Assembly (NCBI GenBank): GCA_023664605.1
Contig: JAMPFF010000001.1
Span: 189,204-234,325, forward strand
From: Clostridium sp.
GTDB taxonomy: Bacteria > Bacillota > Clostridia > Lachnospirales > Lachnospiraceae
Length of the DNA stretch: 45,122 bases
Direction of reading: 5' to 3'
Shown here piece after piece: positions 1-45,122 of the stretch. The translations under genes and the position numbers were made by a program. Under the pieces are notes generated by a model, which saw only the letters and a list, made by a program, of their open reading frames with translations, was not told the DNA's origin and did not search any database. Within the stretch, counting starts at the first letter, position 1, and each line of letters opens with the position of its first letter.

Positions 1-72
1 TGGGCTATCGCCAAGCGGTAAGGCACAGGACTTTGACTCCTGCATTCGCTGGTTCAAATCCAGCTAGCCCAG
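1..72 (+). tRNA. tRNA-Gln (UUG)
   Basis: The sequence folds as a cloverleaf with a 7-bp acceptor stem (TGGGCTA at 1-7 against TAGCCCA at 65-71) and discriminator G72. The anticodon loop reads CTTTGAC, giving anticodon TTG (Gln). The T-arm contains GGTTCAAATCC. CCA is not encoded. It begins at the first base of the window, so its promoter is outside. It lies 7 bases before tRNA-Lys and is probably co-transcribed with it. Confidence 0.96.
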
Positions 73-79
73 TTTATAT

Positions 80-152
80 GGGCCACTAGCTCAGGTGGTA
101 GAGCACTTGACTTTTAATCAAGTTGTCTGGGGTTCGAATCCCCAGTGGCTCA
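80..152 (+). tRNA. tRNA-Lys (UUU)
   Basis: A cloverleaf is visible: the acceptor arm GGGCCAC pairs with GTGGCTC (one G-T pair), the anticodon stem is CTTGA/TCAAG with loop CTTTTAA (anticodon TTT), the T-arm contains GGTTCGAATCC, and the discriminator is A152. CCA is not encoded. The last 13 bases of the gene are the first part of a 62-bp unit repeated downstream, described separately. Confidence 0.96.
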
Positions 153-278
153 TTAGAAAAGAAAATGCAATAGACTGGGGATTTGAACCCCTGTTCGACA
201 TCCCCAGTGGCTCATTAGAAAAGAAAATGCAATAGACTGGGGATTTGAACCCCTGTTCGACATCCCCAGTGGCTCATT
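140..278 (+). repeat. 62-bp tandem units carrying tRNA-Lys 3' end plus an inverted T-arm
   Basis: Units run 140-201 and 202-263, with a 15-base partial third copy at 264-278. Each unit starts with the tRNA-Lys 3' strand (CCCCAGTGGCTCA), continues with a purine-rich spacer of about 21 bases, and then holds a near-perfect antisense copy of the T-arm (ACTGGGGA at 174-181 and 236-243, then TTTGAACCCC). The antisense segment pairs with the next sense copy (TCCCCAGT at 201-208 and 263-270), with a small inner GAAC/GTTC stem. No T-run follows these hairpins, so they do not look like ordinary terminators. Confidence 0.9.
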
Positions 279-281
279 GGT

Positions 282-323
282 AATAACCCGAAATCTACAA
301 AGTGGATTTTAGGGTTATTTTTT
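282..323 (+). terminator. Rho-independent terminator of the tRNA-Gln/Lys operon
   Basis: AATAACCC (282-289) pairs with GGGTTATT (312-319), with an inner AAATC/GATTT stem, and a run of T follows to 323. It ends the tRNA transcript just before the ribosome site of the first MATE gene. Confidence 0.85.
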
Positions 324-350
324 AGCCCTGTAAAAATAGGAGAAAAGGCC

Positions 351-1673
351 ATGAATAACCTGGATATGACAAAAGGGGATGCCGGAAAACATTTGCTGCA
401 ATACGCCCTTCCCCTTATTCTGGGAAATTTTTTCCAGTTGACCTATAATGTCGTGGATTCCATTATTCTGGGGCGTTTCGTGGGCAAAGAGGCGCTTGCC
501 GCATCAGGTATGGCAAATCCGGTTATCAATATCATGATTCTTGGAATTTCCGGCATCTGTCTGGGTGCGGGAGTCATGATGAGCGAGTTTTTCGGCGCGG
601 GCAGATGGGAAATGCTGAAAAAGGAAGTTGCGACTATCAGTATATTTGGCTGCGGCATTGCCGTTTTTATTGCGCTTTTAGGAATCCTTTTTACGGATCC
701 GCTGTTAAGAGCCTTGAGCGTGCCGGATGAACTTATCGGCATGACAGATGCGTACCTGAAGATAATACTGGCCGGAATCCCATTCGTATTTTTTTATAAT
801 GCGCTGGCTATGGCTTTAAAGAGCGTGGGAGATTCCAAGGCAACCCTTAAATTTCTGATTTTTTCATCCCTGTTAAATGCCGGTTTGGATTTGATATTCA
901 TAGGCGGACTGGGGTATGGGATTATCTGCTCATCCATAACAACTGTTATTTCAGAAGCGGCTTCCGTTTTGCTTTCACTTGTCTATATATACCGGAAAGC
1001 GGATTATCTTTGTCCGGCAAGACAGGATATCAGAGTGGACAGAACATTGCTTACCAAAACGCTGCAATATGGAGGCATAACGGCATTACAGCAGTTGTGC
1101 CAGCCGCTTGGGAAACTTTTGATACAGGGTTCGGTCAATAAGCTTGGCATCGACGCTATTGCGGCATATAATATCGTGACGCGTATAGATGATTTTGCCT
1201 ATACGCCCCAGCAGAGCATCGCGCATGGCATTACCACATTTGTCGCGCAAAACCGCGGTGCGGGAAAAGATGAGAGAGTCCGGGAGGGATTTCAGAAAGG
1301 GCTTCGTCTGGAAGTTTTATACTGGATGCTGCTTTGTATAATAGTATCTTTGGGAAATAGAGTCATTATATCGTTTTTTATTGATGTGAAAACGGAACAA
1401 AACATTATGCTGATAGGCGGCCGCTATTTGGCGACAATGGCCTTTTTTTATCTGTTTCCGGCATTTACAAACGGCATTCAGGGATTTTTCAGAGGAATGG
1501 GCGATATGAAAATAACGCTGATTTCCACCTATATTCAGGCGAGCCTCAGAGTGGTATTTACCGCCATATTAACGCCGCATATGGGTATTTACGGGATATG
1601 TTTTGCAGCCGCTATCGGATGGATATGTATGCTTTTATATGAGGTTCCCTGTTATCTCAGGCGGAAGAAGTGA
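351..1673 (+). CDS. MATE family multidrug/cation efflux transporter
   Basis: This 440-residue inner-membrane protein has the length and about 12 hydrophobic segments of the MATE family, which exports drugs or metabolites by Na+ or H+ antiport. The N-terminal half opens with the family pattern LPLILGNFFQLTYNVVDSII, followed by GRFVGKEALAASG. The second half repeats the fold, including AYNIVTRIDDFAYTPQQSI and later GIQGFFRGMGD. The ATG at 351 has an AGGAG site 8 bases upstream. It lies 90 bases before a second MATE gene of a different subgroup (454 residues), so the two may be co-transcribed. The substrate cannot be told from sequence. Confidence 0.93.
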   Translation: MNNLDMTKGDAGKHLLQYALPLILGNFFQLTYNVVDSIILGRFVGKEALAASGMANPVINIMILGISGICLGAGVMMSEFFGAGRWEMLKKEVATISIFGCGIAVFIALLGILFTDPLLRALSVPDELIGMTDAYLKIILAGIPFVFFYNALAMALKSVGDSKATLKFLIFSSLLNAGLDLIFIGGLGYGIICSSITTVISEAASVLLSLVYIYRKADYLCPARQDIRVDRTLLTKTLQYGGITALQQLCQPLGKLLIQGSVNKLGIDAIAAYNIVTRIDDFAYTPQQSIAHGITTFVAQNRGAGKDERVREGFQKGLRLEVLYWMLLCIIVSLGNRVIISFFIDVKTEQNIMLIGGRYLATMAFFYLFPAFTNGIQGFFRGMGDMKITLISTYIQASLRVVFTAILTPHMGIYGICFAAAIGWICMLLYEVPCYLRRKK

Positions 1674-1763
1674 TTGCATCCGGTTTTTAATTGTAGTAAT
1701 ATAAATAGTACGCGGTAATTTTGTACAAGACAGTGCAGACGCATAGAAAGGCGAGGTATTATA

Positions 1764-3128
1764 ATGGAACAGACAAAAGAAAATAAAATGGGTATAATGC
1801 CTGTCAATAAGCTGTTACTTACCATGTCGCTTCCAATGGTGATATCCATGCTGGTACAGGCGTTATATAATGTGGTGGACAGTATTTTCGTCGCCAGAAT
1901 CAATGAAAATGCGCTGACGGCAGTTTCGCTGGCATTCCCGATTCAGAGTTTGATGATTGCCGTAGCGGCGGGAACCTGCGTCGGCATTAATGCGGTGCTT
2001 TCCCGTTCTTTAGGTGAAAAAGATTACGCTAAAGTCAATAAGAGCGCATGTAACGGTATTATTTTAATGGCGGTCAGTTACTGTATCTTTCTGTTGGTCG
2101 GTATCTTTGGGGCGGCTCCCTTTTATAAAAGCCAGACACAGGATGCAGAGATTGTGCAGTTCGGCATAGACTATCTGACCGTTATCTGCTGCTGTTCTTT
2201 CGGTATTTTCACGCAGTTTACGTTTGAAAAGCTGTTACAGGCGACTGGCAAAACCTTTTATACGATGATTACGCAGGGCGTGGGCGCGATTGTGAATATC
2301 ATTTTAGACCCTATTTTGATATTCGGGCTTGCGGGAATGCCGCGTATGGGCGTAAGAGGAGCGGCTGTGGCGACCGTTATCGGTCAGACAATCGCGGGAA
2401 TTTTAGCAATCTATTTTAACTATGCCAAAAACGAGGAAGTGAAAATTAAACGTGACGGACTGAAACTGGAGGGGGAGATTGTAAAACAGATTTACATGAT
2501 AGGCGTACCGTCCATGATTATGCAGGCAATCGGCTCGTTGATGACCTATGGCATGAATTTGATACTGATATCGTTTTCCTCGACGGCAACGGCGGTATTC
2601 GGCGTTTACTATAAATTACAGAGTTTCGTATTTATGCCAATTTTCGGTATGAATAACGGTTTGGTGCCGATTCTGGCTTATAACTTTGGTGCGGGTAAAA
2701 AAGAGCGTTTCATAAAGGCTATCAAGCTCGGCATCATGTACGCGGTGATTGTCATGCTGATAGGACTGGCTGTGTTCAATCTGGTTCCGGAAACGCTTCT
2801 ATCATTCTTTGACGCGTCGGAGACCATGATGCAAATCGGCGTGCCTGCGCTCCGCACTATCAGTATCAGCTATTTGTTCGCGGGCTTTTGCATTATCTGT
2901 GGTACGGTGTTCCAGGCATTGGGAAGCGCGGTTTACAGCATGATTGTATCGATTGCGAGACAGTTGGTCGTACTGCTTCCGGCAGCGTACCTGCTCTCCT
3001 TAACGGGCAGCGTGGACAATGTCTGGTGGGCGTTCCCGATAGCCGAAGTGATGTCTTTAATGATGACTATCTTCTTTATGATTAGAACTAACCGAAAGAT
3101 TATCAGTCATATCGGAGAGACTGCATAG
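1764..3128 (+). CDS. MATE family efflux transporter
   Basis: This 454-residue polytopic membrane protein contains the MATE N-terminal pattern LPMVISMLVQALYNVVDSIF, and a second-half signature around 'FVFMPIFGMNNGLVPILAYNFGAGKKER'-type sequence at about residues 290-315 (split here by position, not a full motif). That FGAGK-containing region is typical of the DinF/NorM-like branch of Clostridia. The ATG at 1764 follows a GCGAGG site. The stop codon TAG at 3126-3128 lies inside the 9-bp target duplication of the palindromic element that begins at 3130, so that insertion left the reading frame intact. The transported compound is unknown. Confidence 0.93.
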   Translation: MEQTKENKMGIMPVNKLLLTMSLPMVISMLVQALYNVVDSIFVARINENALTAVSLAFPIQSLMIAVAAGTCVGINAVLSRSLGEKDYAKVNKSACNGIILMAVSYCIFLLVGIFGAAPFYKSQTQDAEIVQFGIDYLTVICCCSFGIFTQFTFEKLLQATGKTFYTMITQGVGAIVNIILDPILIFGLAGMPRMGVRGAAVATVIGQTIAGILAIYFNYAKNEEVKIKRDGLKLEGEIVKQIYMIGVPSMIMQAIGSLMTYGMNLILISFSSTATAVFGVYYKLQSFVFMPIFGMNNGLVPILAYNFGAGKKERFIKAIKLGIMYAVIVMLIGLAVFNLVPETLLSFFDASETMMQIGVPALRTISISYLFAGFCIICGTVFQALGSAVYSMIVSIARQLVVLLPAAYLLSLTGSVDNVWWAFPIAEVMSLMMTIFFMIRTNRKIISHIGETA

Positions 3129-3129
3129 T

Positions 3130-3339
3130 CACGGAAATCAATTTTCAGTTTCATTCTTTTTGGAATGGCAGGACAGAGATAAATCCCTTGTCGGTACGCT
3201 TTCGCTTCGTGAAAAACACAGCGGCAGTAAATTCGTGAAAGACCTCATTAACTGCCGGTGTTTTTCAAGAACCTCCGCGGGATTTATCTCTGTCCTGCCG
3301 CCTCTAAACCAAAGTGATAACTAAAAATTGATTTCCGTG
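3130..3339. mobile_element. MITE-like palindromic element, copy 1, with 9-bp target duplication
   Basis: This 210-bp non-coding element has terminal inverted repeats starting CACGGAAATCAATTTT on both ends. CTGCATAGT is present directly on each side (3121-3129 and 3340-3348), a perfect 9-bp target-site duplication. Inside, 3167-3187 is the exact reverse complement of 3279-3299, GAAAAACAC pairs with GTGTTTTTC, and CGGCAGT pairs with ACTGCCG, so nearly the whole element folds back on itself. No transposase is encoded. Copy 2 lies at 9083-9323. A 9-bp duplication is used by several transposase families (for example ISLre2, IS4, IS256), so I do not assign one. Confidence 0.85.
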
Positions 3340-3357
3340 CTGCATAGTGGCAAAAGA

Positions 3358-3386
3358 TTGACAGAAAACCCGCTAAATGATATGAT
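3358..3386 (+). promoter_or_regulatory. Sigma-A promoter of tRNA-Leu
   Basis: A consensus -35 TTGACA (3358-3363), a 17-bp spacer and -10 TATGAT (3381-3386) place the start point near 3393, just before the tRNA at 3399. The -10 box is enclosed by an inverted repeat, CCGCTA (3370-3375) and TAGCGG (3390-3395). Confidence 0.85.
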
Positions 3387-3398
3387 ACATAGCGGCAA

Positions 3399-3479
3399 GC
3401 GGATGTGGCGGAATTGGCAGACGCGCCAGATTTAGGTTCTGGTGTCCACGACGTGCAGGTTCAAGTCCTGTCATCCGCA
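3399..3479 (+). tRNA. tRNA-Leu (UAG)
   Basis: This is a class II tRNA of 81 bases. The acceptor GCGGATG pairs with CATCCGC, the anticodon stem CCAGA/TCTGG encloses loop TTTAGGT (anticodon TAG, Leu), the variable arm is TGTCCACGACGTG, and the T-arm contains GGTTCAAGTCC. Discriminator A3479. CCA is not encoded. Its strong promoter lies directly upstream and a T-arm-derived terminator directly downstream. Confidence 0.96.
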
Positions 3480-3493
3480 GTTGAAAAAGAGAA

Positions 3494-3548
3494 AGAGTGG
3501 AAACAGGACTTGAACCTTGTGCAACGTCCTGTCATCCGCTCTTTTTTT
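3494..3548 (+). terminator. Terminator built from an inverted copy of the tRNA-Leu T-arm
   Basis: The stem is AGAGTGG (3494-3500) plus ACAGGAC (3503-3509) against GTCCTGT (3526-3532) plus CCGCTCT (3536-3542), ending in seven T (3542-3548). Positions 3503-3517 are the exact antisense of tRNA-Leu 3457-3471, and 3526-3539 repeat the tRNA 3' end 3465-3478. The A-rich left side also makes it usable as a terminator for the converging kinase gene, whose stop codon lies at 3547-3549. Confidence 0.85.
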
Positions 3549-4833
3549 ATGGCAGCCTTACCGTAAAAACGCTCCCCCCGCCGGGATTGTCCGTCACGTT
3601 GATTTTCCCGTGGTGGGCGGCGACAATCTCATAGGCTATCGAAAGCCCCAGCCCGAAATGCCCTTTTGTGCTGCGGGATTTTTCGGCGCGGTAGAAACGC
3701 TCGAAAATATGCTTTTTATCCGCATCGGAAATGCCGATGCCGTTATCGGTTACGGATATTTCAAAACACTCGTTATCCTTATACCAGACAAGTTCTAACG
3801 TAATCTGCCCGTTTTCCGGCGTATAGCTGAGTGCGTTATGCAAAAGGATGGAAAGTACCTGCGCAATGCGGGAAGCGTCGCACTGATAGCGGGGAAGCGC
3901 TTCTTCCGGCAGGATAAGAAGCAGGGTCAAATTTTTATTTTGACATAACGGCTCGAAAGCTTCAAAGGCGTTGAGGCACAGCGTATCCAACTGCACGGGT
4001 TTACGTTCAATCAGAAAACGGTTGGCGCCGAGGCGCGCAAGCGTCAGCATATCGTCAATCAGACGCTCCATACGCTTGCCCTCGTTGCGGATAGTCTGGA
4101 AAAAACCTGTCTGTTCCTCGACGGACGCGCTCTGACAGCATTCGCTGCTGGCAAGAATCACGGAAAGCGGCGTACGCAGTTCATGGGAAGCGGCAGCGAT
4201 AAACTGCATCTGCGCTTCATGATTTTCACGCAGAGGTTTCAGAAGCCTGCCCGTAAAAATCCACGAAAAAACACAAAACAGTATGATGGCGGCAAAATCA
4301 AGACAGGCAAAGAGGACGCGCTGGCGAAAGACCTGTGTATCCAGCGTCCGCAAAGAAGAAAGAATAATGATTTGGGACGTCGTGCCGCCGCGATCTATAT
4401 CAATAAAAGAACAATAATAGGTGTTATTTGTAGTGGAAGAAAAAAATTCATATTCTGTGTGCCAGATACCGGAATAGGAAATGCCTTTCCCTATGATATT
4501 ATGGCAGGCTTCCAGACTCTCCGCGAACAATTTCCGATTATTAGAATCAAGGCGATTACGAAGCGCATTATAAAGAAAAGGAACGCCGTTATCTATAACA
4601 TATATGGTATAGTGGTTCTGCGCTTCCATCCGTGTCAGCCATTGTATGGATAAAGATGCCGTATCTTCCAGTTCCATTGTAATCGTGCCGATATCGTTTT
4701 GAAACGAATGAAACTGATTTTCGTAGAGACTGTTTTCCGATACATGAAGATAGAGAAACGACATCAAAATCATAATAGCCGAAGTAGTACCGGCGCATAA
4801 TAAAGTAAAGAGCAAGTGTGCTTTACGAAACAT
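3547..4833 (-). CDS. Two-component sensor histidine kinase (OmpR/PhoR-type partner)
   Basis: This 428-residue membrane kinase has a transmembrane segment at about residues 7-28, an extracytoplasmic sensor region of about 140 residues with no recognisable fold, and a second membrane segment at about 174-194. A HisKA domain follows with the phosphorylatable H217 in SHELRTPLSV. The ATP-binding domain has the N box (HNALSYTPENG), DNGIGIS and GHFGLGLSIA. The partner regulator gene ends 38 bases upstream of this start on the same strand, so the two form an operon. A large solute-binding lipoprotein is transcribed divergently from the pair and may be its target. That link is inferred from position only. 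Confidence 0.93.
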   Translation of the reverse strand: MFRKAHLLFTLLCAGTTSAIMILMSFLYLHVSENSLYENQFHSFQNDIGTITMELEDTASLSIQWLTRMEAQNHYTIYVIDNGVPFLYNALRNRLDSNNRKLFAESLEACHNIIGKGISYSGIWHTEYEFFSSTTNNTYYCSFIDIDRGGTTSQIIILSSLRTLDTQVFRQRVLFACLDFAAIILFCVFSWIFTGRLLKPLRENHEAQMQFIAAASHELRTPLSVILASSECCQSASVEEQTGFFQTIRNEGKRMERLIDDMLTLARLGANRFLIERKPVQLDTLCLNAFEAFEPLCQNKNLTLLLILPEEALPRYQCDASRIAQVLSILLHNALSYTPENGQITLELVWYKDNECFEISVTDNGIGISDADKKHIFERFYRAEKSRSTKGHFGLGLSIAYEIVAAHHGKINVTDNPGGGSVFTVRLP

Positions 4834-4871
4834 AACAAGTGTGTTCCTTTCTTATTAAAACAGGTGTTATA

Positions 4872-5552
4872 TTAGGGCAGAATAAGCGCATATCCCACAC
4901 CCCAGACCGTTTTTATCTGTAAGGCGGAACCGACAGCTTTCAGCCGTCGGCGCAGGAAATGAATGTAGTTGTCCAGATTGCCGTTTTCTACTTCACTGTC
5001 CGGCCCCCATACTTTCAAAAGCAGGGTTTCACGCGCAATCGTCTGTTTTGACGTATGCAGGAAACTTTCCAGCAAATCCGCTTCGCGGCGCGATAACATA
5101 CAGTCGCCGTCCGGCCCTGTCAGGCACATTTCGCGGGGAGACCAGATAATGTCATGATAACGTATGATACCGTCGGACTGTGCGTTTAGGATGAGAGAAC
5201 GTCTTGTGACACAGCGTATTCTTGCTAACAGCTCTTCAAAATCAAAGGGTTTGACAAGATAGTCGTCCGCACCCAAATCCAGGCCGGTAATTTTATCCTG
5301 CAGCATACCGAGAGCGGTAATCAGAATCACGGGTGCGTTGACCGCCGCCTGCCGCAGTTCGGTCAAGACCTGCGTTCCCTCTATATCGGGCAGCATCCTG
5401 TCCAATAAGATAACGTCATAGATATTCTGCCTGCCATAATAGAGCGCTTCCTCGCCGGTATAGCAGGAGTCCGTCTGATACCCCCGCTTATGTAACTGCC
5501 ATGTTAAAGCCTGATTTAAGTTTTTGTCATCCTCGGCAAGTAAAATACGCAT
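4872..5552 (-). CDS. OmpR-family response regulator
   Basis: This 226-residue protein has an N-terminal receiver domain (acidic residues E7, D8 and D9, phospho-acceptor D51 in ILLDRMLPD, conserved K101 in YLVKPFDFEELLARI) and a C-terminal winged-helix trans_reg_C domain (about 130-226, with LSRREADLLESFL and a VWGVGYAL ending). The start ATG at 5552 has AAAGGAGA upstream on the minus strand. It is the first gene of the operon with the kinase at 3547-4833. Its leader contains a long inverted-repeat structure (5589-5757). Confidence 0.95.
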   Translation of the reverse strand: MRILLAEDDKNLNQALTWQLHKRGYQTDSCYTGEEALYYGRQNIYDVILLDRMLPDIEGTQVLTELRQAAVNAPVILITALGMLQDKITGLDLGADDYLVKPFDFEELLARIRCVTRRSLILNAQSDGIIRYHDIIWSPREMCLTGPDGDCMLSRREADLLESFLHTSKQTIARETLLLKVWGPDSEVENGNLDNYIHFLRRRLKAVGSALQIKTVWGVGYALILP

Positions 5553-5617
5553 GGGAAATCTCCTTTCTCATTTACGCCTATTAGATGATTGCGCAACTCT
5601 TTTTTCATAACTTTATG

Positions 5618-5757
5618 TTGTGCAATAGAAACAATATCGCAAGCAGGATGCTTTGGAACCGTCGGCGTTTTGGCGCTGTTTTTTAGCGCCTTATGCGCCG
5701 TTACGAGTGACAATGCAGCGCAAGCGTGCCCTGCGGTGATTTGTTTCTATTGTACAA
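5618..5757. repeat. 140-bp inverted-repeat element in the regulator leader
   Basis: TTGTGCAATAGAAACAA (5618-5634) is the inverted repeat of 5741-5757 (16 of 17 positions). Between them lies a nested hairpin: CGGCG (5663-5667) and GGCGCT (5672-5677) pair with AGCGCC (5685-5690) and CGCCG (5696-5700). It could be a second MITE type, but I see no target duplication. The left arm also pairs with ATTGCGCAAC at 5589-5598, giving two mutually exclusive folds in the transcript of the minus-strand operon. The rest of the gap (5758-5951) is AT-rich and probably holds the divergent promoters. I could not fix their boxes with confidence. Confidence 0.6.
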
Positions 5758-5951
5758 GAATGGTTACAAAATCTTAGTTTCGCACTCATCTATTGATTTT
5801 ATCCTATCATAAGATTCTTTAAAAGTCCTCTAAAGAAAACAGAAACAAGAAAATCTTAAAAAATATTAGAGAAAGTTTAGAGATTTTTCTGTTATTTTGT
5901 GTATACGGCAATGCAAATATTGACAGATTGTAAAAATAACGGAGGATATTT

Positions 5952-8309
5952 ATGAAAAGTAAAAAGTGGAGTAAAAAAGTTATCAGCCTGCTTCTGATAT
6001 GCGCTATGGCGTTTGCGCTGTTTGGCTGCAGCAAAGTCAGCGTGGCAGACAATGGGCAAATTAGTGACAGCAGTAATCAGGGCGGCGTAAATCAGGCACA
6101 GAGTGGAGAAAGTGGAAGCGGCGGCACGGGCGCAATGGGGCGTTATGTGGAAAAAGAGACGGATTTATCGGACAGGTTAAAAGACGCCAAAGGGCTTTAC
6201 CAATATGAAGACGGGAGCCTTGTCATTCCTGACGCCGTGCAGGGATTGTGGGTATCGCAGGATAACGGAGAGACATGGAATCTGGAGCAGCCGGACTGGA
6301 TGACGGATTTGCTGGCGAAGCAATATTATATCAGTGAAATAAAAGTATCGCCCGATGGCACGGTCGGAGTGATTTATGACCCAATAACAGAGGACGACGA
6401 TTATACGCCGGTTATGGATTTGATACTGCCGGACGGTTCACAGATACCGGTCGAGGTGGAATTGACAGAGGACGACAGGTATATCAGAGAAATGGAAATG
6501 ACAAAGGATAACCGTATCTTTATCCGTACCGCGATGGGAAATATTTATGAGGTATTTAAGGATGGCAGCGGAGAGATGACACTGCCGAGAGATGATTATT
6601 ATTCCGCGTTTTATGCGGAAGAAAATCTTATTATTAGAGACATGGATGGAGAGTATGAGCTGCCTCCCTCACTTTATGATATGGACGCGGGAGAATATAT
6701 AGAGGATGATGTGCTGACGGATTTTGTCAGTGAAAATTACAGCGGACGCTACTATAACGGAGACTACTATTGCTCTATGTATATTCTGCCGGATGGCGCT
6801 TCCGTCCTTTATCTGATAGGCGCTAAAGGAATCCATCGCCATGTGGTCGGCGGTAATATGATGGAACAGGTAGTGGACGGGAATCTGTCCATGTTAAGCA
6901 ATCCGTCTTATACCATCGTGTCGGCATTGACGCTGGAAGAGGATGAATTTATCGTTCTTTTTTCCAATAATAAACTGATTCGTTTTACTTATGATCCCGA
7001 TGTGCCTACCGTACCGGAGAATGTGCTTACCATATATAGTCTGCGGGAAGATGAGGATATGCGGCAGGCGGTTTCCATGTATCAGGCGAGAAATCCGGAT
7101 ATTTTCGTTTCTTATGAAATCGGTATCGCAGACGGAGAGGCAGTGACAAGGGAAGATGCGCTTAAGAAGTTAAACACCGAGATTATGGCGGGTACGGGTC
7201 CTGACCTTATTATGATGGACGAACTGCCGTTTGCTTCTTATGTAGAAAAAGGGCTTTTGCTCGATTTGACGGACTATCTGCGCGAATACAGTGCAAAAGA
7301 ACCGCTTTACGACAATATCATAGACGCGCTGAAAGTCGATGGAAAGGCATATATCGCGCCTGCCACATTCCATATTCCCGTGCTGATAGGAGAGAAAACG
7401 ATTCTTTCGGATATCACGGATTTAGACAGCTTCGGGAAAGCGGTAGAAACGCTTCATGGAGAGCATCCGGACGGTGATATTATTGGTATCTACGATGCAG
7501 TAGGGGTCATGAATCGTTTTGCCGCAGTGAGCGCGCCAAAGTGGCTGACGGAAAGCGGGACGTTGAATAGAGAAAGCATTGCTAAGTATCTGGAACAGTG
7601 TAAGCGTATTTACGATACACAGATGGAGGGCGTCAGCGACGATATTTTGGAGGCTTATGCAAGCCTGGATGAGGAGTACCACAAGACATACAGTGAATCT
7701 ATATGGAGAATAGACTGGACGATTGCGTCGGATATTTTTACTTATATCAGTGGAGATAAATATTTGTTAAGCGGCTGGCTTGCTGCGCCTTATGCCTATG
7801 ATGAATGTATCTCTCTGGAAAGAGCAAAAGGTTTTGAAGAGAGCGGATTTATAGATATGCAGGGAGAGTGCAGCCATGTATTTAAACCGAATACGCTTTT
7901 GGGCATCAGCGCAGCATCCACACAGCAGGACGCCGCAAAATCGTTTATGGATTTCTTCTTATCAAAAGAAGCACAGGAAACTTACTACAGCTTTCCTATC
8001 AACAAGGCGGCTTATGAGAGCCAGGCGGCAGTAGATGAAAATTATCTTTCCGAAGATGGCGCGTATAGTTATCTGTCGCTTTCAACGCAGGATGGCACGA
8101 CGCTGGATTTCACGGTTTATCTGGCAAGCGAGGAACAGACGGCGGCACTGCAGGAGATATTTGCCGCATTGGATACGGCGTATGTACGGGATGCGACATT
8201 AGAGGACGCCGTGTTTGACAACGGAAGCGCTTATATACGCGGAGAGGCTTCGCTGGAAGAGGCGCTTGCCGAGATTGAGAAGCAGGTAGCGATTTATATG
8301 GCGGAGTAA
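5952..8309 (+). CDS. Large lipoprotein with C-terminal extracellular solute-binding (family 1) domain
   Basis: This 785-residue protein has a lipoprotein signal peptide with lipobox ALFGC (Cys at residue 26), so it should be anchored outside the membrane. After a Ser/Gly-rich linker, residues about 60-350 contain an Asp-box-like motif (SQDNGETW) and short blade-like repeats that suggest a beta-propeller. Residues about 355-785 resemble a CUT1-type solute-binding protein (LKKLNTEIMAGTGPDLIMMD, a hallmark region). That is almost twice the usual binding-protein length. No permease gene lies beside it. It is divergent from the two-component system at 3547-5552, so it could be a sensor accessory or bind a ligand for permeases coded elsewhere. 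An SD of GGAGG precedes the ATG. Confidence 0.8.
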   Translation: MKSKKWSKKVISLLLICAMAFALFGCSKVSVADNGQISDSSNQGGVNQAQSGESGSGGTGAMGRYVEKETDLSDRLKDAKGLYQYEDGSLVIPDAVQGLWVSQDNGETWNLEQPDWMTDLLAKQYYISEIKVSPDGTVGVIYDPITEDDDYTPVMDLILPDGSQIPVEVELTEDDRYIREMEMTKDNRIFIRTAMGNIYEVFKDGSGEMTLPRDDYYSAFYAEENLIIRDMDGEYELPPSLYDMDAGEYIEDDVLTDFVSENYSGRYYNGDYYCSMYILPDGASVLYLIGAKGIHRHVVGGNMMEQVVDGNLSMLSNPSYTIVSALTLEEDEFIVLFSNNKLIRFTYDPDVPTVPENVLTIYSLREDEDMRQAVSMYQARNPDIFVSYEIGIADGEAVTREDALKKLNTEIMAGTGPDLIMMDELPFASYVEKGLLLDLTDYLREYSAKEPLYDNIIDALKVDGKAYIAPATFHIPVLIGEKTILSDITDLDSFGKAVETLHGEHPDGDIIGIYDAVGVMNRFAAVSAPKWLTESGTLNRESIAKYLEQCKRIYDTQMEGVSDDILEAYASLDEEYHKTYSESIWRIDWTIASDIFTYISGDKYLLSGWLAAPYAYDECISLERAKGFEESGFIDMQGECSHVFKPNTLLGISAASTQQDAAKSFMDFFLSKEAQETYYSFPINKAAYESQAAVDENYLSEDGAYSYLSLSTQDGTTLDFTVYLASEEQTAALQEIFAALDTAYVRDATLEDAVFDNGSAYIRGEASLEEALAEIEKQVAIYMAE

Positions 8310-8332
8310 TACAGCAAATGTTTCACATTGTA

Positions 8333-8361
8333 TTGATATTGCTGTCACAATCGGATATAAT
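8333..8361 (+). promoter_or_regulatory. Promoter of the toxin-antitoxin operon
   Basis: A -35 TTGATA (8333-8338), exactly 17 bases, and a perfect -10 TATAAT (8356-8361) lie 30 bases before the antitoxin ATG. Confidence 0.8.
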
Positions 8362-8390
8362 ATAAGTAGTAAACTTGGGAGGTGCGTTTT

Positions 8391-8684
8391 ATGGCTAAAA
8401 CTGCGAATATTAATGTCCGTATTGACCCGGAAACAAAAGCAAACGCTGAAAGACTGTTTTCCAGTTTTGGAATTACAATTACAGATGCTATTAATATATT
8501 TCTTCGTAAGTCCATTATGGAGGGTGGGCTGCCTTTTGAAGTGAAACAGCCACATTATAATATGGAAACAGAAAAAGCCATGAAAGAAGCCAGGGCCATT
8601 ATGGATGGCAGGATAGAGGGAAAACGATATGCTTCTGCACATGCGCTTTTTACAGAGTTGGATGCGGAGGAAGATGGTGAGTAA
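8391..8684 (+). CDS. RelB/DinJ-family antitoxin
   Basis: This 97-residue protein starts at ATG 8391, behind a GGGAGG site. An in-frame GTG 9 bases earlier falls inside the ribosome site, so I reject it. The N-terminal ribbon-helix-helix has the RelB/DinJ pattern ANINVRIDPETKANAERLFSS followed by FGITITDAINIFLRKS. The C-terminal part is expected to wrap the toxin and mask its active site. It normally represses its own promoter together with the toxin. Its stop and the toxin start overlap as TAATG, typical of coupled translation. Confidence 0.93.
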   Translation: MAKTANINVRIDPETKANAERLFSSFGITITDAINIFLRKSIMEGGLPFEVKQPHYNMETEKAMKEARAIMDGRIEGKRYASAHALFTELDAEEDGE

Positions 8685-8962
8685 TGCTGGAATTAGTGAC
8701 AACAGGGCAATTCCGCAAGGATTATAAGCGTATGAAAAAGCGCGGATGCGATATGGAAATGCTGGAAAAGATTATCGACGTACTTATGGCGCAGCAGCCT
8801 CTCCCGGAGCGTTGTCGAGACCATGGTTTGACAGGTAATTATGCCGGATTTCGCGAATGCCATATTTTGCCGGATTGGCTTTTGATTTATGCTATTGATA
8901 AAGGAAAATTAATATTGACTGCTTCCCGTACAGGAACGCATGCGGATTTGTTTGCAAAATAA
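8684..8962 (+). CDS. YafQ-family mRNA interferase toxin
   Basis: This 92-residue RelE-superfamily protein has all the residues expected for YafQ: H47 in the RDHGLTG segment, RECHILPDWLLIY (H60, D64), and the C-terminal SRTGTHADLF with H86 and F90. YafQ toxins cut translating mRNA at the ribosome. The gene begins at the A of the antitoxin stop codon. The full set of catalytic residues suggests an active toxin, so the antitoxin should be needed for viability. Confidence 0.93.
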   Translation: MLELVTTGQFRKDYKRMKKRGCDMEMLEKIIDVLMAQQPLPERCRDHGLTGNYAGFRECHILPDWLLIYAIDKGKLILTASRTGTHADLFAK

Positions 8963-8963
8963 T

Positions 8964-8991
8964 AAAACGGCTCTGACGAAGAGCCGTTTTT
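8964..8991 (+). terminator. Rho-independent terminator of the toxin-antitoxin operon
   Basis: A perfect 10-bp stem, AAAACGGCTC (8964-8973) with GAGCCGTTTT (8981-8990), has a 7-base loop and ends in a T-run. Its symmetric A/T flanks let it work on both strands. Confidence 0.92.
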
Positions 8992-9082
8992 GCATTTCAT
9001 CGGGCAAAAAGTGCAGCTTATCGGCAGCCCACTTGTTTTCCGGCGGAAAATATAATATAAAGAAAGCAAGGCAATCCTAAAC

Positions 9083-9323
9083 CACAGAAATCAATTTTCA
9101 GGTGTCACTTTCTTTTGAAACGGCAGGACAGAGATAAATCTCTTGTCGGTACGCTTTCGCTTCGTGGCAGATAATTTACGGAGTCAATTTTCTGTTAAAC
9201 ATAAGCGGCAGTAAATTCGTGAAAGACCTTATTAACTGCCGATGTTTTTCAAGAACCTCCGCGGGATTTATCTCTGCCCTGCCGACTCTAAACCAGAGTG
9301 ATAACTGAAAATTAATTTCCGTG
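9083..9323. mobile_element. MITE-like palindromic element, copy 2, with decayed 9-bp target duplication
   Basis: This 241-bp element is homologous to 3130-3339. The right half is almost identical to copy 1 (GCGGCAGTAAATTCGTGAAA and CCTCCGCGGGATTTATCTCT regions), while the left half carries about 30 extra bases near 9168-9205. Terminal repeats CACAGAAATCAATTTTCAG and CACGGAAATTAATTTTCAG differ at two positions. The flanks ATCCTAAAC (9074-9082) and TTCCTGAAC (9324-9332) match at 7 of 9 positions, consistent with an older insertion. It fills most of the 407-base gap before the LytTR gene. Confidence 0.8.
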
Positions 9324-9369
9324 TTCCTGAACAGGAATTGTCAGACAAAGGAAAGGCGCGGTTATTAAA

Positions 9370-9813
9370 ATGAAAGTCACACTACAGCAGATAGATACGG
9401 GGAATGAGGAAGCCATCATCCGTTACCGGCAGATGACGCAGCGGATAGAAGATATTGTGCAATATCTGGAGGGCAGGACGGAAAAAATTCCCGCCGTAAA
9501 AGACGGACAGCAGTTTCTGATAAACATACCGGATGTTATTTATTTGGAGAGCGTGGACGGCGCGACGTTTCTCTATACCCAGAACGAGGTGTACCGAATC
9601 GGGCAGACGCTGACCCTGTTTGCCGTATTATATGCGGATATGGGATTTTTCAGGTGTGCGAAATCGGTCGTTCTTAATATTTACAGGATAAGCAGGTTAA
9701 AAAGCCTCTCCGGTAATAGAATTGACGCCCGGATGGATAACGGGGAACATATCATTATTTCCAGACGTTACGCGGGAGAGTTAAGAAGAATCTTAAAGGG
9801 GGAGGAACGATGA
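9370..9813 (+). CDS. LytTR-domain DNA-binding regulator
   Basis: This 147-residue protein has no receiver domain. Residues about 43-143 form a LytTR domain, recognisable from IPDVIYLESVDGATFLYT, FFRCAKSVVLNIYRI and the end ISRRYAGELRRILKG. Stand-alone LytTR proteins followed by DUF3021 genes form known Firmicute regulatory pairs, where the membrane protein is thought to restrain the regulator. The next gene begins 4 bases before this stop (ATGA overlap) and encodes exactly that partner. The likely target is the ABC exporter downstream, and probably its own promoter. Confidence 0.9.
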   Translation: MKVTLQQIDTGNEEAIIRYRQMTQRIEDIVQYLEGRTEKIPAVKDGQQFLINIPDVIYLESVDGATFLYTQNEVYRIGQTLTLFAVLYADMGFFRCAKSVVLNIYRISRLKSLSGNRIDARMDNGEHIIISRRYAGELRRILKGEER

Positions 9814-10274
9814 AAAAAGGAAATAAAGCGGATAAAATCAAGAAATTTTTATCACTGGAAATTGGCATTGAGATAAAAGCCTGTCTGTACTTTGCGATTA
9901 TCCTGTTTTTCTATTTTGCTTATCGGCTCACACAGGGCAGCCTGGACGCGAGTATCATACAGATGATGGAAATTGTACTGACGGCGTATGCCATGAGTTA
10001 TTTACAGGTCTACCTTCTGCATAACTTTGACGAGTCGGAGCGGTTCGATAAAACCGTGGCGGGAGGGGCTTTTGGATGCACGCTGTTATATACGGCGGTA
10101 AGCTTTTTCTTTCGCTGGTACGACAGGAATCTGACGGCGACGCTGTGTTATTTCTTCTATATGCTATTTTGTTATGCGTGCGTATTCTTAATTTATAAAA
10201 TAAAACGTGATATTGATACCGCGCAGTTAAATCAGGAGTTGAAAACGTTTAAAAATAGGAAAGTTGACGATTAA
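9810..10274 (+). CDS. DUF3021 family four-helix membrane protein
   Basis: This 154-residue protein has four predicted transmembrane segments (about residues 27-42, 50-70, 87-103 and 112-130) between a basic N-terminus and a charged coiled C-terminal tail. Length, topology and its place directly behind a LytTR gene with a 4-base overlap fit DUF3021. Members are thought to act as membrane anti-activators of LytTR proteins. The biochemical activity is not known, and the signal sensed cannot be read from sequence. Confidence 0.85.
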   Translation: MKKGNKADKIKKFLSLEIGIEIKACLYFAIILFFYFAYRLTQGSLDASIIQMMEIVLTAYAMSYLQVYLLHNFDESERFDKTVAGGAFGCTLLYTAVSFFFRWYDRNLTATLCYFFYMLFCYACVFLIYKIKRDIDTAQLNQELKTFKNRKVDD

Positions 10275-10343
10275 ACAGTTACACACAGAGAACGCGATAT
10301 GCAGCAAGTCGTGATACATTTCAAAGCAGGTAAGGAGAGGAAT

Positions 10344-11198
10344 ATGGAACAAAGAAAACGTGAACCGGCAATCACAATTCATCACCTGACAAAAAACTAC
10401 GGTAGACACAGAGGCGTCAGAAATTTGTCTCTGCAAGTGGAGCAGGGGGATATCTACGGTTTTCTTGGACCAAACGGCGCGGGAAAATCCACGACCATCC
10501 GCACGCTTTTAGGTTTGCTTCATTTTAACGAGGGAGAGGTGCGGGTGCTTGGCATGGACGTGAAAGCGCAGCACGTCGAACTGTTAAGGAAAGTCGGCTA
10601 TATGCCGTCGGAGGCGATGTTTTATCCGGGCATGAAAGTCAAGGACGTCATTCGTCTTGCCGCGGATATGCGGGGACTGGACTGTTCTAAGGAGGAGGCG
10701 ATGTTATGCGAACGGCTTGCGGTGGATGTGGATAAAAAGATGGAGACGCTTTCTTTGGGGAACCGCAAAAAAGTAAGTATTGTCTGCGCGATGCAGCATA
10801 AACCGCGCCTTTTTCTCTTCGACGAGCCGACAAGCGGTCTGGATCCCTTGATACAGGCGGAATTTTTTGCGTTGCTTCTGGAATATAACAAGCAGGGAAC
10901 GACTTGTTTTTTGTCCTCCCATGTATTGACGGAAATCAAAAAGTACTGCCGCCATGCCGCCATTATCAAAGAGGGCGAAGTCATATGCGCCGATACGGTG
11001 GAAAATCTGACTAAGACAAATACGAAAAAAATCCATATGGTACGGGACGGCAGAGAGGAAAGCTTTGTTTATCAGGGGGATTTGAACGAGCTGTTTGCGG
11101 GCTTTGCAGGGCATAATATTACGGATATTACGATAGAGGAGGCGGATTTAGATGAAATCTTCCGGCATTATTATGAAAATGAATATAACGCTTTATAA
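10344..11198 (+). CDS. ABC transporter ATP-binding protein (exporter type)
   Basis: This 284-residue protein starts at ATG 10344, which has AAGGAGAGG 4 bases upstream. An ATG at 10299 in the same frame has no site. Walker A is GPNGAGKST (42-50), the Q-loop region is near GYMPSEAMFYPGMKV, the signature is LSLGNRKK (136-143) and Walker B is LFLFDEPTSGLDP (156-168), followed by SSHVLTEI. The arrangement matches the CcmA/BcrA-like exporter group. The permease gene overlaps its 3' end by 47 bases, so the two are translated together. Control by the upstream LytTR/DUF3021 pair is likely. The substrate is unknown, with antimicrobial peptide export or resistance a common role of such modules. Confidence 0.92.
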   Translation: MEQRKREPAITIHHLTKNYGRHRGVRNLSLQVEQGDIYGFLGPNGAGKSTTIRTLLGLLHFNEGEVRVLGMDVKAQHVELLRKVGYMPSEAMFYPGMKVKDVIRLAADMRGLDCSKEEAMLCERLAVDVDKKMETLSLGNRKKVSIVCAMQHKPRLFLFDEPTSGLDPLIQAEFFALLLEYNKQGTTCFLSSHVLTEIKKYCRHAAIIKEGEVICADTVENLTKTNTKKIHMVRDGREESFVYQGDLNELFAGFAGHNITDITIEEADLDEIFRHYYENEYNAL

Positions 11199-11967
11199 AC
11201 ATGAAATGAGGATGAGCAAAAAAAGCCTGTTGATATGGACATTATGTGTGGGCGTTATCTGTTTTGGCTGTATTTTGTTATATACAAGTTTAGAGAGTTC
11301 CGTACAGGAGATTGCGGATGCTTTTTCCGGTATGGGTATGATGTCCGCGGCGATTGGGCTGGATAAAATGAGCCTTGCCACCATACAGGGCTACTATGCC
11401 ACCGAGATTGCCATGATACACGGCCTGGGAGGCGCTATGTTTGCGGCGGTTCTGGGGATGGATATGCTTGCCAGGGAGGAAAGCGGTCATACGACGGAGT
11501 TTTTGAATGTGCTGCCGATAGAAAGAAAAAGTATTCTGTTTTGGAAATATCAGGCGTTATTGAGTAATATACTGTTATTTAATCTTGTCTGCACGGTGAT
11601 ATATTTTTTGGCTTTTGCAGTGATGGGGGAGGAAGTAAACGCTCAGGAAATGATATTGTACCATACGGCGGCTGCGCTTATGCAGCTTGAAATCGGCACG
11701 ATATGTTTCTGTCTGTCTGCGATAGTAAAAAGAGCCGCTGCGGGCGTTGGGCTTGGCATTACCCTTTTGCTTTTTGCAGCCAATATGATGTGCCGCATTA
11801 TTCCCGCCATCGAAAAACTGAAATATGTTACGCCGTTTTACTATGCCAATGCCGCCGATATTTTTACGGATGGGAAATGGAACTATGCGATGATGATAAC
11901 AGGTGTTACCATAATGCTGGCGGCGTATGCGCTGACGGGGTATCTATATCAGAAAAAGGACCTATAA
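11152..11967 (+). CDS. ABC transporter permease (ABC-2 type)
   Basis: This 271-residue protein has about six transmembrane helices. The cytoplasmic ALPIERKSILFWK-like segment around residues 118-130 (here VLPIERKSILFWK) is typical of ABC-2 permeases. The start at 11152 has GAGGAGG 9 bases upstream, inside the ATPase gene. Methionines at 11173 and 11179 are possible alternatives. It forms a two-gene exporter with the ATPase. No clear terminator follows before the converging phosphoesterase gene. Confidence 0.9.
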   Translation: MKSSGIIMKMNITLYKHEMRMSKKSLLIWTLCVGVICFGCILLYTSLESSVQEIADAFSGMGMMSAAIGLDKMSLATIQGYYATEIAMIHGLGGAMFAAVLGMDMLAREESGHTTEFLNVLPIERKSILFWKYQALLSNILLFNLVCTVIYFLAFAVMGEEVNAQEMILYHTAAALMQLEIGTICFCLSAIVKRAAAGVGLGITLLLFAANMMCRIIPAIEKLKYVTPFYYANAADIFTDGKWNYAMMITGVTIMLAAYALTGYLYQKKDL

Positions 11968-12045
11968 AAAGCGCAGGCATGGCGGCTTACGCTTCAAGGG
12001 TTTTCATAGTAAATGCTTGTTGGAATGCCGGTGCAATTATAAAAT

Positions 12046-12660
12046 TTACATAGCCTCCGCTTCCGGGGGATATTCTACGATATAGTAATCGTAGGCATTT
12101 ACGATAGTCGTTTTGCCGAACGTGTCCGTTCTTTTAAAATTTCTGCCGTAGTTGGCGTGTACATGTCCGTGGAAAAAGAATTTCGGCTCGTATTTTTCCA
12201 TCAATGTCCGAAAAATGGCAAATCCTCGGTGGGGTAAATCCTCCATATCGTTGATATGATAGGCGGGAGCATGTGTTACCAGAATATCAAATCCCTTATG
12301 CCGCCATAATTTGAATTTCAGTTTTCTGACCCGATTGCGCATTTTATGCTCCGTATACTGGTCGGAGGAACCGGGAATATATTCCATGGAGCCGCCCAGT
12401 CCGAGAATGCGTATGCCCTCATACACATAAATATCATCCTCGATACAAATGCAGCCCTCCGGCGGTTTCTCGTCGTATCTTTTATCATGGTTGCCCCTCA
12501 CATAGAGCAGGGGAACATTGCAGAGCGTGACAAAAAAAGACAGATATTCCGGCGGCAGATCTCCGCAGGAGATAATAAGGTCGATGTCTTTGACACGCTC
12601 CGGGTCATAATAATCATACAGGAATTTAGATTTTTGGTCGGCAAGTAGTAAGATATTCAT
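12046..12660 (-). CDS. Calcineurin-like metallophosphoesterase
   Basis: This 204-residue cytoplasmic protein has the core metal-binding motifs: ISCGDLPPE (GD at 33-34), GNHDKRYD (56-63), VTHAPA (H130) and HGHVHANYG (164-172). The first motif, usually D-x-H, reads ADQK here, so one metal ligand differs from the standard set. The gene begins only 7 bases after the BMP-like gene and has no strong ribosome site, which suggests translation coupled to that gene. The substrate is unknown. Small members of this fold cut phosphodiesters such as cyclic nucleotides. Confidence 0.88.
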   Translation of the reverse strand: MNILLLADQKSKFLYDYYDPERVKDIDLIISCGDLPPEYLSFFVTLCNVPLLYVRGNHDKRYDEKPPEGCICIEDDIYVYEGIRILGLGGSMEYIPGSSDQYTEHKMRNRVRKLKFKLWRHKGFDILVTHAPAYHINDMEDLPHRGFAIFRTLMEKYEPKFFFHGHVHANYGRNFKRTDTFGKTTIVNAYDYYIVEYPPEAEAM

Positions 12661-12667
12661 ATTATTT

Positions 12668-14611
12668 TTATTCCGCGTTGGATTCGTCTACTCTAATGCC
12701 TTGAAATTGTACCAGCGCTTGTGCTTCCTCCGTTAGTTCTTCCAGTTCGGGAATATGTCCTATTACATTTTCTGCAAGCCAGTCCATGGTGATAATTTCT
12801 TCCGGTTCCAAACTCTTGCCCGCCTCGCAGCGCACGACGCCGCCCTGCGCGTAAATCGGTCCGTCAAATGGCTGGAAAGCGCCGGCACGGATAGAGTTCT
12901 TTAAAAATTCAATGAGACGGTGGGTGCCGTGGGGCATATCCTGAGAGCAGATAACGTCTATAACGTCCGCTGACATTCCCCACCAATAGTTGACCGCTTT
13001 TTTGCCTTTCTGCGCATCCGCCTCCGTACCGCCGCCGCTGCACAGGTTTTTGATAATCCGCTCATAGAATTTGCCCCAGTGCCAGATTGGCGTCGCCAGA
13101 TTTTCCAGCGTTCCGTCCTCTTTTTTGGCGTAAAGACCATATGCTCTGGAGGCGTGCTTTGGCGTAATCATATCGCTGTCGGAGACAAAGACGATGCCCT
13201 CCTGTTGTAAACGCTCTCTGGCGTCCGGTCCTTTTACATTCGACCATTCCAGATATATCTCCACATAGGGATTTATCATTTTAGCGCCTAAAGCGAAAGC
13301 GTTGATATTCGCCAGCGTTCCGTAAATAGGATAATCCGCGACATAGCCGAGCTTGTCGGTTCTGGACAGCGCCGCGGCGATAGCGCCCATCAAAAACTTG
13401 GATTCGTACATTCTTGCATAATAAGTGCAGATGGAGGAATAGGACATTTTAATGGAGCAGTTGTATATTTTTACTTTCGGATGCTTGATGGCGGAACGTA
13501 CGCTCTGGTTCACCATCTGCGTTGCCGTTGTAAAAATAAGGTTACAGCCCGCTTCCACGGCATTTTCGATAGCGGCTTCTACCTCTTCTTCCGTATCGGC
13601 TTTATCAAATGCCATTGTTTCCAGTTTGCCCTCATATATCTGTTCTATGTACATCCGTCCTAATTCATGGGCATATGCCCAACTGGATGTGTCGGTTGTT
13701 TTCATATAAATAAACGCTATTTTGAGCGATTCCGGCGTAAGCGTTGCCGTAGGAATCAGGCGGTTTAAAATAGAGGACTTCGTTTCTTTCGTTTCTTCCG
13801 GATTCTGGACAAGTTCCACTTGATTACCTTTATCCGCAAGCGTAATTTCAGTCCACATCTTTTGAAGCTCTGGCAGCATTTCCTGTGCCGTTTCACCTTT
13901 GACATTATCATAGCCATAAATTTCAAGATATACTAAAAAAGCGTCGGAAACTTGTAAATCCAGCTTTTCCCCATGCGCTTTTTTAAACGCTTCGGCAAAA
14001 TTGTAAGTGGCGTAATGCAGATTCATCCTGTCATCATCATCCCATATCTCGTCCTCTTTTTTGCCCATTAACTTTAACAGCTTTTTATAGCTGCCCTCTT
14101 TCGTAAACCAGACGTCGTAACTTTGCGATACCTCGTAAAAATCCAGAAATTCATAGTATAGGCGGTTTTCTTTCTCATCTGATTTTCTGGGAACCAGACG
14201 GGTTACGGTTCCGGGAATACTGTATGTTTCCAGATATTTCATAACGCTGACGCGCTTGTTGCCCTCCTGAACGTAGAACTGGTTCATAAATTCGTAGGCG
14301 ATAATGGGGTCGCGGATTCCGTCCTCGATTTGGTGGTCGTATAGAGACGCCCATTTCATGCCAAACTCCGAATCCTCCGGAAGCAGGGGCATAAAGTTAT
14401 TGGCAAACGCGTTTGTCCGCCCCGCGGTTTTGGTTCCTACAATTTTGGAAAGGGGAATATCCATAACTCCCAGATTTTCGATTGCTGCTACCTCTGTATA
14501 AGATAAAATATCATCCAGTACCGGAAGATAGGGGTATTCTCCTTTGGTAAGCGCGGTCTGATAACTCCGCCTGCCCTGTTTTAATGCTGATGTGTATTCT
14601 GTTGCTGCCAC
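12668..14611 (-). CDS. Cytoplasmic BMP-family ligand-binding protein with ParB-like N-terminal region
   Basis: Residues about 295-610 of this 647-residue protein resemble the BMP (PnrA-like, nucleoside-binding) family: LKIAFIYM, EAGCNLIFTTATQM, DKLGYVADYPIYGTLANINA, GIVFVSDSDMITP. There is no signal peptide or lipobox, unlike normal BMP transporters. The first 290 residues contain NQFYVQEGNKRVSVMKYLE (about 109-127), which resembles the ligand loop of ParB/sulfiredoxin-like domains, followed by a helical linker. It lies in an operon with a metallophosphoesterase and has no permease or ATPase nearby. A role as an intracellular nucleoside or nucleotide sensor is my inference. The start ATG 14611 has GGGAGG upstream. 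Confidence 0.8.
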   Translation of the reverse strand: MAATEYTSALKQGRRSYQTALTKGEYPYLPVLDDILSYTEVAAIENLGVMDIPLSKIVGTKTAGRTNAFANNFMPLLPEDSEFGMKWASLYDHQIEDGIRDPIIAYEFMNQFYVQEGNKRVSVMKYLETYSIPGTVTRLVPRKSDEKENRLYYEFLDFYEVSQSYDVWFTKEGSYKKLLKLMGKKEDEIWDDDDRMNLHYATYNFAEAFKKAHGEKLDLQVSDAFLVYLEIYGYDNVKGETAQEMLPELQKMWTEITLADKGNQVELVQNPEETKETKSSILNRLIPTATLTPESLKIAFIYMKTTDTSSWAYAHELGRMYIEQIYEGKLETMAFDKADTEEEVEAAIENAVEAGCNLIFTTATQMVNQSVRSAIKHPKVKIYNCSIKMSYSSICTYYARMYESKFLMGAIAAALSRTDKLGYVADYPIYGTLANINAFALGAKMINPYVEIYLEWSNVKGPDARERLQQEGIVFVSDSDMITPKHASRAYGLYAKKEDGTLENLATPIWHWGKFYERIIKNLCSGGGTEADAQKGKKAVNYWWGMSADVIDVICSQDMPHGTHRLIEFLKNSIRAGAFQPFDGPIYAQGGVVRCEAGKSLEPEEIITMDWLAENVIGHIPELEELTEEAQALVQFQGIRVDESNAE

Positions 14612-14712
14612 GGCAGTTCCCTCCCTTACATAATTAGAACATATATCTATCTTATCATTTCATGCCGGGATTGGAAAGGGCTTTCGCATTTTTAAAATAA
14701 AAAATTTAGATA

Positions 14713-14741
14713 GTGACAATTCCCGCGATATATGTTATGAT
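14713..14741 (+). promoter_or_regulatory. Promoter of the coiled-coil protein gene
   Basis: GTGACA (14713-14718), a 17-base spacer and TATGAT (14736-14741) lie 34 bases before the ATG at 14776. Confidence 0.7.
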
Positions 14742-14775
14742 GATAAAAAGTTATCAAAGAAAGGAGGAAAATGCT

Positions 14776-15438
14776 ATGGTATTAACCAATGAAGATTTGC
14801 TGGCGGTTTCTGGTTTACTGGATGGAAAGCTGCAGCCGATGCAAAACAGCATCGAAGATGTTAAGTCGGACGTGGCGGAACTGAAAGGGGAAGTCATAGA
14901 GCTAAAGAGCAGAGTATCTGCGCTTGAAGTCAGAATGTCAAGTCTTGAAGCCAGAATGTCAAGTCTTGAGGACAGAATATTAATTCTTAGAGGCGAAGTC
15001 GCAGACCTGAAAGCTGAAGTTGCAGAACTCAAGAGCGATATGACGCAACTGAAAGCTGAAGTTGCAGAACTCAAGAGCGATATGACGCAACTGAAAGGTG
15101 AGACTGCAGAACTCAAGAGCGATATGACGCAACTGAAAGGTGAGACTGCAGAATTCAAGAGCGATATGACGCAACTGAAAGGTGAGACTGCAGAACTCAA
15201 AGGCAGTATGACGCAGCTACAGGATAACGTCATGGAACTTGAGCGGAAAGTCACAATCACTAATCTGGAAATTGAGAACCGTATCAGACCACAGATTCAA
15301 CTGCTGGCGGAGAATTATGTTCCGGCTGCCAAGCGGTATGAGAGAGCGTCTTCTTATATGGAAGAAATGCGTTCTGATATTGACGTTATGAAAAAAGTTA
15401 TTACGGAACATTCTGAAACACTTCAAAGATTAGCATAA
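14776..15438 (+). CDS. Repetitive coiled-coil protein
   Basis: This 220-residue soluble protein starts at ATG 14776 behind AAAGGAGG. An ATG at 14713 in frame lies in the promoter and is rejected. Residues about 23-165 are continuous heptads, with two 7-residue repeats (RMSSLEA/RMSSLED) and five 14-residue repeats of the type KAEVAELKSDMTQL. The C-terminal 50 residues (RYERASSYMEEMRSDIDVMKK) are non-repetitive helix. No membrane segment or signal is present. It probably forms a long rod-like oligomer. Related proteins of Clostridia are uncharacterised, and I cannot assign a function. Confidence 0.8.
   Translation: MVLTNEDLLAVSGLLDGKLQPMQNSIEDVKSDVAELKGEVIELKSRVSALEVRMSSLEARMSSLEDRILILRGEVADLKAEVAELKSDMTQLKAEVAELKSDMTQLKGETAELKSDMTQLKGETAEFKSDMTQLKGETAELKGSMTQLQDNVMELERKVTITNLEIENRIRPQIQLLAENYVPAAKRYERASSYMEEMRSDIDVMKKVITEHSETLQRLA
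15010..15219 (+). repeat. Five 42-bp tandem repeats within the coiled-coil gene
   Basis: Units begin at 15010, 15052, 15094, 15136 and 15178, each 42 bp (14 residues, two heptads). Units 1-2 carry GCTGAAGTT and units 3-5 carry GGTGAGACT at the same place. Neighbouring units are almost identical in DNA, a sign of recent expansion and of a locus prone to changes in copy number without loss of frame. Confidence 0.92.
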
Positions 15439-15671
15439 CAGGCGGCTTGTATTATCTTATTTTGGAAATTATTTATTGATTTCCGGTCATTGGCAGTATT
15501 TATTCCATATTTAATTATTATTTTATATACTTTTGCAATCCGGCTGAATAAAAGCAAGAAAAGTCGAGCAGAATTTGTGCGAAAAGTGATAAAGTAAATA
15601 GGAAAGATGAAACATAACAAAGGTTATGAAAAGGTGGAAGTGTACAGATTAAACAGGCAGAGGGATGGCGG

Positions 15672-16559
15672 ATGAGAGAGCGGATTGAAGCGGTACAGCG
15701 TATGCAGGATTATATTATGCAAAATATTTTCCATAAAATAACGCTTGCAGACCTTGCACGGGTTTCCCTGTTTTCGCCATGGCATGCACATCGTTTGTTT
15801 AAATATTATACGGGAATAACGCCCGCAGAATATATCAGGCGTCTTAGACTTTCAAAATCCGTATTAAAATTGCGGGATGAGGGATGTCAGGTGATAGAAG
15901 CGGCAATGATGTGCGGTTTTGACAGTGTGGACGGATATCAAAGGGCTTTCCGGCGTGAATTTGGCTGTAATCCGTATGAGTATCTGCGCCGACCCGTTCC
16001 TCTGTATCTGTTTCTTCCTTACAGAGTAAATCTGCCAAAAACGGAAAGGAATGATAGTGAAATGGAAAAGACAAAAAACATTTTTATTCAGACAGTGGAC
16101 AAGCCGGCAAGAAAAGTCATTATCAAACGGGGAATCAAGGCAACCGGATATTGGGATTATTGCGAAGAGGTGGGATGTGATGTATGGGGACTTTTGACAA
16201 GTATTATATCTATCAGTGGAGAGCCGGTTTGTTTGTTGCTTCCGGAAGCATATAGAGAGGAAGGAACTTCAAAATATGTGCAGGGAGTTGAGGTATCGAT
16301 GGATTATCAGGGGGAGATTCCGTCAGGATTTGATGTGATTGCATTGCCGGCAGCCAGATATCTGATGTTTCAGGGAGAACCTTTCGCGGAAGAAGAGTAT
16401 GGACAGGCAATCGAACAGCTCCAAAACGCAATAGCAGGTTATGACCCGAGCATTCTGGGGTATGTATGGGATGACAGCAATCCACGTATTCAACTGGAAC
16501 CTGTCGGAACAAGAGGATATATTGAATTACTTCCCGTTATATCAAAAAATAGAAATTAA
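15672..16559 (+). CDS. AraC-family regulator with GyrI-like effector-binding domain
   Basis: This 295-residue protein has an N-terminal pair of helix-turn-helix motifs (about 8-108) with the AraC/MarA pattern ITLADLARVSLFSPWHAHRLF, then YIRRLRLSKSVLKL and GFDSVDGYQRAFRREFGCNP. Residues about 140-290 match the GyrI-like small-molecule binding fold (KVIIKRGIKATGYWDYCEE and GYIELLPV at the end). This Rob/SoxS-like arrangement often senses hydrophobic drugs. The next gene, 120 bases downstream on the same strand, is a MATE pump, so drug-induced activation of that pump is a reasonable inference. Confidence 0.92.
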   Translation: MRERIEAVQRMQDYIMQNIFHKITLADLARVSLFSPWHAHRLFKYYTGITPAEYIRRLRLSKSVLKLRDEGCQVIEAAMMCGFDSVDGYQRAFRREFGCNPYEYLRRPVPLYLFLPYRVNLPKTERNDSEMEKTKNIFIQTVDKPARKVIIKRGIKATGYWDYCEEVGCDVWGLLTSIISISGEPVCLLLPEAYREEGTSKYVQGVEVSMDYQGEIPSGFDVIALPAARYLMFQGEPFAEEEYGQAIEQLQNAIAGYDPSILGYVWDDSNPRIQLEPVGTRGYIELLPVISKNRN

Positions 16560-16570
16560 AACAGGATTTA

Positions 16571-16676
16571 ACACACTTCTTTTGCAATAACCGGTTGCAC
16601 TTTTTTTCGATATGGACTATTATCCATGTAGGCAGTGCAAAATAAATTTTTATGCACCGGTGAAAAAGGAGTGTGT
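16571..16676 (+). promoter_or_regulatory. Leader able to sequester the MATE ribosome-binding site
   Basis: ACACACTTCTTTT (16571-16583) is complementary over 13 pairs (one G-U) to AAAAGGAGTGTGT (16664-16676), which contains the Shine-Dalgarno sequence of the MATE gene at 16680. The intervening 80 bases include two smaller hairpins: TGCAA/TTGCA at about 16584-16600, followed by a T-run, and GTGCA/TGCAC at about 16635-16656. The fold would mask the start region. Confidence 0.6.
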
Positions 16677-16679
16677 GTT

Positions 16680-18077
16680 ATGAATACACAAAAACAGAAG
16701 CCGGCCGCGGGGTTATCCCGTGAAGAAAGGATGGCGTCAGCCTCCATCGGCAGTCTGGTGGTAAGTATGGCTGTTCCGTCCATCCTGGCGCAGCTTATTA
16801 ATATTTTATACAGCATTATTGACCGTATTTATATTGGGCATATGGAGGGCGTGGGAGCGGCGGCATTAACCGGCGTGGGCGTTACATTCTGCATTACGGT
16901 CTTTATTTCGGCATTCTCCGCTTTTATCAGCAACGGGGCGGCGCCGCTTGCCGCAATCTGGCTGGGGAAACAGGATAGGGAACATGCGGAGAAAATTCTG
17001 GGGAACAGCGTTACGTTTCTGATTATCTGTACGGCTGCCTTAATGGCATTCTTTTACGCATTTCAAAGACCGTTACTATATATGTTCGGGGCGAGTGATG
17101 TAACGATTGAATATGCGGTTTCCTATATTTCCATTTATTTAATCGGAACGATTTTTGTAGAGCTTGCGCTTGGTTTAAATGCGTTTATCATATGTCAGGG
17201 ACAGTCCAGAACAGCGATGTACTCCGTGCTGATTGGCGCGGTGGCAAATATTGCGTTGGATCCGGTTTTTATTTTTGTATTTGGATTGGGCGTAAAAGGC
17301 GCTGCAATAGCAACTGTTATCTCACAGGCTCTCAGTGCGTTCTGGGTAGTTGGGTTCCTAAGCAGCCGAAAATCTTCCCTGCGTATTAAAGCAAGCTGCA
17401 TGAAGCCGGAAAAAGGCATTGCCTTTAGTATTTTTTCTCTGGGTATTTCCCCTTTTATCATGCGCGCTACCGAAAGCTTTATCAGCATTGTGTTAAATCA
17501 TGGATTACAGGCTTATGGCGGAGATCTGTATGTAGGCTCTCTGACGATTATGCAGAGCGTGATGCAGATTTTTTCTGCGCCGGTAAGCGGTTTTACACAA
17601 GGGATATCACCTGTTATTAGTTATAATTACGGAGCGGGTAATTTTGCCAGAGTCAAGGAAGTTTACCGCTGGATGATTGGCGCGTGTTTTGTTTTCATGC
17701 TGCTGGCAACGGCGTCTACGATGCTGTTCCCGGAATGGTACGCCTCTTTCTTTACGGAGGATGCAGAGCTGATTGCGCTGGTGGGAAAGACGCTGCCGGT
17801 CTTTATGTTCGGTATGTCAATATTTGGTCTGCAGAATGGAATCCAGCCGACGTTTTTGGCTTTGGGGCAGGCTAAGATTTCCCTTTTTATTGCAGTTTTC
17901 AGAAAAATTATTTTATTAATACCACTTGCTATTATATTGCCGCGTTTCTTTGGCGTTATGGGGGTATACTATTCCGAACCGGTTTCCGATATTCTATCTG
18001 CAACGACGGCAAGTGTGTTATTTATATGTAATATCAGGAAAATGCTGTCGAAAGAGGCATTGGCGAAAATTGTATAG
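16680..18077 (+). CDS. MATE family multidrug efflux transporter
   Basis: This 465-residue protein has about 12 membrane segments. Motifs include MAVPSILAQLINILYSIIDR near the N-terminus with IYIGHMEG, and FTQGISPVISYNYGAGNFAR in the second half, typical of the clostridial MATE/MepA-like group. The chosen ATG at 16680 has AAAAGGAG 9-16 bases upstream. An earlier in-frame start at 16635 lies within the leader hairpin. It follows an AraC/GyrI-type regulator and is followed 25 bases later by a lipoprotein gene. The substrate is unknown. Confidence 0.93.
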   Translation: MNTQKQKPAAGLSREERMASASIGSLVVSMAVPSILAQLINILYSIIDRIYIGHMEGVGAAALTGVGVTFCITVFISAFSAFISNGAAPLAAIWLGKQDREHAEKILGNSVTFLIICTAALMAFFYAFQRPLLYMFGASDVTIEYAVSYISIYLIGTIFVELALGLNAFIICQGQSRTAMYSVLIGAVANIALDPVFIFVFGLGVKGAAIATVISQALSAFWVVGFLSSRKSSLRIKASCMKPEKGIAFSIFSLGISPFIMRATESFISIVLNHGLQAYGGDLYVGSLTIMQSVMQIFSAPVSGFTQGISPVISYNYGAGNFARVKEVYRWMIGACFVFMLLATASTMLFPEWYASFFTEDAELIALVGKTLPVFMFGMSIFGLQNGIQPTFLALGQAKISLFIAVFRKIILLIPLAIILPRFFGVMGVYYSEPVSDILSATTASVLFICNIRKMLSKEALAKIV

Positions 18078-18102
18078 GAATAAAATGAAGAGGAGAAAGT
18101 AA

Positions 18103-19026
18103 ATGAAAAAATTAAATGTAAATTTAATCACGTGTGTTATAGCCGCGGCACTCCTGACAGGCTGCGCTGCGCAGGACGGAGAGCCGGAAAACACAGAGAC
18201 TTATACGGAGAAAGATAACTTAAAGCAGGCGGGGCTTGGCGCCATGTCATTGTTGTACGACGATAGTGTGTGGACATATGACGAGGCGCAGGGAACGGAT
18301 GCAAGCATTGTTTTCAGGGATGCCAACAGTTCCATTTTGGGGATTTCCTGTTCTAAAGAGTCTTATTATCAGCATCCGCTGGATATGGTGAATACCTCGA
18401 AGCAGATTTATTCCACTTATGCGGGATATGAAGAGATAGAAGAATCGACGGAAATTACAGTGCAGAACGAGAACTGGTATGAATGGAGTTACCGTTATCA
18501 GGAAGACGGTACGGCAATGGTGGCTTTACAGCGTTTTTATGCCAAAAACTACTATGCCTATACTATTTCTTATATAGCGGAAGAAAAGTCTTATGAATCC
18601 GGTAAAAAAGAAGCGTTAAAAGTCATGAATTCCGTTGTTATGAACGTGCCGGGCAATGAGGAAGCGGAAGCGAAAGCCAGGGAGTTTCTGGTTGGCGAAT
18701 GGGATTTACAGGGCGCGGGATATCTGGTGATGAATGATGACGGCACTTATATATGGTATATGGACAGCAGTAAAAACGAGGACAATATGCACAAGGGAAC
18801 ATATGGCTGCGATGTGGAGAACTCTGCTGTTGGCTTTTCGGAGGGAGGGGGCATCTATTTTGTGTTGTTCCCGGAAGTATTATATGTAGAGGGAAAAGAA
18901 AGCCGGACGGCTAATGCGAAGTATGACTATCTGGTTTCCATGGAGCAGACGGATGACGGCGCATATCAGATGATAAACGGCAGCACGTTTGCGTATTATA
19001 CAATGACAAAAAAGGGAGACAGATAG
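18103..19026 (+). CDS. Lipoprotein of unknown function
   Basis: This 307-residue protein has a signal peptide and lipobox LLTGC (Cys21), so it should be an outer-leaflet lipoprotein. Residues about 40-175 form a mixed alpha/beta region with aromatic residues (YDDSVWTYDE, QRFYAKNYYAYTISY). Residues about 185-305 read as a small beta-barrel (FLVGEWDLQGAGYLVMNDDG), similar in style to lipocalin-like or DUF4923-type domains. I do not recognise a specific family. It has an AGAGGAG ribosome site and follows the MATE gene by 25 bases. Confidence 0.75.
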   Translation: MKKLNVNLITCVIAAALLTGCAAQDGEPENTETYTEKDNLKQAGLGAMSLLYDDSVWTYDEAQGTDASIVFRDANSSILGISCSKESYYQHPLDMVNTSKQIYSTYAGYEEIEESTEITVQNENWYEWSYRYQEDGTAMVALQRFYAKNYYAYTISYIAEEKSYESGKKEALKVMNSVVMNVPGNEEAEAKAREFLVGEWDLQGAGYLVMNDDGTYIWYMDSSKNEDNMHKGTYGCDVENSAVGFSEGGGIYFVLFPEVLYVEGKESRTANAKYDYLVSMEQTDDGAYQMINGSTFAYYTMTKKGDR

Positions 19027-19028
19027 AT

Positions 19029-20276
19029 TTGAGAAAAAAGATATGTATCGGCATAATCATAGCTTTTGCAATATTCTTTCTGGATGTATGTCTGCTGAAA
19101 AACGCTCCTGTTGAAGAATCAGAAAGCCGGGAAACAGAAATTCTGGAAAACGAAACGGAATACCGGGAAAATATTCTGACGGACAGCAGTGTCATTGATT
19201 TGGGAAACCATATCGTGGCATACCGTGCGTCATCTGACATAATAGATATCGGCGGCTATCAAGGTGAGTATCTTGTTATACATGATTTGGCGAGCAATGA
19301 AATACTTTATCTGCCTGATGTTTATGAAGAAGTCTATGACATGGAAATGGAAGGGAATGAAAGCATCTTTATAAGCTATAGTGGTGCGGAAGAAAATAGC
19401 ATACAGGAAGTTCACATTCCTGTTCAATTTCCAATGCAAACGAATACGGTATATGAAATTACGCCAATGGATACGAAGCTGCTGACAGAATTAAAAGGAG
19501 ATATAAAGGCTTGTGTAGAAGAATTACCAAGGCTGATATGGGAAGAAAACGCTGTCTGGGAGGGCAGAACCTATGCGATAACGTTTGAGCAGACAAGCCC
19601 CGTATATCTGAATCCGCATAGTGAAGTATGGGGAAGATATGCAGATTACTGTCTTATGGTCAAAGATGAGGAAGATAATATCATTTCAGAGCAAATCATG
19701 GTCAATTATCCGATATGCTATGAAGAGGTATACTGGTTTACCGATTTTTCAGGGGATGGCTTTCCGGATATTGCTTTTTGTACTGAGTACATACCCTCAA
19801 AAGAAACGTCCGTACATTTGGAGTTTATGATTTGGAATGCAGAGACGGAAGAATATGAAGCAAAACCGCTGCCGGTGCGTTCGATAGGTGAGACCGCATG
19901 GAACAAGACAGTATCGTCCGTTATTTTATTCTATAAGAGAAATGAGCGCACACATATGGGAATGTATTCTTTTCGTGAGGGGGATTGGAAACTGGCAGGC
20001 GAGCTGATACCGGTATATGACGAGGAAAATGTGAATGAAGATAGAGATTTGTTCTGTATCGGATGGAAGGAAATATTTTATGAAAATGGTGAGGCAGTAG
20101 AAGAAAACGGCATCATAAAGGAGGAAAAAACGTATTATACTCCATGGTTCGATGACGAAAGTATCTGGGGACGGGATAATAAAGAAAACGAAAAGTTATA
20201 TCCATCTGACGGGTGGGACATAATCGAAGTCATGATAGGAGAAGACACCACAAACAAGTATGTGAGGGAACAATAA
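19029..20276 (+). CDS. Membrane-anchored extracellular protein of unknown function
   Basis: The TTG at 19029 follows the previous stop by 2 bases, with GGGAG about 12 bases upstream. The 415-residue protein begins with a hydrophobic stretch (IGIIIAFAIFFLDVCL, residues 7-22) that could be an uncleaved signal anchor. An acidic Glu-rich segment follows (about 28-45). Residues about 235-250 contain FTDFSGDGFPDIAF, a calcium-binding-loop-like motif found in VCBS/FG-GAP repeats. The rest is beta-rich. The function is not known. It is probably co-transcribed with the lipoprotein and the antiporter downstream. Confidence 0.7.
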   Translation: MRKKICIGIIIAFAIFFLDVCLLKNAPVEESESRETEILENETEYRENILTDSSVIDLGNHIVAYRASSDIIDIGGYQGEYLVIHDLASNEILYLPDVYEEVYDMEMEGNESIFISYSGAEENSIQEVHIPVQFPMQTNTVYEITPMDTKLLTELKGDIKACVEELPRLIWEENAVWEGRTYAITFEQTSPVYLNPHSEVWGRYADYCLMVKDEEDNIISEQIMVNYPICYEEVYWFTDFSGDGFPDIAFCTEYIPSKETSVHLEFMIWNAETEEYEAKPLPVRSIGETAWNKTVSSVILFYKRNERTHMGMYSFREGDWKLAGELIPVYDEENVNEDRDLFCIGWKEIFYENGEAVEENGIIKEEKTYYTPWFDDESIWGRDNKENEKLYPSDGWDIIEVMIGEDTTNKYVREQ

Positions 20277-20300
20277 GTAAATATTTAAGGAGAACGTAAA

Positions 20301-21242
20301 ATGGATATCTTGATTCAATTATTACTTCTGGTACTGGGATTTGTCATGCTGGTAAAGGGCGCCGATTGGTTTGTGGAGGGCGCAAGTAAGGTGGCGGAAC
20401 GGTTTGGCATTCCGCAGCTGGTCATCGGCTTGACGATTGTCGCAATGGGAACATCGCTTCCCGAAGCGGCAGTTTCCACCTCGGCGGCGTTAAAAGGCAG
20501 CGCGGAAATTACGATTGGCAATGTAGTGGGCAGCAATATTATGAATATCCTTTTGATTTTAGGAATAACATCCGTTATATCACCGCTTGCGGTACAGCTT
20601 TCCACTGTCAGATATGAGATACCAATAGTAATCGGCATCTCCGTATTGTTAGCCGTACTGGGACTGACCGACGGAAGCGTGGGAAGAGTTGACGGTCTTA
20701 TCCTGCTGGCGGGAATGGTATTGTATCTGCTGTATCTGTTACATATGTCTAAGAAAGGACAGGCAGTAGTGGAAGAAGTGGAAAAGACGGATAAAAAAGA
20801 CAGTCTGCTTAAACTGCTGCTGTTGATTCTTGTAGGCGGCGTTATGATTGTATGGGGAAGCGATATTACTGTAGACGCGGCTACGGCTCTTGCGCGGATT
20901 TTTGGTATGAGTGAGCGGTTAATCGGACTGACGATAGTTGCTTTTGGAACTTCCCTGCCGGAACTTGTCACCTCCGCTACGGCAGCGATGAAAGGAAAGG
21001 CGGATATCGCAGTGGGAAATATTGTAGGAAGCAATGTTTTTAATATCCTTTTTGTAGTAGGCATTGCCGCAGTCATTACGCCCGTCGTATATGCGCCGAA
21101 TTTTTTCATCGACAGCATTGTCTGTATCGCAACTGCGGTTTTACTCTGGCTGTGCGTGCTACGAAAACATAAACTGGAGCGTCACGGCGGCGTTGTCCTG
21201 CTGGTATGCTATGCGGGTTACTTTGTCTACCTGATGCGTTAG
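20301..21242 (+). CDS. Calcium/sodium antiporter, YrbG family (CaCA superfamily)
   Basis: This 313-residue membrane protein has about ten helices. Two inverted alpha-repeats are clear: GLTIVAMGTSLPEAAVS with GNVVGSNIMNILLILG in the first half, and GLTIVAFGTSLPELVTS with GNIVGSNVFNILFVVG in the second. These carry the acidic and Asn residues that bind ions in the Na+/Ca2+ exchanger superfamily. A short cytoplasmic acidic/basic loop (about 155-172) joins the halves. An AAGGAG site precedes the ATG, 24 bases after the previous gene. Confidence 0.95.
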   Translation: MDILIQLLLLVLGFVMLVKGADWFVEGASKVAERFGIPQLVIGLTIVAMGTSLPEAAVSTSAALKGSAEITIGNVVGSNIMNILLILGITSVISPLAVQLSTVRYEIPIVIGISVLLAVLGLTDGSVGRVDGLILLAGMVLYLLYLLHMSKKGQAVVEEVEKTDKKDSLLKLLLLILVGGVMIVWGSDITVDAATALARIFGMSERLIGLTIVAFGTSLPELVTSATAAMKGKADIAVGNIVGSNVFNILFVVGIAAVITPVVYAPNFFIDSIVCIATAVLLWLCVLRKHKLERHGGVVLLVCYAGYFVYLMR

Positions 21243-21276
21243 CGCGTCAATGCCGCGTGAAGCTTGCGTGATATGC

Positions 21277-21305
21277 TTGCGCTTCATGGATTTATTTGGT
21301 ATAAT
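21277..21305 (+). promoter_or_regulatory. Promoter of the phosphofructokinase gene
   Basis: A perfect -10 TATAAT (21300-21305) lies 17 bases after a weak -35 TTGCGC (21277-21282). The transcript would begin near 21312 with a stable hairpin, CGGTCAG (21317-21323) and CTGACCG (21332-21338), in its 5' leader. The function of that hairpin is unknown. Confidence 0.65.
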
Positions 21306-21377
21306 CTTATAAGGTTCGGTCAGGCTGTAATCTGACCGGGATAAGCAGAAAACAAAGAAAATAAAGGAGATGTAACA

Positions 21378-22607
21378 ATGAAAGGAAATATTGTTGTCGG
21401 TCAGTCCGGCGGTCCTACAGCCGTTATTAACTCTTCCGTAGCAGGCGTTTACGCTGCGGCGAAGAAACTGGGTGTGAAGAAGATTTATGGTATGGTTCAT
21501 GGTATTGAAGGCTTTTTACAGGATAGAATGATTGACCTTGGCGAATATCTGGATGATGAAACAGGCATTGAACTGTTGAAAAGAACACCGTCCGCATTTT
21601 TAGGCTCCTGCCGTTTTAAAATGCCTAAAATAGAGGGTCATGAGGATGTATACGAGAAAATATTTGAAATTATGGAAAAGCACGACATTGAATGCCTGTT
21701 CTATGCGGGTGGTAATGATTCCATGGATACGGTAAAGATGCTTTCCGATTATGCGGCGGCGCACAATAAATCACAGAGATTCATGGGCGTACCGAAGACG
21801 ATTGATAACGACCTTCCGATTACAGACCACTGCCCCGGCTATGGTTCCGCGGCAAAATATATTGCCACCAGCATGAAAGAGATTATTCGTGACAATGAGT
21901 CTTTCGGCGCACAGAAACCGACTATTTGTATCGTAGAGATTATGGGTAGAAACGCGGGCTGGCTGACGGCGGCGGCGGCTTTGTCCAAAGGGGATGACTG
22001 TAACGGACCGGATGCGATTTATCTGCCGGAGAAAGTATTTGATATGGACAAGTTTGTAGCGGACGTAAAGAAGCTGGCGGCAGAGAAATCCTCCGTTGTC
22101 ATTGCGGTATCCGAGGGAGTAAAGATTGCGGACGGACGTTATGTCTGCGAGCTTGGCAAAGAAGTAGCGGTAGATGCGTTCGGACATAAGCAGATGTCAG
22201 GAACGGCTGTTATGTTAGCAAATAAAATTGCGGAAGAAACCGGCTTAAAGACCCGTGCGATTGAATTTTCAACCTTGCAGCGTGCGGCGACGCATTTAGC
22301 TTCCTTAACGGATATCAACGAAGCGTTCCAGGTTGGCTTTGACGCGGTAAAAGCTGCCGAGGACGGCAAGACCGGTATGATGATTACGCTTAATAGAAAC
22401 GGCGAGGAACCGTATCAGTGCGGCACAAGCGCATATGATATCCACGCGATTGCCAATGTGGAAAGAAAAGTTCCCGATGAGTGGATTACGGCGGATAATA
22501 AAGGCTTGAACGACGGTTATGAGAAATATGCAAGACCGCTTATCATGGGAGAATTACAGCCGTTATTTGTTAATGGACTGCCGCGGCATCTTGTACGCAA
22601 AGGTTAA
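21378..22607 (+). CDS. pfp: 6-phosphofructokinase, probably PPi-dependent
   Basis: This 409-residue protein carries the PFK fold: VVGQSGGPTAVINSS at the N-terminus, YAGGNDSMDT (110-118) and GVPKTIDNDLPITDHCPGYG (137-156). In ATP-type enzymes the matching positions read GGDGS and PGTIDND. Here an Asp in GGND and a Lys in PKTIDND fit the PPi-dependent type, which reversibly phosphorylates fructose 6-phosphate. The usual first Asp of GGDD is Asn. It has its own promoter and terminator, and an AAAGGAGA ribosome site. The PPi-dependence is inferred from these two residues. Confidence 0.88.
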   Translation: MKGNIVVGQSGGPTAVINSSVAGVYAAAKKLGVKKIYGMVHGIEGFLQDRMIDLGEYLDDETGIELLKRTPSAFLGSCRFKMPKIEGHEDVYEKIFEIMEKHDIECLFYAGGNDSMDTVKMLSDYAAAHNKSQRFMGVPKTIDNDLPITDHCPGYGSAAKYIATSMKEIIRDNESFGAQKPTICIVEIMGRNAGWLTAAAALSKGDDCNGPDAIYLPEKVFDMDKFVADVKKLAAEKSSVVIAVSEGVKIADGRYVCELGKEVAVDAFGHKQMSGTAVMLANKIAEETGLKTRAIEFSTLQRAATHLASLTDINEAFQVGFDAVKAAEDGKTGMMITLNRNGEEPYQCGTSAYDIHAIANVERKVPDEWITADNKGLNDGYEKYARPLIMGELQPLFVNGLPRHLVRKG

Positions 22608-22645
22608 GTTTTATAGGTTCGTAAATGTTGCAGTATGAAATTAAG

Positions 22646-22676
22646 AGGCTGAATCAATTAGAGGTTCAGCCTTTTT
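22646..22676 (+). terminator. Rho-independent terminator after the phosphofructokinase gene
   Basis: AGGCTGAA (22646-22653) pairs with TTCAGCCT (22665-22672), followed by TTTTT. Confidence 0.9.
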
Positions 22677-22718
22677 ACCTTATTAAAGTCCGTCGTCAGA
22701 TGGACGTGGAATCAGAAG

Positions 22719-22737
22719 GCGAACTTGTTCGCTTTTT
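22719..22737 (+). terminator. Second terminator-like hairpin directly before the GH94 gene
   Basis: GCGAA (22719-22723) pairs with TTCGC (22728-22732), followed by TTTTT. It ends about 12 bases before the GGGAGG ribosome site of the next gene. Its tail (CTTTTTACCTTACTAAG) nearly repeats the tail of the first terminator (CTTTTTACCTTATTAAAG). Confidence 0.6.
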
Positions 22738-22766
22738 ACCTTACTAAGAGGGAGGATGGCGTCGGC

Positions 22767-25535
22767 ATGGAGCAATATCAATTCATCGATAAAAAGGGCA
22801 CTTTTACATTAAAAAACCCGGAACTTACAAGTTATCTGTATTTTCCGGTTGCAAATGAGGCGGGAATGATGAGCAGTGTCACGCCCTCTTTCGGCGGAGA
22901 CGCCAAAACCGGACAGAATACGTTTTTATTAGAGCCGGTCAGCAGCGAAAACCTGCATAATAATAAGTCTACCAGAAATTTCTGGCTGCGGCTGGAGGAT
23001 AAAGAAAATACGATATGGTCTGCGACCGGCGCCAGTGCGTGGCAGCAGGCGCAGAAATTTTCTAAAGATAAGGAAGAGACTATATTAGAGGCGGGGCTTT
23101 TGTATCAGAAGATGACAAGAAAATGCAGACCGCTTGGTTTACAATCGGAAGTGACGATTTTTGCGCCGCTTGTGGATGCGCAGATAGAGTTGATGAAAGT
23201 AACGGTGGAAAATACCGGAGAAAAAGAGATTACGGCAACGCCGATAGCGGCAGTTCCGCTTTACGCAAGAAGCGCGGATAATATCAGGGACCACAGGAAT
23301 GTTACGAGTATGCTGCACCGCATCTTCACGTTAGAGGACGGCGTCTGCGTTGTGCCGACGCTGACTTTCGACGAGCGCGGACACCGTAAAAATCATATAT
23401 TATATGGAGTATTCGGCAGCGGGAACGGTAAAAAACCTGCGGGATTTTACTCGCTTGTGGAAGATTTTATCGGGGAGGGCGGTTCCTTTGAAAATCCCTA
23501 TGCGGTCGTAAGCGGCAAAACGCCGATGATGCCGTCGGGGGAGCGGATAGACGGCTTTGAAGCCATGGGCGCTCTGGCGTTTGAAAAGATTACGTTACAG
23601 CCCGGGGAGCGGGCGTGCTATATTATCGCGCTCGGCTGTATGGAATATCCGGCGGCGGAAAAAAATACGGAAAAAAATGCCGTGCAAGACGCCGGACAGG
23701 ATGCGGCAAAAATGGCGGGCAGCTTATCCCGGACGGTATCCGGCTATTTAACAGAGGAAAAATTTGATAAACTGCTGGCAGAGAGCAGAGAATATTGGAA
23801 TGATAAAAATAACATAAGTTACGAAACCGCTGATAAGCGTTTTGACGCGTGGATGTACTGGGTGAATTTCCAACCGATGTTACGCAGGATTTACGGCTGT
23901 TCTTTCCTGCCGCATCACGACTATGGCAAAGGCGGAAGAGGATGGCGCGATTTATGGCAGGACTGTCTGGCGCTTCTTTTGATGAATCCGGATGGGGTCA
24001 GGGATATGCTTTATGACAATTTCGGCGGCGTCAGGATGGACGGAACCAATGCGACGATTATCGGCAGCAGACAGGGAGAATTTATTGCGGATAGGAACGG
24101 TATTGCTAGAGTATGGATGGATCATGGTATGTGGCCGTACCTGACAGTAGAGTTATATTTAAAATTAAGTGGAGATTTAACTTTTTTATTAGAGAAAAAC
24201 CATTACTTTAAAGACAATTTGATATGCCGCGGCGACGAGAGCGATTCCGCATGGGAAGAGAGCCAGGGCAGCATACAGAAAACGGTGGACGGGCAGATAT
24301 ATGAGGGAACCGTTTTGGAGCATATCCTGCTGCAGCATTTGACGGCGTTTTATGATGTGGGAGAACATAATCATATTAGACTGCGCGGAGCCGACTGGAA
24401 CGATGCGCTTGATATGGCAAAAGAAAGAGGAGAGAGCGTAGCTTTTACGACAATCTATGGCGGGAACCTTCTTAGTATTGCCGGATTACTGCGGAAAATG
24501 CAGGAGATAACAGGTGTTACAGAGGTCGAATTAGCACAGGAAATGATGACGCTGCTACAGGAAAGTGATGCTCTTTATGACAGTATCGAGAAAAAACAGC
24601 AGTTATTAAAAGAATACTGCCGACAGTGTAGCCATGTTCTGACAGGGAAGAAAAAATCCGTCAGCATTGATGCGCTTGCCGAAAATTTGGAAAAGAAAGC
24701 GGAGTGGATAAAAAACCATGTACGGCAGACGGAATGGACCGGCGATAATGCCGGACGGCATTGGTATAACAGTTATTATGATAATAACGGCAGAGCAGTA
24801 GAGGGAGAAAACGAAAACGGCGTCAGGATGATGCTGACGGGTCAGGTGTTTGCGATTATGTCCGGCACGGCGACGGACGAGCAGGTGCGAGAGATTGTAA
24901 AGGCGGCGGATGCTTTTTTGTATGACGGCTCTATCGGCGGTTACCGGCTGAATACGGATTTCCATGAAATGAAAACGGATATGGGCAGAATGTTCGGCTT
25001 TGCCTACGGACAAAAGGAAAACGGCGCGGTCTTTTCCCATATGGCGGTGATGTATGCCAACGCGTTATATCAGAGGGGCTTTGTAAAAGAGGGCTATAAG
25101 GTTATCCATAGCCTGTACAGTCATATCTGCGATGTGACGAAGTCTAAGATATATCCGGGCGTACCGGAGTATATTGACTCTAAAGGAAGAGGCGTGTACC
25201 ATTATCTGACCGGCGCGGCAAGCTGGCTGCTTTTAACTGTGCTGACAGAGATGTTCGGCGTTAAGGGAAGCTGGGGGGATTTGGAGTTAGAGCCTAAATT
25301 GCTGCGGGAACAGTTTGACGAGAATAAAAAAGCGTGCGTTATATGTGTTTTTCATGGAAGAAAGCTTCGTATTACCTATGAAAATCCATCCGATAAAGAG
25401 TACGGCGATTATAAAATAGCAGAAGTGTTATGCAATGGCGTAAAAGCGGCAGGCGCGGAGGGAATCCTCACAAAAAAAGCGATAGAGTCCGCAGACGTCT
25501 CGCAGATACAGGACATTGTCGTAAAACTAAAGTAA
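22767..25535 (+). CDS. GH94 family glycoside phosphorylase
   Basis: This 922-residue protein starts at ATG 22767, behind GGGAGGA. An upstream in-frame TTG lies inside a terminator hairpin and is rejected. The N-terminal beta-sandwich begins with SYLYFPVANEAGMMSS. The (alpha/alpha)6 catalytic domain contains GRGWRDLWQDCLALLL and RLRGADWNDALDMA, where the Asp at about residue 543 matches the general acid of cellobiose and chitobiose phosphorylases. These enzymes split a beta-glucoside with phosphate to give glucose 1-phosphate. No signal peptide is present, so the enzyme is cytoplasmic. The N-terminal pattern recalls laminaribiose-type members, but the linkage preference is uncertain. Confidence 0.88.
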   Translation: MEQYQFIDKKGTFTLKNPELTSYLYFPVANEAGMMSSVTPSFGGDAKTGQNTFLLEPVSSENLHNNKSTRNFWLRLEDKENTIWSATGASAWQQAQKFSKDKEETILEAGLLYQKMTRKCRPLGLQSEVTIFAPLVDAQIELMKVTVENTGEKEITATPIAAVPLYARSADNIRDHRNVTSMLHRIFTLEDGVCVVPTLTFDERGHRKNHILYGVFGSGNGKKPAGFYSLVEDFIGEGGSFENPYAVVSGKTPMMPSGERIDGFEAMGALAFEKITLQPGERACYIIALGCMEYPAAEKNTEKNAVQDAGQDAAKMAGSLSRTVSGYLTEEKFDKLLAESREYWNDKNNISYETADKRFDAWMYWVNFQPMLRRIYGCSFLPHHDYGKGGRGWRDLWQDCLALLLMNPDGVRDMLYDNFGGVRMDGTNATIIGSRQGEFIADRNGIARVWMDHGMWPYLTVELYLKLSGDLTFLLEKNHYFKDNLICRGDESDSAWEESQGSIQKTVDGQIYEGTVLEHILLQHLTAFYDVGEHNHIRLRGADWNDALDMAKERGESVAFTTIYGGNLLSIAGLLRKMQEITGVTEVELAQEMMTLLQESDALYDSIEKKQQLLKEYCRQCSHVLTGKKKSVSIDALAENLEKKAEWIKNHVRQTEWTGDNAGRHWYNSYYDNNGRAVEGENENGVRMMLTGQVFAIMSGTATDEQVREIVKAADAFLYDGSIGGYRLNTDFHEMKTDMGRMFGFAYGQKENGAVFSHMAVMYANALYQRGFVKEGYKVIHSLYSHICDVTKSKIYPGVPEYIDSKGRGVYHYLTGAASWLLLTVLTEMFGVKGSWGDLELEPKLLREQFDENKKACVICVFHGRKLRITYENPSDKEYGDYKIAEVLCNGVKAAGAEGILTKKAIESADVSQIQDIVVKLK

Positions 25536-25568
25536 TATGCAGGCTGAACGAATGGTATAAGAATGATA

Positions 25569-25599
25569 TTGATACAGACTGCCGGAAACGGGGTATAAA
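25569..25599 (+). promoter_or_regulatory. Possible promoter of the signalling operon
   Basis: TTGATA (25569-25574) and TATAAA (25594-25599) are separated by 19 bases, a little long for a sigma-A promoter. They lie 28 bases before the first gene of the three-gene operon. Confidence 0.45.
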
Positions 25600-25626
25600 A
25601 TAATTAAGATAACAGGGAGTGACAGA

Positions 25627-26775
25627 ATGACACAGGAAAATCAGACGAAAGAAAAACTGACAGAATCAAAGCTGACAGCGCCAGAGCTGGCGGAGTCAAA
25701 GCCGCCGGTAGCAAAGCCGGCAGAGTCGGCTGCCAAAATTCTGGTGGTAGACGACGTGGACGCCAACCGCTTTGTGCTGCGGGATATCATCAACGAGATG
25801 GGATGTCAGCCGGTTCTCGCGGAAAACGCCATGCAGGCGTTTAAAATGATAGACAGGATTCATCCGCAGCTTATTATTCTGGATATTGCGATGCCGGGAA
25901 TGGATGGCTATGAGTTTTGTAAGCTGATGAAAGAAAATGCGCATACGAGAGATATTCCGATTATCTTTATTTCAGCCTTTGACGACCCGTCGGATGTTGT
26001 GAGGGGATTTGACCTCGGCGGTGAGGATTATATTACGAAGCCATTTATCCCCAAGGTTGTCAAGGCGAGACTGCAGCTTCATCTAAAACTGTATGACGCC
26101 AATAACGGCATGATGGAAATGAACAGGCGGCTGCAGGCGTCATTGAGCGAACAGCTCCACCAGTTGGAAATGGAGAAAAAGAATGTTCTCTATGCGCTGC
26201 TGCGGGTAGCGAGAGAAAACGCCTGTTATGATGTGGATCATATGGAAAGGCTTTCCTATAACTGCCGGATACTGGCGGAGGCCATGCAGTTGTCGGCGGA
26301 CTACAGCTCCTTTATTTCAGACGCTTATATCGAGACGATAGAGCTGGCCGCGCCGCTTTGCGATTTGGGAAATGTGGCGATACCGACGGAGCTTTTGCAA
26401 AAGAAAGAATCCCTTTTACCGGAGGAAGTAAAGGTCATAAGAACCCACGCCGCGACCGGAGCAAAGATTCTTCAGGATATTAAGGAGACGGGAGACTATA
26501 ATGACTTCCTTCAAATGTCGATTGATATTGCGCACTATCACCATGAAAACTGGGATGGCAGCGGTTATCCCTGTGGGAAAAAGGGGGAAGAGATTCCCTT
26601 ATCCGCGCAGATTGTGGCGGTAGTCAGCGCGTACTGCGCCATGACGGAGAACCGTGCCTACAGGGATTCCTACCATATCGAAAAGGCGTTGTCGATGATG
26701 GAGGAGGACGCCGGAAAGAAATTTAACCCTGACATTTTTGGAATTTTACGAAAGATATACAGACAACTGCACTAG
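25627..26775 (+). CDS. Response regulator with degenerate HD-GYP domain
   Basis: This 382-residue protein has a Lys/Pro/Glu-rich N-terminal tail (1-35), a receiver domain (36-155; acidic V-D-D at 41-43, acceptor D86 in LIILDIAMPG, K138 in YITKPFIP), a helical linker, and an HD-GYP-like domain (about 190-380). The GYP part is intact (HHENWDGSGYP, 305-315), but the HD dyad region LCDLGNVAIP (244-253) has Cys in place of the metal-binding His and Asn in place of the following Lys. The usual YDALT is YCAMT. HD-GYP proteins normally degrade cyclic di-GMP. This one may only bind a ligand. It is the first gene of an operon with two hybrid kinases. Confidence 0.9.
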   Translation: MTQENQTKEKLTESKLTAPELAESKPPVAKPAESAAKILVVDDVDANRFVLRDIINEMGCQPVLAENAMQAFKMIDRIHPQLIILDIAMPGMDGYEFCKLMKENAHTRDIPIIFISAFDDPSDVVRGFDLGGEDYITKPFIPKVVKARLQLHLKLYDANNGMMEMNRRLQASLSEQLHQLEMEKKNVLYALLRVARENACYDVDHMERLSYNCRILAEAMQLSADYSSFISDAYIETIELAAPLCDLGNVAIPTELLQKKESLLPEEVKVIRTHAATGAKILQDIKETGDYNDFLQMSIDIAHYHHENWDGSGYPCGKKGEEIPLSAQIVAVVSAYCAMTENRAYRDSYHIEKALSMMEEDAGKKFNPDIFGILRKIYRQLH

Positions 26776-26810
26776 AAAAGGACGCAGTGTAAAAGTTTGG
26801 AGGGGATACT

Positions 26811-29681
26811 TTGGAATTTTTCAATCAAAATAAGGAAAATCAGAGAACAAGCGAACGCTTCGTGATAATTTTATACAGTTTGTATACGCTTAGTTTATGT
26901 GTCGGTGCGGTAAAATTAAAGTGGGATGCATGGGTTCCGGTCGTTATGATTGCGCTTCTTGCCGCCGGTTGGGGGATATTTTTGACAAAATACAGAAATC
27001 CATATATAAGAGCAACAATAACAACTGTTATAATACAGGTGACGGTGATTTTGTATGCCGCCAAAATAGATAACCTGTCCAATGTGATACCGATATTTAT
27101 TGCACTTTCTGTTTTAATTGCTATTTATGGTTATTCGCAACTTCTATGGGGAACGATAGTTTCCCTGTTGTTTATGATTTTTTATCATTGCGTTGTCACC
27201 GATACGGTATGGACGATGCCCGGCGAGGCGCGCGCGCATCTTTTTTTCCAGCTTGGGAATATTTTTTCTGTGGAGTTTGTCCTTTATGTCTGGTTAAAGT
27301 TTCGGAAAGAAAGAAACGAGCAGGTTCATAAAATCATTGACGCGCTTATGGAGGCGGAACAGAGTAAAGATGATTTTCTCGCTAACGTCAGCCATGAAAT
27401 CCGCACGCCGGTTAATACTATCTGCGGAATGAGTGAAATGGCGCTGAGAGAGCATGATTTGGAGAAAATGCGGGAGGAGGTTTATGATATCCGCGACGCC
27501 GGGCATAATCTGATGTCGTTGGTCACGGATATTCTGGATTTTTCCCAGTTACAGCAGGGGAAAATGAATCTGGAGGAAGAGGCGTATAATATTACTTCCA
27601 CCATCAACGATATCATCAATGTGGCGATGGCAAGAAAAGGGGATAAGCAGATTGAATTGATTGTAGACTGCGATGCGAATATACCGAGCGGTCTTTTCGG
27701 TGATGAAAAGAAGATACGAAGAGTCATCATGAACCTGGTGGATAATGCGATTAAGTTTACTAACGAAGGCGGCGTGATTATCCGCATTTATACGAGAAAA
27801 GAAAATTATGGCGTGAATCTGTGCATATCGGTGAGAGATACCGGAATCGGCATCGCGGAGGAAAGCTTGGAAAAATTGTTTGAAAGTTTCAGTCAGGTTG
27901 ATACGAGAAGAAACCGCCAGGAGGGCGGCGTCGGCCTTGGACTGGCGATTTCCAAGGCGCTGGTGCAGAAGATGGGAGGTACGATTACGGTCAAGAGCCG
28001 TCTCGGCAGAGGAAGTATATTCCGCTTTGTTGTACCGCAGAAAGTACTGGATGAAAAGCCGATTGGCGAGGTAGAGAACAGGGAGAGATTGAATATTGCC
28101 GCCTACTTTGACATGGAACAGTTCGATATGATGACGATTCGTGACGAATATACGAACCTGATTGCCAATATGGTGCGCCAGCTTCGTGTAAGATGCCATG
28201 CTTGCCGTAATCTTGCCGAATTGATGAGAAGAGAGGCGAATGAAGCGTTTACGCATATCTTTATCAGTCTGGAAGAATATCAGGAGGATGAAGCCTATTT
28301 TGACGCGCTTGCCAAAACGACCAAGATTATTATCGTGATTGACAGGCCAAGGGAAAAATATCTTTCCAATCCCAATATGATAAGACTCTATAAACCGTTT
28401 TATATTCTGCCCGTTGTGTCCATTTTAAACGGCAGCAGCGGTTCGGAGGGCGGCACACAGATGATTCGCCCCGGAAAGTTTATAGCGCCGGGCGCGCATG
28501 TGCTGGTTGTAGACGATAACAGAATGAATATCCGCGTGGTAGAGGGATTGTTAAAAGAATATCAGATTAAGGTGACATATGCCACCAGCGGGCAGGAAGC
28601 GTTGCAGGTAATTGAAAATATGGCCTATGACTTTGTCTTTATGGATCATATGATGCCGGAAATGGACGGTGTGGAAACTCTGCACCGTATCCGGGATAAA
28701 GTGGGCCATTATTATCAGAAAGTGCCGATTATTGCATTGACGGCTAATGCCGCTCCCGGCAACCGCGAGATGTTTTTAGAGGAAGGGTTTGACGATTTTG
28801 TGTCAAAACCTTTGGAAGTATCCGTCTTAGAACGTGTGCTTAGGCGGAACCTGCCGGAAGAAAAGCTTATTTTTACCACGGAAAATGATGCGCCAAAGGA
28901 AAATGCAGAGCAAAAAACAGAGGAAAAGCCAGAGAGGCAAGAGATAGGGAAAAAAGAAGCAGAGGAGACAAAGGCAGAAGAAGCCGAGACAGAGCGGCAA
29001 GCGGCAGAGGAGAAAGAAAAATTTGCCATCGGAGACTTGGATGTGGAAAAGGGTATGCTTTACTGCGGCGGTAAGGAGGAGTACATAGAGATTTTGGCGG
29101 CATGTTACGAGGAGAAAGAAGAAAACCGCAGTCTTTTCGCGGAATTGTTTGAAAAGCAGGACTGGACGAATTATACGATTAAAGTACATGCCCTAAAGAG
29201 CATGATGCAGAATATCGGCGCTTCCCCTCTTTCCGCGAAAGCCAAGGCGTTGGAAATGGCGGGCAAGAAAAACGATATTGATTATATTATGAAAAATCAT
29301 GAGGATATGCTGGCGGAGTATGAGCGGGTGATGGCACAAATAAAGACAAGCCCGTTAGTGCCGACCAAAGAGATGGAAGCTGTTACAAAGGCGGACGGCG
29401 TGGAAACGGAAACGGCGGATATGCCGGAATTGAGCGAGGATGAATTTGATAGCATACTGACCGGTTTCGAGGATGCCGTGTATGCGCTGGACGGGGAAAA
29501 GATGAGGACGCTGTTGTCCGATATGCAAAACTGCCGCTATCATCATGCGGCGTTGGCGCAAAGACTGGATGTTGTGAAAAAGAAAGTGGAAATGACGGAT
29601 TATATGTCGGCTCTGGATGCGCTTGCCAATATCCGGGAAGAACTGCGTAAAGAGACGGAAAGGAGCGCGGATATATCATGA
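26811..29681 (+). CDS. Hybrid histidine kinase with receiver and Hpt domains
   Basis: This 956-residue protein starts at a TTG with GGAGGGG 5 bases upstream. Residues about 17-165 hold roughly six membrane helices. HisKA has H195 in ANVSHEIRTPVN, and the ATPase domain has NLVDNAIKFTNEGG, DTGIGIAEE and GVGLGLAISKA. An apparent degenerate receiver-like region (about 425-545) is followed by a complete receiver (about 560-680, D612 in FMDHMMPEMDG), a Glu/Lys/Ala-rich linker (about 690-740), and an Hpt-like domain (H793 in KVHALKSMMQNIG). The C-terminal 130 residues are acidic and helical. It could pass phosphate on to the receiver encoded at 25627-26775. The gap between the two genes is 35 bases. 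Confidence 0.92.
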   Translation: MEFFNQNKENQRTSERFVIILYSLYTLSLCVGAVKLKWDAWVPVVMIALLAAGWGIFLTKYRNPYIRATITTVIIQVTVILYAAKIDNLSNVIPIFIALSVLIAIYGYSQLLWGTIVSLLFMIFYHCVVTDTVWTMPGEARAHLFFQLGNIFSVEFVLYVWLKFRKERNEQVHKIIDALMEAEQSKDDFLANVSHEIRTPVNTICGMSEMALREHDLEKMREEVYDIRDAGHNLMSLVTDILDFSQLQQGKMNLEEEAYNITSTINDIINVAMARKGDKQIELIVDCDANIPSGLFGDEKKIRRVIMNLVDNAIKFTNEGGVIIRIYTRKENYGVNLCISVRDTGIGIAEESLEKLFESFSQVDTRRNRQEGGVGLGLAISKALVQKMGGTITVKSRLGRGSIFRFVVPQKVLDEKPIGEVENRERLNIAAYFDMEQFDMMTIRDEYTNLIANMVRQLRVRCHACRNLAELMRREANEAFTHIFISLEEYQEDEAYFDALAKTTKIIIVIDRPREKYLSNPNMIRLYKPFYILPVVSILNGSSGSEGGTQMIRPGKFIAPGAHVLVVDDNRMNIRVVEGLLKEYQIKVTYATSGQEALQVIENMAYDFVFMDHMMPEMDGVETLHRIRDKVGHYYQKVPIIALTANAAPGNREMFLEEGFDDFVSKPLEVSVLERVLRRNLPEEKLIFTTENDAPKENAEQKTEEKPERQEIGKKEAEETKAEEAETERQAAEEKEKFAIGDLDVEKGMLYCGGKEEYIEILAACYEEKEENRSLFAELFEKQDWTNYTIKVHALKSMMQNIGASPLSAKAKALEMAGKKNDIDYIMKNHEDMLAEYERVMAQIKTSPLVPTKEMEAVTKADGVETETADMPELSEDEFDSILTGFEDAVYALDGEKMRTLLSDMQNCRYHHAALAQRLDVVKKKVEMTDYMSALDALANIREELRKETERSADIS

Positions 29682-32371
29682 AAGAAAAGCTGAAAAATAT
29701 ATACGAAATGATATACGGAAGGGATTATGAACTTCGGGAGCGGATTTTCCGGATGATTATTCTGGTGGGCGGCGGCCTTGCTCTGATGGGGATTGTAGAA
29801 TGTATTGCGATTATGGATGTAAAAATTATCGTCCTGCCGTTAATTTTGCTTTTGCTGGTATTGGGAACGGAACTTTTGATTACTTTCAAATACCGAAAAA
29901 TAGATATTGCGGCCATTATCGTGGGTTTTTTAATTATCCTGTTAGTGTTTCCCGCCATGTTCTTTTTAAGCGGCGGCCTGGAGGGCGGTGCGGTTGTTTG
30001 GTTTGCGCTGGGATTGTTTTATGTGTTTTTGATGTTTTCCGGGAAGCGTCTGGCGTTCTTTTTGATATTATCGATTGGCATTGATATTTTCACTTATGTG
30101 TACGGTTATTATCATCCGGAGGTCATTACGCCGATGGATTCCAGAGCGGCGGCTTATTTTGACTCGCTTTTTGCCGTGATGGCGGTAGGGCTTGCCGGCG
30201 GGGCGATTTTAAAGGTACAGATGAAGATGTTTGAAAACGAACGCAGGGTTGCATGGGAGCAGCAAAAGGAGATAGAGAGGATAAGCGAGTCCAAGAATAG
30301 TTTTTTTGCCAGCATGAGCCATGAAATCCGTACGCCTATCAACACGATTATCGGTTTAAATGAAATGATTATCAGGGAAAGCGGCGAAGAGGCGACCAAA
30401 GAATACGCGGCCAATATCCAGAGTGCAAGCAAGATGCTTTTGAATCTGGTAAATGATATTTTAGACCTTTCGCAGATGGAAATGAAAAAAATGGAAATCA
30501 TTCCGCTCGAGTATCAATCCGCGGAGTTATTCGGCGCATTAATCGATATGATAAAGGTGCGTCTGCAGGAGAAAAAACTGGAATTTCAGGTAGATATTGA
30601 TGAAAACATCCCCTCGGTATTGTGCGGCGATATGAAAAGAGTAAGCCAGGTGCTTCTAAATATCCTGACAAATGCGGCAAAGTATACGCAGGAAGGGTCA
30701 GTAACGCTGTCCGTACACGTGGAAGCGGCACAGGAAGATTCCGTTTTGCTGGTGGTGTCTGTGAGGGATACCGGTATCGGCATCCGTAAAGAGGATTTGG
30801 AGCATATCTATGATTCCTTTAAAAGGGCGGATGCCCGTAAGAACTTAAAGGTGGAGGGAAGCGGACTCGGCCTTTCCATTACCAAACAACTGGTGGATAT
30901 GATGGGCGGCGAAATCACGGTGGACAGTATTTATACAAAGGGTTCTGTTTTTACGGTAACGCTGCCGCAGAAAGTAGTGGATAAAACGCCGATTGGCGAT
31001 GTAAAATTCCTGCATCAAAGGAAGGGAAGGACGGATGTATACAGGCAGAGTTTTGAGGCCCCGGAGGCGCGTATCCTGATTGTGGATGACAATCCGATGA
31101 ATTCTATGGTGGAAAGCAAGCTTTTAAAAGAGACCAAGATGAAAATCGACATTGCCGAGAGCGGCGCGCAGTGTCTGGAAATGACGAAGCGCAAGTATTA
31201 TCACGTGATTTTACTCGACTATATGATGCCGGAGATGGACGGCGCACAGACGCTACGGGAAGTGCGCAGGCAGGAGAACGGACTCTGCCGGGATTCGGCG
31301 GTTATCGTTTTGTCGGCCAACTCCATAGCAGAAGCCGGAAAACAGTACTTGGAGGATGGATTTGACGGTTATCTGGAAAAACCGATTCAGGGAGACGCCA
31401 TGGAAGCGGAAATTCTGCGGTTTCTGCCGGACGATATTATCGAGTACCGGGCGGAGCCTGCTGTATTGCAGGAGAATAACGAAATACAGAGAATCTCCCA
31501 CCATAAAAAGAAAAAAGTATATATTACAACAGACTGTGTCAGCGATTTGCCGGAGTCTTTGATAGATAAATACGATATCGGTATGATATATTTCTATATT
31601 AAGACCGACCATGGCAGATTTGCCGATACGCTGGAGATTTCTTCGGATAACTTAATCCAGTATATGACGGATACGACGAGCAATGCCTATGCGGACAGCG
31701 TTTCGCTGGAGGAATACGAGGACTTTTTTGCCGATGTATTGACACAGGCGGAACAGGTTGTCCATATTTCCATGGCAAGAAATGTCGGAAAAAGCTATGA
31801 AGTTGCCGTCAGTGCGGCACAGGGCTTTGACCATGTGCATGTGATAGATTCCGGACAGATTTCCTGCGGGCAGGCGTTAATTGTATTGTATGCGGGAAAA
31901 CTGGCAATAGAGGGATATTCGGCGTCGCAGATATGCGAAAAAATAGAAGGAATGAAAAAGCGGGTAGAATCCCGCTATATGATGCCGTCTGCGAAAATCT
32001 TCTATGAACGCGGCTTTATCGGCGCGGCTCCCGCCAGATTATGCTCGCTGTTCAGAATGCATCCTGTTATGAAGATGAGCCAGAGCCGGATGATAGTGAT
32101 GGGCGCAAGGTGCGGCAGAATGGAGGGTGCATGGAAACGGTTCATACACTGGCATTTGCTGCGTAAGGAGAAAATCAATAAAGACATTGTCTTTATTACC
32201 CATGCCGGATGCAGTGTGGAACAGCAGGAGTTAATCCGTCATGAGGTGCTGCGCTGCGTGCCGTTTGAAAGAGTCATCATGCAGAGAGCATCCGTTTCCA
32301 TTGCCTGCAATTCCGGTATCGGAACGTTTGGATTGGCATATTATGTGAATACAAGCGAAGCGGACTTATAA
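29678..32371 (+). CDS. Hybrid histidine kinase fused to a C-terminal DegV domain
   Basis: This 897-residue protein overlaps the previous stop by 4 bases (ATGA). It has about six membrane helices (residues 22-190), HisKA with H215 in SMSHEIRTPIN, an ATPase domain (ILTNAAKYTQEGS, DTGIGIRKE, GSGLGLSITKQ), and a receiver (about 465-590, D514 in ILLDYMMPEMDG). Residues about 608-897 form a full-length DegV-like domain: VYITTDCVSDLPESLIDKY, SMARNVGKSYEVAVSAAQG, VIDSGQISCGQALIV, and the end IGTFGLAYY. DegV proteins bind fatty acids. Several motif positions differ here (TDS is TDC, SGTY is GKSY, the C-terminal HTGPG is NSGIG), so the ligand may differ. I know of no standard family with this arrangement. 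Confidence 0.9.
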   Translation: MKEKLKNIYEMIYGRDYELRERIFRMIILVGGGLALMGIVECIAIMDVKIIVLPLILLLLVLGTELLITFKYRKIDIAAIIVGFLIILLVFPAMFFLSGGLEGGAVVWFALGLFYVFLMFSGKRLAFFLILSIGIDIFTYVYGYYHPEVITPMDSRAAAYFDSLFAVMAVGLAGGAILKVQMKMFENERRVAWEQQKEIERISESKNSFFASMSHEIRTPINTIIGLNEMIIRESGEEATKEYAANIQSASKMLLNLVNDILDLSQMEMKKMEIIPLEYQSAELFGALIDMIKVRLQEKKLEFQVDIDENIPSVLCGDMKRVSQVLLNILTNAAKYTQEGSVTLSVHVEAAQEDSVLLVVSVRDTGIGIRKEDLEHIYDSFKRADARKNLKVEGSGLGLSITKQLVDMMGGEITVDSIYTKGSVFTVTLPQKVVDKTPIGDVKFLHQRKGRTDVYRQSFEAPEARILIVDDNPMNSMVESKLLKETKMKIDIAESGAQCLEMTKRKYYHVILLDYMMPEMDGAQTLREVRRQENGLCRDSAVIVLSANSIAEAGKQYLEDGFDGYLEKPIQGDAMEAEILRFLPDDIIEYRAEPAVLQENNEIQRISHHKKKKVYITTDCVSDLPESLIDKYDIGMIYFYIKTDHGRFADTLEISSDNLIQYMTDTTSNAYADSVSLEEYEDFFADVLTQAEQVVHISMARNVGKSYEVAVSAAQGFDHVHVIDSGQISCGQALIVLYAGKLAIEGYSASQICEKIEGMKKRVESRYMMPSAKIFYERGFIGAAPARLCSLFRMHPVMKMSQSRMIVMGARCGRMEGAWKRFIHWHLLRKEKINKDIVFITHAGCSVEQQELIRHEVLRCVPFERVIMQRASVSIACNSGIGTFGLAYYVNTSEADL

Positions 32372-32385
32372 AAGATACGGCGCAG

Positions 32386-32416
32386 GGCGTTTATGAGATT
32401 ATCATAAACGCCTTTT
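32386..32416 (+). terminator. Terminator of the signalling operon
   Basis: A perfect 10-bp stem, GGCGTTTATG (32386-32395) with CATAAACGCC (32403-32412), is followed by TTTT. The stop codon of the converging lyase gene (32391-32393) lies inside the stem. Confidence 0.85.
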
Positions 32417-34238
32417 CGCCTGTTACGGTGATTAAAATCCGATACAACTCATGTTTCCAGGCAGTCTGTAAGCGTGCGTCGGTAATGGGAATTTCTTCGA
32501 TTTTTGCAAGTTTTCCGCCGCTTAGGCGTAAACTTCCAAGCGTTCCCATCGTAAAAAGAAGTTCTTCACCTGTTTTGGCACAAACGGGCTTTTCATAGGT
32601 CATTAGGCTTAACAGTATGGAATTTTCCCGTTCTTTCCCGTTTTTTTCCGCTTGAAAAGTAAATTCATCCTTGATAACGATTTCTTTTCCCTTGATAAGA
32701 GACGCGCTCCTGCGATATGAGGAAAGTCCGGATTCGGCCGGATAGGCGCCCGCAAGTTCCATCCTGATTTCACACAGGCAGTCGGAGAGCCGCCAGTTGA
32801 CGTCAGAGGCGTGATAGCGCTCCCCGTCTTTTTGCATACAGCCGTTTATCGTGGGCAGATTGTGATAGGCAGACTGCATTGTCCAGATTTCATAACGTTC
32901 GGCGGAAAAAGTCTTTTTCGTGTAGCTTTCCACGCCGACATCAATGAAAAGAGGCCTGCCGTTTTTATATACGGTAAAACTGCCGGTATCGTTATGGTTG
33001 TGGCTGTCCGCATTGTCTCCCGCTTTGACGGCAAGACAGAGTGAGTTGTCTCTGGCGATAAAGATGCCGACGCCCGGATAATAGATATCGGGATGATTGA
33101 CACTGCCTTGTACGGAACGGGCATGTTCCCTGATAGCCCGTATGGTAAAGGCATTTTGCAGTCGGTAGTAGAGATTGTTTTCCGCAGGCAGCAAAAGCGT
33201 GTCCGGAATACCGGCAGCAAAGTCCGTGGCGGCAAAGTCTGCCATCGCCTGATTTCCCGTCCTTTGGGCAAACAGAAATTCCCTGACGCCGCAGCGTCCG
33301 GCAATCGGCGAACAATCGGCGAAGTTTACATAATATTCACCTTGAATATGTACATTTAAGATATAGGAAGCAATATTTTTGATTTTTTCATCTTCATATA
33401 AGCCGGTAAAGGCATTGTCTGTTATGGCGTTTAGGATTTCCAGCGTATTAAAAAGGCACAGCCCCGCATGGCGGTAATACTGCGCGCCCTCATCGCAGCA
33501 GCCGTCCGTATCATATTCTTTCAGGAAAAAATCTGCGCTCTTACAGGCTTTTAGAAAGACGGAATGCTGCAATGACGCGTCCGTATTTAATAAAAAGACA
33601 GATAGCAGAACGTTCTGCGTACACCAAATTGTCCAGTTATTCATAGGCTCTTTGCCTTTTCCCATCCACCAGAAATGGCGGCTGACATAGGGTTTATATA
33701 TCCGGCTTCGCAGTTCATGGCGGATCCGTTTGCCGATAAAAGGGCTGACCTGTTCCAGCCTGTCTGCCAGAAGATAATGCACAGTCGCAAGAATCGCGCC
33801 CGTTTCACAGGCAAATAAATCCAGGACGGGAGCGGAAGAGTCGGGCAGGGGAAGCTGCGGCGTGTCACGGACATAGGAATTGTGGGGAGGAAGCTGCCAT
33901 GCACTTTCTTCACAGACAGAGAAGATACCGTTGATGATATCGTCCATAAATCTGCCGTTATCTTCTATACATTCGGCAAGCACAAGCGCACACAGGGCAT
34001 GGCGTTTGGCGAAGAACTTATCTTCATAGCGGACGCGATTCCCGGTTCTGGTAAAATCCATAAAATCTGTGGCCGATATGGATGGATAGTCAAAATGCAG
34101 ATACTGTTCTCCAAGACGGATAGATTCTTTTTTCCATTCTTCGTCCAGATTGAGCCAGGCGTCTCTGTCCGTAACGGGCGGATAGGGCGTAAACGGGGAA
34201 AATGGCGCGTGATATTCTGTGGCAATCTCATGTAACAT
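32391..34238 (-). CDS. Heparinase II/III-like polysaccharide lyase
   Basis: This 615-residue protein has no signal peptide, so it should act in the cytoplasm. The N-terminal two-thirds is alpha-helical, as in the (alpha/alpha) toroid of this family (WWMGKGKEPMNNWTIWCTQN, QYYRHAGLCLFNTLEIL). The C-terminal beta-sandwich begins at the family's hallmark region DSHNHNDTGSFTVYKNGRP with LFIDVG. These enzymes cut uronic-acid glycans by beta-elimination, leaving an unsaturated uronate that the GH88 enzyme at 41130-42320 would remove. The ribosome site is GGAGG. It lies 25 bases after the YesN-type regulator gene, in the same operon. Specificity (hyaluronan, chondroitin, heparin or other) is unknown. 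Confidence 0.85.
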   Translation of the reverse strand: MLHEIATEYHAPFSPFTPYPPVTDRDAWLNLDEEWKKESIRLGEQYLHFDYPSISATDFMDFTRTGNRVRYEDKFFAKRHALCALVLAECIEDNGRFMDDIINGIFSVCEESAWQLPPHNSYVRDTPQLPLPDSSAPVLDLFACETGAILATVHYLLADRLEQVSPFIGKRIRHELRSRIYKPYVSRHFWWMGKGKEPMNNWTIWCTQNVLLSVFLLNTDASLQHSVFLKACKSADFFLKEYDTDGCCDEGAQYYRHAGLCLFNTLEILNAITDNAFTGLYEDEKIKNIASYILNVHIQGEYYVNFADCSPIAGRCGVREFLFAQRTGNQAMADFAATDFAAGIPDTLLLPAENNLYYRLQNAFTIRAIREHARSVQGSVNHPDIYYPGVGIFIARDNSLCLAVKAGDNADSHNHNDTGSFTVYKNGRPLFIDVGVESYTKKTFSAERYEIWTMQSAYHNLPTINGCMQKDGERYHASDVNWRLSDCLCEIRMELAGAYPAESGLSSYRRSASLIKGKEIVIKDEFTFQAEKNGKERENSILLSLMTYEKPVCAKTGEELLFTMGTLGSLRLSGGKLAKIEEIPITDARLQTAWKHELYRILITVTGEKAFMIIS

Positions 34239-34263
34239 GGTAGTCCTCCATTCTTTTGTAATC

Positions 34264-35511
34264 TTATTTTTCGCGGTATGACAGATTGTGATTAATATAA
34301 TCTCTGGGAGAAAGCCCTGTCACCTTTTTAAATACGCGACTAAAATAAAAGGCGCTTTCAAAGCCCAGTTTGTCGGAAATTTCATATATCTTATAATTTT
34401 CGTCCATCATCATCTTTTTGGCGGCTTCGATTTTACTTTGATTGATGTAGTCGGAAAAGCCGATATCGCTGTGCTTGGAAAAAAGCACGCTTAAATAATT
34501 GGCGCTGATGTTAAATTCCCCGGCGACTTTGTTCAAGGTAAGCTTTTCTTCAATATGCTCCTGAATATATTTTTTAACGTTGTCAACAATGGGATGTTTA
34601 TAGTCCGCATTAGAGGCCTGCGTCAGCGCCTGCTTGGCTTCCTTGTAGGAATCGGAAATCTGCATCGGCGTATGGACGGGGAAACCCAGAGCAGCATGGA
34701 TAGTCACGCTGTAATAATTAAAGAGCATGACGGCTACCTGTTCTAGTGTAGTGTTAATAATATCCTGACAAGTGTCGGCTGATGCCTCGTCCAAAAAGAA
34801 AATAATGCCGAAATGCCCGGTATTAACGGACATGATATGACACGGCGTCTGTGGCAGATATTTAGTCAATAATTCCCTTGTCATTTGTAGGCAGTTATCG
34901 TAAAGGGTCATCTGCTTATCACTTGACATATGTGTCAGTTTATCGCTTGTAATTTCGATACAGCTTACGATAAAAGCCTTACAGTGCAGATCGATATTTA
35001 GATTTTCGGCCTGTGAGGCAAGCTGCTGTTCCGATTCAAACAGATGAAAGATAAGCCGCGTATAAAACTGTTCTTTCATAAAAGAAAGATTGCTGACGGA
35101 AGTATCGGCAGTCTGTAAGGAACTTTGCAGTTCAGATACGCGTTTTAGGGCAAGGTTTAACGTATCGGTTAAAGACTCCGGTGTCACTTCCAATTTAATC
35201 AGGTAGGCCACGACCTGATAGGTAAGCGCTTCTTTTACAAAATGAAAATCTTCATAGCTGGTAAGGATAATAAATAAAGGAAGTTTTTTTCCCTCTTCAT
35301 GGCATTTGGCGGCCAGTTCCAACCCGCTCATGACGGGCATTTTGATATCCGTAATGACGATTTCCGGGGAGTGTTCCTGAATCAGTTCATAGGCGGCTGC
35401 TCCGTTGGAAGCGGTACCGACAATACTGATGTCATAATCTTCCCAGCGAATCATAGATTTGATACCTGCCTGAACCAGAGGCTCATCATCGGCTATTATC
35501 AGTTTAATCAT
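34264..35511 (-). CDS. YesN-type response regulator (receiver plus AraC DNA-binding domain)
   Basis: This 415-residue protein starts at the ATG at 35511, with GAGGA upstream. A longer frame to 35643 runs inside the kinase gene and is rejected. The receiver has D8, D9 and D55 in IVITDIKMP. A middle region of about 150 residues has no clear family. The C-terminal AraC HTH pair (about 312-410) reads LTLNKVAGEFNISANYLSVLF and ISDKLGFESAFYFSRVFKK. Its start overlaps the kinase stop by 8 bases, so the two are coupled. It probably activates the divergent sugar-uptake operon from 37621. Confidence 0.94.
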   Translation of the reverse strand: MIKLIIADDEPLVQAGIKSMIRWEDYDISIVGTASNGAAAYELIQEHSPEIVITDIKMPVMSGLELAAKCHEEGKKLPLFIILTSYEDFHFVKEALTYQVVAYLIKLEVTPESLTDTLNLALKRVSELQSSLQTADTSVSNLSFMKEQFYTRLIFHLFESEQQLASQAENLNIDLHCKAFIVSCIEITSDKLTHMSSDKQMTLYDNCLQMTRELLTKYLPQTPCHIMSVNTGHFGIIFFLDEASADTCQDIINTTLEQVAVMLFNYYSVTIHAALGFPVHTPMQISDSYKEAKQALTQASNADYKHPIVDNVKKYIQEHIEEKLTLNKVAGEFNISANYLSVLFSKHSDIGFSDYINQSKIEAAKKMMMDENYKIYEISDKLGFESAFYFSRVFKKVTGLSPRDYINHNLSYREK

Positions 35512-37348
35512 AGATTTCCTCACTCTTTCTAAACGGCAGCAGTATGGATATGGTCGTAAATTTTCCCGGTTCACTGGCGATGGAAAGACCGTACTTACTT
35601 CCAAATTCATATTGCAAGCGTTTGTGTACATTACTGATGCCAATTTCTTTAAAAAGAGACGACGCTACGGGAGTTTCCTTTTCTAACAGGGAGGCGGCCA
35701 GTTCCGGTTCCATACCGACGCCGTCGTCCGTAACGTCGATATGAATGTCCGTCTCCTCGTCCTGATAGATATGAATTAAGATATTTCCGGTTGTTCCCTT
35801 AGGCTCAATGCCGTGGAAAATAGCGTTTTCCACAAGTGGCTGTAATGTAAATTTCAGTATCTGACAGGCGCTTAACGACTCGTCTTCGATATCAATCTCA
35901 AGCGTGATGGCGCCGCCGTAACGGTACTGCTGTATAATAAAATAATCATTAATTAAAGCCAGTTCATGTTTAATGGAAACGAGGCTGGTCGTTCCCTTGG
36001 AGATGTCTTTGAGCAGACGGGAAAGGGAAGTCGTCATTTCTGCGATGCCCGGTGAATTTTGAACCGTCGCCATCCATTTGATAGAGTTGAGCGTATTATA
36101 TAGAAAATGGGGATTAATCTGGCTTTGCAGCATCCTGTATTCATAATCTTTTTTCTGGCGTTCATCTTCAACACGCTGGTTCATAAGCAGCAGGACATTT
36201 TCGGACAAATCGTTAATCGTCTTGCCGATATCGCCGAGTTCATGTTCCCATTCCGTAGACAAATCCCTGGAAAAGTCGCCCTCCTCGATACGCTTGATAC
36301 GAGATTGGAGCTGTTTTACGGGCGCATTCACTGTTCTGGATAGAAAATAGGACAGAAAAATGCCGATAACGCTGGAAGCGGCAACAACAATCAGGGCAAT
36401 GCTGAAAAGAACGCTGGAAACACTGTGGGAAAGCTGTGTCTCATCTACACACTCCGTAATATACCAGCCTTTGGTGCCAAGCGGTCTGGTAACGATGGTG
36501 AAAGTTTCCTGCGTATTCTCATCATATACGGTCTGAATCGTGGTGTCGGGGCTTAGCGCGTTGTCTGATAAATCCTTTACGACGGTAAGAGTGTCGTCAA
36601 AGGGGGATAACGCATTATCCTGAAACTGATATAAATGTTCGTCAATGCGGAAGAAAAAACGGCTGTCCGTCTCCGATAAATAGTCCTGTACCGGTTTTGT
36701 AATCACGGAAAGCGACATCTCCGTATAAATATATCCGATTTCGTCCGATTTATAAGGGTGTACAATCGGGCAGACGAAAGGTATCATGGGAATTTCCCTT
36801 GCCGTATAGAACGGATCCGTATAGATACCGGCATAGGCTTCCAATGTATTATCATGCAGCGAGGCAAAGTAGGGAAGCGAAAGAATGGCGTCCGCGGATA
36901 CGCTGACAGTGGAGTACGGCGGTTCCACAATCTGAATAATGCCGTTTCTGTTTTTACCAATGATAACCATGCGGACAAGCTGCAAAGGAAGAGCGGCGTT
37001 GGCGGTATAGTTTTCCGATACGAAGTCGCGTGCTTCCCGTCTTGTTTTATTGTCCGCCGGGTCCGATTCCAGTGCAAACTGAATGATTTTGGTGCTTGTC
37101 TGACAGGCGCGGACAAAGTTGGTGACATTGTCCACATTGGCGTCGATGGAGTCTCCCAGAAAAGAAAGCCTCGTTTCCGACGTCTGAATCAGGTTAGTCC
37201 TCAGATTATAGGAGATAAGAAAGTAGCTGACGGCGGTAATAATAATGCAGATGAAAAGAATCAGGGAAATGGTGTATAGTAAAATACGCGCGCGTATCGT
37301 TGAGAAAAATCTATGCAGTTTCATCCTAGCCGTAGCTGCCTTTTCCAT
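35504..37348 (-). CDS. YesM-type sensor histidine kinase
   Basis: This 614-residue protein has a transmembrane helix at about 20-45, an extracellular sensor of about 260 residues (a dCache-like region with ARDFVSENY and YIYTEMSLSV segments), and a second membrane helix at about 308-332. A HAMP domain follows (SRTVNAPVKQLQSRIKRIEEGDF), then a His_kinase domain with H414 in QSQINPHFLYNTLNSIKW, and an ATPase domain with LQPLVENAIFHGIEP. YesM-type kinases of Firmicutes sense extracellular oligosaccharides. The ATG at 37348 follows GGGGGAC. A second Met at 37324 is possible. It is divergent from the uptake operon, which it likely controls. Confidence 0.94.
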   Translation of the reverse strand: MEKAATARMKLHRFFSTIRARILLYTISLILFICIIITAVSYFLISYNLRTNLIQTSETRLSFLGDSIDANVDNVTNFVRACQTSTKIIQFALESDPADNKTRREARDFVSENYTANAALPLQLVRMVIIGKNRNGIIQIVEPPYSTVSVSADAILSLPYFASLHDNTLEAYAGIYTDPFYTAREIPMIPFVCPIVHPYKSDEIGYIYTEMSLSVITKPVQDYLSETDSRFFFRIDEHLYQFQDNALSPFDDTLTVVKDLSDNALSPDTTIQTVYDENTQETFTIVTRPLGTKGWYITECVDETQLSHSVSSVLFSIALIVVAASSVIGIFLSYFLSRTVNAPVKQLQSRIKRIEEGDFSRDLSTEWEHELGDIGKTINDLSENVLLLMNQRVEDERQKKDYEYRMLQSQINPHFLYNTLNSIKWMATVQNSPGIAEMTTSLSRLLKDISKGTTSLVSIKHELALINDYFIIQQYRYGGAITLEIDIEDESLSACQILKFTLQPLVENAIFHGIEPKGTTGNILIHIYQDEETDIHIDVTDDGVGMEPELAASLLEKETPVASSLFKEIGISNVHKRLQYEFGSKYGLSIASEPGKFTTISILLPFRKSEEIYD

Positions 37349-37566
37349 GGCGTCCCCCTTTTTTATTTTCCGATAAAATCATTTTACCATAAAACGTATC
37401 AGAGGAGAAAGAAATAAATAATACATCTTTTTCAAAAATAATATATGTTTTGGGAATTGAGATAAAAAAAGAGAGAAATAGTGCATAAATTGTGAATAAA
37501 ATGAGAAGAAATTCTATGGGAATGGACAAAATAAGATTATATACTGATATTGTAGTAAAATATGAA

Positions 37567-37594
37567 ATGGCAGATATCAAATGATGACTGCCAT
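37567..37594 (+). promoter_or_regulatory. Inverted repeat upstream of the binding-protein gene
   Basis: ATGGCAG (37567-37573) and CTGCCAT (37588-37594) are perfect complements, 27 bases before the start codon at 37621. It could be an operator or a leader hairpin. The remainder of 37349-37566 is very AT-rich and must hold the divergent promoters. I see no confident -35/-10 pair. Confidence 0.4.
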
Positions 37595-37620
37595 AAAAAG
37601 AAAAGGGAGGAAAATTCCAC

Positions 37621-39028
37621 ATGAAGAAAAAGTTTCTTAGTGCGCTTCTTTCTGCAGCTATGGTAGCAAGCTTGCTTGTAGGCTGCGGCTCAGAGGGGGG
37701 GAGCATCCAACAATGCTTCTAATGATGCGGCAGATACATCTGCGGCAACAACTGAAACACAGACGGAAGCACCGGCAGCAGACAATACGCAGGCAGAAGC
37801 GCCGGCGGACAACGCTGACGCAGCAGCCGAAGAGGTTACATTAAAATGGGCAATCTGGGATAAGGATACAACTCCTTACTGGCAGGCATTAAAAGATGCT
37901 TATGAAGAAGCTAATCCGAACGTAACGATTGATATGGTAGACTTAGGTTCTACTGATTATATGACGGTTCTTGCAACAGAATTATCAGGAAGCGGTTCCG
38001 AATTTGACGTTGTTACTATTAAGGATGTTCCGGGATATGCTACACTGGTTTCCAAAAATACATTAGAGCCTCTTGACAGCTATATTTCCGCAGCAGGCAT
38101 CGACCTTAGCCAGTACGGCGGCGTTGACAAACAGGTTACCGTAGACGGCAGCCTCTATGAACTTCCTTTCAGAAATGACTTCTGGGTAGTATTTTACAAC
38201 AAAGACATTTTTGATGCGGCAGGCGTTGATTATCCGACAAACGATATGACATTTGAAGAATATGACGCACTTGCAAGACAGGTAACTGACACGACATACG
38301 GTTCCCAGATTTATGGTACGCACTACCATACATGGAGAAGTGCGGTACAGTTATTTGGCGTACTCGATGGTACACACTCCATTCTTGACGGTGAATATGA
38401 TTACTTCAAACCTTATTATGAAATGGTACTCAATCAGGAAAAAGACCAGGTTTGTAGAAACTATGCTGATTTGAGCGCAGAGGGTCTCCACTACTCCGCA
38501 GCATTTTCCCAAGGTGACACAGCGATGATGAATATGGGTTCCTGGTATATTTCCACACTGATTTCCAGCCTGGCAAGCGGCGAGTATGATTCTTCACTCT
38601 GCGGCAACTGGGGTATGGTTAAATATCCTCACGCTGACGGCGTAGAACCGGGTTCCACACTTGGTACGATTACAGGTCTGTCTGTAACAAGTGTATCCGC
38701 TAACAAAGATGCTGCATTCGCTTTTGTTGAGTGGGTATCCGGCGCAGAAGGCGCAAAGGTTATGGCTGAAACAGGTAACTTCCCGGCGCTTATGAACGAT
38801 GAAGTTGCAGGTATTATCGCAGGTCTTGACGGTTTCCCGACAGATGCGGAAAGCAAAGAGGCATTAAACGTATCCAACCTGTATCTGGAAGTTCCTTATG
38901 CTGAGAACGTATCCGAAATCAACGACATTCTGGATACTTATCACAAATCCATCATGAATGGTGAGATGTCTATTGACGACGGTATCGCGAAAATGAATGA
39001 GGAAGTTGGCAAGGTATTAGGAAACTAG
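37621..39028 (+). pseudogene. CUT1 solute-binding lipoprotein with apparent +1 frameshift in a G7 run
   Basis: The ATG at 37621 (AAAGGGAGG site) encodes a lipoprotein signal with lipobox LLVGC, and this frame ends at a TAA about 34 codons later. The frame shifted by one encodes a Ser/Ala/Thr/Glu-rich linker, then EEVTLKWAIWDKDTTPYWQA and the complete binding domain to 39028. Removing one G from the run of seven at 37695-37701 joins the two frames into a normal protein of about 468 residues (GCGSEGGASNNASND across the joint). The binding domain has KTLEPL-like and GDTAMMNMGSWYIS motifs of family 1. The gene heads an operon with two permeases. It may be a sequencing error, a real mutation, or a phase-variable or slippage site. 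Confidence 0.85.
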
Positions 39029-39080
39029 GCAAGGCTAAAGGCGCGGGGCAACCCGTGGGTTAAGAAATATCAATAAGATT

Positions 39081-39109
39081 TTAAGGCTGGCGTAAAAAAC
39101 CAGCCTTAA
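39081..39109 (+). terminator. Hairpin between the binding-protein and permease genes
   Basis: TTAAGGCTGG (39081-39090) pairs perfectly with CCAGCCTTAA (39100-39109). No long T-run follows. Hairpins at this place commonly stabilise the upstream mRNA or partly stop transcription, so that binding protein is made in excess over permease. Confidence 0.75.
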
Positions 39110-39138
39110 ATATCACAAAAAAAGCAGGGGGTTATGAC

Positions 39139-40188
39139 ATGGATGAGAAGAAAGCTGCCCAGATAGAGAAACTGGAAGCGGAATCGGCTGCGCTGATGCA
39201 GAAAATCCGCGAAGAATCAAATATTAAGAAAAAACAAAAACTGATTGCTGAAAGAGAAAAAAGGCAGAGAAAATTGACTGCTATTAGAAATAACCGGATT
39301 TTGAGCCGGGAGGCAAAGCGTGATTTGGTTGCTTATTCCTTTATTGCACCAAACTTTATCGGTTTTGCCGTTTTTACACTGATTCCGATTGTATTTGCAT
39401 TTGCCCTGGCGTTTATGGATTGGGACGGCAGCAATGCGATTACCTTTGTAGGACTTGATAACTTTATGAAACTTCCGACCGATACGTTCTTCGTAGCGGC
39501 GTTAAAAAATACAATGATTTATGTTGTCGGTACAGTTCCCCTTACGATGATTGCCTCTCTGGCGCTTGCGATTGTATTAAATCAGAAAATCAGGGCAAGA
39601 GGGTTGTTCCGTACCGTGGCGTTTTTCCCGTATGTTGCTTCTTTGGTAGCGATTACAGCGGTTTGGAGTATGATTTTCCATCCGTCGAAAGGACCGATCA
39701 ACTATATTCTTTTGAATGTGTTCGGCGTGCCGCAGGAGAATCTTCCGAAGTGGTTCAGTGGAAATCTGGTTCTTGTGACGTTGATATTATTCAGCGTATG
39801 GAAATACATGGGATATTATATGGTAATTTACCTTGCCGGATTGCAGGGTATTTCGGCGGAGTTATACGAGGCGGGCAGCTTAGACGGCGCCAATACATGG
39901 CAGAAATTTCAGTACATAACATGGCCGCAGCTTCGTTCCACCACATTTTTCGTAGTCGTCATGCTGACAATCAACTGCTTTAAAGTGTATGATATCGCGG
40001 TTATGCTGGCGGGCGGCAGCGACGGTAAGCTCAGTACCTCGGCGACTGTCCTTGTTTACTACATTTATCAGAACGCATTTAACTATTGGGATTTGGGATA
40101 TTCCAGCGCGATTGCAATGGTATTGTTCCTGATAGTGCTTGTTGTTACCTTAATCCAGTTCAGATATGAAAAGAATCTGGAAGCATAA
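39139..40188 (+). CDS. Sugar ABC transporter permease, MalF/UgpA-like
   Basis: This 349-residue inner-membrane protein has six predicted helices in residues about 75-345, and the conserved EAA loop YEAGSLDGANTWQKFQYITW with PQLRST, which contacts the ATPase. Residues 1-65 form a highly charged Lys/Glu coiled coil (AAQIEKLEAESAALMQK, IKKKQKLIAEREKRQRKL) that ordinary members of this family lack. The ATG follows GGGGG. It forms the transporter with the gene at 40216-41085. No ATPase gene is present, so a shared MsmX-like ATPase is expected. Confidence 0.93.
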   Translation: MDEKKAAQIEKLEAESAALMQKIREESNIKKKQKLIAEREKRQRKLTAIRNNRILSREAKRDLVAYSFIAPNFIGFAVFTLIPIVFAFALAFMDWDGSNAITFVGLDNFMKLPTDTFFVAALKNTMIYVVGTVPLTMIASLALAIVLNQKIRARGLFRTVAFFPYVASLVAITAVWSMIFHPSKGPINYILLNVFGVPQENLPKWFSGNLVLVTLILFSVWKYMGYYMVIYLAGLQGISAELYEAGSLDGANTWQKFQYITWPQLRSTTFFVVVMLTINCFKVYDIAVMLAGGSDGKLSTSATVLVYYIYQNAFNYWDLGYSSAIAMVLFLIVLVVTLIQFRYEKNLEA

Positions 40189-40215
40189 GAAAATGCAGCA
40201 GAAAGGAGAGCCGAA

Positions 40216-41085
40216 ATGAGTGATAATATGGTAGAAAATAAAAAACTGAAATCCAAAAGCCGAAACGCTTTGATTGGTAAAATTATAGTATATGCAATAT
40301 TGTTAATAATAACGGTCGTTATGATTATTCCGTTTTTATGGATGCTGTCCGCGTCCATCAAATCGGACAGGGAAGTATTTATGATGAATCCCTTTGTATG
40401 GATTCCCGAAGTGCCTAAGTGGGATAACTATGTAAAAATCTGGACAAAGATACCGATGCTCAAATTTGTGGAGAATACGGTAATTTTGACGATAGTTGTT
40501 ACCATTTTACAGCTTCTTACTTCCAGTTTTGCGGCATATTCCTTTGCAAAATTGGAGTTTAAGCATAAAAACGCGCTTTTCCTTGCCTACATTGCAACGA
40601 TTGCAATGCCGTGGCAGGTATACATGGTGCCGCAGTTTATCATGATGCGCAGCATGGGCTTAAATGATAAGCTTTTAGCCATGATTTGTTTGCAGGCGTT
40701 CTCGGCATTCGGCGTATTTTTGATGAAGCAGTTTTATGAGGGGATTCCGAGCGAGCTTTGTGAGGCGGCGAGAATCGACGGCATGAGCGAGTATAAAATA
40801 TATGCGAAAATCATGCTTCCGCTTTCCAAACCGGCGCTTTCCACGCTTACAATCTTTACTTTCGTTAATACATGGAACGACTATTTAGGACCATTAATTT
40901 ATTTGAGGTCGGAGAATAAGAAAACCATCCAGCTTGGATTAAAGATGTTTATCGGGCAGTATTCTTCGGAATACGGACTGATTATGGCTGGCTCCGTACT
41001 TTCCCTGATTCCGGTTATTATTGTATTCCTCTGCCTGCAGAAGTATTTCGTGGAGGGTGTTGCTTCGACAGGATTGAAAGGTTAA
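40216..41085 (+). CDS. Sugar ABC transporter permease, MalG/UgpE-like
   Basis: This 289-residue protein has six transmembrane helices. Typical features are PFLWMLSASIKSDREVF near the N-terminus, MPWQVYMVPQFIMM in the middle, and the EAA loop CEAARIDGMSEYKIYAKIM with LPLSKPAL. The ending KYFVEGVASTGLKG is characteristic of MalG-type permeases. It lies 27 bases after the first permease, with GAAAGGAG before the ATG, and 44 bases before the GH88 gene. Confidence 0.95.
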   Translation: MSDNMVENKKLKSKSRNALIGKIIVYAILLIITVVMIIPFLWMLSASIKSDREVFMMNPFVWIPEVPKWDNYVKIWTKIPMLKFVENTVILTIVVTILQLLTSSFAAYSFAKLEFKHKNALFLAYIATIAMPWQVYMVPQFIMMRSMGLNDKLLAMICLQAFSAFGVFLMKQFYEGIPSELCEAARIDGMSEYKIYAKIMLPLSKPALSTLTIFTFVNTWNDYLGPLIYLRSENKKTIQLGLKMFIGQYSSEYGLIMAGSVLSLIPVIIVFLCLQKYFVEGVASTGLKG

Positions 41086-41129
41086 TAGAATACATTTTCT
41101 GGTTAAATATTGGGGAAAGAGGTATATAT

Positions 41130-42320
41130 ATGAAGATTTTATATGAGGACAGCGCGGAAATCTCCGGGCAGGAAGTGGATGCGGCGCTTAATTTTTCAAC
41201 AAAACAGGTGTTACGCAATCTGCCGGAATTTACGGATAAGTTTCAGAAAGCATATAGTGAAAACGGCTTTTATCAGCCGATAGAAAACAACTACTGGACG
41301 ACCGGTTTCTGGACGGGAGAAATCTGGCTTGCCTATGAGTACGCGCTGAAAAAGAACCGCGCGGACGACGCGGCGGCGCTTAAAACGGCGGCGCAGGTGC
41401 AGGTGGAGAGTTTTCTGCATAGAATCGATAATAAAATAGAGGTAGACCATCACGACATGGGATTTTTGTATTCCCCGTCCTGCGTGGCGGCGTATAAGCT
41501 GACCGGCAGCGAAAAGGGCAGGGAAGCGGCGATAAAGGCGGCGGACCAGTTGATTACAAGATACCATCCGGTCGGAGAGTTTATTCAGGCATGGGGACCT
41601 ATGGACGCGCCGGAAAATTACCGTTTAATTATTGACTGTTTGTTAAATCTTCCTTTATTATATTGGGCGTCGGAAGAAACGGGCGATAGCAAATACCGTG
41701 ATATCGCGGAGAAGCATATCCATACGGCGGTTAAAAATGTGATTCGGGAAGATTATTCCACATGGCATACGTTTTTCTTTGACATGAAAACGGGCGCGCC
41801 CGACCACGGCGCAACCTGTCAGGGCTACCGCGACGGTTCCGCCTGGGCAAGGGGGCAGGCATGGGGAGTCTATGGCTGCGCGCTCGCCTATAAGTATACG
41901 GGGCGGAAAGAATATATTGATATCTTCAAAAACGTAACGCAGTATTTCTTAGAGCATCTGCCGAAAGATATGATACCTTTCTGGGATTTGGAATTTACGG
42001 ACGGCGACGACCAGCCGCGGGATTCCTCCTCGGCGTCTATCGCGGCGTGCGGTATGTTGGAGATGATTAAGTCATTAGATGAAAAAGAGGCGGCGGTTTA
42101 TGCAAAATACGCGAAACAGCTTATGAAGTCTCTTTATGATAATTATGCGGTAAAAGATTTTGCGACGTCCAACGGGCTTGTGCTGCACAGCACATATTCC
42201 AATCATTCGCCTTATAACACCTGTAATCATTACGGCGTGGACGAGTGCAACTCGTGGGGAGACTACTTCTATATGGAGGCGCTGACGAGGCTTAGCGGGG
42301 ATTGGGAACTGTATTGGTAA
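41130..42320 (+). CDS. GH88 unsaturated glucuronyl hydrolase
   Basis: This 396-residue (alpha/alpha)6-barrel enzyme has no signal peptide. It has the two aspartates essential in the Bacillus GL1 enzyme: D109 in DHHDMGFLYSPS and D169 in LIIDCLLNLPLLYWAS. Other family marks are YWTTGFWTGEIWLAYE, DGSAWARGQAWGVYG and DSSSASIAACGMLEM. It removes the unsaturated uronate that a polysaccharide lyase leaves on oligosaccharide ends, matching the lyase at 32391-34238. With the transporter upstream, this indicates uptake and intracellular breakdown of glycosaminoglycan-like fragments. The ATG follows AAAGAGG. Confidence 0.93.
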   Translation: MKILYEDSAEISGQEVDAALNFSTKQVLRNLPEFTDKFQKAYSENGFYQPIENNYWTTGFWTGEIWLAYEYALKKNRADDAAALKTAAQVQVESFLHRIDNKIEVDHHDMGFLYSPSCVAAYKLTGSEKGREAAIKAADQLITRYHPVGEFIQAWGPMDAPENYRLIIDCLLNLPLLYWASEETGDSKYRDIAEKHIHTAVKNVIREDYSTWHTFFFDMKTGAPDHGATCQGYRDGSAWARGQAWGVYGCALAYKYTGRKEYIDIFKNVTQYFLEHLPKDMIPFWDLEFTDGDDQPRDSSSASIAACGMLEMIKSLDEKEAAVYAKYAKQLMKSLYDNYAVKDFATSNGLVLHSTYSNHSPYNTCNHYGVDECNSWGDYFYMEALTRLSGDWELYW

Positions 42321-42321
42321 A

Positions 42322-42430
42322 AGACGAAAAGAAGTTCTAAAGACACTGCGCCATAGGACGCAGCGTCAAGAACTTCTATGATTTGCATAGCAAATCTTTT
42401 CGTCTGAAAGAATCGCCGGATAGGCGATTC
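42322..42430. repeat. Nested palindromes between the GH88 and DUF2264 genes
   Basis: Almost all of this gap is self-complementary: AGACGAAAAG (42322-42331) with CTTTTCGTCT (42396-42405), AGAAGTTCT (42330-42338) with AGAACTTCT (42369-42377), CTGCG/CGCAG at 42346-42363, the hairpin GATTTGC-ATA-GCAAATC at 42380-42396, and GAATCGCC/GGCGATTC at 42410-42430. It looks like an intergenic palindromic repeat unit or a structured spacer in the mRNA. No T-run follows. Confidence 0.8.
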
Positions 42431-42461
42431 TTCCGGTATGATGAAAGGAAAGGGCAGATAT

Positions 42462-44186
42462 ATGAGGACAGACTGGGAGGGAAAGTTAAATTCCAAGGCG
42501 GATTTTCAGGAACTTTTGATGGCGGTCATCAGACCGGTAATTCCTTATTATACAAAGGAAAAGGCGGGCATCGACCTGGGTGTTACGGCGACGACTTACG
42601 AGCAGAGTACTATCAGGCTGGAGGCTTTTTCCAGAATTTTATGGGGGCTTGTGCCGTTCTGGGCGGGCGGCGGAAACGACGCGGTCTTTGAAGAGATTTA
42701 CCGCAAGGGACTGACGGCGGGAACCGACCCCGAAAATCCTGAATACTGGGGCGGGTTCCATGCTTTCGACCAGCGTTTTGTAGAGATGGCGGCGATGGCG
42801 TATGGGCTGATTCTGGCGCCGGATAAGATTTGGGAGCCTTTAAGCGAAAAAGAGAAAGATAATCTTGCCGATTGGCTTTATGGCATCAACGAATATGAAC
42901 TTCCTATCTGCAACTGGGTTTTGTTTGCGGTACTCGTCAATATTGCATTAAAGAAGCTGGGAAGAAAGTATGACGCAGAGAAGCTGGAAAAATACCTTGA
43001 CGGCGCGGATTCTTTTTATCTGGGCGACGGCTGGTACCAGGACGGCGATTCCGGGCAGAAAGACTACTATATTTCTTTTGCGATTCATTTTTACAGCCTG
43101 TTTTATGCAAAGGTGATGGAAGAGGACGACCCCGAAAGGTGCGCGCTTTATAAAGAGCGGGCGAATACTTTCGCAAAGCAGTTCATTTACTGGTTTGATG
43201 AAAACGGCGCGTCGCTGCCTTACGGACGTTCCCTGACATACCGCTTTTCACAGGTGAGTTTTTTCTGCGCCTGTCTGATGGTGGGAGTGGAGCCTTTTGA
43301 TATCGGCGTGATGAAAGGGCTGATTGTGCGGCATTTCTGCGACTGGATGAAAAAGCCCTTTTTTGACAGAAACGATATTCTGACAATCGGCTACGCCTAT
43401 CCGAATCTGGTGATGGGCGAACGATATAACGGACCGGGTTCGCCGTATTGGGCGTTAAAGACGTTTGCGGTTTTGATGCTGCCGGACGAACATCCTTTTT
43501 GGAGCGCGCAGATAAAGCCGCTGCCGCAGTTGGAGGAGCAAAAAGCGCTTCCTTATGCGGATATGCTGATTCACAGGTACGAAAACCATGTGACGGCATT
43601 TGTACCCGGTAAATACAGTCCGGCGGGACATGGGCAGATAGTGGCGAAATACGGAAAGTTTGCCTATGATACGCGTTTCGGGTTCAGCGTGGCGAAGTCC
43701 GCCTATGAGGTGCATGAGGCGGCGCCGGACTCTATGCTTGCCTTTTATATTAACGGATATGTTTATGTGCGCCGGATTTGTGAGGAATTTCGCATTTCGG
43801 AGACGGAAGTGTATTCCCGCTGGGTTCCCTATGAGGGTATTGTGGTGGAAACGACCGTTATTCCCACAAAAGACGGGCATATCAGGAAACATAAGATTAT
43901 CAGCGACAGGGAATGTGAAGCCTATGACTGCGGTTTTGCGGTGGAGATTGATGTGGAGGGCGAAAAGCAGACTTATTATGAGAATACCGCCGCAGTCGAA
44001 AACTGCTACAGTATGTGCCGGGTAACGGCGAAAGAGACTGACGGCGAGGGGCTTATTATTTTTGCCGACCCCAATACAAATCTGCTGCATCCGATGACGA
44101 GAATCCCGGCGGTGCGGTACCGGATACATAAAGGGGAGAATGTATTGACTACAGAGGTCAATGTAGAGTATACAAGAAAGTATTGA
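42462..44186 (+). CDS. DUF2264 family protein, probable glycan-active enzyme
   Basis: This 574-residue protein starts at ATG 42462, with AAAGGAAAGGG upstream. An in-frame ATG at 42438 would place the ribosome site inside the gene. The N-terminal two-thirds is alpha-helical and has the DUF2264 patterns STIRLEAFSRILWGLVPF, GGFHAFDQRFVEMAAMAYGL and GWYQDGDSGQKDYYISFA (about residues 180-200). The last third is beta-rich. It has no signal peptide. Family members occur in Firmicute and Bacteroidete polysaccharide loci, and the fold suggests a toroid glycosidase or lyase. Its position after GH88 supports a role in the same pathway. The reaction is unknown. Confidence 0.85.
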   Translation: MRTDWEGKLNSKADFQELLMAVIRPVIPYYTKEKAGIDLGVTATTYEQSTIRLEAFSRILWGLVPFWAGGGNDAVFEEIYRKGLTAGTDPENPEYWGGFHAFDQRFVEMAAMAYGLILAPDKIWEPLSEKEKDNLADWLYGINEYELPICNWVLFAVLVNIALKKLGRKYDAEKLEKYLDGADSFYLGDGWYQDGDSGQKDYYISFAIHFYSLFYAKVMEEDDPERCALYKERANTFAKQFIYWFDENGASLPYGRSLTYRFSQVSFFCACLMVGVEPFDIGVMKGLIVRHFCDWMKKPFFDRNDILTIGYAYPNLVMGERYNGPGSPYWALKTFAVLMLPDEHPFWSAQIKPLPQLEEQKALPYADMLIHRYENHVTAFVPGKYSPAGHGQIVAKYGKFAYDTRFGFSVAKSAYEVHEAAPDSMLAFYINGYVYVRRICEEFRISETEVYSRWVPYEGIVVETTVIPTKDGHIRKHKIISDRECEAYDCGFAVEIDVEGEKQTYYENTAAVENCYSMCRVTAKETDGEGLIIFADPNTNLLHPMTRIPAVRYRIHKGENVLTTEVNVEYTRKY

Positions 44187-44206
44187 TAGAAAGGAATGGT
44201 AATAAC

Positions 44207-44998
44207 ATGGCAACATTGGCGCTTAAAGTATTGGACAGCAGCGGCAAGACCATATGCGTAAGCAGCGGCGAGGACGCAGTGAGTCTTGTATGTACGGCGG
44301 AATATAAGGAGGGCGACAGAATTGTATTGGAAACCTCCGAGAAGAATATCCATGTTTTTTTACAGGTGGATGATGCGCTGGGCGCGGCATTCTGTTATGT
44401 TACGGACAATGTTTCCTTTCAGATTCCGTTCGGGGAAAAGCGTATCTGCTATTCGCCGAAAGTTTTTTACGGAAACAGGCATTATCTGTGCGCCAGAACG
44501 GCAAGAGAAGATGAGGTATACGCTTACCGGAATCTTGCGCTTAACGTGTGCGACCAGCACGGGGAGACAAACTGCTTTCCCCATGCCTTTGCAAATGTGG
44601 AAACGCGGGGAGAATCCGTGTTTGCGGCAAGAAATGCGATTGACGGCGTGTGCGAGAACCGGTCCCACGGCGAATGGCCTTATGAATCGTGGGGTATCAA
44701 TATGCAGGACGATGCGGAAATGACGGTGGATTTCGGCAGGGAAGTGGAAGTTGACAAGGTGGTATTGTATACAAGGTCGGATTTCCCGCATGACAACTGG
44801 TGGAAACAGGTGACGCTCAGCTTTTCCGATAAGAGCGAACTGGTATGGAAACTGGAAAAGAGCAGCCTGCCGCACGAGATAACCTTTGAACCAAAGCGGA
44901 TAACATGGATAAAGCTTGGCAATCTCTTGAAAGCGGACGATCCGTCGCCGTTTCCGGCGCTCAGTCAGATGGAGGTCTATGGGAGAGTGGTGAAATAA
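44207..44998 (+). CDS. Cytoplasmic protein with C-terminal F5/8 type C-like carbohydrate-binding domain
   Basis: This 263-residue protein starts at ATG 44207, with AAAGGAA upstream, 20 bases after the DUF2264 stop. Residues 1-110 form a beta-rich region without a family I recognise. Residues about 125-260 look like a discoidin/F5-8C or CBM32-type jelly roll: FAARNAIDGVCENRSHGEWPY, then DDAEMTVDFGREVEVDKVVLYT and a final MEVYGRVV. There is no signal peptide, which is unusual for this domain because it normally works outside the cell. It may bind imported oligosaccharides or assist the DUF2264 enzyme. That is inference from position. Confidence 0.75.
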   Translation: MATLALKVLDSSGKTICVSSGEDAVSLVCTAEYKEGDRIVLETSEKNIHVFLQVDDALGAAFCYVTDNVSFQIPFGEKRICYSPKVFYGNRHYLCARTAREDEVYAYRNLALNVCDQHGETNCFPHAFANVETRGESVFAARNAIDGVCENRSHGEWPYESWGINMQDDAEMTVDFGREVEVDKVVLYTRSDFPHDNWWKQVTLSFSDKSELVWKLEKSSLPHEITFEPKRITWIKLGNLLKADDPSPFPALSQMEVYGRVVK

Positions 44999-45055
44999 AA
45001 TATTGATATTGAAGTCAAAATATGATAATATTTTAGATATTTTTCACAAAATATA

Positions 45056-45084
45056 GTGACAAATCAAACAAATAATGGTAGAAT
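45056..45084 (+). promoter_or_regulatory. Promoter for a gene beyond the window
   Basis: GTGACA (45056-45061), exactly 17 bases and TAGAAT (45079-45084) form a good sigma-A promoter reading rightwards. The surrounding 44999-45122 is very AT-rich and holds no gene. Confidence 0.6.
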
Positions 45085-45122
45085 AACTCAAAAGCATATA
45101 TTTCAATTCTAAATAATATTCA

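Follow-up and report, generated by a model that had tools for sequence, protein, structure and literature searches.

The window analyzed here, a stretch of 45,122 nucleotides from a Clostridium sp. contig, encodes an 897-aa protein (29678..32371, + strand) in which a hybrid histidine kinase, a receiver, and a complete DegV domain are joined in one chain. DegV proteins are acyl carriers for phospholipid synthesis. We lean, with slightly better than even confidence, toward the view that a FakB-type carrier has been recruited here to sense a ligand in the cytosol for a phosphorelay split between two kinases. An earlier note on this DNA, made from the sequence alone, had suggested that the kinase could sense a ligand in the cytoplasm, and as an inference this is still the best reading; the present analysis adds to it a partner kinase, an Hpt domain that relocates between the two kinases, a variable third gene, and separate DegV genes coupled to kinases.

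The open reading frame runs from an ATG at 29678 to the stop at 32371 with zero internal stops, so the single continuous frame that the earlier note had described is real, and the membrane helices, HisKA, ATPase, receiver, and full-length DegV domain that it had read along this frame were all recovered. Six membrane helices are predicted at residues ~19-182 (29732..30223) from the full-length AlphaFold model and hydropathy, and in that model the sixth helix extends unbroken into HisKA, as far as residue 234. Pfam places HisKA at residues 206-268 (30293..30481; E 9.9e-18), HATPase_c at residues 317-432 (30626..30973; E 4.1e-27), and the receiver (Response_reg) at residues 466-578 (31073..31411; E 1.3e-22), all on the + strand. 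A linker predicted to be flexible (residues 595-609; 31460..31504, +; pLDDT <50 in the full-length model), with low identity between relatives, leads to the DegV domain (31514..32344, +), which was assigned by Pfam, TIGR00762, and the AlphaFold model. The Pfam search of the protein returned, within residues 605-897, the DegV match at residues 613-889, with an E value of 4.2e-33 and 115.3 bits against a cut-off of 27, spanning positions 1-278 of the 280 in the Pfam profile, and the NCBIfam DegV model TIGR00762 scored 130.9 bits against the 897-aa protein (cut-off 99.7). HAMP, PAS, and GAF domains gave no match in the kinase up to a Pfam E value of 1, nor at that threshold did any cytosolic sensor domain besides DegV, which supports the sensor reading, as DegV is then the one recognized domain in this kinase that could bind a ligand in the cytosol.

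The window protein has the sequence hallmarks of a hybrid histidine kinase, namely the HisKA histidine, the HATPase_c boxes, and the receiver Asp and Lys. The phospho-acceptor His215 and the receiver residues Asp514 and Lys568 are each kept in 69/69 aligned fused proteins, these being the window protein and 68 others left after thinning, at 90% identity, the 75 full-length named fused proteins drawn from the best 80 named loci. The N- and G-box residues of HATPase_c are among the invariant columns in the alignment. Among the NCBIfam matches listed (25 of 151 families), the kinase models TorS, BarA, LuxQ, and ArcB scored highest, and the kinase equivalog models were far under their cut-offs.

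The C-terminal part likewise belongs to a known family, the DegV/FakB proteins, by its full-length profile match over the curated cut-off and by its fold. Modeled alone with AlphaFold, it gave a mean pLDDT of 92.5 and a pTM of 0.90, and the top PDB matches to the model were lipid-binding DegV/FakB structures. In FakB1 of Staphylococcus aureus, Thr62, Ser95, Ser171, and His270 form a hydrogen-bond network with the fatty-acid carboxylate and Arg173 packs against the fatty acid, according to one report (PMC8892158). Another (PMC9136124) describes Arg173 as shared by every FakB and indispensable with FakA, the R173A variant as inactive with FakA while retaining fatty-acid exchange, and Arg205 as key to binding both FakA and the membrane. 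Measured against these descriptions, the window domain has neither the two arginines of a FakB serving as fatty-acid kinase subunit (Arg173 is Phe780 and Arg205 is Cys812) nor the carboxylate network (Thr62 is Ala672, Ser95 is Gly704, Ser171 is Arg778, and His270 is Asn878). These positions were mapped through a sequence alignment to 6mh9, whose A121I change sets the numbering offset, and the Arg205 equivalent was placed via Glu202/Lys203, its position being that given by sequence alignment and residue numbering only. Because the carboxylate-binding residues are all gone, a free fatty acid is unlikely to be held in the window protein as it is in FakB1. Service to FakA is unlikely too. If the domain senses, a hydrophobic ligand would be likely, be it still an acyl chain or something new.

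These replacements extend well beyond the window. We scored five FakB1 positions (Thr/Ser62, Ser95, Arg173, Arg205, and His270), leaving out Ser171, which the standalone sample does not conserve either (Gly in 24/25). The window domain scores 0/5, and 123 distinct fused domains score 0 (41 domains), 1 (29), 2 (39), or 3 (14) and never more, so the changed ligand-motif positions remarked upon in the earlier note are confirmed and generalized. By comparison, 25 standalone DegV proteins score five (21 proteins), four (3), or three (1). This control comprises 20 proteins picked for their closeness to the fused profile, together with five encoded in the window's own genome, two of which (L004 and L005; L and G numbers are our handles for loci and genomes) have gaps at position 270 in the scoring and Tyr and His there in another alignment; the separate Asn-type DegVs of L113 and L190 were excluded from it. 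Arginine occupies the 173 position in 30/123 fused domains versus 25/25 standalone ones and the 205 position in 2/123 versus 23/25. At the His270 position, 113 of the 123 fused domains have Asn, one (L141) has His, and nine have Ser, Thr, Val, or Ile, while at the Ser95 position Gly (70 domains) outnumbers Ser (46). The fused clade has near-invariant residues of its own (T643 in 121 of 123, F648 in 122, E653 in 121, E681 in 121, and S872 in 120), and members of clades other than the window's retain Ser/Thr at 62 and Ser at 95. The altered motifs are, as the alignments indicate, a subfamily-wide shift and not random decay. That the FakB1 residues have been lost while the kinase and receiver residues are kept lends support to a sensory role for the domain.

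The same losses could be read differently, with the domain as a pseudo-carrier that no longer binds a ligand and serves as a scaffold, docking the two kinases or another protein. The disappearance of all five FakB1 residues from the window protein is in keeping with this, the near-invariant residues could make a new protein surface, and separate DegVs are encoded beside the partner kinase. However, the fold is intact, lipid-bound structures are its best matches, and a binding site may persist, given the Ser/Thr62 and Ser95 of the other clades; we regard a pure scaffold as unlikely, though deserving of some weight.

A partner for the DegV kinase is encoded directly upstream (26811..29681, +), a second hybrid kinase with the order HisKA-HATPase_c-receiver-Hpt by ORF and Pfam analysis, listed as 956 aa from a TTG start, the end of its gene overlapping the start of the DegV-kinase gene by 4 bases (ATGA). 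The partner's Hpt domain (residues 760-824; 29088..29282, +) scores 19.9 bits in Pfam, below the cut-off of 24.6, and its His793 is kept in 76/76 aligned partners. Among the best 80 named loci, the partner lies upstream of the DegV kinase in 75/75 testable ones, that is, those reaching far enough upstream (73 detected via ORF, L111 and L113 via tblastn), with partner ORFs that are incomplete in several (cut by the contig end in L058 and L118, short in L093 and L130, and matching partially in others). Of 20 wider loci from other genomes, 19 have the partner and L054 does not. A partner search of 61 genomes gave 41 matches of at least 485 bits, and comparison by eye with the fused-protein matches indicated that 38 of them adjoin a DegV kinase; of the remainder, that in L189 leads to a kinase cut by the contig end, that in G026 lies at a contig edge, and that in G023 (L190) accompanies a separate DegV. 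The six genomes of the genus in which the fused protein was not found include a single one with such a partner match, G023.

The pairing is constant, and the Hpt is found on either member. In another clade the DegV kinases are longer and bear their own Hpt, with 17/99 Lachnospiraceae matches lying in frames of 1115-1166 aa. The Hpt on the DegV kinase of G077 scores 31.3 bits in Pfam and that of G278 scores 20.1 bits, under the cut-off of 24.6, and both have partners without a detected Hpt. For 15 further long DegV kinases, assessed by alignment, the Hpt histidine is invariant (15/15), and their partners all end after the receiver at 676-695 aa (14/14, one partner lying beyond the contig end). 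In L048 the neighbor combines in one chain HisKA, HATPase_c, two receivers, an Hpt match of 24.5 (cut-off 24.6), and HD-GYP. The exception is L184 (G064), whose partner has no detected Hpt and whose DegV kinase begins inside HisKA. Since the Hpt lies on the partner or, elsewhere, on the DegV kinase, each pair would have one relay, and the DegV kinase and its partner seem from their sequences to form it together.

Upstream of the partner gene is a response regulator with an HD-GYP domain (25627..26775, +), recognized by sequence comparison and degenerate in the window's clade. In the window, L041, L061, L065, and L094, HD is changed to CD, GK to GN, and the downstream Asp to Ser, with GYP kept, whereas all seven domains compared from other clades have the canonical residues. 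An active HD-GYP phosphodiesterase requires the HD metal ligands and the downstream Asp, a set that is not intact in the window's regulator, and it is likely a pseudo-enzyme, standing beside a DegV domain that is likewise without its functional residues. In 71 of the best 80 named loci (the other nine being too near a contig end), the third gene is a response regulator with HD-GYP in 37, MCP-like in 24, and a bare receiver in 6, with none matched in 4. A bare receiver gene also lies between the HD-GYP regulator and the partner in L076 and L090, Pfam confirmed the MCP-like neighbor in one case (L188), and in family f66 the neighbor, scanned in two of the three loci, is receiver-GGDEF-receiver, with HD-GYP in one. 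HD-GYP as a constant output is thus ruled out, and because the third gene varies, no single output pathway can be named. Sugar-phosphate genes were also dropped as a functional context: in the window's clade, a phosphofructokinase gene lies upstream in 8/8 wider loci (L037-L044), with GH94 in L037 and L038, but such genes were unmatched in 12 wider loci of other clades. Downstream of the DegV kinases of L182 (7389-8156, -) and L184 (8287-9030, -) is a gene for a small protein with ~130 unassigned residues followed by a C-terminal receiver. Elsewhere in the window, 12668-14611 (-) encodes a 647-aa protein with a PnrA/Bmp substrate-binding match at residues 297-458 and no evident signal peptide, the first 290 residues of which look ParB-like by eye.

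Several observations count against the sensor reading. Domains that follow a receiver are usually output domains, and DegV is placed after the receiver. The carboxylate-binding residues are gone from the window protein, the third gene varies and the window's HD-GYP looks inactive, L054 is truncated and has no partner, and the L184 partner has no detected Hpt. The first of these points would suit a role for DegV as the output itself, with phosphorylation of the receiver controlling its action, for example, the release or capture of an acyl chain, and the receiver-linker-DegV order is constant across the aligned fused proteins. We nevertheless consider this improbable, as the pairs have an Hpt of their own and a receiver-bearing regulator stands beside 43/71 testable loci among the best 80 named; moreover, the residues that the FakB1 work ties to use by FakA are lost, and between clades DegV (34-42% identity) diverges more like the membrane part (24-30%) than the kinase core (52-59%).

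A FakB that still works while tethered, handing fatty acid to FakA with the kinase part merely positioning it at the membrane, is very improbable. The DegV fold is complete and the genome does contain a FakA-like gene, but only ~2 kb from that gene lies one of the five further DegV genes of the genome, and the equivalents of Arg173, Arg205, and His270 in the window protein are Phe, Cys, and Asn, with R173A FakB1 reported to be inactive (PMC9136124).

The fusion is widespread within the family. Strong matches to the DegV subfamily (E 1e-66 or better) were obtained in 73/397 sampled Lachnospiraceae genomes, representing 63/334 genera, and 91/99 of these Lachnospiraceae matches sit in frames of at least 490 aa, a count that uses frame length as its criterion, without Pfam, beyond the matches inspected individually; five of the eight in shorter frames (<490 aa) were inspected. 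Within the genus, 31/37 genomes, the window's own included, carry the fused protein, at 67-92% identity in the window's clade and 39-45% in other clades, and it was not found in G008, G019, G022, G023, G030, and G036. The 31 carriers include one with a truncated protein (L054, in G013, without the membrane part or HisKA) and one whose DegV part is broken across two frames (L033, in G021). The contigs of the best 80 named loci, a set that partially overlaps the other loci, mostly carry the label Lachnospiraceae or that of a genus such as Roseburia or Acetatifactor, and the few with other labels (Alistipes, Gastranaerophilales, and Ruminococcus) are metagenome bins. For 79 of these loci, the frame holding the DegV part is either of kinase length or interrupted by a contig end; in L113, which is the same locus as L208, the DegV part is split off, kinase and DegV being divided by overlapping frames through either a frameshift or a true split. 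Outside the family, one other family of the same order was positive (G280; 295 genomes searched), and outside the order, one other family of the same class (G628, G461, and G387; 391 genomes searched). A one-off fusion is ruled out by this recurrence across orthologues, named loci, and 73/397 genomes.

Eight other genomes (L008-L015) encode complete orthologues with 67-92% identity, all free of internal stops, and the dN/dS of the DegV part is 0.027-0.124 (seven pairs), which places the domain under selection, purifying selection being evident in the kinase part as well. The intact orthologues and low dN/dS together rule out both a chance frame and an assembly chimera. The assembly is a draft in 78 contigs, but an assembly or annotation artefact has next to no probability given the purifying selection on both parts and the same architecture in many independent assemblies, including that of strain D16-51 (L089), which is not marked as a metagenome assembly; for the family as a whole, an artefact or frameshift is ruled out by the intact frame, the orthologues, and the dN/dS.

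The fused domains share a common origin in two quick trees, both with SH-aLRT support only. In the first, a maximum-likelihood tree with the fused rows thinned to 93/123, the fused domains and two split ones are separated from the 25 standalone DegVs by a branch with an SH-aLRT of 100 and a length of 0.83. The second, with 48/123 fused rows, takes in 15 Hpt-bearing relatives as well as four separate DegVs (L209-L212), each encoded directly behind a gene for an HK-receiver-Hpt kinase. These four fall outside the fused clade, which includes L113 and L190 (SH-aLRT 99 for the fused clade and 100 for all together). They have Asn at the His270 position, no Arg205, and Lys/Arg at 173, but Thr/Ser62 and Ser95 are retained. 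A receiver-GGDEF protein is encoded next to two of the four. They are apparent pre-fusion intermediates, and the simplest course suggested by the trees and motifs would lead from a carrier to a separate kinase-coupled subunit, then to a single fusion, and later to splits (L190 and perhaps L113). The L190 operon (G023; 3979-11057, -) is rearranged and encodes a kinase, a response regulator with HD-GYP, a kinase-receiver protein, and a separate Asn-type DegV whose gene overlaps the last kinase gene. A further arrangement is found in L180 (G482; 687-6284, -), where an ordinary His-type standalone DegV directly precedes a regulator of 1570 aa with the order Ser/Thr kinase-AAA-GAF-LuxR; here a DegV may have become linked to a regulator independently.

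For the window protein, we continue to favor the cytosolic sensor, on the grounds that the fold is kept, the residues reported to be needed with FakA are lost, and a complete relay is encoded alongside. The constant partner, the relocating Hpt, and the branching of the separate DegVs outside the fused clade support this reading as well. The membrane-bound DegV kinase and the adjacent HK-receiver-Hpt kinase would form one complex, in which occupancy of the tethered DegV domain, or its contact with the membrane, would tip the HisKA of the same protein toward kinase or phosphatase activity. Phosphate would pass from His215 to Asp514 and on to whichever Hpt the pair has, the partner's or, in the clade with long DegV kinases, that of the DegV kinase. 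From there it would reach the response regulator encoded nearby, which has HD-GYP, though some lineages have GGDEF or a bare receiver instead; in still others, the third-gene position is taken by a chemotaxis-receptor-like gene. We infer from the sequences that DegV senses, that its ligand is an acyl or lipid molecule, that phosphate flows in this direction, and that the two kinases make contact. A link from lipids to a kinase has precedent in S. aureus, where fatty acids inhibit SaeRS signaling, though via another route, according to one report (PMC5539427). A fuller version, which we hold tentatively and at somewhat under an even chance, is that these proteins constitute an undescribed class of lipid-status sensor, in which a carrier became a separate subunit coupled to an HK-Hpt kinase, lost its FakA-related residues, and was fused once to a second kinase. 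The resulting relay of two kinases, its Hpt free to change place, would feed c-di-GMP or motility outputs in gut Lachnospiraceae. With the head-group site as altered as it is in the window's clade, the ligand there might be a fatty-acid amide, ester, or alcohol or another hydrophobic gut molecule.

If this is true, a large DegV subfamily has left its carrier job for a phosphorelay, a second function for the fold, and the path from enzyme subunit to sensor is traceable with apparent intermediates still alive. The fusion may turn an intracellular lipid signal into a response, which would give common gut bacteria a candidate sensor of lipids inside the cell, and the constant pairing with a moving Hpt offers a direct test of how two hybrid kinases share a relay. 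A search of the open-access literature by title found no description of a DegV-kinase fusion, and curated databases may list the architecture. The kinase and DegV parts are each of a known kind; we have seen no earlier description of their combination, of the clade-wide loss of functional residues, or of the pairing in one relay.

Unlike the FakB/DegV proteins of PF02645 and TIGR00762, the domain described here is not free-standing, has lost the FakB1 functional residues, has its own near-invariant set, and is bound to a kinase operon. With hybrid histidine kinases the protein has HisKA, HATPase_c, receiver, and phosphotransfer residues in common, but a C-terminal DegV replaces the Hpt, which in most clades comes from the adjacent second kinase. 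DhaQ, the DhaK-family co-activator of the Lactococcus lactis Dha operon, works together with a transcription factor and, unlike the window's DegV, is not fused to a kinase. The closest parallel to the proposed relay may be the GacS/RetS/LadS networks, in which more than one hybrid kinase feeds one Hpt; there the kinases are encoded apart and have other sensor domains, whereas here they are adjacent genes, one of them with a cytosolic DegV domain.
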